A stretch of 35,296 bases of DNA, from assembly GCA_017399305.1 (NCBI GenBank), contig JAFQDK010000022.1, positions 1 to 35,296 of the forward strand, written 5' to 3'. The notes under the pieces are model-generated. The model had not been told where the DNA came from. It worked only from the letters and a program-made list of their open reading frames with translations, and ran no database searches. Each line of letters opens with the position of its first letter. The stretch's first letter is position 1. The position numbers were made by a program, and so were the translations under genes. Below, piece by piece: positions 1 through 35,296 of this stretch. This DNA is from Clostridia bacterium (GTDB lineage: Bacteria; Bacillota; Clostridia; Oscillospirales; CAG-272).

Positions 1-201
1 AAGACAGCGATATCGCCAGAAGATATACTTGACATACCTAATAAGGTCGGTACATATACAAAGAAAGTTTCGCTTGATGATGACCTTGCGGTTCTTGTAA
101 AGCACAAGGTTATTACAACACCTGAGTATTGGAAGCAAAATGCAGGCAAGCTTCAGTATTTGCCCGAGCTTATCCACAACATGGCGGAGGTGTTGCGATG
201 A
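1..201 (+). CDS. 3' end of a phage gene, probably the C-terminus of an endolysin or wall-binding protein (partial)
   Basis: Frame 1 is open from the first base to TGA at 199-201, giving the last 66 residues of a protein whose start lies left of the window. The tail reads as a short helical module: SLDDDLAVLVKHKVITTPEYW, followed by about 20 residues with a helical leucine pattern. I associate tails of this kind with the C-termini of clostridial phage peptidoglycan hydrolases and secreted wall-binding proteins, but no catalytic motif is in view, so the product is inference. Position supports it: two small membrane proteins of holin type follow directly, as in a lysis cassette. The stop codon overlaps the next start (ATGA), so the genes are translationally coupled. 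The coding call is strong; the function is tentative. Confidence 0.6.
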   Translation, partial: KTAISPEDILDIPNKVGTYTKKVSLDDDLAVLVKHKVITTPEYWKQNAGKLQYLPELIHNMAEVLR

Positions 202-497
202 TAAAGATATCTTTTGAAAAAAAGACCAACAAGAAAAGCTTTGTGCGCTTTTCAAAGAAGTGCATAACCGCAATGATTGTGCTGTGGTTCGCTGCGGCGC
301 TCACCTGTATATGTGTGGTAACTACACAACTTGTACGCGGTGATATGAGCGTAAACACCTCTGACCTTGTTACATGTGTAGGTATGCCACTCACCGGCGG
401 TGTGCTTGGTTATATGATTAAATCCGCTTTAGAGGATAATGTAAAGAGAAAGGATAACAGATATGAAAACATTGAAACAGAAATTGACAAGCCGTAA
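198..497 (+). CDS. small two-helix phage membrane protein, possible holin partner
   Basis: 99 aa. I start it at ATG 198, not at the upstream ATG 129. GGAGG at 185-189 is correctly spaced for 198, the start overlaps the upstream TGA as ATGA, and the upstream extension only reads the previous gene out of frame. The protein has a basic N-terminus (KISFEKKTNKKSF), a first hydrophobic helix around residues 24-47 (ITAMIVLWFAAALTCICVV), a second weaker one around residues 57-78 with VGMPLTGGVLGYMIK, and a charged tail. Small two-helix proteins of this layout are common beside holins in Firmicutes phages, and it is probably an accessory lysis or membrane protein. It overlaps the next gene by 35 bp. 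The family is assigned by appearance only. Confidence 0.75.
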   Translation: MIKISFEKKTNKKSFVRFSKKCITAMIVLWFAAALTCICVVTTQLVRGDMSVNTSDLVTCVGMPLTGGVLGYMIKSALEDNVKRKDNRYENIETEIDKP

Positions 498-720
498 GTT
501 TCTTGTAGCTGTTGCAGGAATTGTGAGCGGTGTTGCACTGATTGTGAGCGGTAATGTTACTGAAGGTGTCGCAGCTGTTATAGCATCGGTAATCGGTTAT
601 CTTGTTGCCGAGGGGTACATAGATGCTGCGGCGGTTAAAGCAACAACCGAAAGAATTGATGCAACGGTTGATAATACCGAAGAGAGAGAAGAACCAAACT
701 CTATAGGTTTTACAGATTAA
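463..720 (+). CDS. holin-like protein
   Basis: 85 aa, beginning with a basic segment that contains LTSRKFLVAVAGIVSG, then a second hydrophobic segment (VAAVIASVIGYLVAEGYID), then a charged tail rich in T, E and D. The 'TSRKF..AVAG' opening followed by a 'IGYLxAEGxxDA' segment is the typical look of small holins from clostridial prophages. These form membrane lesions that let the endolysin reach the wall. The purine-rich RBS AGAGAAAGGA lies at 444-453. Its position, after a probable lysin fragment and a small membrane protein and before large virion genes, fits a lysis cassette. The holin role is inferred from length, topology and neighbours. Confidence 0.75.
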   Translation: MKTLKQKLTSRKFLVAVAGIVSGVALIVSGNVTEGVAAVIASVIGYLVAEGYIDAAAVKATTERIDATVDNTEEREEPNSIGFTD

Positions 721-739
721 ATAAAGAAGGAGAAACAAA

Positions 740-2713
740 ATGGCGTACAATCCTTATACAGCGGTTAATGCTATATACAATTTAAAAGGGCAATGGACCG
801 CAGCCGACAAAGCCGGCGACACAGCAAAAAAGAACGAAGTTGCGAAAGCCGGACAAAAGTATTATGAAGAGTTGCGTGCTAACGGCTACGGTGATGTAGC
901 AAATGACCTTTCTAAATCCAACTACAACGATTCAAAGAAGATACACGACTTTTATGCAAAGACAGGCAGAACTGCGACAAGACCGTATTTCTATTCGCTC
1001 GGTAAAGCTTATGGAATGTCTGAATCTGATGTAGACAAGCTTCTTGGCTATGATAACACCACAGGAGAGATTACATTTGGCGGAAAGAACATAGGAAAGC
1101 CTGATGCGGTGGTTGACGGTACTTCATATTGGAGCGATACATCTACTATGGACAGCGCATTCAGTGACTATGTACAGCGAAGCGGCACTACACGAAGTCC
1201 TTCTGCAATGGTTAGTCAGGAAAATGAAAATCTGTTTAAAAGGTACGGACAGGAGCTTGACGACCTCAAAAATACCAATCCCTTCACAACCGAGGAAGCA
1301 AAAGCGATTCTTGCCAAGTACGACCTCGCAGGTCTGCAAGGTCGTGACAATGCAGTAGCGAGCGGAAGCGCGACAAACGGCGGTAACATTGACAGTTTTT
1401 CGGCGGCAAATGCGCTTCGCCAGCAAGCATCACTTGTTTCTCAGGGACAAGAAGCGGTGCTCTCGGCTCATCAGCAGAAGATTGATAATGCTATAAATAT
1501 CTTAGAGGGTATTGGTGTACATATTGACCGAGTTTACAATCAGGATGAGACCTCGAAAAATAATAAGGTGGCTCGTGATGTTGAAATAAGCAAGGTTACA
1601 GGCGTTGTTCCTGAGAGTATGTCTTATGAAAGCAATCCTTATCTTAACAGTGATGGAACTGTTAAGGATGTTTATTTGTCCAGTGAATTTGACGCTAAAG
1701 GTGGATTCAAAACCATTATCGACAAAGCGAAAGAGCAGCTTAAAACTGTTACAGATCCCGTGGAAAGAGCTAATCTTGAAGCTACTATCAATGCAGCTAC
1801 GCAGGCGCGTGGAATAAAAGCTACAAGTAGCCCTGCTTATGATAAATGGGCAGATACCATTACAGCATATGCTCCCGAGGCAACTGCAGACTATAAACTT
1901 GCCAATAAAGAACTTGATACAGACTTACAAAAGAATGCCAATAACAACAGTACTACCAAGTATGTATCTGATAATGAATCTAATACTACCAAGTATGTAT
2001 CTGATAATGAACTTGCAGCTACCAAGGATACTAACGATAGTAACGAGACTATCGCTGCGGGCAATAATGCAACAACTGTTGAAGTTGCGAACATCAACTC
2101 GGAAACTGCAAAATACGGTGTAGATGCTGATGAACGAATTGCATATGACACCAATGCAACCAATTTGGAAATTGCTCAGGGCGATAATGCAACAGATATT
2201 GAGATTGCAGGCATGAACAAAACGTCTAAAACTACAAATACTACAGGAACAAGGACTACTACAGGAACAAGGACTACTGGTCCTACCGGTGAAACTAAAC
2301 CTACCTTATCAGCGGCTCAAGCGAGGGATGCTATAAAAGCAGGTGAAATAAATGAAACCACAATAGCTGCATATAACTACCATTATGGTGGAAATTATAC
2401 CGTTGATAATCCACCGTCAATAGCGCCTAAAAACGAACCACCTGAAATAGAACCGGAAGAGTCGGAAATGACAACTGATCCTACTAACGATGATAGTACT
2501 TCATCAACGGCAGCAATGAGCCACACAATTGTTGATTTTGCGAAAAATTTGATTTCATCAGGGATTTCTAATGTGAACGAAATTGCCAAGTATTTAGCAG
2601 ATTTGAAAAGAGCAGGAGCAACAGATGAGGAAATGCTGGTATACATACAAGAATTAATAGATGCCGGAATACCGGAAGAATGGCTTGCCGGAATAAAAAA
2701 ACAATATTCATGA
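740..2713 (+). CDS. 657-aa probable phage virion protein with repetitive linker
   Basis: Strong RBS AAGGAG at 726-731. The N-terminal ~230 residues are a folded-looking region rich in Y, K and D (NPYTAVNAIYNLKGQW; KTGRTATRPYFYSLGKAYGM; GTSYWSDTS). A helical section follows, then a low-complexity stretch around residues 390-520 with an 11-residue tandem repeat (TTKYVSDNE), repeated NAT..EIA elements and a TGTRTT repeat. A P/E-rich linker leads to a C-terminal helical domain of about 60 residues (SGISNVNEIAKYLADLKRAG). There is no signal peptide. The pattern resembles minor structural or internal virion proteins of gut Firmicutes phages, but I recognise no named domain. It is 12 bp upstream of the giant gene, so the two are probably co-expressed late and may be co-packaged. 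Confidence 0.8.
   Translation: MAYNPYTAVNAIYNLKGQWTAADKAGDTAKKNEVAKAGQKYYEELRANGYGDVANDLSKSNYNDSKKIHDFYAKTGRTATRPYFYSLGKAYGMSESDVDKLLGYDNTTGEITFGGKNIGKPDAVVDGTSYWSDTSTMDSAFSDYVQRSGTTRSPSAMVSQENENLFKRYGQELDDLKNTNPFTTEEAKAILAKYDLAGLQGRDNAVASGSATNGGNIDSFSAANALRQQASLVSQGQEAVLSAHQQKIDNAINILEGIGVHIDRVYNQDETSKNNKVARDVEISKVTGVVPESMSYESNPYLNSDGTVKDVYLSSEFDAKGGFKTIIDKAKEQLKTVTDPVERANLEATINAATQARGIKATSSPAYDKWADTITAYAPEATADYKLANKELDTDLQKNANNNSTTKYVSDNESNTTKYVSDNELAATKDTNDSNETIAAGNNATTVEVANINSETAKYGVDADERIAYDTNATNLEIAQGDNATDIEIAGMNKTSKTTNTTGTRTTTGTRTTGPTGETKPTLSAAQARDAIKAGEINETTIAAYNYHYGGNYTVDNPPSIAPKNEPPEIEPEESEMTTDPTNDDSTSSTAAMSHTIVDFAKNLISSGISNVNEIAKYLADLKRAGATDEEMLVYIQELIDAGIPEEWLAGIKKQYS
1951..2011 (+). 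repeat. 33-bp-period tandem direct repeat inside the 657-aa gene
   Basis: A 28-base unit beginning TACTACCAAGTATGTATCTG is present at 1951-1978 and again, identical, at 1984-2011, a period of 33 bases or 11 codons. It encodes the doubled TTKYVSDNE element. Perfect identity at the DNA level suggests a recent slippage or recombination duplication. A second short repeat of period 18 (ACAGGAACAAGGACTACT) lies near 2240-2278. Confidence 0.9.
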
Positions 2714-2725
2714 TGGGGTATTGAT

Positions 2726-5700
2726 ATGTCTAAAATAAGTTCAATAGTTGAAAATCTAAGAAAAAAGAATTTACCAGAGACGATAAATAAAACAACATCA
2801 AGCAATACTGCTACTACGAAAAACAGTTATCCGAGCAGTTCTGTAAAACAAACCGTAGATTATTTGCGTGATAAAAACTTAAACACAGATACTAACGATA
2901 TAGTACTTGTGACTGACACCTCAAAGCCGGATGCGAAACCTGTTGAAATGACGCGTGGCGAGTACGAAGATTTGGTTGCGGAAGAAAAGCGGAAGTTTGA
3001 TTCAGAACGCAAAAAAGCCGCTGAGGAGTTTGCAAGACTACAGAAGCTTGCCGTGCAGGAAAACCGCCTGCACGGCGAAGAGCTTTTGGAAAAAAGGCAA
3101 CAAGAGGCAGAAGAAAGAATAGAAGCTAACAAAGAAAACGGTATTACATCTACAGATAACCCATTAATAGGTGCTGCGCAGGTTGCCATTTTCAACGGCG
3201 ATTTCGATTCTGCCAAAGCGGTGATTGCCAGCGGCATTGGTCTGTATTATACTTCGGATGAGGCTGACAAGATTTATCAGGAGCTTGCGTCAAATCCTGA
3301 AAACACACAAGCGGACCGCATAAGTGGTCTTAAAAAAGCATTCGCCAATGCTGAAGCTGAAATCCCGGTTTTTCAGTCGAAATATGAAGAGATTGTTGCT
3401 AACCATGCTACAATGGAAGATGAGACAGGATATGATAAATCAGCTGCCGAAAAGAGGGCGTTGTCTGCTGTTGAGTCAAAGAAAAAGCAAGCCGAACGCT
3501 ATCGCAATATGTATGACAGAGCATACAACGATCACTATATAAAACCGTATGTGGAAAAAGCAAAGGAAGAGCGTGATGCAAAGTATGCTCTCCCTATAAG
3601 TGAGCTTGAGACGCGTATAAAAGAAACTACTGAAAAGCAATCGGCATTAGAAAAGGCTGAAGCCGAAGCGTTGAAAAACTGGCAAGCTGCCGTTAACACA
3701 CATATGGTGGCTGATTTTAGCGCTTACGGAGACGCTGCTACAGATGTAATGTCAGATACTGCGAAGGCTGCAGATGCGACAGATGCCGCTCGTGAAGCCT
3801 ATGAGGCGGCAAAAAAAGCTAACCAAGATAATAACGCCGAAATCTTTTATTCATCTGGTTTGCTGTCTTTTGCGTCTTTAAGCGAATCTGACCGCACAGA
3901 AATGTTGAGATATATTCGCAATGGCGGAAACAAGGATGCATATAACCGAATCAAAGGCAGTATGTCAGCTGATGACTTTGAGCGCATGGTCGAGACATTG
4001 AAAGCGTGTGAAAACACCGTAAATGGCGTTCAAACTGATCTTGAAAACGCAAAGTTTGCAAAAGAGCATCCTGTAACAGGAAGCATTGCAAGTATATTCA
4101 CAAGTCTTGTCGGCGGAGTTACTGCTGTGGCGGGAACTGTAGCTCACGGTATTGATAATATAGGCGAAAACGAATACTATGTAAAACCTATTGACACAAA
4201 TTCATGGGCATATGCGCCGACAAAATTTACAACAACGGTGCGCGGAACGGTAGCGAATGATATTGAAGAAAGTGTTGGCGGCACAGGTGGCAAAGTCGCA
4301 TCTTTCCTTTATCAAACCGGTATGAGTGCTGCCGATTCTTTAACAGCTTCATTTGCCGGAGACTGGGGCGGTGCACTGCTGCTTGGTAGCTCAGCGGCTT
4401 CAAGTGCTTTTCTTGATGCTAAGGAACGCGGTGTCAGTGATTCGCAAGCAATATGGACAGGTCTAACAGCAGGTGTGTTTGAGACATTATTTGAACGTGT
4501 TTCTATTGGCAATCTCAATGCATTAAAAGAAACTCCTGTTGGCACTATAAAGGACATTTTCAAAAATTTAGGTAAGTCAACTTTTGTTAATACAACCGAA
4601 GAAGGATTGACCGAAGCGGCAAATATGGTATCAGATTATCTTATCAACGGTGATCTGTCCAAATACAGCACTATGTATAATGAGTTGCTTTCTGATATGC
4701 CTGAAAGCCAAGCTAAGGATAAGGTATTTTGGACTATGTTAGCCGACATAGGCATTGCTTCCGCAAGCGGTGCTTTTATGGGCTTGGGTTTGTCGGGACC
4801 TATTGGTGGCATAAACTATGTAACTAATCGTAACGCCAATACCGAAGTGGGTTCGTTATATCTTAATGAAAACGACACATTAAATGTTGATGCGGTGAAT
4901 ACTCTCATCAGTGACGGTCTTGTAAGCGAAAATGATATGCTGCGTTCTTATGCAATGCAACTGCAGAAGATGCAAGAAAAGGGTTCACAGATTGACGTTA
5001 AGCAGCTTGGCGCATTGCAACGCGGACTTGCGGCGGAGCAACTTGCAGATGTAAAGAAAGCTGAAAAGACAGCAAAGAAAGCAGACAAAAATGACGCAAA
5101 GAATGCCGCACAAGGGAACACAGTACAGCAAACGCAACCACAGAGTGCGCCGATAAACGTAATGTCCAATGAAGCAGTAGCGGAAGTATTAGGCGTTGAT
5201 AAGAGTAAACAGACAAGCAATTCAGCCGATAACGCTATTGAACATAGTTCAAGTGTCGACAATAATGCTTCAACAAACACAGATGCACAGCAAGAGGTAT
5301 CAACAAACAATACTACTACGGAAAAGTCATTGGAGAAAAGCGGTTTTGTGTTTACCGATGAACTTGATGAATTACAAAACACTGAAATGCCAACTGTTGC
5401 AGTGGGAGATGCATTTGTAGACAGCAAGACCGGTAACACTATCCGCGTGGTGAGCAGAGATGCTGATAATACCACGATTGAGATAGATACAGGCAAAACG
5501 GTTGAGACGAAGATATATACAAACGCACAGGCTGATACTTTGGCAGTGAGTGAACAATATGAGCCTGTAAAGGTGTCTGCGAAGTTCAATGCAGCGGAAA
5601 CAGCGACAGATACAAGTAGCAATGCGATAGAATCTTCTAAGCCATCTGTTGCAATAGGGGAAGTATATACAGATAGCAAAACAGGCAACACAATTCGTGT

Positions 5701-8700
5701 TGTTAGTCGTGATGACAGTCACACTGTAGTTGAAGTGAGCAACGGTACATCCACATGGACAAATACGTTTCCTAACGGTTTTGCGGATACTTTAAAACAG
5801 CCGAGATATACTCAGCTGACACAGGCTACAGACGCTGATATCATACCGGAAGTAAAAACCAATACAGACAAAATCAAAACTGTGAGAGCTAAAAAGAGCG
5901 ATTGGGCATCTGATGATGTTAGTTGGTGGGCACCAAACAGTAAAACTGTAATTGCTTATAGCACCGTTGCAACAAGTGATTTAATTGAAACAATAGCCGA
6001 AAGTAACCCTAAAATGACTATTGCGGAAGTGTATAACTCCATAAGATTTGATGCAGAAGCTAAAAAGGTTTTGCAGGCTTATATAAATTGTGGATTTGGC
6101 AATGATATTGCAAGTCAGCATTTTGTTCGTAATAAAAATGCTATTGCATCTGTTGCAAATGAAAGCGATGTGGAGTATAATGAAGATACTACACAGACTG
6201 AAAATAACGAGGTGAATGAAAGTGGACTTGCTCGAGAACATGACTTGGGGCGAGAAGAATCTGTACAAGCAGATGAGAAAGGACGGATATACGGACGAGG
6301 AAATCAAGAAGGAAATTCTGGGAATCAGGGCGATTCCGAAGGAACTTCGAGAGAAATGCGTCAAAGCGATGGCGAAAAGCATGATAATAGTGCATCACAA
6401 CGAAGAATAGTACGCGGGGTATTTCACGGAAGCAAATTTAAGTTTTCTCATTTTGCAAAGAGCTATGTAGATTTAGCATTGCATTTTGGTACTGAAAAGC
6501 ATGCCAAGGCACGATTGGCTGACGGCGAAGGTAACATAGTAAAATATGATCTTGTTTTAAACAATCCCCTTGAGACAGAGGATATTTTCGGTGAAAGAAC
6601 GCCGGAACAATATTTTGATGCACTCTTGAAACAGTCTAAACTGACTAATTCAGAGAAAAATATGCTTTCAAACGGTTTTAACGATTATCTGGAAACAGAT
6701 ATAAAGGCAGAAGCTACAATTTCACTGACCGAAAAAGTCACTAACGGTGGTTTGCATATCAAGGTCGAGACAGAGAAAGATGGCGTTTATATATCTCTTG
6801 AGATATATGACGATGCCGGAACCGCAAATGAAATTCCATTAACTGAATTCATTGGTAAGAATGAATTAATGGATATGCTTGGTTTCGACGAGACGGCCAA
6901 ACTGCTTAGTGGAAAAAACATATCAAGTGAAGCAGCTGAATTTTTGAATGCTGAGGTCTTTTCTCGAGCTATTGCTTTTGAACAGAATTATCTCAAACTG
7001 CGTAAAATCGAAGATATATTAAAATCGCTTGGTTATGACGGTTTTAAATATGAAAATCAGAATGAGGGCGCAGGTACATCTTTTGCAGTCTTTGATGATA
7101 GTCAGATAATCAGAATTGATGGCGACTTATCCAAGCCGAACGAAAACGCATCAATAGAACATGATACTGTCCAAGGTGAAGTAAGTCTTACAAACAAATG
7201 TGAACTGATAGAAACAAAGCACACGCAGACTGGCAAACCACTTTGGGTAGTCAGTGTTAAGGAACGGCTGGCTAAAGATGAATATAGCCGTTTGCTTGAC
7301 ATCGTAAAAAAGCACGGAGGATATTTTTCAAGTGCCGCAAAGTCGCTTGACGGCAATAAGCTTTCCGGCTTTATTTTCAAAGAGCAGCCAAGCGGCGATA
7401 CTATAAGCGCAATAAATGAGTTCTTCGGAGAACCAGAAAGTGTTAACAACGAGAGCGAAAGCAGCGAGACTTCACATTTGCCTGCACTCAACAACAATTA
7501 CACTTTTGTAAAGACAAAGAATACAAATACTGGCGACGATACTTGGCTGATTAAAGTTAAGGATAGAAGTCAAGCGTATAAACTCGGAGAGTTGAAAGAG
7601 TTTATAAAGGATTATGACGGACGGTATGCTCCTGCTTTGAATAGCTTAATATTGAATAAGGAACCGGGCGCGGATGTTATAAATGCTCTTAATAACCTTT
7701 TGTCCGAGGATGAGCCTGAAAATGTTAGGTCTGCAGAAACCGAAACTACAACTACAAAGGAAGGTAACGACAATGTTCACGATGGATTATTGGATAGACC
7801 AAGCACAGACGATGATGCGGGACGAGAACCCGAGCCTGTACAGGAAGTTAAAGAAGAACGGAACGCTGGAGACGAGAATAGAAAGTCTAGCGAAGATGTC
7901 GCTCGGTCAGGTGGAGAACTATTACAGACTACTGAAACAGAGTCATCTGCCAGCGGACAACTCGACAGCGGAGATAACGACAACAGAGTTCGAGAATCAG
8001 ACGACAGCGAGGGACATGGCGCAGAAGGAGCTTCTGTCGATGATAATGTCGATGTAGCCGAAGGCGGCAGTAAATCTAAAGATTTTGTTATTACAAAGGC
8101 TATTGCAGAGGATATAGACACTTCTGCACCGAGCATGAATGATAACATAAAAGCTATAGAAACGCTACATACTATTGAAAGTAGTGGCAAGGCTCCAACA
8201 AAAGCGCAGCAAGGATTGCTTGCAAAGTTTAAAGGTTGGGGCGGTCTCGCAGGTTCGTTTTACGGCGCAAACAGAAGTAAGCTCTCTGAGCTGATGAGTG
8301 AAGATGAGCTTAAAGCCGCACAAGGTACTGTAAACGATGCGTATTTTACCCCGACAAGCATTATTGACAGTATTTACAAAGCACTTAGCCACCTTGGGTT
8401 TGAAGGTGGAAATATATTAGAGCCGTCAATGGGCGTAGGTAACTTCTTTGGAAGAATGCCTAAATCCGTAAAAGACAGCTCTTTTTTGTTTGGTGTGGAG
8501 ATTGACACTATTTCCGGCAGAATTGCAAGGCAGCTATATCCCACAGCTAATATTGAGATAGCCCCATTCCAAGATGTTGCGTACAAGGACGGTGCATTTG
8601 ACCTTATAGTGGGTAATGTACCTTTCGGCGAAGTAAAATACAAGTATAAGGGCAAAAAATACTTAATTCACGATTATTTCTTTGTCAAAGCAATGGACAA

Positions 8701-11700
8701 GTTAAGTGACGGCGGTATTCTTGCTTTTCTTACTACTAAGGGTACGCTTGACAAGCTTGATAGTGTTGCACGCACAGAACTCGGCAAGCATGGCAAGCTG
8801 ATTGCTGCATACCGTCTGCCTTCTGATGTATTTTCGAGAAGCGCAGGGGCTAATGTTGTAACCGACCTTATCATTATGCAGAAGGCTGCCGACAAGGGCG
8901 GGGAAAGCTTTATAAACCTCGGAAATGTTTCTGTAGGTGCAAATGAGTTTTCTATTAATGAATACTTTGTAAATCACCCTGAAAATATTATTGGCGAGCT
9001 TGTTTCCAAAAGAGATTGGAGAAGCGGAAAAGAAGCGCTTGATGTTAAGTCAACGGGAAATGTTGCGGAGCAGCTTTTAAAGGCGATTAAGAAATTGCCA
9101 AGGAACATGCTAAGCGGCGCACAGACAGTGGGAACGGTTGATGTTACCGAAAGCAGCACAGCTATGCAGACATTTGCCGTCACGGATAGCGGTGATGTTG
9201 AATATGTCGATGTTGCCACGGGTGAGGTGAAGCAACTTAAAGGGAAGCAGGCGACAGTTGCTAAAGAATATATCAAACTGAAAAATGTATATGAGGATTT
9301 GATTAACGCAACACTCAGCGAAAATGAAACAAGTGTAGTTGAAGGTAAGCGCAAAGACCTGAACACTGTATATGACGGATTTGTAAAAAAGAACGGTACA
9401 CTGGGGAAAAACAAAAAAGTCTTGTCGGCTGACAATGACTTTTATAAAATATCCGGTCTTGAGGTATATGACACCAAAGCGAAAAAAATCATAAAATCCG
9501 AAATGTTTACAAAAGACACTCTTGGCAAGAGGACACCTAAAAAGGCGGACAACGCACTTGATGCTTTGAGTATTTCTATCGGCGAAAGCGGCGGTGTAAA
9601 TCTCAACCGTATAGCGGAGCTTACAAGCTTGTCTGAAAGTGAGGTTATAAAGCAGCTTGACGGAAGAATTGTATATACTCCTGAGGGTGTATATGAACTG
9701 AGCGAAGTGTATTTGTCAGGTAATGTCAGGGAGAAATATGAAGCGGTAAAAGGCAAAAAAGGATTCGAGAAGAATGAAGAAATGCTGAAAGCTGTTATAC
9801 CTACCGATATACCCGCAAAGAATATTACACCGCAATTTGGTGCGCCGTGGATAAAGTCTGATTACGTGGCGGAGTTTCTTAAAGAAACACTGCGTCTTTA
9901 CCACAAGCCTACAGTAAACTATGACCCGACAACAGGTACATGGTCTATATCAGGTAGCACATGGGGAGATAATACTCTTTTAACAAGCAAGTACGGTACA
10001 AAATATATTGATGCCATTTCGCTTGCGGAAAAGGCACTTAATATGCGCCAAATTGTTATAAGGGACAAGGACAAGAGAGTTCTTGTCGGCGAAACGAGAG
10101 CTGCACAGCAAAAGGCAGAGGATATAAAATCCGCTTTCGAGGAATGGTGCTTTAAGGATAGTGACCGCAGAAAGGATTTAGTTACTACATTTAATGAGAA
10201 ATTCAATTCCAACAGGAATATGGACTTTTCGGAGCTTGCGAAATATCTTGCCTTTGACGGTCTCACCGATACATTTAAGCTTAGGGACTATCAAAAGCGA
10301 GCCGTAGCGAGAGCGATTTTTAACGGCAATACATTGCTTGCACATGGTGTTGGCACCGGCAAGACCGCAGAAATGATTGCGGTTGCAATGGAACTCAAGC
10401 GAATGGGTATGGCAAAAAAGAATATGATGGTGGTGCCCGGGCATAAAGTGGCGGACTTCCGTAATGATATTCTTAAAATGTATCCTTCTGCAAAAGTTGC
10501 TATGCTTGAAAAAGGTGCAAATGCTACTCAGAGACAGAAGTTTTATGCACTTGTAGCGGCTAATGATTTTGACATTGTTATAATTCCACACTCGTCATTT
10601 GGAATGCTTGATGTTTCTCTCGATACAAAAAAAGCATTTATTAACAATCAAATTGCAGAGCTTGAAGAAGTGCTGACGGCTGCACAAGAGGAAAAGGGAA
10701 AGATAGACGGCAGATTTATAAGACAGCTTGAAAATCAGAAAGACCGTCTTGAAGAAAAACTGAAATTTGTCACCGAAACCGCAAAAGACAGTGGAAATAT
10801 CTTTGAGGAGTTGGGCGTGGATAGTCTGTTTGTAGACGAAGCGCACAACTTTAAAAACCTTCCTTTTTACAGCAAACTCAGCCGTGTAGCGGGAGTGTCA
10901 ATAAATCAGCCTAACAACAAGACAAGAGCAAGTCGTGCCGAAAATATGTTTATGATTACCGACTATCTTAACCGTAGTGGCGGCAGAATAACATTCGGAA
11001 CGGCAACGCCTATTACCAACTCTATGTCTGAAATTTACAATATGATGAGGTTTCTCCGTCCTGACATTTTAGCTGATGCAGGACTGCAATCCTTTGATGC
11101 GTGGGCGAGCATGTTCGGCTCTATTGTAAATCAGGCAGAGGTTGACCCGTCAGGGCGAAACATGAGAATGAAAGAGAGATTTTCCAAGTTCAAGAATGTT
11201 TCGCAGATGATTGAACAATTTCGCAGAATGGCGGATATTCTAAAGACCGGAGACGTAATACAGGAACTCCCAAAAGCGGAGCGAATAGATGTAATCAACG
11301 AGCCAAATGATATTCAGGAAGAATTTCTCGACATCATTGACAGTATGATTGATGATATACGCGCAAACGGTCAAAATGCCGACCACAACATGCTTGAAGT
11401 TACCACGGCGGGACAAATGGCAGCGGTTGACCTGCGTTTTGTTGCATCGTATTTTGACGGCAAATATTCGGAAGATGATTTAAATCTTCCGGGCAACAGA
11501 ACTACACAGGTGGCTCAGAGAGTATACGATGAATATGCAAAGAGCACTGCAAGCAAAGGAACGCAGTTTGTATTCTGTGACGTTGGCGTAAGTGATGATG
11601 CAAGTAAGAAATACAATTTCTATGTATACGGCGACCTTATAAATAAACTTGTGGCGCACGGTATCCCGAGAAAAGAAATTGCTATTGCACAGGAGTTTGA

Positions 11701-14700
11701 GGATAAAGCAGACCTCAGCGCAAAGGTAAACACCGGTGAAATAAGAGTGCTTATCGGTTCTACTGCTGTTATGGGAGAGGGCATGAATGCGCAAAACAAA
11801 GCGGTTGCTCTTCATCACATGACCGTACCGGCTCGTCCTTCGGATATTGAGCAACGAGAGGGAAGAATTATTCGCTACGGTAACGAAAATAAGAATGTAC
11901 GCATATATCGATATATTCAAGAAAAGTCCTATGACAGTTATCAGTGGCAGATGCAGGAGAGAAAAGCAAGTTTCATTAATCAGGCATTGTCCGGAGGTAC
12001 GGTTGAGGAACTCGAAGAAATGAGCGATTTCCAACTTTCGGCAAGAGAAGCAAAAGCGATTGCTTCGGGCAATCCATTGCTGCTTGAAAAGATTGAGCTT
12101 GAGGATATATTAAGCAATCTTAAATCTATCCGCAATAAATTCAACACAGATAAACTTGACATGCAGGATAGATTGGCAAGGCTGCCAAGTCAAATTGCAC
12201 AAAGGGAGAGAATTATTGCTGACACCTCAGCAGACGCTAAGACTGTAGCAACTAATGCGCCTGCGGACTTTGAAATAACTATCGGTAAGACAAAGTACAC
12301 CGAGAGAACAAAAGCGGCTGATGCTCTTAAAAAGATACTTGCAAATGCACCTCGCAACGGTACACGTATAAAGATTGGTTCGTATAGCGGACTTGACATC
12401 TATTACACATCATCTTTTGACAAGGGGACGCATTATATACTTAAAGGCAGCGGCGAATATTCGGTTCTCGCCGGTGAGAGTGCATCGGGCAATATTACCC
12501 GCATTGCAAACTTGGCTGAAAAAATTGGTGCTACTCTCGAAACCGACAAGGCACGAGTTGCAAACTATAAAGCTGAAATTGAAACCCTGAGGAATGAAGT
12601 CAATGCAGAATTCCCCAGAGCAAAAGAGCTTGAAGAGCTGCAAGCAAAGCTAAATGATATTGATACACAGCTTGGTATCAATGTGAGTACCGTTGACATG
12701 AGCGAGGTTATCGTTGATGACGGTACCGATGATAGCGAAAGTGCAAATTATTCGTTGGAAAGTGAGGGTATTGATTATGAACGAAACGCATTATCTGATG
12801 GAAGCGGCGGACGGAACTTTGGTTCGCGTTCCGGCAAGCAAATTGCAGGACTGGATAAAGCAACAGGAGCAAGCGAAAACCGCAGTCTTGAAGCAAAAGA
12901 CCGAAAAGCATATACAGAAAAGCTAACTGCCAATCAGCTTGAGCAGCGTACCGAACGCGACAGCAAAGGCAGGATGCATCGTTTCTTTGCAATAAAGCGC
13001 AGTGCGTGGAATGACAATATGCGTGATGTAGCTGATTATTATGAGCAGAGAGGGCTGAACGTTCAGTTTTTAAAGGGGAATATCCAATGTGCTTTTGTCG
13101 GCAGTGAATACGAGGCGAGGGCGATGCAAAAAGGTGATACACTTTATGTTCGTTACGACCACGAATACTATTATCCCGAACAGCTTGCAGAGCATGAGTA
13201 CATTGAACACAATTATTCATCCGATGATGTTCAAGCGGCACATACACAAATCCTTGACAATATGACCGATGCTGAGTACAATAAAGCTATAGAGATGCTC
13301 AAAAAACACTATAAAGGCGTTACAGACAATGTAGCCGACCTTGAAAGAGAACTTGTGTGTAACATTCTTTCAGGAATGTACCAAGGCGCTGCGGCGTATT
13401 CTGATACGGTAACGGAGTTTTGGGCAAAAGATAAGAGCATTTCACAAGGCTACAGTGCAGCAAGCTATTCTGATATGTCTGATGCAGGCGGCAATGCCGT
13501 TTTTGTTGATGCTATCGGGTATGGTAGTGAGAGTGTTGTCGAGGAAGGCGGTAACATTTATGAGCGACATGATACGAGACACTTCAGTGGAAGAGTTCAC
13601 GAAGATTTTGAAAGAGTGCAAAATCAAAGAGGAAGGAATACAAGCGATCTTGACAACATGTCCGATGGGAATACAACGTTGGAAGTTCAAGTGGGAAATA
13701 GAAAAGATGCAAGCGAAAGGCGAAGTAACCAAAGAAGATATTCTTCGCCTGTGGATGAACATGCATCACGTGTTTCTGACGAGATGTTGGAAAGCGGGGC
13801 CGGAGCCGACGAAAGAAGATATATTGAAGCTGTAGGAAATAAGGACGAGAAAACAGCACGTGAATTATTAAATAAATATGCGGTTAAAAATGGTTATTCT
13901 CCTATTATACTTTATCACGGCACACATTCTGACGAAGTCTTCACCGAGTTTAAGGGCACCGGGGCAGCGTATTGGATAACGGATGATTTAGCTTACGCTA
14001 ATGAATATTCCTTCGGATATTGGGGGACTGATGTAAAGGCTGAACAGCTCTATACTGAAAAAGAAAGCGGAATTTATGAGTTGTATATCAAGCTGGGTAA
14101 CACGCTTGAATTGGGCGATATAAATCGTAAGCTAACAACTCCTGATCAAATATTTGAATTCGGTAAACAGATTGGTTTTTCTTCAAAAGAAATACTTGCC
14201 TGCTGGACCGCAGGTCGTGTTCATGAAAGCAAAGCTATATGGACAATGACAGCAACTCCTGAATTTGCAAACTTTGCTCGTAAATACGGCTATGATACGT
14301 TGTTGGCCACGGAACGTGACGGTGTAAGAACATTTGGAGTTCTTTATCCCGAAAATATTAAATCGGCAAAAACTGTTACTTACGACGACAAAGGCGTGGT
14401 AATTCCGCTAAATGAACGTTTTGATGATACCGAGACGGATATCCGCTACTCCCTTGACACATACGACAAAGATGCGGCTTCACTTACTTCAGAGCGCAAA
14501 AAGGAAATATTTGAACAATTTGATAGGGACAAATCAGGTCCCGAAAAAGTATCCATAAAGCAGATGTTCGGTGAACGTGCCGCTTGGGTTGCTCATAATA
14601 TGACAAGAGTATTCCCCGACATTCCCGAACGCGGCGAAAAGGGTACTTTTTTTGCTGAATTCCGCAAAATGATGATACAGTGGAAAGGGCTTCCTACCAC

Positions 14701-17599
14701 TGCTTCATTTATGGTTCAGGATAAGCTCAACAAAATGACCGAAGGTCTTACTCCGGCTGAGTTTAAAACCTTTGAAAAACTTGTTTATTTTCTTGATTTA
14801 CAAGAAGAGGCGCAGTTGCAAAAAGAACAAGGTAATGAAGAGATATTGTTACCTAATGCAATTACAACGCAGGAAGTAGACACAATTGTCAACGAGCTTG
14901 ACGCTGAAGCTACTGAAAAGGTAAAGCAGGCACTTGTTAAGCGTCAAAGTATTTGGGATGAGCTGAAGGAAGAGTATATTGCGCTGAATCAGTACATCGG
15001 TTTTGATACCGACAATAAATTCAGACGCAAAAACTATTATCATCACCAAGTCATAGAATATATGAACAAGGATAGCAAAGGTACTGGAAAGCGTGAAGTA
15101 GGAGTTAAAGCGAATCGCGGGTGGCTTAAAGAACGGCACGGTTCCACAAAGGCTATCAATACAGATTTTTTAATGGTTGAGTACAAGGCAATGTTGCAAA
15201 TGCAATATGACGTTTATATTGCGAATATGCTTGGAAAAATCAAGCGGCAATATGATATAAAGCCTCAACTTGAGAAAGAAGCTTTTCAGAGTAACAAGCA
15301 AGCAATCAAAGACCTTATACTATCCGAGAGTACTGATAAAGACGGTAAGCCTATCCTTAAAAACGGTAAGCCCGACAGCGAAACATATCGTCAAGAACAA
15401 TGGTATAATCAAAGGATAATGTTCGGATTTAACGGTTTGTTTGATTTGGCTGAGCGTGGCGAACTTCCAACCTTCGGTGGCGCATACAGAGGAGTTGTAC
15501 GTTCACTTAAGATTCATGACCTCAAGGTTGCCGGCTTGTACAAATATGTTGGAGCACTTGCGGCTACAGAACTTTCTGAAAATGCAACCGAAAATGAACA
15601 TCAAGCTGTCATAAGTGCTAGAACCGTTTTGAAGTACACTTCTCAAAAGAAAGCATGGATAAAGGGCATTCTTGGCGAGGATTACCAAACGTGGGAAACT
15701 CTTGCAAAAAACATGAAAGATACTCATGTTATTCATCAACCGAGACGTGGTAATTATTTCTATACTAAAACCACCATTGATGAAGATGCTTTTAATCGTG
15801 CTTTTGAAGAAATGATTTCTACACTTGCTGCGGGGGAAAAAGGATTTGCAAGCCTGAACGAGGTTAAAAATCTCTTTTTACAGTATTCAGATACGATTCG
15901 TCTTACCGGTGCTGCATATGAGCAGTGGGTATTGCCCAAGGAAATTGTTTCCACTATGGATAGCATTGCAAATCCTAAACAGGCAAGCGAAGGTGCAAAA
16001 GCGGCAAAAGCCGTGGTGTCTGCATGGAAAGGATGGGCTACAAGCGTAAATCCGTTGCGTACTGTTAAGTTCGGTTTAAGAAACATGGTCGGAGACCTTG
16101 ATGCGGTTATAGCGGGTAATCCGGGAATTGTTAAGTATTCTGGGCGTGCTGTTGGTGAGATATATCAAGCTATGCGGCATAAAAGTTATTCTGCCGAGTT
16201 CATGGAGTGGGTAGAACGCGGAGGATACACTTCAATGATCTTCGCCAATGAGATGGATGAAAAAACGCAGAATGAGTTGTTCGCACATCTTAAGGAAAAG
16301 AAAGGCACTAATATCTTTAAGGTTCTTACGAAACCTTTCAAGGGATATTATGATAGTGTAGAGGCGGTTCACAATTTCCGTGAAGCGATACTTCGTTATT
16401 CCGCATACCTTTATTACAAGGACCGTATTCAACACCGTAATGGTGACGTGAAGGATTATGTTGCTTCAAATAGGTATATTGTGAAAGGACTTTTGTCCGT
16501 TGAAGACAAGGCATATCAGCTTTCAAAAGATTTGCTTGGAGCTTATGATGAAGTTGGTATGATGGGACAGACTTTGCGTAGGTATTGGATTCCGTTTTAT
16601 TCTTTTACGGAAACCAACCTAAAGCGTTATTACAGGATGTTTGAAAACATAATTGTATCTGATGCAAACATACCCAAGAAAGCCGGCAAATTACTTATGA
16701 AAGGCTTGATGGTCAATCTGATTGGTTTGCTTATGATTGCTTGGAACAAGTTAGTTATGGATGAAGAGGACGAAAAACTTCCGCCTTCAGTTCGTGATAT
16801 TCCGCACGTTACGCTTGGCCAAATTGGAGATAATGTTTATGCATTCCGACAACTGGGTAGCTTTTCTGAATTGCTTGAGTGGGTAGGGCTTGACGATTAT
16901 GAGTGGACGAGCGAAGACTTGACCGCTCCTCTTGATAAGGCTTGGGGAATGATAACACCGTTTATTAAACTCCCTGTAGAGATCGCAAGCGGATTGAATT
17001 TTTACCCCTCGCTTACTGAACCACGTGCAATCAGAGATAAGGTGCAGCACTTCTTTAATTCTCTTGGTGTAGATGATATTTATAACGAGTTTACCGGCAA
17101 GCCTACTCGTGGAGTGAGTGAGATCCTTAAGGGGGCTTTTGTTTATAGTTATGATTATCAAGAAAGCGCATATTATGAGATACTTGACATCAAACGTAAT
17201 TATCAAGGTGCAAATGACAATACGATTTATGGTGCTAACAAGAAGTCAAATGCTCTGTATTATATGAAAGCAGCTATCAGGTATAAAGACAAAGAAGCTG
17301 CATTGAAGTATTTAGACGAGTATTTTGAAAACGGTGGTACAGGAAAGGGAATTAAACAATCGTTTGCCACTCTTAATCCTATGTATGGCTATACTGGCAA
17401 GGATACTATAGCTAAAGGTGAAGAATTCATTGCTTCTCTCTCGGTTGAGGAGAAAGAGAAATTAAGAATTGCACAAATGTATTATGAAAATGAATTAATG
17501 TTGCCTGAAAATGTCTCGGGTTTACTTGGGAAAAAAGGTATAACCAATGAAGAGGCAAGAAATCTTTTGATTAATTACATTAATTCTCAATGCAAGTGA
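2726..17599 (+). CDS. giant polyvalent phage protein (4,957 aa): ART-like, N6-adenine methylase, SF2 helicase, zincin-like, ART-like, LPD38-like
   Basis: One uninterrupted frame. Approximate residues: coiled coils 79-139 and 249-326; glycine/alanine-rich hydrophobic stretches 452-476, 525-563 and 676-700; a duplicated beta-rich module 890-940 and 975-1022; ART-like domain 1230-1463 (VFHGSK near the start, GYDGFKY near the end); another duplicated module 1490-1660; N6-adenine methylase from about 1865 with motif I EPSMGVGNF (E1899) and motif IV GNVPFGE (N1964); SF2/SNF2 helicase 2520-3110 with Walker A GVGTGKT (K2546), DEAH 2704-2707 and motif VI QREGR 3043-3047, a DarB/COG4646-like pairing; zincin-like region 3440-3560; second ART-like domain 3720-3912 (LYHGT, then VIPLNERF and DIRYSLD); and a tail to 4957 resembling LPD38, with a hydrophobic helix near 4656-4679. 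Family knowledge suggests such proteins are packaged and injected to protect or establish phage DNA. The start has a modest RBS (GGGG at 2715-2718). Four linkers carry +1-frame ORFs. Confidence 0.92.
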   Translation: MSKISSIVENLRKKNLPETINKTTSSNTATTKNSYPSSSVKQTVDYLRDKNLNTDTNDIVLVTDTSKPDAKPVEMTRGEYEDLVAEEKRKFDSERKKAAEEFARLQKLAVQENRLHGEELLEKRQQEAEERIEANKENGITSTDNPLIGAAQVAIFNGDFDSAKAVIASGIGLYYTSDEADKIYQELASNPENTQADRISGLKKAFANAEAEIPVFQSKYEEIVANHATMEDETGYDKSAAEKRALSAVESKKKQAERYRNMYDRAYNDHYIKPYVEKAKEERDAKYALPISELETRIKETTEKQSALEKAEAEALKNWQAAVNTHMVADFSAYGDAATDVMSDTAKAADATDAAREAYEAAKKANQDNNAEIFYSSGLLSFASLSESDRTEMLRYIRNGGNKDAYNRIKGSMSADDFERMVETLKACENTVNGVQTDLENAKFAKEHPVTGSIASIFTSLVGGVTAVAGTVAHGIDNIGENEYYVKPIDTNSWAYAPTKFTTTVRGTVANDIEESVGGTGGKVASFLYQTGMSAADSLTASFAGDWGGALLLGSSAASSAFLDAKERGVSDSQAIWTGLTAGVFETLFERVSIGNLNALKETPVGTIKDIFKNLGKSTFVNTTEEGLTEAANMVSDYLINGDLSKYSTMYNELLSDMPESQAKDKVFWTMLADIGIASASGAFMGLGLSGPIGGINYVTNRNANTEVGSLYLNENDTLNVDAVNTLISDGLVSENDMLRSYAMQLQKMQEKGSQIDVKQLGALQRGLAAEQLADVKKAEKTAKKADKNDAKNAAQGNTVQQTQPQSAPINVMSNEAVAEVLGVDKSKQTSNSADNAIEHSSSVDNNASTNTDAQQEVSTNNTTTEKSLEKSGFVFTDELDELQNTEMPTVAVGDAFVDSKTGNTIRVVSRDADNTTIEIDTGKTVETKIYTNAQADTLAVSEQYEPVKVSAKFNAAETATDTSSNAIESSKPSVAIGEVYTDSKTGNTIRVVSRDDSHTVVEVSNGTSTWTNTFPNGFADTLKQPRYTQLTQATDADIIPEVKTNTDKIKTVRAKKSDWASDDVSWWAPNSKTVIAYSTVATSDLIETIAESNPKMTIAEVYNSIRFDAEAKKVLQAYINCGFGNDIASQHFVRNKNAIASVANESDVEYNEDTTQTENNEVNESGLAREHDLGREESVQADEKGRIYGRGNQEGNSGNQGDSEGTSREMRQSDGEKHDNSASQRRIVRGVFHGSKFKFSHFAKSYVDLALHFGTEKHAKARLADGEGNIVKYDLVLNNPLETEDIFGERTPEQYFDALLKQSKLTNSEKNMLSNGFNDYLETDIKAEATISLTEKVTNGGLHIKVETEKDGVYISLEIYDDAGTANEIPLTEFIGKNELMDMLGFDETAKLLSGKNISSEAAEFLNAEVFSRAIAFEQNYLKLRKIEDILKSLGYDGFKYENQNEGAGTSFAVFDDSQIIRIDGDLSKPNENASIEHDTVQGEVSLTNKCELIETKHTQTGKPLWVVSVKERLAKDEYSRLLDIVKKHGGYFSSAAKSLDGNKLSGFIFKEQPSGDTISAINEFFGEPESVNNESESSETSHLPALNNNYTFVKTKNTNTGDDTWLIKVKDRSQAYKLGELKEFIKDYDGRYAPALNSLILNKEPGADVINALNNLLSEDEPENVRSAETETTTTKEGNDNVHDGLLDRPSTDDDAGREPEPVQEVKEERNAGDENRKSSEDVARSGGELLQTTETESSASGQLDSGDNDNRVRESDDSEGHGAEGASVDDNVDVAEGGSKSKDFVITKAIAEDIDTSAPSMNDNIKAIETLHTIESSGKAPTKAQQGLLAKFKGWGGLAGSFYGANRSKLSELMSEDELKAAQGTVNDAYFTPTSIIDSIYKALSHLGFEGGNILEPSMGVGNFFGRMPKSVKDSSFLFGVEIDTISGRIARQLYPTANIEIAPFQDVAYKDGAFDLIVGNVPFGEVKYKYKGKKYLIHDYFFVKAMDKLSDGGILAFLTTKGTLDKLDSVARTELGKHGKLIAAYRLPSDVFSRSAGANVVTDLIIMQKAADKGGESFINLGNVSVGANEFSINEYFVNHPENIIGELVSKRDWRSGKEALDVKSTGNVAEQLLKAIKKLPRNMLSGAQTVGTVDVTESSTAMQTFAVTDSGDVEYVDVATGEVKQLKGKQATVAKEYIKLKNVYEDLINATLSENETSVVEGKRKDLNTVYDGFVKKNGTLGKNKKVLSADNDFYKISGLEVYDTKAKKIIKSEMFTKDTLGKRTPKKADNALDALSISIGESGGVNLNRIAELTSLSESEVIKQLDGRIVYTPEGVYELSEVYLSGNVREKYEAVKGKKGFEKNEEMLKAVIPTDIPAKNITPQFGAPWIKSDYVAEFLKETLRLYHKPTVNYDPTTGTWSISGSTWGDNTLLTSKYGTKYIDAISLAEKALNMRQIVIRDKDKRVLVGETRAAQQKAEDIKSAFEEWCFKDSDRRKDLVTTFNEKFNSNRNMDFSELAKYLAFDGLTDTFKLRDYQKRAVARAIFNGNTLLAHGVGTGKTAEMIAVAMELKRMGMAKKNMMVVPGHKVADFRNDILKMYPSAKVAMLEKGANATQRQKFYALVAANDFDIVIIPHSSFGMLDVSLDTKKAFINNQIAELEEVLTAAQEEKGKIDGRFIRQLENQKDRLEEKLKFVTETAKDSGNIFEELGVDSLFVDEAHNFKNLPFYSKLSRVAGVSINQPNNKTRASRAENMFMITDYLNRSGGRITFGTATPITNSMSEIYNMMRFLRPDILADAGLQSFDAWASMFGSIVNQAEVDPSGRNMRMKERFSKFKNVSQMIEQFRRMADILKTGDVIQELPKAERIDVINEPNDIQEEFLDIIDSMIDDIRANGQNADHNMLEVTTAGQMAAVDLRFVASYFDGKYSEDDLNLPGNRTTQVAQRVYDEYAKSTASKGTQFVFCDVGVSDDASKKYNFYVYGDLINKLVAHGIPRKEIAIAQEFEDKADLSAKVNTGEIRVLIGSTAVMGEGMNAQNKAVALHHMTVPARPSDIEQREGRIIRYGNENKNVRIYRYIQEKSYDSYQWQMQERKASFINQALSGGTVEELEEMSDFQLSAREAKAIASGNPLLLEKIELEDILSNLKSIRNKFNTDKLDMQDRLARLPSQIAQRERIIADTSADAKTVATNAPADFEITIGKTKYTERTKAADALKKILANAPRNGTRIKIGSYSGLDIYYTSSFDKGTHYILKGSGEYSVLAGESASGNITRIANLAEKIGATLETDKARVANYKAEIETLRNEVNAEFPRAKELEELQAKLNDIDTQLGINVSTVDMSEVIVDDGTDDSESANYSLESEGIDYERNALSDGSGGRNFGSRSGKQIAGLDKATGASENRSLEAKDRKAYTEKLTANQLEQRTERDSKGRMHRFFAIKRSAWNDNMRDVADYYEQRGLNVQFLKGNIQCAFVGSEYEARAMQKGDTLYVRYDHEYYYPEQLAEHEYIEHNYSSDDVQAAHTQILDNMTDAEYNKAIEMLKKHYKGVTDNVADLERELVCNILSGMYQGAAAYSDTVTEFWAKDKSISQGYSAASYSDMSDAGGNAVFVDAIGYGSESVVEEGGNIYERHDTRHFSGRVHEDFERVQNQRGRNTSDLDNMSDGNTTLEVQVGNRKDASERRSNQRRYSSPVDEHASRVSDEMLESGAGADERRYIEAVGNKDEKTARELLNKYAVKNGYSPIILYHGTHSDEVFTEFKGTGAAYWITDDLAYANEYSFGYWGTDVKAEQLYTEKESGIYELYIKLGNTLELGDINRKLTTPDQIFEFGKQIGFSSKEILACWTAGRVHESKAIWTMTATPEFANFARKYGYDTLLATERDGVRTFGVLYPENIKSAKTVTYDDKGVVIPLNERFDDTETDIRYSLDTYDKDAASLTSERKKEIFEQFDRDKSGPEKVSIKQMFGERAAWVAHNMTRVFPDIPERGEKGTFFAEFRKMMIQWKGLPTTASFMVQDKLNKMTEGLTPAEFKTFEKLVYFLDLQEEAQLQKEQGNEEILLPNAITTQEVDTIVNELDAEATEKVKQALVKRQSIWDELKEEYIALNQYIGFDTDNKFRRKNYYHHQVIEYMNKDSKGTGKREVGVKANRGWLKERHGSTKAINTDFLMVEYKAMLQMQYDVYIANMLGKIKRQYDIKPQLEKEAFQSNKQAIKDLILSESTDKDGKPILKNGKPDSETYRQEQWYNQRIMFGFNGLFDLAERGELPTFGGAYRGVVRSLKIHDLKVAGLYKYVGALAATELSENATENEHQAVISARTVLKYTSQKKAWIKGILGEDYQTWETLAKNMKDTHVIHQPRRGNYFYTKTTIDEDAFNRAFEEMISTLAAGEKGFASLNEVKNLFLQYSDTIRLTGAAYEQWVLPKEIVSTMDSIANPKQASEGAKAAKAVVSAWKGWATSVNPLRTVKFGLRNMVGDLDAVIAGNPGIVKYSGRAVGEIYQAMRHKSYSAEFMEWVERGGYTSMIFANEMDEKTQNELFAHLKEKKGTNIFKVLTKPFKGYYDSVEAVHNFREAILRYSAYLYYKDRIQHRNGDVKDYVASNRYIVKGLLSVEDKAYQLSKDLLGAYDEVGMMGQTLRRYWIPFYSFTETNLKRYYRMFENIIVSDANIPKKAGKLLMKGLMVNLIGLLMIAWNKLVMDEEDEKLPPSVRDIPHVTLGQIGDNVYAFRQLGSFSELLEWVGLDDYEWTSEDLTAPLDKAWGMITPFIKLPVEIASGLNFYPSLTEPRAIRDKVQHFFNSLGVDDIYNEFTGKPTRGVSEILKGAFVYSYDYQESAYYEILDIKRNYQGANDNTIYGANKKSNALYYMKAAIRYKDKEAALKYLDEYFENGGTGKGIKQSFATLNPMYGYTGKDTIAKGEEFIASLSVEEKEKLRIAQMYYENELMLPENVSGLLGKKGITNEEARNLLINYINSQCK
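5395..5800 (+). repeat. protein-level tandem module in the giant gene (residues ~890-1022)
   Basis: Two copies of a beta-rich module of about 50 residues, at about 5395-5545 and 5648-5795. They share the core DSKTGNTIRVVSRD, preceded by VAVGDAF or VAIGEVY and ending near ADTL. The DNA has diverged at synonymous positions, so the duplication is old and held by selection on the protein. Function is unknown; a small beta-barrel or SH3-like fold is only a guess. Confidence 0.8.
6222..6410 (+). CDS. nested +1-frame ORF A (62 aa) inside the giant gene
   Basis: Read in frame +1 relative to the giant gene from GTG 6222. GAGGTGA at 6209-6215 is placed as a Shine-Dalgarno; the ATG at 6216 sits too close to it. 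The ORF ends at TAG 6408-6410. The product begins MDLLENMTWGEKNLYKQMRK and continues with DGYTDEEIKKEILGIRAIP: amphipathic helices with a normal mix of hydrophobic and charged residues. Over the same bases the giant frame reads as a G/R/E/N/S-rich linker with almost no hydrophobic residues (giant residues 1166-1229), directly before the first ART-like domain. I do not recognise a family. It may be a still-translated gene within a gene, or a relic of a small gene absorbed by fusion. Confidence 0.55.
   Translation: MDLLENMTWGEKNLYKQMRKDGYTDEEIKKEILGIRAIPKELREKCVKAMAKSMIIVHHNEE
7190..7705 (+). repeat. second protein-level duplicated module in the giant gene (residues ~1490-1660)
   Basis: Two related modules of about 70-78 residues, at about 7190-7425 and 7492-7705. 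Copy 1 has ETKHTQTGKPLWVVSVKERL and copy 2 has KTKNTNTGDDTWLIKVKDRS. Each is followed by a G-G/G-R-Y-rich segment and a helix ending with INEFFGE or LNNLLSE. Copy 2 lacks the GFIF segment present in copy 1. Modules of this look are common in front of methylase-helicase proteins of phages; I do not know their function. Confidence 0.75.
7773..8057 (+). CDS. nested +1-frame ORF B (94 aa) inside the giant gene
   Basis: Starts at ATG 7773 with an excellent Shine-Dalgarno, AAGGAAGGT at 7757-7765, seven bases upstream, and ends at TAG 8055-8057. The product opens MFTMDYWIDQAQTMMRDENP and continues with SLYRKLKKNGTLETRIESLA and LGQVENYYRLLKQ. This is clearly helical and protein-like, with aromatic and aliphatic residues at helical spacing. 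The giant frame over the same bases (residues 1683-1778) is an E/D/S/G/R linker between the duplicated modules and the adenine methylase. It resembles the small helical hypothetical proteins often found as separate genes beside phage methylase-helicase genes; that resemblance is my impression, not a search result. Of the four nested ORFs this has the best translation signals. Confidence 0.65.
   Translation: MFTMDYWIDQAQTMMRDENPSLYRKLKKNGTLETRIESLAKMSLGQVENYYRLLKQSHLPADNSTAEITTTEFENQTTARDMAQKELLSMIMSM
12777..12926 (+). CDS. nested +1-frame ORF C (49 aa) inside the giant gene
   Basis: Starts at ATG 12777 with GAGGG at 12764-12768, eight bases upstream, and ends with a stop at 12924-12926. The product begins MNETHYLMEAADGTLVRVPA followed by SKLQDWIKQQEQAK. 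A short beta hairpin ('Y-L-M-E-A-A-D-G-T-L-V-R-V-P') followed by an 'L-x-x-W' helix is a layout I associate with small stand-alone phage or plasmid proteins. The giant frame here (residues 3351-3401) reads as a G/S/N/R-rich linker between the end of the helicase module and the zincin-like module. An upstream ATG at 12714 extends the frame, but that extension does not look like coding sequence and lacks the RBS. Confidence 0.6.
   Translation: MNETHYLMEAADGTLVRVPASKLQDWIKQQEQAKTAVLKQKTEKHIQKS
13560..13835 (+). CDS. nested +1-frame ORF D (91 aa) inside the giant gene
   Basis: Starts at ATG 13560, preceded by GAGGAAGGCGGT at 13541-13552, and ends at TAG 13833-13835. The product includes MSDMIRDTSVEEFTKILKEC, KIKEEGIQAILTTCPMGIQR and two TKEDIL.L helices, one central and one at the C-terminus, all typical of a small helical protein. 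The giant frame over the same bases (residues 3612-3704) is an R/S/N/D/E-rich, hydrophobe-poor linker between the zincin-like domain and the second ART-like domain. It is in the same +1 frame as the other three nested ORFs. No family recognised. Confidence 0.6.
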   Translation: MSDMIRDTSVEEFTKILKECKIKEEGIQAILTTCPMGIQRWKFKWEIEKMQAKGEVTKEDILRLWMNMHHVFLTRCWKAGPEPTKEDILKL

Positions 17600-17610
17600 T
17601 GCACAAATGA

Positions 17611-17650
17611 AAAATGAGGTAGGCAACAAAAGTTGCCTACCTCATTTTTT
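17611..17650 (+). terminator. rho-independent terminator after the giant gene
   Basis: Perfect 17-bp inverted repeat: arm 17611-17627 (contains GAGGTAGGCAAC), loop AAAA, arm 17632-17648, with the T-run at its 3' end. It closes the phage late operon 12 bp after the giant gene's stop and separates it from the downstream cassette. Being nearly symmetrical with A/T flanks, it may work both ways. Confidence 0.95.
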
Positions 17651-17772
17651 ACTATATAAACTTGCCGAAAAATCCCAACTTTGGTGGGGTATGATGGAAG
17701 GAGGAGGTGGAAGCCATTTTCAAACTGATTAGATAATTGTTTAACAAAAATATTAGTTTTTTTGCCAAAATA

Positions 17773-17801
17773 TCGACAAAAGCAAAAAAATGTGTTAACA
17801 T
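17773..17801 (+). promoter_or_regulatory. sigma-A-type promoter of the SDH-protease cassette
   Basis: TCGACA (17773-17778), a 17-base spacer and TAACAT (17796-17801), in an A/T-rich stretch about 47 bases before the start codon. It shows the cassette is transcribed separately from the phage late operon. The rest of 17651-17772 holds no gene I can support. Confidence 0.6.
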
Positions 17802-17848
17802 ATAGATACTAATTATAGTAACTACATTTTACGGAGGCAATAAGAATA

Positions 17849-18709
17849 ATGGCATCACCAATTGATAAGACTAATAGAGAAGCAATGCAAAATGCATTCA
17901 ATGCCCTAGAAGAAAAATTGGATGCAGATGTTTTCGTTTATTATGGTGGATTGAATGACGGCATCGAATCACGTGTAAGAAAAATTATCGAAGATATTTG
18001 CAATGATGGCAAAAAGCATGACAAACTTTGTGTAATTCTCACCACTACTGGCGGAGGTCTTAGTCCTGTAAAAAGAATGGTTAATATTTTCAGGAATTTT
18101 TATAGCGAAGTTGATTATATTGTTCCTGATTATGCATATAGTGCAGGTACTGTGATGTGTTGTAGCGGCGATAAGATTTATATGGATTACTATAGCGTTT
18201 TAGGTCCAATTGACCCTCAAGTCAGAAATAAAGACGGCAATTTTGTAGCAGCACTGGGATATCTTGATAAGATTAATGAGCTTATCGCAAAGGCGCAGAA
18301 TAACACTCTTACGAATGCCGAGTTCATAATTTTGAAGGATTTTGATTTGGCAGAATTGCGTGCGTATGAACAAGCTCGTGACCTGGCGGTTGATTTGCTT
18401 GTGGAATGGTTACCTAAGTATAAGTTTAAAACATGGAAGTTTCACAAAAGCAGCAACACCCCTGTTACTTTAGAAGAAAAACAAATTCGTGCGAACGAAA
18501 TTGCACAAAATTTGAGTGATAATAAAGAATGGAAATCTCATGGAAGACCAATTAGTCGTGAAGAATTGGGAAAGCTTAAACTTAAAATTGATAATTTGGA
18601 AGATATACCAGAAGCATATAAAGCAATTTCTGAGTACAATGAATTAATGAGGGACTATATTGGTAAATATAGTATGAAACAGTTCATTCAGACGAGGAGG
18701 TTTTTGTAA
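17849..18709 (+). CDS. SDH-family ClpP/SppA-fold serine protease, phage-borne accessory gene
   Basis: 286 aa, RBS GGAGG at 17833-17837. It has the ClpP/SppA (crotonase-like) layout of the SDH_protease family. A glycine-rich oxyanion-type loop, TTTGGGLSPVKRM, comes first. A nucleophile elbow follows, DYAYSAGTVMCCSGDKIYMD, with candidate catalytic Ser98. Then comes the family-typical VLGPIDPQV strand. There is no signal peptide or membrane segment, so it is probably cytoplasmic. The C-terminal half is helical and basic. The family covers poorly characterised proteases and related enzymes; substrate and trigger are unknown. It has its own promoter and shares a terminator with a 67-aa gene whose start overlaps its stop (TAATG). 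Its place between the late operon and the attachment-side tRNA is typical of a lysogeny-expressed 'moron', so immunity or anti-phage activity is possible but unproven. Confidence 0.85.
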   Translation: MASPIDKTNREAMQNAFNALEEKLDADVFVYYGGLNDGIESRVRKIIEDICNDGKKHDKLCVILTTTGGGLSPVKRMVNIFRNFYSEVDYIVPDYAYSAGTVMCCSGDKIYMDYYSVLGPIDPQVRNKDGNFVAALGYLDKINELIAKAQNNTLTNAEFIILKDFDLAELRAYEQARDLAVDLLVEWLPKYKFKTWKFHKSSNTPVTLEEKQIRANEIAQNLSDNKEWKSHGRPISREELGKLKLKIDNLEDIPEAYKAISEYNELMRDYIGKYSMKQFIQTRRFL

Positions 18710-18912
18710 TGTCTATTTGTATGGAATTGAAAAAAGTTGTAGCGCAACAACAAGAAAGCCGAGAAAACGATGAAACTTTCAAGAACTATGAGTCAGCGAA
18801 TAAGCATTTTAAAAAGCTCGTAGAGGTAGGTGTCGCTTCGAAAAGAGGTTATCAACTCCTACCTTTGGAAAGCCGAATGGAGGATAATATTAAAATTAAT
18901 CATAAAATATAA
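18709..18912 (+). CDS. 67-aa partner of the SDH-family protease
   Basis: 67 aa; the start overlaps the protease stop by one base (TAATG), with GAGGAGG just upstream, so translation is coupled. The sequence is hydrophilic and helical: LKKVVAQQQESRENDETFKN, then a compact YESANKHFKKLVEVGVASKR segment followed by GYQLLP. The 'helix-turn-helix then R-G-Y-x-L' shape resembles a small winged-helix or adaptor fold. It could be a substrate adaptor, an inhibitor or antitoxin-like regulator of the protease; nothing in the sequence decides between these. Family not recognised. Confidence 0.75.
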   Translation: MSICMELKKVVAQQQESRENDETFKNYESANKHFKKLVEVGVASKRGYQLLPLESRMEDNIKINHKI

Positions 18913-18917
18913 CAGTG

Positions 18918-18945
18918 AAAGCACCCCTCGGGGTGCTTTTTCTTT
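18918..18945 (+). terminator. terminator of the protease cassette
   Basis: AAAGCACCC, tetraloop CTCG, GGGTGCTTT, followed by TTCTTT, five bases after the stop of the 67-aa gene. Confidence 0.92.
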
Positions 18946-18965
18946 ATAATATACAAATATAAACG

Positions 18966-18997
18966 TTTGACCACATTTTTGACCACATTTGACCACG
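18966..18997 (+). repeat. three TTTGACCAC direct repeats, possible integrase arm sites
   Basis: TTTGACCACA at 18966-18975 and 18978-18987, and TTTGACCACG at 18988-18997. The last two abut and the first is two bases away. They lie about 85 bp from the 3' end of the tRNA-Ser gene, at the end of the phage DNA. Short tandem direct repeats near an att core are typical arm-type binding sites for tyrosine integrases. The repeats are seen; the role is inferred, and the integrase is outside the window. Confidence 0.55.
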
Positions 18998-19039
18998 TTT
19001 TTATGTGTTTTATTGCGATTTAAAAAAACGCTATAAAAA

Positions 19040-19080
19040 GCAAAAAGCCGCATAAACACTGAGTTTACACGGCTTTTTGC
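19040..19080 (-). terminator. terminator of tRNA-Ser (and phage/host junction)
   Basis: On the - strand, GCAAAAAGCCG and CGGCTTTTTGC form an 11-bp stem (outer arms 19040-19050 and 19070-19080). An inner TAAAC/GTTTA stem and a T-run follow, directly after the CCA end of the tRNA. If the prophage integrated at the tRNA 3' end, this terminator was brought by the phage. Confidence 0.85.
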
Positions 19081-19170
19081 TGGCGCAGAAGGAGAGATTT
19101 GAACTCTCGCGCCGGTTACCCGACCTACACCCTTAGCAGGGGCGCCTCTTCACCACTTGAGTACTTCTGC
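19081..19170 (-). tRNA. tRNA-Ser (anticodon GCU), CCA encoded
   Basis: On the - strand from 19170 the acceptor GCAGAAG pairs with CTTCTGC before G-CCA at 19084-19081. The anticodon loop shows CTGCTAA (anticodon GCT) between CCC and GGG arms. A long serine-type variable arm (TAGGTCGGGTAACCGGCGC region) and a T loop with TTCAAAT are present. Length is 90 nt with CCA. It decodes AGC/AGU. The 3' end faces the phage genes, the usual orientation for a tRNA serving as a prophage attachment site. Confidence 0.95.
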
Positions 19171-19207
19171 ATACTTTGCGTATTAGGTGATGTAACACGC
19201 ACGATTT

Positions 19208-19236
19208 ATTATACATATTTAAGTGGTGCTTGTCAA
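19208..19236 (-). promoter_or_regulatory. promoter of tRNA-Ser
   Basis: On the - strand: consensus TTGACA (19236-19231), 17-base spacer, consensus TATAAT (19213-19208), about 38 bases before the mature tRNA 5' end. Confidence 0.9.
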
Positions 19237-19260
19237 GCCTTTTTTGAAAAATAAATAATA

Positions 19261-19290
19261 AAAAGGAAAGCCCAACGGCTTTCCTTTTTT
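19261..19290 (-). terminator. terminator of the downstream GH43 gene
   Basis: AAAAGGAAAGCC, loop CAAC, GGCTTTCCTTTT, with a T-run on the - strand side, seven bases beyond the stop of the glycosidase gene. Confidence 0.92.
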
Positions 19291-19296
19291 GATAGA

Positions 19297-22071
19297 TTAC
19301 CAATGCCATCTTGCCGCCTGATAATCAAAGGCATACGTGCTTCCAATACCGCTTGGAAGTGCTTGCGGTGTTACAGATGCTCCTGCAATTTCCAGGATAT
19401 CCGCACCGCCATTTGGATTGGGAACAAAGCGTATCCTATCAATGCAAGTATTGAGCGGTCTTGCAGTAGTGGGCGAATTGTTGCGCAGATAGATGATGAA
19501 ATGCTCACTTGTGTCGGGAGAAACAAATACGCTTGCGGCGCCGTTGCCGAACGCCTGGTCGTTTGACCACATAATCGGATTGTGCGCGTACTTGGTATAC
19601 GGACCGTAAATATTATCAGCCGTAGCATAGCCTACACCGTAGGTTGAGTTGTAGTTACCGCCGGCATAGATGAGGTAGTATGTCCCATCGTGCTTCACGA
19701 TAAAGCCGCACTCAAGCACCGAAGCTTTTGCATATTCCCACTCTGCTGAAGGCTCAAGCAAAAGCGTCTCTGTCGTGAGATCAAGCTCTGCCTTGCCGTC
19801 GTCAAGAATGAGTTTTGAAATATATGTTCTGTTTCCGCCGGTAGTTCTTGTGTAAACTAGGTATGCGGTGCCGTCATCGTCAATGAACGGTTGTCCGCCG
19901 ATAAGGTCGGTTTCATTGGTAAGAGGAACCTTTTCACTATTTGTGAAAGGACCTGCAGGCGATGTGCTTGTCACATAACCTGTCGTGCTGTATCCAAGGG
20001 AGTTGCTTTCCTGAATATAGAACATATAGTAAACATCACCGTATTTCACGATGTTTGCTGCGGTAACTGATTTGTCGCCAAAGCCGTTTTCAACAGTAAG
20101 AACTTCGCCAAGCGCAGTGAATGTCACAAAGTCGGTGGTAGTGTAGCAGATAACACCGCTGAGACCGCCGCTCTTTGTACCGTATATATAATATGTACCG
20201 TTTTCATAGTATATTTCAGGGTCGGTAAATGTGGGGATTATATAGTTCTGATATGTAGCTGTGTTTTCCGGAACACTTTCTGTGATAGCAACGGGAATGG
20301 TAGCGGTTGCATTTTCGACATACATACCGACACCGTTTCCTTTTTTGTCAAGAACAAGGTCAAAGTCAAAATAATGGTCAGTGATAAGAGGATTATCATT
20401 GAAATAGAATTGCACGGCGTCTGAAACCGAGCTTGCGCCGTAAGTGACTTTAATTACCGCTTCGTCAGAAAGTAGAGCCAGCTGCTTTTCTGCTATTTTT
20501 CTGTAGCTAAAGTTTTCTATTCTGTATACTGTGAGTGTACTGTCAGCGGCGTTTGCTTCAAAATAGTAGCCGTTAGCGGTGGACGGGGAGGAGGAGCTGC
20601 ATCCGAAATAAAGGCCGACTATTCCGTTTTCTTCAAACTTTACTTTTGAATAAAGCGTATATGCAGGATCTGAGATAGTGCCGAAGATATATCCTGTATT
20701 CATCTTGTTGTCGGTGACAATTGCATCTCCATAACGTATCAGATTCTTTGAGATGTTGTTTTCAATGGGATATTCTGTTATAAGATTGCCGTCCGAGAGC
20801 GCTTTTTGCAGTATGGTTAAAGCATCGGATACGGAAACGATTTTATCTTCATTTATGTCTGCCGATGCATTGTAATTGATTCCTACCATCGACTTGAAAG
20901 CTTTAAGCGTGTCTGCCAGAGTGATTTGGCCATCTCCGTTTAAATCGCCGCCTGCGGCATCCTTAATAAACGAAGTCGCTTTCGGGGTAATGCCTTTGTA
21001 TGTTGTTTTGCGTGAAATAAGCGGATTCTCTGCGTATTCAGGATATTTTGCATCTTTTGCCGCTGTTAAGTTTGCGGTGTCAGTTGTTTTAAGCTCTTTC
21101 AATGCATCGTTTGAAAGATAGGATGTTTCAAACGGACAAGTGGGAGGCGTAATTCCGCTTGCAAGCTTGATTTTAAGGTTTCCTGTTATACTTCCGCTAT
21201 CAATATTGTAAACGTTTCTAAGGTTACCGCCGAGTATATTAAATGTGCAATTGCCGCTCAGTTTTCCGTTTGTGGCAGGACGTATATATGAATCGGATTC
21301 GTTAAATGTGCCACCGTAAACAGATACATAAAGGTTTCCGCTGATATCAGAGGAAGCCGCACCCACGAGCCCTGCGTTGAATGTACCACCGTAAATATAT
21401 ATATTTACATTTCCCGTCGCCTCGGTAATACCGGTCATATAAAACGTATTGTTGAAGGTACCGCCGTATATTGCGATGGTGGTATCACCGCGTTGCGGTG
21501 CAGAATTTACTCCGATTGCACCGCCATAGATGCGTGAATATGTGCCGCTGTGTATTTCTGCATATCCTCCGTCCGATCCGACAAGACCGATTGAACCTAC
21601 AACGATCAAAGGATATGTAAGTGTGCTTGAAGTGGGGGTGAAAGTGAGACCTTCTCCAAAGCATACATAGTTTCCATTACATATAAAATTAATGTTCGAT
21701 TTTGAAAATTTGAAATCAATGTTTTCAAATTTTACTGCACTTTTTAAATAAATGTTTTCGCTAATTTCAAGACATGCATCGCTTGTCGAGCGATAATCAG
21801 TATCACCGCTGACCGAGGTTATGGTGACAAGTCCTTTTGATGTAGGGAACTCTGTTGATTCAAGCGGAATCTCATCGCATACTACTATTGTGCCGCCATA
21901 AGGAAGTGCTCTGAATGCAGCATAAAGCGATTTTATCGGTGCTTGTGCAGTGCCAATGGCAGTGTCATCGCCGCTTGCCGAAACATAAATAGTTGTTTCG
22001 GCGGCGAGCGCAGATACGCAAAGTATAGAAACGATCAAAGCCAAGAGTAGCGAAAATATAATTCTTTTCAT
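19297..22071 (-). CDS. secreted GH43-type glycosidase with beta-helix region and internal dockerin (paralogue 1)
   Basis: 924 aa. RBS AGGAGA just upstream of the start at 22071. Residues 1-24 are a signal peptide (KRIIFSLLLALIVSILC, then ALAA). Residues 85-300 form a right-handed beta-helix-like region with repeated IYGGTFN turns. Residues 374-426 are a type I dockerin with two calcium loops, DLNGDGQITLADT and DINEDKIVSVSDA (the second has K where G is usual). Residues ~435-595 look like a concanavalin-type or CBM66-like jelly roll. Residues 610-900 are a GH43 five-blade propeller: candidate base D617 in FTDPEIYY, pKa modulator among D731-D733 in FIDDDG, and acid E787 in VLECG. GH43 enzymes act on arabinans, xylans or galactans; the substrate cannot be read here. 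The dockerin implies cohesin or cellulosome attachment. It lies directly downstream of a paralogue with identical layout. Confidence 0.88.
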   Translation of the reverse strand: MKRIIFSLLLALIVSILCVSALAAETTIYVSASGDDTAIGTAQAPIKSLYAAFRALPYGGTIVVCDEIPLESTEFPTSKGLVTITSVSGDTDYRSTSDACLEISENIYLKSAVKFENIDFKFSKSNINFICNGNYVCFGEGLTFTPTSSTLTYPLIVVGSIGLVGSDGGYAEIHSGTYSRIYGGAIGVNSAPQRGDTTIAIYGGTFNNTFYMTGITEATGNVNIYIYGGTFNAGLVGAASSDISGNLYVSVYGGTFNESDSYIRPATNGKLSGNCTFNILGGNLRNVYNIDSGSITGNLKIKLASGITPPTCPFETSYLSNDALKELKTTDTANLTAAKDAKYPEYAENPLISRKTTYKGITPKATSFIKDAAGGDLNGDGQITLADTLKAFKSMVGINYNASADINEDKIVSVSDALTILQKALSDGNLITEYPIENNISKNLIRYGDAIVTDNKMNTGYIFGTISDPAYTLYSKVKFEENGIVGLYFGCSSSSPSTANGYYFEANAADSTLTVYRIENFSYRKIAEKQLALLSDEAVIKVTYGASSVSDAVQFYFNDNPLITDHYFDFDLVLDKKGNGVGMYVENATATIPVAITESVPENTATYQNYIIPTFTDPEIYYENGTYYIYGTKSGGLSGVICYTTTDFVTFTALGEVLTVENGFGDKSVTAANIVKYGDVYYMFYIQESNSLGYSTTGYVTSTSPAGPFTNSEKVPLTNETDLIGGQPFIDDDGTAYLVYTRTTGGNRTYISKLILDDGKAELDLTTETLLLEPSAEWEYAKASVLECGFIVKHDGTYYLIYAGGNYNSTYGVGYATADNIYGPYTKYAHNPIMWSNDQAFGNGAASVFVSPDTSEHFIIYLRNNSPTTARPLNTCIDRIRFVPNPNGGADILEIAGASVTPQALPSGIGSTYAFDYQAARWHW

Positions 22072-22082
22072 ATAATTCTCCT

Positions 22083-22112
22083 AAAAGAGGAAAGCCTGCG
22101 CTTTCCTCTTTT
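22083..22112 (-). terminator. intercistronic hairpin between the two GH43 genes
   Basis: AAAAGAGGAAAGC, loop CTGC, GCTTTCCTCTTTT. On the - strand this follows the stop of the upstream paralogue by five bases and sits just before the RBS AGGAGA of the downstream gene. A full terminator or partial read-through element inside a 46-bp gap would set a lower level for the second gene. I see no promoter in the gap. Confidence 0.8.
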
Positions 22113-22117
22113 TTTTG

Positions 22118-24895
22118 TTACCAATGGAATCTTGCTGTCTGGTAGTCTGTTATAGTGTTTTCGCCGAGACCGCTCGGGAGCAACTGGGGATTTACAGTGG
22201 GACCGTACATCTCTATGATGTCTGCGCCGCCGTTTGGATTGTCAACAAATCTTACGCGGTCAATGCACGTGAGAAGAGGACGAACAACAGTTGGGGAGAA
22301 GTTGCGGAGATATGCGATAAAGTGTTCGCTTCCGTCAGGCGAAACAAAAATTGTTGCCGCACCGACACCAAATGCCTGGTCGTTTGAAACAAGAATGGGG
22401 TTGTACTCATATTTTACAAACGGACCAAGTGGGCTTTGCGATGTGGCGTAGCCTGTGCCGTATGTGGAGTTGTAGTTGCCGCCTGAATAGAGCAGATAAT
22501 ATGTCCCCTCATGCTTTACAAGGTATCCGCATTCAACTACAGATGCTTTGGCGTTTTCCCAAGGCTCGGTAGGTTCAAGAAGAAGCTTTTCTGTGGTGAG
22601 GTCGATTGTAGCTTTACCTTCATTGAGAGTTATCTTTGAACCGTAAAGCTTGTTACCACCTGTTGTTCTTGCGTAGATAAGGTATACCTGACCGTCATCG
22701 TCAACAAAAGGCTGACCTCCGATAAAGTTTGCATCGCCTGTGAGTGAGGTTTTGTCCGCGTTCTTGAACGGACCGACGGGGGATTTTGCCGATGCGTATG
22801 CAGTGACAGACGTGTCAAGTTCATTGCTCTTTGCCATGTAGAACAGATAATAATAGTCGCCGCATTTAACAATATTTGCGGCCTTATAAACACCGTCGCC
22901 GAATGCATCGCCATGCTTTAGTATCAGACCTTCGTCGTCAAAGGTTTTAAAGTCTGTGGTAGAGAAGCACTGTACGCCCTGGTTTTGTGTGGATGAACGT
23001 GTACCGTAGAAATAGTATCTTCCGTTTTCGTAGAACACTTCAGGGTCTGTGAACTGCTCAAAGAGATAGTTTGTATAATATCCGTCTGTGGATGTGGGGA
23101 TGTCTTCTTTTACAACAACCGGGAGCGTTGCGGTTGCGTTTTCAACATAAATGCCTACCGCGTTGCCTAAAGATGCAAGAGAGAGATCAAATCTTGGGTA
23201 TGATTCATCGACAAGAGCATTGTCTTCAAAGTAGAGGACAGCGGCGTTTTTGTTTGTGCTTGCGCCATAGGTAACTTTGATGCGCGCGCTGTCGGAAAGA
23301 AAGTTCACATTCTTTTCGCCGACAATGCGGTAGATGCCGCTTGTCACACTGTATAGTGCGGCAGTTTTTTTAACAGTGTTTACTTCAAAGTAGTAGCCGT
23401 CAGCAGAGGGATCCGCTTTGGATGCGGCAAAATACAGTCCTACAATGCCGCCGTCGCCAAGAACAACGTCAGAGTAAACCGAGTATGCATTGTCACTGAC
23501 AGTTCCAAAAGCATATCCGCGATTTATCGAGTTGTTTTCAACGGTAGCACCGCCGAAAAGTGAGATAGTGTTTGAAATCCGATTTTCGCCGTTTGTGCGA
23601 GAGATGTCTGCCTGATTTTTAAATGCTGAGTCTACCGCAGCGATAATATCTTTCAGCGTAATCTTTCCGTCCGCGTCAGCATCAGCTGCTTCGCTGTATT
23701 TGTCAGTGCGGATAAGCCCGATCATGTGTAACGCATCAAAAAGAGAAACTTTGCCGTCTTTGTTTATGTCGCCTGCAGTTGCACCTAGTGCGTTTATAGA
23801 AGCTTTGGTGGTTGTTCCGCTTGCAGTTGTATCACGGTCGCCGAGCGAAGCGCCTGTTTCTTTCGGGAGCTTTGCGGCAGCCGCCGCTTCAATAAACGCA
23901 GAGTCTTTTGCCATGAGTTCTTCAAGTGAATCGCCGCTTACATAGTTGATGATAAGGTCAGTGTTGACATTTATAGTTCCGTCAACATTTGCAATAGCAT
24001 CACCTGTGATCACAGATGCACCGAGAGAAAGCTTTTTGTCGGGTACTGCAAAGAGATTGGCGGTAGCGTTTCCGCCGATAGCACCGCCGCGCCCCAGTCT
24101 GAATGAGTTTGTATTGATGGTTCCGCCGTAATAAGAAATATGAACATTTCCTGTAACTTCGGCGGCAGAAGCGCCGTTGACACTTGCGTTGAAGGTACCG
24201 CCAAAGATAAACATGTATACATTGCCGTCTGTGGCCGAGTCACCGCCGCCGTCAATAGTAGAGTTAAATGTACCGCCGCGGATAACAAGACACGCATCTC
24301 CGGTCTGCGCCGCAGATGATGTACCTCTCGAACCACCGCGAACGCGGTTCCATGTTCCACTGCATATCTCAAGATATGTACCGTTTGCAGGAGTGGTGCC
24401 ACTGCGACCTGCAACAATACCGGGAAGTGTTACTTCGTCGCTTGCGGTGGTAACAGTAATACCTTCACCAAAACAAGCATAGTTTCCGTTGCAGATAAAT
24501 ACAAGGTTCTTCTTGGTTACAAGAATATCCAGATTTTCAAATTTTACTGCGCTTGATAACGTGATGTTACCGCCCATATAAATGATACCGCTTCCGCCTT
24601 CACCTGCACTTACACGATAGTCTTCAGCGTCAAGAGAAGAAATGGTTATAAGTCCTTTTGATTCGGGAAGAACAGTTGCATCTGCGGTGATAGAGCCGCA
24701 TACAACAACCTTGCCGCCTTCAGGCAGAGCGCGGAATGCCGCATAAAGAGATTTTAACGGCGCATCAAGCGTGCCGGCGGCATTGTCGTTACCAAACGGC
24801 GTGACATAAACTGTCGCCTGGTTGGATGCAAGTGCCGGGATAAGGCATGCTAAACTTATCACAAGCACTGTGAGAAACATGATCAGTTTTTTCAT
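22118..24895 (-). CDS. secreted GH43-type glycosidase with beta-helix region and internal dockerin (paralogue 2)
   Basis: 925 aa from the ATG at 24895. I reject the ATG 15 codons upstream, because AGGAGAG is correctly placed for 24895 and a classic signal peptide then begins at residue 1 (KKLIMFLTVLVISLACLIPA, then LAS). The layout matches its downstream neighbour: DUF1565/beta-helix-like region with RGGTFN and FGGTFN turns, a dockerin around residues 374-427 (DINKDGKVSLFDAL and DADADGKITLKDI, both well formed), a jelly-roll module, and a GH43 propeller with FTDPEVFY (candidate base D617, same number as in the paralogue) and VVECG as the acid motif. Both end with a similar DYQ.AR.HW. The pair arose by tandem duplication. 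It is secreted and probably cohesin-bound; the polysaccharide target is unknown. Confidence 0.88.
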   Translation of the reverse strand: MKKLIMFLTVLVISLACLIPALASNQATVYVTPFGNDNAAGTLDAPLKSLYAAFRALPEGGKVVVCGSITADATVLPESKGLITISSLDAEDYRVSAGEGGSGIIYMGGNITLSSAVKFENLDILVTKKNLVFICNGNYACFGEGITVTTASDEVTLPGIVAGRSGTTPANGTYLEICSGTWNRVRGGSRGTSSAAQTGDACLVIRGGTFNSTIDGGGDSATDGNVYMFIFGGTFNASVNGASAAEVTGNVHISYYGGTINTNSFRLGRGGAIGGNATANLFAVPDKKLSLGASVITGDAIANVDGTINVNTDLIINYVSGDSLEELMAKDSAFIEAAAAAKLPKETGASLGDRDTTASGTTTKASINALGATAGDINKDGKVSLFDALHMIGLIRTDKYSEAADADADGKITLKDIIAAVDSAFKNQADISRTNGENRISNTISLFGGATVENNSINRGYAFGTVSDNAYSVYSDVVLGDGGIVGLYFAASKADPSADGYYFEVNTVKKTAALYSVTSGIYRIVGEKNVNFLSDSARIKVTYGASTNKNAAVLYFEDNALVDESYPRFDLSLASLGNAVGIYVENATATLPVVVKEDIPTSTDGYYTNYLFEQFTDPEVFYENGRYYFYGTRSSTQNQGVQCFSTTDFKTFDDEGLILKHGDAFGDGVYKAANIVKCGDYYYLFYMAKSNELDTSVTAYASAKSPVGPFKNADKTSLTGDANFIGGQPFVDDDGQVYLIYARTTGGNKLYGSKITLNEGKATIDLTTEKLLLEPTEPWENAKASVVECGYLVKHEGTYYLLYSGGNYNSTYGTGYATSQSPLGPFVKYEYNPILVSNDQAFGVGAATIFVSPDGSEHFIAYLRNFSPTVVRPLLTCIDRVRFVDNPNGGADIIEMYGPTVNPQLLPSGLGENTITDYQTARFHW

Positions 24896-24930
24896 ATTAC
24901 TCTCCTGTTTTGTATAAAAATTACAAGTAA

Positions 24931-24959
24931 AATATATCACAAAAATGTTTTTTTTTCAA
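24931..24959 (-). promoter_or_regulatory. promoter of the GH43 pair
   Basis: On the - strand: TTGAAA (24959-24954), 17-base spacer, TATATT (24936-24931), about 36 bases before the GH43 start. The A/T-rich sequence upstream may act as an UP element. Confidence 0.75.
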
Positions 24960-25006
24960 TAAGTGCATAAGAACTAACTTATAAAATATTTAACCTAAAA
25001 AATTTT

Positions 25007-25849
25007 TTATACAGATATGGATTTTTTGTACAAGTCGCAAATGGTTTTTGCGGCTTCAGCCGGTAGCTCGCTTGCGAGCACACCGTATTCTGAGTAAATT
25101 TTTGCAAGTCTTTCGCCGGAAAGCCCGTGGATATATGCGCCGATTACCGCCGCGTCAATCGCAGAACATCTCTGCGCCGCAAATGCGCATATCATTCCGC
25201 ATAGCACATCCCCCGTACCGCCCTTTGCCAGAGCACTGTTGCCGGTAGGATTTACAAAAAGCGCATCGCCATCGGTAATAACGGTGCGGTTGCCCTTAAG
25301 TAGAAGCGTCACGCCGTATTCTTTGGCAAAGGCTTTAGCGATACTCTCGCGGTTGCGTTGTATTTCTTCAACCGATAACCCTGAGATGCGCGAGAACTCA
25401 AGCGGATGGGGAGTGAGGATTATGCTTCGTTTCGCTTTTTTTAGAATGCCTGTGTTGCCGCTGAGCGCGTTGATGCCGTCAGCGTCAATTATCAAAGGTG
25501 CGCCGTCACGCAATATGAGAGAAGGCATATATTCTTTAGCGTCGCGCCCCATGCCGCAGCCTATTCCAACCGCGTTCATCCTGTCGGAGTCTTTGATAAT
25601 GTCGCATGCATCTCTGTCGGCATATATTGCTTCAAAAACAGAGGACGAAAGCGAATCAATGACTTCCTTTGTGCTTGCAAGCGTCACTAATCCTGCGCCG
25701 CATCTCAACGCGCCAAGCGTGGCAAGCGCCGCCGCGCCGCGCATATTCTTGCTGCCGCATATCAGCATAACTCTGCCGTATGTGCCTTTATTTGAGTCAG
25801 GCAAACGCTTTGGAAGCTTTGATATAACGTATTCTTTAGTCGTTGTCAT
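25007..25849 (-). CDS. nnrD: ADP-dependent NAD(P)H-hydrate dehydratase
   Basis: 280 aa, the usual length of the stand-alone YjeF C-terminal (ribokinase-like) domain. It dehydrates the damaged hydrate form of NADH or NADPH back to the normal cofactor, using ADP. Seen motifs: KGTYGRVMLICGS near the N-terminus, RCGAGLVTLA, IDADGINAL, LTPHPLEFSR, LLLKGN, and the catalytic loop ALAKGGTGDVLCG. The epimerase partner domain (NnrE) is not fused here and is not in the window. The start overlaps the preceding C_GCAxxG gene by 14 bp, with AGAGGG as RBS, so the two are co-transcribed. Cytoplasmic. Confident on family and reaction. Confidence 0.95.
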   Translation of the reverse strand: MTTTKEYVISKLPKRLPDSNKGTYGRVMLICGSKNMRGAAALATLGALRCGAGLVTLASTKEVIDSLSSSVFEAIYADRDACDIIKDSDRMNAVGIGCGMGRDAKEYMPSLILRDGAPLIIDADGINALSGNTGILKKAKRSIILTPHPLEFSRISGLSVEEIQRNRESIAKAFAKEYGVTLLLKGNRTVITDGDALFVNPTGNSALAKGGTGDVLCGMICAFAAQRCSAIDAAVIGAYIHGLSGERLAKIYSEYGVLASELPAEAAKTICDLYKKSISV

Positions 25850-26255
25850 ATTTTCCCTCTAGTACGTCGGCTGCAAGTTCAACGCCTATTTCAATACAGG
25901 TGGGGCAGGGGATAAGAGGCTTACCGCTCTCTATGCCTTTCAGTTCGGCGCATATAAGTGAACTGCATTTTTCTTTGAAGTCGGCGCATATCTGCTTTGC
26001 AATCGCATAGGTATGCTTTTTTGTTTTTGGTGCTTCGATGTTTCCGTCAGCATATTTCAGCCCCACAATCATAAGCGCGCCTGAAAGTGCGCCGCACATA
26101 CCTCGCATTCCACCGCCGCCAAGGCCGAAGCCTTCTGCCATTTTCATAATGATATCTTCACTTATGTCGCATTCGCTTGCAAATGAGCAGGCAACGCTTT
26201 GTGCGCAGTTGCAACCTCTGTCGTGAAGCATGATAGCATATTCTTTTTTAGTCAT
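25836..26255 (-). CDS. C_GCAxxG_C_C family (putative redox-active) protein
   Basis: 139 aa with the family's cysteine pattern: GCNCAQSVACSF near residue 14, then GGGGMRGMCGALSGALM, then CSSLIC, and CPTC near the C-terminus. RBS AGGAAGTG. These proteins are thought to be redox or cofactor-binding proteins, but their reaction is not established. Together with overlapping nnrD it hints at a cofactor or redox maintenance operon. The promoter lies in the short gap shared with the divergent ylmC-like gene. Confidence 0.9.
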   Translation of the reverse strand: MTKKEYAIMLHDRGCNCAQSVACSFASECDISEDIIMKMAEGFGLGGGGMRGMCGALSGALMIVGLKYADGNIEAPKTKKHTYAIAKQICADFKEKCSSLICAELKGIESGKPLIPCPTCIEIGVELAADVLEGKYDND

Positions 26256-26275
26256 AAAAAATCACTTCCTTTTCA

Positions 26276-26307
26276 TTTAGTTTAGCATAAAACCATATTA
26301 TAATCAA
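26276..26307. promoter_or_regulatory. overlapping divergent promoters for the C_GCAxxG-nnrD operon and ylmC-like gene
   Basis: - strand promoter: TTGATT (26307-26302), 17 bases, TAAACT (26284-26279). + strand candidate: TTTAGT (26276-26281), 17 bases, TATAAT (26299-26304). Each -10 overlaps the other's -35, so only one polymerase could bind at a time. The - promoter is the better match; the + one has a weak -35. Confidence 0.5.
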
Positions 26308-26324
26308 TAGAAAGGAGTGAACAT

Positions 26325-26618
26325 ATGGAATGTTGCAGCACAACAGGAATAGGACATAAACAGGTTATAAACGTATGCGATGGGGCAATTATCGGTTATG
26401 TAACGGATATAGAGTTTGAAATGTGCGACGGCAAGATAGTTGCGCTGATAGTGGGGGAGTGCTCTGCACTTGGACTTGCGAGGGGAGAATCGATACGTGT
26501 GCCGTGGTGCAAAATAAAGTGTATCGGCGAGGACACCATACTTGTGGAGATTATCATTGAAGAATGTAAATGTGTCTGCCGGGATGATAAAAAGAAGAAA
26601 AAAGGATTTTTTAAATAA
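26325..26618 (+). CDS. YlmC/YmxH-type PRC-barrel sporulation protein
   Basis: 97 aa, RBS AAGGAG at 26312-26317. It matches the small PRC-barrel YlmC/YmxH proteins of spore-forming Firmicutes in length and core: KQVINVCDGAIIGYVTDIEF near the N-terminus and RVPWCKIKCIGEDTILVE. It is unusually cysteine-rich, including CVC before a KKKKK tail. The family is linked to sporulation; the molecular role is unknown. It stands alone between divergent promoters and the rpsB leader. Confidence 0.85.
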   Translation: MECCSTTGIGHKQVINVCDGAIIGYVTDIEFEMCDGKIVALIVGECSALGLARGESIRVPWCKIKCIGEDTILVEIIIEECKCVCRDDKKKKKGFFK

Positions 26619-26643
26619 ATAGAACAAAATTTGCAAAAAATAC

Positions 26644-26672
26644 TTGCATTAATAGAAATGTTGTGATACAAT
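26644..26672 (+). promoter_or_regulatory. promoter of rpsB-tsf
   Basis: TTGCAT (26644-26649), 17-base spacer, TACAAT (26667-26672). Transcription would begin near 26679, leaving an untranslated leader of about 110 nt. Confidence 0.75.
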
Positions 26673-26678
26673 AATTCA

Positions 26679-26787
26679 GCCTGTGATAAAACAGGCGAAA
26701 AATATAACACACATATGGGTACTTTCCCGCTCGGTCCGTAAGGTAGCGGCGACAGCCTATATGGTGGAAAAACCGGAGGGACATAAA
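26679..26787 (+). promoter_or_regulatory. structured 5' leader of rpsB, candidate ribosomal-protein autoregulatory element
   Basis: A hairpin GCCTGT/ACAGGC (26679-26696) sits at the predicted transcript start. Downstream, CATATGGG (26712-26719) pairs with CCTATATG (26756-26763) over 8 bp with one G-U. This encloses a CCGCT/AGCGG stem (26727-26731 with 26745-26749) that carries a CC-GTAA-GG tip. The RBS GGAGGG (26775-26780) follows 12 bases later. Nested stems directly before rpsB fit autoregulation by S2, but I cannot match it to a named leader family without a covariance search. Confidence 0.55.
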
Positions 26788-27534
26788 ATGTCTGTAATTT
26801 CTATTAAGCAGTTGCTTGAAGCAGGTGTTCATTTTGGACATCACACAAGAAGATGGAACCCTAAGATGGCAGAGTACATCTTCACCGAGAGAAACGGTAT
26901 CTACATCATCGACCTTCAGAAGACCGTTAAGAAGTTTGAAGAAGCTTACATGTTTGTTCGTGAGCTTTCTGCAAACGGCGGCAACGTTCTTTTCGTTGGT
27001 ACCAAGAAGCAGGCAGCAGATACCATTAAAGAAGAGGCTGAGCGCGCAGGTCAGTACTATGTAAACGTACGTTGGCCCGGCGGTATGCTTACCAACTTCA
27101 AGACCATCCGTAAGAGCATTAACCGTCTCAACCAGCTTGAGAAGATGGCTCAGGACGGCACATTCGACCTTCTTCCCAAGAAGGAAGTTGCTGCTCTCCA
27201 GAAGGAGATTTTCGACCTTGAGAAGAACTATGGCGGTATCAAGACCATGGAAAAGCTTCCCGATGCAATCTTCATCGTAGACCCCCGCAAGGAAAAGATC
27301 GCTGTTCTTGAGGCTAAGAAGCTCGGTATCCCGGTAGTTGCTATCGTTGATACCAACTGTGATCCTGATGATGCTGATTACATCATCCCCGGTAACGATG
27401 ACGCTATCCGCGCTATCAAGCTTATCTCTTCTGTACTCGCTGACGCTGTTATCGAGGGCAGACAGGGCGAAGCTTTCGCTCCTGAAGCTACCGAAGAGGC
27501 TCCCGCTGCTGAGGCTGCTACTGACGCTGAATAA
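26788..27534 (+). CDS. rpsB: 30S ribosomal protein S2
   Basis: 248 aa from ATG 26788, chosen because GGAGGG precedes it and the protein then begins [20 protein letters not shown], the standard S2 opening. The longer upstream frame only translates the leader. S2 signatures are present: [28 protein letters not shown], and [20 protein letters not shown] near the C-terminal third. S2 joins the small subunit late and helps bind S1-like factors. The tail is alanine/glutamate-rich. tsf follows after 30 bp, the universal rpsB-tsf pair. Expression is high, judging by the strongly biased codon use. Confidence 0.98.
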
Positions 27535-27564
27535 TTAAAATAAAATAAAGGATAGGTATATAAA

Positions 27565-28491
27565 ATGGCTAATATTACTGCTAAAGACGTTGCCGAGCTC
27601 AGAAAAAAGACCGGCTGCGGCATGATGGAGTGCAAGAAGGCACTTGTTGAGGCTGACGGTAATATGGATGAGGCTGTTAAGGTTCTTCGTGAGAAGGGTC
27701 TCGCAGCATCCGCTAAGAAGGCTGACAGAATCGCTGCTGACGGTCTTGTTGACACCCTTACTGTTGGCGATGTTACCGCTATTATCGAAGTAAATACCGA
27801 AACTGACTTCGTTGCTAAGAATGAGTCTTTCCGTGAGTTTGTTCGCGGACTTCTTACCACTATCGTTGAAAAGAAGCCTGCAGACGTTGAGGCTCTTAAG
27901 ACTTGCCAGTATCTCGACACTGATATGGATGTAAACGCAAAGCTCAACGACATGGTATTTACCATTGGTGAGAAGCTTGACATCCGCCGTTTCGACGTTG
28001 TAAACGGTACTACCTCTACCTACATTCACGGCACAGGCGCTATCGGCGTTGTTGTAAGCTTTGATGCAGACGATGCTGCTAAGAACAATGCAGGTTTTGC
28101 AGAGTTCACAAAGAATATCGCTCTTCAGGTTGCAGCATATCCTGTTGAGTATCTCAATCGCGCAGCTGTTCCCGCTGCAAGAATCGACGAAGAGCGCGCT
28201 ATCATTATGTCTCAGATCAACAATGATGAGAAGAACGCTAATAAGCCCGAGCAGATTAAGGAAAAGATGGTTGACGGTAAGATCGGCAAGTTCTATGAAG
28301 CTAACTGCCTTCTCGACCAGGCTTACGTTAAGGATGACGGCATGAGCGTACAGAAGTATGTTGATGCAACAGCTAAGGAATTCGGCGGCAACATCACTGT
28401 TACCGGTTTCATTCGCTATGAAAAGGGCGAAGGCATCCAGAAGCGTGAGGAAAACTTCGCGGAAGAAATCAATAAGATGGTTAACGGCTAA
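27565..28491 (+). CDS. tsf: elongation factor Ts
   Basis: 308 aa, full length. It is the guanine nucleotide exchange factor that releases GDP from EF-Tu. The N-terminal UBA-like domain shows ITAKDVAELRKKTGCGMMEC and KKALVEADGNMDEAVKVLR. The exchange core has ADGLVD and EVNTETDFVAKN, the loop that contacts EF-Tu. The C-terminal domain has the coiled-coil insertion and LLDQAYVKDDGMSVQKYV. The RBS AAGGATAGG is about 9 bases upstream. Co-transcribed with rpsB and closed by a terminator. Confidence 0.98.
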   Translation: MANITAKDVAELRKKTGCGMMECKKALVEADGNMDEAVKVLREKGLAASAKKADRIAADGLVDTLTVGDVTAIIEVNTETDFVAKNESFREFVRGLLTTIVEKKPADVEALKTCQYLDTDMDVNAKLNDMVFTIGEKLDIRRFDVVNGTTSTYIHGTGAIGVVVSFDADDAAKNNAGFAEFTKNIALQVAAYPVEYLNRAAVPAARIDEERAIIMSQINNDEKNANKPEQIKEKMVDGKIGKFYEANCLLDQAYVKDDGMSVQKYVDATAKEFGGNITVTGFIRYEKGEGIQKREENFAEEINKMVNG

Positions 28492-28501
28492 TAAGCTAAT
28501 T

Positions 28502-28534
28502 AAAAGACCGAGGTGTTTTGCCTCGGTCTTTTGC
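28502..28534 (+). terminator. terminator of rpsB-tsf
   Basis: AAAAGACCGAGG (28502-28513), 7-base loop, CCTCGGTCTTTT (28521-28532), eleven bases after the tsf stop. The AAAA/TTTT ends make it potentially bidirectional. Confidence 0.95.
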
Positions 28535-28596
28535 ATAAGTGTGTAAATAATTATTGAAAAAATATGAAAAATGTAAACTTTAATTACTTTTTTGTA

Positions 28597-28625
28597 TTTA
28601 CTATTTTGAAATATAAATATATAAT
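28597..28625 (+). promoter_or_regulatory. promoter of the GH2 gene
   Basis: TTTACT (28597-28602), 17-base spacer, consensus TATAAT (28620-28625). The surrounding 28535-28660 is very A/T-rich and holds no other gene. Confidence 0.65.
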
Positions 28626-28676
28626 TAGTATAGGTTATTTCCTAAATAATATTTATGATAATAAGGAGACAGAGTG

Positions 28677-30386
28677 ATGATTGCACGCCCTGAATATCCG
28701 CGCCCTCAATTTGAGCGTAAGAATTGGATCAACCTCAACGGTGAATGGCAGTTTGAGATCGACCATGGCAGAAGTGGCCGCGAAAGAAAACTTTACGAAG
28801 CTGAGTCTTTGGCTCAAAAGATAATTGTTCCTTATTGCCCTGAAAGTAAGCTTTCGGGCATTCAGAATGTTGACTTTATGGAGAGCGTTTGGTACAAGCG
28901 TTCGTTTGATATTTCCGAGGAGTGGGCTGCTGCCGGAAGACGCACTATTCTTAACATCGGTGCATGTGATTTTGCAACCGAGGTTTGGGTAAACGGTCAG
29001 TATATCGGCAAGCACATCGGCGGATATGTTTCCTTTGCAATGGATATTACCAAGGCTGTAAAGGCCGGTGAAAATACTGTTGTTATCAATGCGGTGGATA
29101 TAGCTCGCAGCGGTAATCAGCCTGTCGGCAAGCAGAGCCGTCTTTATTATTCTCACGGTTGTGACTATACCCGTACAACAGGTATCTGGCAGACCGTATG
29201 GCTTGAAAACGTACCGGATCATTACATAAAGCGCACAAAGTACCGCGTTTCGCTTGAAAACGAGTGTGTTTATATTGAGGCGGTTTGTGAAAACGCAGAC
29301 GGCAAGACTCTTACTGCAAAGGCAACATTTGGCGGTAAAGAAGTTGGCGCAGCTTCTGCTATCGTGTCCAACAAGACCGTTATGCTTCAGGTAAAGGTTT
29401 CCGAGATGCATCTTTGGGATGTAGGTGACGGTCAGCTTTATGATCTCGTTCTCGACCTTGAGGGTGATACCGTATACTCCTACTTTGGTATGCGCAAGGT
29501 AGAGTATAAGAACGGCAAGACCTATATCAACGGCAGAGTAGTATATCAGCGTCTTATCCTTGACCAGGGCTTCTATCCCGATGGTATCTATACTGCGCCC
29601 ACCGAGCAGGATCTTATTGATGATATTCAGCGTTCTCTTGATATGGGCTTCAACGGCGCAAGACTTCATCAAAAGGTATTTGAGCCTCGCTTCCTCTATC
29701 ACTGTGACCGCATGGGTTACATCGTTTGGGGCGAGCATGCAAACTGGGGACTTGATATTTCACGTCCCGAGGCTTGGAGAGGCTTTATGCCTGAGTGGCA
29801 GGAGATTCTCGAAAGAGACTTTAACCATCCTGCAATCATTGGTTGGTGTCCTCTTAACGAGACTCAGACAAACCAGAACCGTGACTTTGTAAGAGAGCTT
29901 GCAAACATGACACGTTCCTATGACCCTGACCGTATGTATATTGATGCATCCGGCTGGACACATCAGGACGATATCAGCGACATGCTCGACGTTCACGACT
30001 ACGAGCAGGATCCTGCTATATTCCGTGAGCATTATTTGCCTCTTGAAAAGGGCGAACCCGTTGTATTCAACCGTTATAAGCAGGGCGGCCTTCCTACATT
30101 TATGAGTGAGTTTGGCGGCATCTGGTGGAATCCGAAGGATCTCGAAAATGGTTGGGGCTACGGCGGAGTTAACAGCCGTCCCAAGAGCGAGGAAGAGTTC
30201 ATTGAGCGTTACCGCGGACTCGTTACCGCAATGCTTGAGAACAAGGCAATATGTGCATTCTGCTATACTCAGCTTACCGACGTTGAGCAGGAAGTAAACG
30301 GCCTTTACACTTATGACAGAAAAGCTAAGTTTGACCCCGCAATTATCAAGGCAATCAATACACAGAAAGCTGCTATCGAAGAGTAA
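28677..30386 (+). CDS. cytoplasmic glycoside hydrolase family 2 protein
   Basis: 569 aa from ATG 28677. AAGGAG at 28663-28668 is 8 bases away; a GTG at 28674 is the alternative. Three GH2 parts are visible: an N-terminal sugar-binding jelly roll (RPQFERKNWINLNGEWQFEI; ATEVWVNGQYIGKHIGGYVS), an immunoglobulin-like domain to about residue 275, and a TIM barrel with the family's RLHQKVFEPRFLYHCDRMG. The candidate catalytic acid is E395 in WCPLNETQ and the nucleophile E478 in FMSEFGGIWW. There is no signal peptide, so it probably acts on imported oligosaccharides. Length is short for a LacZ-type enzyme and close to the compact GH2 glycosidases. Exact specificity (beta-galactoside, glucuronide, arabinoside) cannot be read. 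It may finish the breakdown begun by the secreted GH43 pair, though the two are not in one operon. Confidence 0.9.
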   Translation: MIARPEYPRPQFERKNWINLNGEWQFEIDHGRSGRERKLYEAESLAQKIIVPYCPESKLSGIQNVDFMESVWYKRSFDISEEWAAAGRRTILNIGACDFATEVWVNGQYIGKHIGGYVSFAMDITKAVKAGENTVVINAVDIARSGNQPVGKQSRLYYSHGCDYTRTTGIWQTVWLENVPDHYIKRTKYRVSLENECVYIEAVCENADGKTLTAKATFGGKEVGAASAIVSNKTVMLQVKVSEMHLWDVGDGQLYDLVLDLEGDTVYSYFGMRKVEYKNGKTYINGRVVYQRLILDQGFYPDGIYTAPTEQDLIDDIQRSLDMGFNGARLHQKVFEPRFLYHCDRMGYIVWGEHANWGLDISRPEAWRGFMPEWQEILERDFNHPAIIGWCPLNETQTNQNRDFVRELANMTRSYDPDRMYIDASGWTHQDDISDMLDVHDYEQDPAIFREHYLPLEKGEPVVFNRYKQGGLPTFMSEFGGIWWNPKDLENGWGYGGVNSRPKSEEEFIERYRGLVTAMLENKAICAFCYTQLTDVEQEVNGLYTYDRKAKFDPAIIKAINTQKAAIEE

Positions 30387-30387
30387 T

Positions 30388-30425
30388 AAAAAAACAACCT
30401 CGGATTTTTCCGAGGTTGTTTTTTA
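30388..30425. terminator. bidirectional terminator between the GH2 and HAD genes
   Basis: AAAAACAACCTCGG, loop ATTTTT, CCGAGGTTGTTTTT, with A-runs and T-runs on both sides. It serves the + strand GH2 gene and, from the other side, the - strand HAD gene whose stop lies within its edge. Confidence 0.93.
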
Positions 30426-31049
30426 TATTTCAAATTTTAACAAATCATCGAACCGTTTGATTTCTGCTGTTTGTTTATGCGGCTTGCCATAGCCGTATGC
30501 TGCATGGATAAATGGCAGACCTGCAAAGCAGGTAGCGCGGTAGTCGCCGTCGGTATCGCCAACGTAAATGGCACTATCAAGACTGTTGCGCTCTACTATA
30601 AGTTTGATGTTCTCTCCTTTTGAAAGACCGGTTCTTCCGGGACATTCATAGTCTTCAAACATGTTCCAGAGCTTTGTGTATTCGAGGAAAACTTCGATAT
30701 ATCCCGACTGGCAGTTGCTTACTATATAAAGCGAGTATTCTTTTTTTAATTTTTTGAGAGTAGCAACGAGATTTTCAAATGTTGGTGCGCCGAACTCAAG
30801 TAAATACTTGTGCTGATAATCTGTGCAGTGCTTCATTATCTCGTCTTTGCGAGTGTCACTAACACTTGTCGGCAACATCATGTCGCCAATCTTTTTAAGC
30901 GGATTGCCCATGAAACGCATCATGTCGCGTTTGTCTATTTGTAAATTAAATTCCTTGATATCTCGCAGTGCAATATTCCAAGAGCGCGTCACTGCTTCGG
31001 ATGCATCCCACAGCGTGCCGTCAAGGTCAAATATAATTCCTTTTTTCAT
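30423..31049 (-). CDS. HAD-superfamily phosphatase (phosphoglycolate phosphatase-like)
   Basis: 208 aa, beginning MKKGIIFDLDGTLWD, HAD motif I with nucleophile D8 and acid/base D10. An all-helical cap follows (residues ~15-85). Motif II is YIVSNCQSG, motif III lysine lies in TGLSKGENIK, and motif IV is YVGDTDGDY. This is the C1-cap Gph/PpaX-like class, which removes phosphate from small molecules such as phosphoglycolate, nucleotides or sugar phosphates; the substrate is unknown. The start overlaps the upstream membrane-protein gene by one base (TAATG), so the two form an operon. Confidence 0.92.
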   Translation of the reverse strand: MKKGIIFDLDGTLWDASEAVTRSWNIALRDIKEFNLQIDKRDMMRFMGNPLKKIGDMMLPTSVSDTRKDEIMKHCTDYQHKYLLEFGAPTFENLVATLKKLKKEYSLYIVSNCQSGYIEVFLEYTKLWNMFEDYECPGRTGLSKGENIKLIVERNSLDSAIYVGDTDGDYRATCFAGLPFIHAAYGYGKPHKQTAEIKRFDDLLKFEI

Positions 31050-31390
31050 TATAAACTCCCAAAGTCATTGTTGAAATAAAAACTTACAAGCTCGTACCAA
31101 AAGCCACCGGGGATGAAACATAAAACATAAATGACAGCTCCGACAAGCAGAATGCCGATAGGCGATAACTCTTTTATATTTTTTCTGCTTATGCATTTGT
31201 ATATAGAATATGCGGTTGATAGCAAGACACAAATGGCAAAAGCTATAAATATTAGTGGCGTTGCCATGCCTAAAACGATTTCTGCGCCTAAGCTGAATGT
31301 GTCAGCCCATCCAATGCAGAAGTTGAAAAAAGGATCCAGTATGAAAAATAATGCAAGGAGTCCTAAGTTGAAATATGCCGTTTTTTTCAT
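31049..31390 (-). CDS. small three-helix membrane protein of unknown function
   Basis: 113 aa, RBS AGAGGT. Three hydrophobic segments can be seen: residues ~8-26 (LGLLALFFILDPFFNF), ~38-66 (VLGMATPLIFIAFAICVLLS) and ~79-100 (IGILLVGAVIYVLCFIPGG), with a basic loop (KCISRKNIK) between the second and third. No family recognised. Its stop overlaps the HAD gene's start, so the two are translated together. It is driven by a promoter back-to-back with that of proS. Confidence 0.8.
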   Translation of the reverse strand: MKKTAYFNLGLLALFFILDPFFNFCIGWADTFSLGAEIVLGMATPLIFIAFAICVLLSTAYSIYKCISRKNIKELSPIGILLVGAVIYVLCFIPGGFWYELVSFYFNNDFGSL

Positions 31391-31419
31391 TTTTGTTACC
31401 TCTTAATTCTGTTAACTGT

Positions 31420-31448
31420 ATTCTACCATATCAAAAAAGACTTGACAA
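31420..31448 (-). promoter_or_regulatory. promoter of the membrane protein-HAD operon
   Basis: On the - strand: TTGTCA (31448-31443), 17-base spacer, TAGAAT (31425-31420). Its -35 is the opposite face of the proS -35, because CTTGACAAG is almost palindromic. Confidence 0.75.
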
Positions 31449-31470
31449 GTTAAAATGCTTATGTTACCAT
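31442..31470 (+). promoter_or_regulatory. promoter of the proS T-box transcript
   Basis: Consensus TTGACA (31442-31447), 17-base spacer, TACCAT (31465-31470). The transcript would begin near 31477, at the base of the T-box stem I. The -35 overlaps that of the divergent promoter by five bases. Confidence 0.8.
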
Positions 31471-31475
31471 AATTA

Positions 31476-31693
31476 AAGCGATGAAGGGAATAGTAAGCGC
31501 GTATTTGATATAAGAGAGAAGTCGGTTGGTGCAAGACTTTGAAAAGAAACGCCGAACCCACCCCTGAGCTTGCGGTGATGAGCCGTACGGGTATGCCCGT
31601 TATAGCAGACAAAGAGTGCAGCGCGTGGCGCTGAATTCGGGTGGTAACACGGAAAATTTTTCGTCCCGAGCCTTATGGCTTCGGGATTTTTTT
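31476..31693 (+). promoter_or_regulatory. T-box riboswitch controlling proS (proline)
   Basis: Stem I runs from GCGATGAAGGG (GA-rich K-turn) with the AGTA loop-E element to a 3' side CGCCGAACCCACCCCTGAGC. By the usual 'GAA-specifier-A' layout the specifier codon is CCC (proline), which matches the downstream gene. The T-box sequence ATTCGGGTGGTAACACGG (about 31634-31652) carries TGGT to pair with tRNA ACCA; it departs from the usual GGTACC core. The competing terminator is TCCCGAGCC/GGCTTCGGGA (31664-31686) followed by seven T. Uncharged tRNA-Pro should stabilise the antiterminator and switch on proS. Confidence 0.92.
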
Positions 31694-31706
31694 ATTGGAG
31701 GCAATT

Positions 31707-33449
31707 ATGAAACTCACAAATCTTGTTGGTGACCGTTTTAAGGAAAGACCTGCGGGCGCCGTTATTGATAGCCACGCGCTTATGCTTCGCGGTGGCTACA
31801 TGAAGTTTGTTGCAAGCGGTATTTTCTCGCAGTTCCCGCCGCTTCTTCGCACATCCAAGAAGATTGAAGCAATCATCCGCGAGGAGATGAATAAAATCGA
31901 CGGTCAGGAAGTTCTCTTTCCTGTAACTATGCCTGCTTCCCTTTGGGAGGAGTCTGGCAGATATTCCTCTATTGCATCCGAGCTTCTTCGTTTTAAGGAC
32001 CGTAACGATGTTCCCATGGTTCTCGGCATGACGCATGAAGAAGCGGCAGTTCAGCTCGTTCGCGAGTACGGCACCAGCTATACAAAATATCCTTTCATGA
32101 TCTATCAGATTCAGACCAAATTCCGTGACGAGGCAAGACCGCGCGCAGGTATGATCCGCGTCCGCGAGTTTACGATGAAAGATGCATATTCTTTCCATAC
32201 CTCTATGGAGGATCTTGAACAGTATTACGCTCGTTGCCACAGAGCATATGAACGTGTGTTTGCGCGTGCAGGTGTACCTGAGGTCGTTTCTGTTAAGTCT
32301 GACTCCGGCATGATGGGCGGTAGTGTTTCGCATGAGTTTATGCTTCTCACTCCTATTGGTGAGGACACCCTCGTTATATGTCCTGAGTGTGGCTATAGCG
32401 CAAATATGGAAGCTGCTGATTGCATAATCCCTGCATATGCAGATGAAGAACTGAAAGAACTCACACTCACCCATACACCCAATTCTCATACTATTGAAGA
32501 AGTTGTAGACTTCCTTAATGTTGATATAACCAAGACCGCTAAAGCTGTTGTATATCAGGAGAACCTCACTGACGATTATGTCATCGTGTTTACACGCGGC
32601 GACCTTGATGTTAATGAGACTAAACTCCGCAACTTCCTTGGCAAGGAGATTCATCCTGCAGTAATTACCGAGGAGAGTGGCATCGTTGCCGGCTTTATCG
32701 GTGCGGTTGATTTTGCCGGCAAGGCAACACTTCTCTTTGATAAATCACTTGAGGGTGCAAAGAACCTTGTGTGCGGCGCAAATCAGGTTGATTATCATTA
32801 TACAGGTTTTAACATTGAGCGCGATTACGGCAAGGTTGAGTACCACGACTTTTCAAAGGCGTTCGCTGGCGGAATTTGTCCTGCATGTGGCAAGCCCCAC
32901 CTTACTGTTAGCAATGGTATTGAAGTCGGCAACATATTCCAGCTTGGCACAAAGTATACGAAAACCATGGGTATGAATTACCTCGACGAAAATGGCGAGA
33001 GCCAGTGCCCTATTATGGGATGTTACGGTATCGGCGTAGGACGTCTTGCAGCTTCTGTATGTGAAGCAAGCCACGATGATTACGGTCCGATTTGGCCTAT
33101 CTCTATTGCTCCTTGGCAGGTTCAGCTTTGCTGTGTACGTGCTGATGACGCAGAGTGTAAAGCTGTTGCGGATAAACTCTATGATGAACTTCAGCGTGAT
33201 GGAGTTGAGGTTATGTATGATGATCGCGATGTTCGTGCAGGCGTTATGTTCTCTGACGCCGATCTTCTTGGTACACCTCTTAGAGTAGTAGTCAGCCCTC
33301 GTAACCTTGGTGACGGTGTTGTCGAGATTACTTCCCGTGATAAGAGTATTAATATCAAGGCTCCTGTTGCAGAGGCACTTGAAACTGTCAAAAAGACAAT
33401 TGCGGATATGTTTGCCGCAATCGATGCAAAAGTTCCTGAAATGCTTTAA
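31707..33449 (+). CDS. proS: prolyl-tRNA synthetase (bacterial type, with editing insertion)
   Basis: 580 aa from ATG 31707, with TTGGAGG at 31695-31701. The longer upstream frame translates only the T-box. A class II synthetase that charges tRNA-Pro. Seen: LMLRGGYMKFVASGIFSQFP and LPL-type motif 1 region, motif 2 TKFRDEARPRAGMIRVREF, the INS (YbaK-like) editing domain between motifs 2 and 3 (DITKTAKAVVY; VAGFIGAVDFAGKATLLFD), motif 3 CYGIGVGRLAASVCE, and an anticodon-binding C-terminal domain (DDRDVRAGVMFSDADLLGTP). The long bacterial (ProS type 1) architecture explains the length. Regulated by the T-box in front and closed by its own terminator. Confidence 0.98.
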   Translation: MKLTNLVGDRFKERPAGAVIDSHALMLRGGYMKFVASGIFSQFPPLLRTSKKIEAIIREEMNKIDGQEVLFPVTMPASLWEESGRYSSIASELLRFKDRNDVPMVLGMTHEEAAVQLVREYGTSYTKYPFMIYQIQTKFRDEARPRAGMIRVREFTMKDAYSFHTSMEDLEQYYARCHRAYERVFARAGVPEVVSVKSDSGMMGGSVSHEFMLLTPIGEDTLVICPECGYSANMEAADCIIPAYADEELKELTLTHTPNSHTIEEVVDFLNVDITKTAKAVVYQENLTDDYVIVFTRGDLDVNETKLRNFLGKEIHPAVITEESGIVAGFIGAVDFAGKATLLFDKSLEGAKNLVCGANQVDYHYTGFNIERDYGKVEYHDFSKAFAGGICPACGKPHLTVSNGIEVGNIFQLGTKYTKTMGMNYLDENGESQCPIMGCYGIGVGRLAASVCEASHDDYGPIWPISIAPWQVQLCCVRADDAECKAVADKLYDELQRDGVEVMYDDRDVRAGVMFSDADLLGTPLRVVVSPRNLGDGVVEITSRDKSINIKAPVAEALETVKKTIADMFAAIDAKVPEML

Positions 33450-33450
33450 T

Positions 33451-33485
33451 AAAAACAGCACCCAATACGGGTGCTGTTTTAAAAA
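33451..33485 (+). terminator. terminator of proS
   Basis: AAAACAGCACCC (33452-33463), loop AATAC, GGGTGCTGTTTT (33469-33480), immediately after the proS stop. Confidence 0.94.
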
Positions 33486-33492
33486 AATACGT

Positions 33493-33508
33493 ACACCATT
33501 TGTGGTGT
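33493..33508. promoter_or_regulatory. palindromic candidate operator ahead of the XRE regulator
   Basis: ACACCA-TTTG-TGGTGT, a perfect 6-bp inverted repeat with a 4-base centre, ending 4 bases before the -35. An imperfect half-site TTGGTGC follows at 33513-33519. The size and position fit autoregulation by the HTH protein, which is inferred. Confidence 0.5.
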
Positions 33509-33512
33509 GAAA

Positions 33513-33542
33513 TTGGTGCGATATATCAACTGCGTGTTATAC
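33513..33542 (+). promoter_or_regulatory. promoter of the XRE regulator
   Basis: TTGGTG (33513-33518), 18-base spacer, TTATAC (33537-33542), 25 bases before the start codon. Weak consensus, consistent with a regulated gene. Confidence 0.5.
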
Positions 33543-33567
33543 TTCATTTAAGAAGGGGCGGTGTGAC

Positions 33568-33789
33568 ATGGGCTTTTTATGTGAAAGAATGCGTAGTCTA
33601 CGTGAAGATAGGGATTTGTCACAAAAGGACATCGCCGCCGTTTTGAATACTACACAGCAGGTCTATTCTCGTTATGAAAATGGTAATAATGAAGTTCCGA
33701 TACACCATTTGATAACATTGTCGCGCTTTTATAATGTCAGTATAGATTATATTGTCGGCGAGACAGATGTGAAAGATAGATATAAATGA
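33568..33789 (+). CDS. XRE-family HTH transcriptional regulator
   Basis: 73 aa, RBS AAGGGG at 33552-33557. The whole protein is one Cro/CI-type helix-turn-helix domain: MRSLREDRDLSQKDIAAVLN, then the recognition helix region TTQQVYSRYENGNNEVPIHH, then LITLSRFYNVSIDYIVGETD. There is no sensor or dimerisation extension, so it binds DNA as a small dimer. It stands alone between terminators; targets other than its own promoter are unknown. It is a chromosomal-looking gene, not part of the prophage seen on the left. Confidence 0.93.
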   Translation: MGFLCERMRSLREDRDLSQKDIAAVLNTTQQVYSRYENGNNEVPIHHLITLSRFYNVSIDYIVGETDVKDRYK

Positions 33790-33826
33790 AACGCGTTAGT
33801 TGGTAATACAGCGACGCGTTTTTTGA
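33789..33826. terminator. probable terminator after the XRE gene
   Basis: AAACGCGT (33789-33796) and ACGCGTTT (33814-33821) form an 8-bp stem with a 17-base loop, then TTTT. It overlaps the stop codon and may also stop - strand transcription of the DUF4363 gene arriving from the other side. Confidence 0.65.
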
Positions 33827-33838
33827 TTAGATACTCAT

Positions 33839-34216
33839 TTACAACACGTTGTCCGCACTCATGCCAAGCAGTCCGCGAATGTGTCGGAATTCTTCTTCCA
33901 AAACGAGAGTGGCATCATGCCACTCAGCAAACTCGTCAGTGCTTGCATATGCTGTCAGTGTGACGAGTTTTTCCTTTACCTCGTCAAGGTGATGGTGCGG
34001 TAGCAGCATGCTTATAAAAAAGACATCCTCCTCCCACTTTTTGCTCAGCTTTTCGACAACCTCAACTGCGTTTTTCGGGACAGCTTCACCATGTGGAGTT
34101 GCTTCACTCATAATGTTCAGTAGAGAGTCTATCTTTCTTGTACCCGCAATGGTACCCCACGCACAAAGTATACCTATTATAATTATAATTACAAGTGCAC
34201 ATACAAAAAACTTCAC
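33839..34216 (-). CDS. DUF4363-type membrane-anchored protein
   Basis: 125 aa with a GTG start at 34216 that overlaps the stop of the upstream YetF-like gene (GTGA), so the two are coupled. One N-terminal membrane helix (VCALVIIIIIGILCAWGTI), then a helical outside domain with paired motifs LSKKWEEDVFFISMLLPHHH and EFAEWHDATLVLEEEFRHIR. This matches the DUF4363 proteins that accompany YetF/DUF421 genes in Clostridia. Function unknown; it probably works with YetF at the membrane. Confidence 0.85.
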   Translation of the reverse strand: MKFFVCALVIIIIIGILCAWGTIAGTRKIDSLLNIMSEATPHGEAVPKNAVEVVEKLSKKWEEDVFFISMLLPHHHLDEVKEKLVTLTAYASTDEFAEWHDATLVLEEEFRHIRGLLGMSADNVL

Positions 34217-34890
34217 TCAACATCTTTCCTTTTTATAATATATATATTGTCGGCGTCATCTATGGATAGCAGAAATATATCTTCAAGTTTGAGCTTGGCT
34301 TTTTTTATTTCTTGATCAAGCCATCCTCTGTCCTTGCCCGAACCTTCAAGAGCTTCTTTTTTTATTGTGCCGTCGATGACAACCGCGTGTGCTATGCCTG
34401 TTTCGTCAGCTTTCAGTTTTATATCCGCATTTGTAACAGTGCGAGCGTGCGCTTTTGGAGTGACCGACAGCTTTCCGTTACTTTCCAAAATGGCATAGTC
34501 AACATCCTCAATTGTATTGATGCCGCATACGCGCAGTTCGCAAAGCAGTTCTTCAAGTGACATCCGTGCTTTTGAAAGTTCCTTCGGCTGAACCTCTCCG
34601 CGTTTGATAAGAACCGAGGGCGAACCGAGGAATATCTTTTTCATTATATTAGAACGCGTTGCGAGAAATGATATTATCACTTCAAGCGAAATAATAAGCA
34701 GTATCGGGATAATCGCAAACGAAAGGGGAACATCCTGATTGCTTACAGGTGCGGCGGCTATTTCTGAAATGAGAATTGTAGAAACAAGCTCGGATATTTC
34801 AAGCTCTCCAATTTGTCGTTTGCCGGTAAGTCGTATTGCAAGTACCAGTAATATGTATATAATACAGGTACGGATAACGCTGGTTGTCAT
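34213..34890 (-). CDS. YetF/DUF421-family membrane protein
   Basis: 225 aa from ATG 34890, with CCGGAGG about 8 bases upstream. The longer frame adds 89 codons that read through the rRNA promoter region and is rejected. Three N-terminal membrane segments: TTSVIRTCIIYILLVLAIRL, LVSTILISEIAAAP and the FAIIPILLIISLEVIISFLA helix. The family motif RLTGKRQIGELEISELV links the first two. The cytoplasmic YetF domain follows (GSPSVLIKRGEVQPKEL; MSLEELLCELRVCGINTIED) with a longer tail. YetF-like proteins are associated with sporulation and envelope functions; mechanism unknown. Operon with DUF4363. Confidence 0.93.
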   Translation of the reverse strand: MTTSVIRTCIIYILLVLAIRLTGKRQIGELEISELVSTILISEIAAAPVSNQDVPLSFAIIPILLIISLEVIISFLATRSNIMKKIFLGSPSVLIKRGEVQPKELSKARMSLEELLCELRVCGINTIEDVDYAILESNGKLSVTPKAHARTVTNADIKLKADETGIAHAVVIDGTIKKEALEGSGKDRGWLDQEIKKAKLKLEDIFLLSIDDADNIYIIKRKDVE

Positions 34891-34994
34891 AGTATATACC
34901 TCCGGGTATTTGGGCATTTTATCAGTAGAATTGTTGCCTTCTCGGAGAGCTTTTATGCGTTTTTTATGAAGTGACAAAAATCGCAAAAAAACTG

Positions 34995-35023
34995 TTGACA
35001 AAAGAGTTAAAGCGTTATATAAT
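34995..35023 (+). promoter_or_regulatory. rRNA operon promoter P1
   Basis: Consensus TTGACA (34995-35000), 17-base spacer, consensus TATAAT (35018-35023). Nothing on this strand downstream in the window codes for protein, and the leader that follows is of rRNA type. Confidence 0.85.
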
Positions 35024-35060
35024 GTAAAAGCTGTCACGGAGAAGCGCGGCAAGCGGTTGA

Positions 35061-35082
35061 AAAACTTTTTTAAAAAAGTTTT
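35061..35082. repeat. 22-bp perfect A/T palindrome between the rrn promoters
   Basis: AAAACTTTTTT followed by AAAAAAGTTTT, an exact 11+11 palindrome with no spacer, ending 9 bases before the P2 -35. It overlaps the place of an UP element and could also form a hairpin in the P1 transcript. Confidence 0.85.
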
Positions 35083-35091
35083 AAAAACCTC

Positions 35092-35120
35092 TTGACAAAT
35101 GCGTTCGAAAGTGATATCAT
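35092..35120 (+). promoter_or_regulatory. rRNA operon promoter P2
   Basis: Consensus TTGACA (35092-35097), 17-base spacer, TATCAT (35115-35120), 97 bases downstream of P1. Tandem strong promoters are usual for Firmicutes rRNA operons. Confidence 0.85.
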
Positions 35121-35296
35121 AACAAAGTCGCCGCGGGGAGAACCTCGAGGAAGACAAAATTCGGTCATTGAAAATTGAACAACAAAGAGAAAGAAAACAC
35201 GAACAAAGTTTAGTGTAGAGATCTCGAACAATTCTTTAGAGAAACCAAGTAAAAAAACTTATGCGAAAGAGCAAGCGATTGCTTGAGTAGAGATTA
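35121..35296 (+). other. 5' leader of an rRNA operon (16S gene starts beyond the window)
   Basis: No open reading frame is convincing. The segment has the look of a 16S precursor leader: a TCATTGAAAATTGAACAA stretch, A/G-rich repeats (CAAAGAGAAAGAAAA) and, near the end, an AGCAA-GCGA-TTGCT hairpin that could belong to the 16S processing stem. No 16S sequence itself is present. Confidence 0.75.

Follow-up and report, generated by a model that had tools for sequence, protein, structure and literature searches.

The window, i.e. the entire stretch of 35,296 nucleotides analysed here, harbours a giant ORF whose product is a DarB-like methylase-helicase polyvalent protein (Table 1). PHROG family phrog_10089 (DarB-like antirestriction) matches residues 1654–3437 (E-value 0), an SNF2-rel_dom match is found with an E-value of 2.5e-10, and ART-PolyVal sequence is likewise present, so that several unrelated enzymatic modules reside in one chain, as is characteristic of polyvalent proteins. 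The ART-PolyVal-like stretch directly 3' of ORF A matches PF18760 with an E-value of 2.4e-6 and 28.8 bits, which is under the cut-off of 31.2, with no single stretch passing alone.

Table 1. Features of the giant ORF and of the small ORFs nested within it
Feature	Position	Strand	Details
Giant ORF	2726–17599	+	4957 codons; frame 0; DarB-like methylase-helicase polyvalent protein
SD-like GAGGTG of A	6209–6214	+	duplex energy −10.2
Nested ORF A	6222–6410	+	62 aa; GTG start; +1 frame
ART-PolyVal-like stretch	6419–6709	+	directly 3' of A; frame 0; PF18760
Shine-Dalgarno AAAGGAAGGT of B	7756–7765	+	duplex energy −9.4
Nested ORF B	7773–8057	+	94 aa; ATG start; +1 frame; 5' of methylase-helicase stretch
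Methylase-helicase stretch	8066–12679	+	frame 0; served as query
Shine-Dalgarno GAGGGT of C	12764–12769	+	duplex energy −8.6
Nested ORF C	12777–12926	+	49 aa; ATG start; +1 frame; belongs to conserved nested family
Zincin-like module	12929–13495	+	immediately 3' of C; frame 0; name assigned by us
SD-like GAGGAAGGCGGT of D	13541–13552	+	duplex energy −9.2
Nested ORF D	13560–13835	+	91 aa; ATG start; +1 frame
ART-PolyVal module	13898–14371	+	directly 3' of D; frame 0; PF18760, E 1.2e-7, 33.0 bits, cut-off 31.2

Nested ORFs of the window

As the initial annotation had proposed, four small ORFs (A to D) lie inside the giant ORF in a common +1 frame, and each is preceded by a Shine-Dalgarno (SD)-like sequence. 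The longest mechanical starts are located further 5' (6216, 7683, 12714 and 13455 for A, B, C and D, respectively), that of A being an alternative ATG with a weak SD (−1.8). The claimed location at inter-module linkers holds as well: each ORF adjoins the 5' side of a module, with A and D preceding ART-PolyVal stretches, B the methylase-helicase stretch and C the zincin-like module. Across A to D the giant frame is indeed poor in hydrophobic residues (15.5% of 304, compared with 30.6% in the rest), whereas the nested products contain 27–38%.

The use of this composition, together with the open +1 frame, as evidence for dual coding proved weak, because +1 stops require frame-0 codons ending in TA or TG (Leu, Val, Met and ATA-Ile), which are scarcer in the linkers (6–9% across A to D, 10.6% overall); the two properties are thus mechanically linked. 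When the giant protein was kept fixed and its synonymous codons were redrawn 4000 times, the +1 frame survived without stops in 38% of the draws for A (counted from 6222), 9% for B, 33% for C and 7% for D, the range for the window ORFs being 7–40%. These values lend themselves to the explanation that A to D are compositional shadows, that is, long functionless +1 ORFs arising in hydrophobe-poor linkers which lack codons yielding +1 stops. An equal or better SD was obtained in 2.5% (A), 20% (B), 18% (C) and 76% (D) of the draws, so that the residues of the giant itself largely dictate the SD of D. An open frame with both SD and start occurred in 0.2%, 1.1%, 4.2% and 4.3% for A, B, C and D, respectively.

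Codon usage argues against mere shadows. Counted from the SD-associated starts, the codon-likeness z of the nested frame is 2.8 for A (2.9 from 6216), 3.3 for B, 3.0 for C and 2.2 for D, and from the longest starts 2.9, 2.6, 2.1 and 1.4; a second calculation gave 2.6, 3.1 and 2.5 for A, B and D. The remaining 15 +1 ORFs with 40 codons or more score between −2.7 and 0.8, including the ORF at 5196–5420 (−0.10), which the initial annotation had taken for an ordinary shadow. Synonymous choice in the giant frame over A, B and D is thus biased towards a gene-like +1 frame, the value for D falling to 1.4 from its longest start. Over the whole giant, the number of +1 ORFs with ATG, SD and 45 codons is only mildly unusual: 3 versus a null mean of 0.50 at an SD threshold of −8.5 (fraction of nulls reaching the count,.020), 2 versus 0.47 at −9 (.075) and 3 versus 1.03 at −7 (.060).

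The ORF C family

In another genome, a +1 ORF lying inside a 3121-aa ORF is 60% identical to ORF C over 40 residues, while the modules just 3' of the two share 22% identity only. Including the window, C was found at 16 distinct loci (15 others), in each case in the +1 frame inside a long frame and directly 5' of the same module. A C nest is carried, for example, by Pseudoflavonifractor sp. An85 (L046). A Pfam scan of the zincin-like module at 12929–13495 returned 0 families; a profile built from the same module of 13 other C loci (window excluded) matches it with an E-value of 2.2e-23, and with leave-one-locus-out profiles 14 of 14 modules still match.

The similarity of the nested C products exceeds what the giant frame imposes. 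Synonymous randomisation with both giant proteins fixed (100 nulls per pair) yielded a median z of 6.6 for 91 pairs from 14 loci, and the null reached the observed score in just one of the 91 pairs (one of 100 draws); for the window C against the 13 other loci, z is 4.7–12.7. Mean identity is barely higher for the nested products (36.8%) than for the linkers (34.4%), with the nested product more similar in 58 of 91 pairs and its alignment score above that of the linker in 90 of 91. Neither the pairs nor the loci of this study are phylogenetically independent, and L068/L071 as well as L054/L122 share about one quarter of their 30-mers. An own start with a ribosome-binding site is present in the window (−8.6) and at the 13 homologues measured.

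C is not confined to the nest, since it also occurs in-frame within a 524-aa protein (L107/L117). Broken or remnant loci exist as well: at L110/L143 the giant frame is interrupted at C, and L111/L144 retains a 185-codon remnant. The family is rare, with few matches in genomes; weak profile matches (L112, L113, L037 and L039–L042) were left out of the counts. No match to C was detected in 50,697 phage records, and nothing was found by single-sequence scans with C (phages and IMG/VR), with a C homologue (phages) or with the module 3' of C (GTDB contigs and IMG/VR). Pfam and PHROG scans of those family members that were scanned gave no significant match, and the C searches revealed no ancestral, unfused arrangement in which C stands as a free gene.

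TnpV nests in homologous giants

A second, unrelated family recurs in the same arrangement. Among 40 loci collected without reference to TnpV, all 18 with a strong N-domain match carry TnpV nested in +1; 23 strand-loci had an N-domain match of any strength, and matches ending before profile position 150 were dropped. A TnpV nest is carried, for example, by Monoglobus pectinilyticus TSDC17.2-1.2 (L121). The nested ORFs of L053, L071 and L051 match PF14198 with E-values of 4e-36 to 4e-43 (123.7–146.5 bits, cut-off 27). With both giant proteins fixed, the median z for 91 pairs from 14 loci is 13.5, and the null reached the observed similarity in 0 of 91. L055, which has a weak second N-domain match (E-value 3e-14), carries no TnpV, and in L057/L012 a further TnpV, split between two frames, is located outside the nest.

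One may suppose that no single giant protein exists, that small genes and modules are all separate genes, and that the giant frame is open across the nests only incidentally. The gene table of NZ_OY725736.1, which is known to be incomplete, could be read in this manner, as TnpV appears in it and the SNF2 protein begins 1.9 kb further on at locus position 11271. Yet the long frame of this record is open from 8160 to 15836 (locus positions), and the long frame continues across the nest, in the same frame on both sides, at 20 of 20 loci with a strong N-domain match and at 16 of 16 C loci. When the nested proteins were instead kept fixed, the giant frame was open in 0–24% of the draws per C locus and in 0–1.6% per TnpV locus; in the window it was open in 0 of 5000 draws for each of A, B and D, and in 1.6% for C. 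An open giant frame is thus improbable at most loci given the nested proteins, and two C loci (L143 and L144) are broken or remnant. We therefore consider separate genes to be quite unlikely, even though substitutions inside the nests, described below, follow the nested frame.

Substitutions, SDs and codon usage at C and TnpV nests

Between close TnpV pairs (18 of 136 passing the filters), the fractions of differences at giant codon positions 1, 2 and 3 change from.29/.21/.50 outside the nest to.48/.31/.22 inside, and for C (4 of 91 pairs) from.29/.26/.45 to.43/.34/.22. Inside these nests substitutions thus follow the nested frame, with the reservation that an excess at position 1 is missing from one of the four C pairs. 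Of the 30 nested starts measured (13 from C and 17 from TnpV, window excluded), every SD has an energy of −8.1 or stronger (median −9.4), compared with a median of −2.7 at 2437 other +1 ATGs. Programmed frameshifting into the nested frame, which would yield an alternative C-terminus of the giant and no free small protein, deserves mention because shifted-frame products are common in phages. A strong SD before an in-frame start codon at 30 of 30 measured starts, and the occurrence of both TnpV and C as free or in-frame proteins, render it highly improbable.

The codon-likeness z of 28 C/TnpV ORFs has a median of 6.0 and a minimum of 2.6, A, B and D (2.2–3.3) being located at the low end; z exceeds 2 in 43 of 654 other +1 ORFs. 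A joint cut (codon z of at least 2.4; SD score, with a bonus of 1 kcal for ATG, of at most −9.2), which was chosen after the scores had been seen, is passed by 31 of 33 C/TnpV ORFs. Among the other ORFs of 61 long frames, it is passed by 4 of 649 in +1, namely A, B, D and one N-masked artefact, and by 0 of 151 in +2. The frames scanned (59, later 61) include a few antisense open frames (e.g., L034-3859). In a scan covering every alternative-frame ORF, echoes of conserved frame-0 sequence dominated, and other scans took its place; there, only the clusters of C and TnpV were accepted, the remainder being judged by eye to be echoes.

Returning to compositional shadows, openness by synonymous chance also varies widely at the C and TnpV loci (4–84%), homologues were confirmed for none of A, B and D, and the SD of D is mostly forced. 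This explanation leaves unaccounted for, however, the conservation of C and TnpV across loci with the giant proteins fixed, the switched substitution pattern, the SD strength and the codon bias of A, B and D. We regard it as unlikely overall: it is rejected for C and TnpV, and possible for A, B or D singly.

Searches for relatives of A, B and D

Whereas homologues of C were found in genomes, the searches made confirmed no alternative-frame homologue of A, B or D, an absence which the few available relatives may explain. A matched over 22 aa in L126 and weakly in 7 others among 146 genomes. These matches were rejected; most of those realigned lie in-frame in longer ORFs, that in L129 lying in another frame of a hydrophobic 1037-codon ORF. 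Likewise rejected were weak matches of B (6 others among 255 genomes) and of D (9 others among 255 and 6 others among 147), several of the B and D matches containing internal stops. A search of phage records with D gave three matches (E-values 1 to 8). The best matches of A to D in Pfam (D, E-value 0.0019) and PHROG (C, 0.0056) were treated as chance, as was the best NCBIfam match of D, to RNA polymerase subunit F (2.7e-4; 20.8 bits versus a cut-off of 182). The idea that B is a divergent TnpV, based on a pattern similar by eye, was abandoned (no PF14198 match; hhalign P 0.084 over 20 columns). The comparison of D with TnpV was not significant, and A and D do not align.

Discussion

Our findings suggest, with a probability of roughly 0.85, that four small genes, each complete, lie in the +1 frame of the giant gene, that the giant frame passes across them as a polar linker, and that this arrangement likely originated by fusion of modules through the small genes. 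Dual coding as initially proposed is strongly supported for C, whose homologues are nested in the same way, and moderately for A, B and D, for which codon bias and SDs speak. The TnpV nests in homologous giants show that dual coding, as exemplified by the C nest, would not be unique. Each small protein would be made by ribosomes starting at its own SD and start codon within the giant mRNA; for ribosomes making the giant, these bases would encode a flexible polar linker in frame 0.

Since the substitution pattern within the nests of C and TnpV is what an ordinary gene in that frame would show, it appears that the giant frame is mainly kept free of stops, and that the giant most likely arose by module fusion through pre-existing small genes ('threading'). 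During such fusion, the shifted reading of the small gene would supply the linker. The opposite order of events, in which the small genes were born de novo in existing linkers by overprinting, would fit A, B and D, which appear as orphans in the searches made. We consider it doubtful in view of the substitution pattern, of TnpV being an annotated free gene (three records were examined, with 40–42% identity, and in two of these it adjoins tet genes) and of C being found in-frame in another protein; free TnpV genes and in-frame C imply that both families also exist outside the nest. As a best guess, each small protein may serve the adjacent module, with which it would be co-expressed, as an accessory factor such as a partner, inhibitor or chaperone, and C, which adjoins a peptidase-like module, could be the partner of that module.

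Nested same-strand genes are known from phages, for example Rz1 in Rz and E in D of phiX174, which likewise are complete genes in another frame of a longer gene with a start of their own. Here, in contrast, several small genes reside at module junctions of a single giant gene, and two unrelated families recur at such sites. In phage P1, iddB is annotated inside ddrB, a gene of the antirestriction cluster, but NC_005856 shows it on the opposite strand, unlike the ORFs of the window, so that it was discarded as a sense-nested parallel. The giant resembles the polyvalent proteins of Iyer et al. (2017; PMC5512222) in combining methylase-helicase and ART-PolyVal modules in one DarB-like chain; the words 'overlap', 'TnpV' and 'linker' occur 0 times in its text, and nested same-strand genes are not described in the part considered. 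The three annotated examples of TnpV (PF14198) examined are free genes, as in Roseburia, where, in the part of the report considered, it lies beside tet genes (PMC11913394); in the giants, by contrast, another gene encloses it, with TnpV in the +1 frame. In the open-access journal literature searched, no account of genes nested in polyvalent proteins, or of nested TnpV, was recognised.

Taken together, a recurrent dual-coding architecture is indicated in a class of anti-defence proteins, a concrete mechanism is offered for the origin of inter-module linkers, and C is added as a conserved family of small proteins. As relatives of C are nested at the same place in other viruses or mobile elements, gene finders which forbid overlaps can miss or cut such genes; NZ_OY725736.1, where TnpV is kept and the SNF2 protein shortened despite the open frame, illustrates the problem. 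We lean towards the broader view that 'fusion through a gene' is how polyvalent giants of both phages and conjugative elements come about, with the resident small genes remaining functional from their own start sites and doubling as flexible linkers. If so, small accessory genes (TnpV, members of the C family, and orphans like A, B and D) would systematically lie hidden in giant linkers, and annotation would either drop them or use them to cut the giant.

Organization of the giant gene

Our initial annotation placed four small genes at inter-domain linkers of the giant gene, which encodes a DarB-like methylase-helicase protein, and four ORFs (A–D) are indeed found in its +1 frame, each with a start supported by a Shine-Dalgarno (SD) sequence. 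Residues 1654–3437 of the giant protein match the PHROG of DarB-like antirestriction proteins (E 0), and an SNF2 domain is matched as well. A and D each lie directly 5' of one of two ART-PolyVal stretches, B precedes the methylase-helicase, and C precedes a module labelled here 'zincin-like' from HELYH and HELWH motifs in two other loci (L033 and L034); the module of the window has HEYIEH at the motif site, and a Pfam search with it gave no match. By eye, a short domain is present in two similar copies before B. The 657-aa ORF that ends shortly before the giant ORF is partly polar and repeat-like, without Pfam match and with a best PHROG E-value of 0.0026. The protease encoded downstream (PF01972, E 3.3e-14; phrog_11747, E 1.5e-54) possibly processes the giant protein, and the giant seems to reside within an integrated element beside ordinary bacterial genes.

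Features of the window
Feature	Position	Strand	Basis or remark
657-aa ORF	740-2713		
Giant ORF, 4957 codons	2726-17599	+	ORF reading of window
ORF A	6222-6410	+	GTG start
ART-PolyVal-like stretch, second	~6419-6709	+	match below cut-off
Short domain, two copies	7190-7765	+	giant frame
ORF B	7773-8057	+	ATG start
ORF C	12777-12926	+	ATG start
ORF D	13560-13835	+	ATG start
ART-PolyVal (PF18760)	~13898-14371	+	match above cut-off
SDH/ClpP-type protease	17849-18709		
Ordinary bacterial genes	19297-35157		two GH43 (one with dockerin), NAD(P)HX dehydratase, ribosomal protein S2, GH2, class II tRNA synthetase, DUF421

The family of ORF C

With the module 3' of C as query, 196 relative genomes yielded the window and one other locus, the latter at 22% identity, and the C product matches that same locus in tblastn (60% identity over 40 aa, E 2e-10), where the matching +1 ORF, preceded by a GGAG Shine-Dalgarno, is nested in an ORF of 3121 aa. 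After collection of further homologues from IMG/VR, GTDB contigs and order-level genomes using a growing alignment, and removal of two duplicate records, C is found in the +1 frame, with a long frame running across it and the same module immediately 3', in 16 distinct loci including the window. A profile of this module from 14 of these loci matched 14/14 in leave-one-out searches (window E 2.2e-23). C is also nested in a 336-codon frame (L047) and lies over a 185-codon remnant (L144). Exceptions are L143, where C coincides with a break in the giant frame, and L107 and L117, where C is in-frame within a 524-aa protein (L117 7161-8735); its N-terminus we take to resemble a restriction nuclease, and the protein also has a hydrophobic stretch. 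By eye, the nested C of L118, L119, L109, L114 and L047 carry N-terminal extensions with a common short GL.LP.L-like motif before the C core.

The family is rare: of 295 family genomes, 7 gave matches at a threshold of E 0.1, mostly weak ones, and of 394 order genomes, 9 gave matches at a threshold of E 0.01. For the members scanned, Pfam, PHROG and PDB gave nothing significant. In 50,697 phage records, C is unmatched.

TnpV genes nested in homologous giants

A scan of 59 non-redundant long frames for +1 or +2 ORFs with ATG and SD, followed by clustering of the products, led us to accept two clusters, C and TnpV (PF14198; E 4e-36 to 4e-43 for three members tested). In methylase-helicase giants (eight displayed), TnpV is preceded by a conserved N-terminal region of ~270 aa and followed by more sequence in the frame of that region. 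Among 40 loci taken around helicase matches, TnpV not being a criterion, 18 have a strong N-domain match, and all 18 contain a spanned TnpV in +1; L055 has a weak second N-domain match without TnpV. The N-domain profile, which was built from TnpV-bearing loci, matched 17/17 in leave-one-out searches (E 2e-50 or better). Two more nested-TnpV loci (L121 and L122) were collected via TnpV itself, and among the resulting 20 loci two pairs have about a quarter of their 30-mers in common. For L121, the gene table of NZ_OY725736.1 lists TnpV and an SNF2 protein beginning 1.9 kb later (11271); the 2559-codon open frame at 8160-15836 has no listed gene for its N-terminal part, although the table is incomplete, so that a missing row does not mean a missing gene.

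The SD duplex score at the 30 nested starts measured (13 C and 17 TnpV; window left out) ranges from -8.1 to -12.1 (median -9.4), versus a median of -2.7 for 2437 other +1 ATGs of the same frames, 1.85% of which are as strong as -9.4.

Selection on the nested frame and openness of the giant frame

Similarity of the nested C products exceeds a null in which both giant proteins of a pair are kept and synonymous codons redrawn. This holds against the null mean for 91/91 pairs of 14 loci (median z 6.6, minimum 2.9; the observed score was reached by 1/100 nulls in one pair), with z 4.7-12.7 for the window versus the 13 others. Among the 91 TnpV pairs, likewise from 14 loci, the median z is 13.5 and the minimum 9.1, and the observed score was never reached. 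Plain identity separates nested product from linker less well for C (mean 36.8% versus 34.4%; nested higher in 58/91 pairs, score higher in 90) than for TnpV (46.8% versus 34.4%; 90/91 pairs).

In DNA alignments blind to frame, 18/136 TnpV pairs and 4/91 C pairs passed the filters. Differences at giant codon positions 1/2/3 shift from.29/.21/.50 outside the nest to.48/.31/.22 inside for TnpV, and from.29/.26/.45 to.43/.34/.22 for C, although in one C pair (L045/L046; 7/12/7) position 1 shows no excess; since the pairs share ancestry, the chi-square values are not probabilities. Position 1 of a giant codon corresponds to position 3 of a nested codon; inside the nest, the differences therefore fall as they would in a normal gene read in the nested frame.

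Conversely, draws with the nested proteins fixed leave the giant frame free of stops in 0-24% of cases at individual C loci and in 0-1.6% at individual TnpV loci; in the window, the frame stays open in 0/5000 draws for each of A, B and D and in 1.6% for C. That the giant is open nonetheless, and that the same long frame continues on both sides of the nest in 20 TnpV and 16 C loci, argues from sequence that ribosomes read the giant frame through the nests.

Codon choice and the status of A, B and D

A stop can arise in +1 only where the frame-0 codon has TA or TG as its last two bases, which limits it to codons for Leu, Val or Met and to ATA for Ile. Such codons make up 6-9% of the A-D linkers versus 10.6% overall, and these linkers therefore tend to be +1-open. 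When synonymous codons were redrawn 4000 times with the giant protein fixed, the +1 frame was open in 38% (A, from 6222), 9% (B), 33% (C) and 7% (D) of draws, and an equal or better SD arose in 2.5%, 20%, 18% and 76%, respectively, so that the SD of D is mostly forced by the giant protein. The whole-giant count of +1 ORFs with ATG, SD and 45 codons is only mildly unusual (null reaching it in.020,.075 and.060 at three thresholds). Codon choice sets A-D apart more clearly, with z over the null of 2.8, 3.3, 3.0 and 2.2 from the SD starts (2.9, 2.6, 2.1 and 1.4 from the longest starts), against -2.7 to 0.8 for the 15 other +1 ORFs of the giant of at least 40 codons. The pattern as a whole is partly cheap.

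A joint cut (codon z at least 2.4; SD score, with a 1 kcal bonus for ATG, at most -9.2), fixed after the scores were seen, was run on 833 +1/+2 ORFs from 61 long frames. It passes 31/33 C/TnpV ORFs, 4/649 other +1 ORFs and 0/151 +2 ORFs; z alone exceeds 2 in 43/654 other +1 ORFs. The four are A, B, D and an ORF of L050, the last an artefact of N-masked sequence filled by script with a fixed codon. No homologue was confirmed for A in 146 genomes, for B in 255 or for D in 255 + 147, nor for any of them in IMG/VR. We consider A, B and D each quite likely to be real nested genes, and for C we put the probability above 0.95. In L045, a 64-aa candidate nested gene (4087-4281; +1 in the long frame 693-9536; codon z 4.8, SD score -8.3) gave no significant match in a Pfam search.

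Discussion

Nested genes on the same strand are of a known kind, as exemplified by Rz1 in Rz and phiX174 E in D. In contrast to P1 iddB, which is antisense, the nested ORFs of the window share the strand of the giant. In the portions consulted, Iyer et al. 2017 (PMC5512222) contains 'overlap', 'TnpV' and 'linker' 0 times, as does PMC11318856 for 'overlap', 'nested' and 'TnpV'; the overlapping-gene wording seen in PMC13299392 concerns start variants of a terminase gene, and the passages seen in PMC11913394 and PMC10782964 treat TnpV as a gene beside tet(O) or as a transferred family, not as nested. Nothing else recognisable as such nesting was found in the literature searched on polyvalent proteins, overlapping genes and TnpV.

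C and TnpV are conserved, under selection and equipped with start signals, and both frames are open. The small proteins would then initiate independently at their nested starts, and the giant frame would pass the nests as linker. Annotated free TnpV genes (phage phiNJ3, plasmid pSGG1 and a Vescimonas replicon), the in-frame copy of C and the substitution pattern of the nested frame suggest that the giants probably originated by fusion of modules through resident small genes, and it is tempting to speculate that the small proteins might act as partners of the adjacent module.
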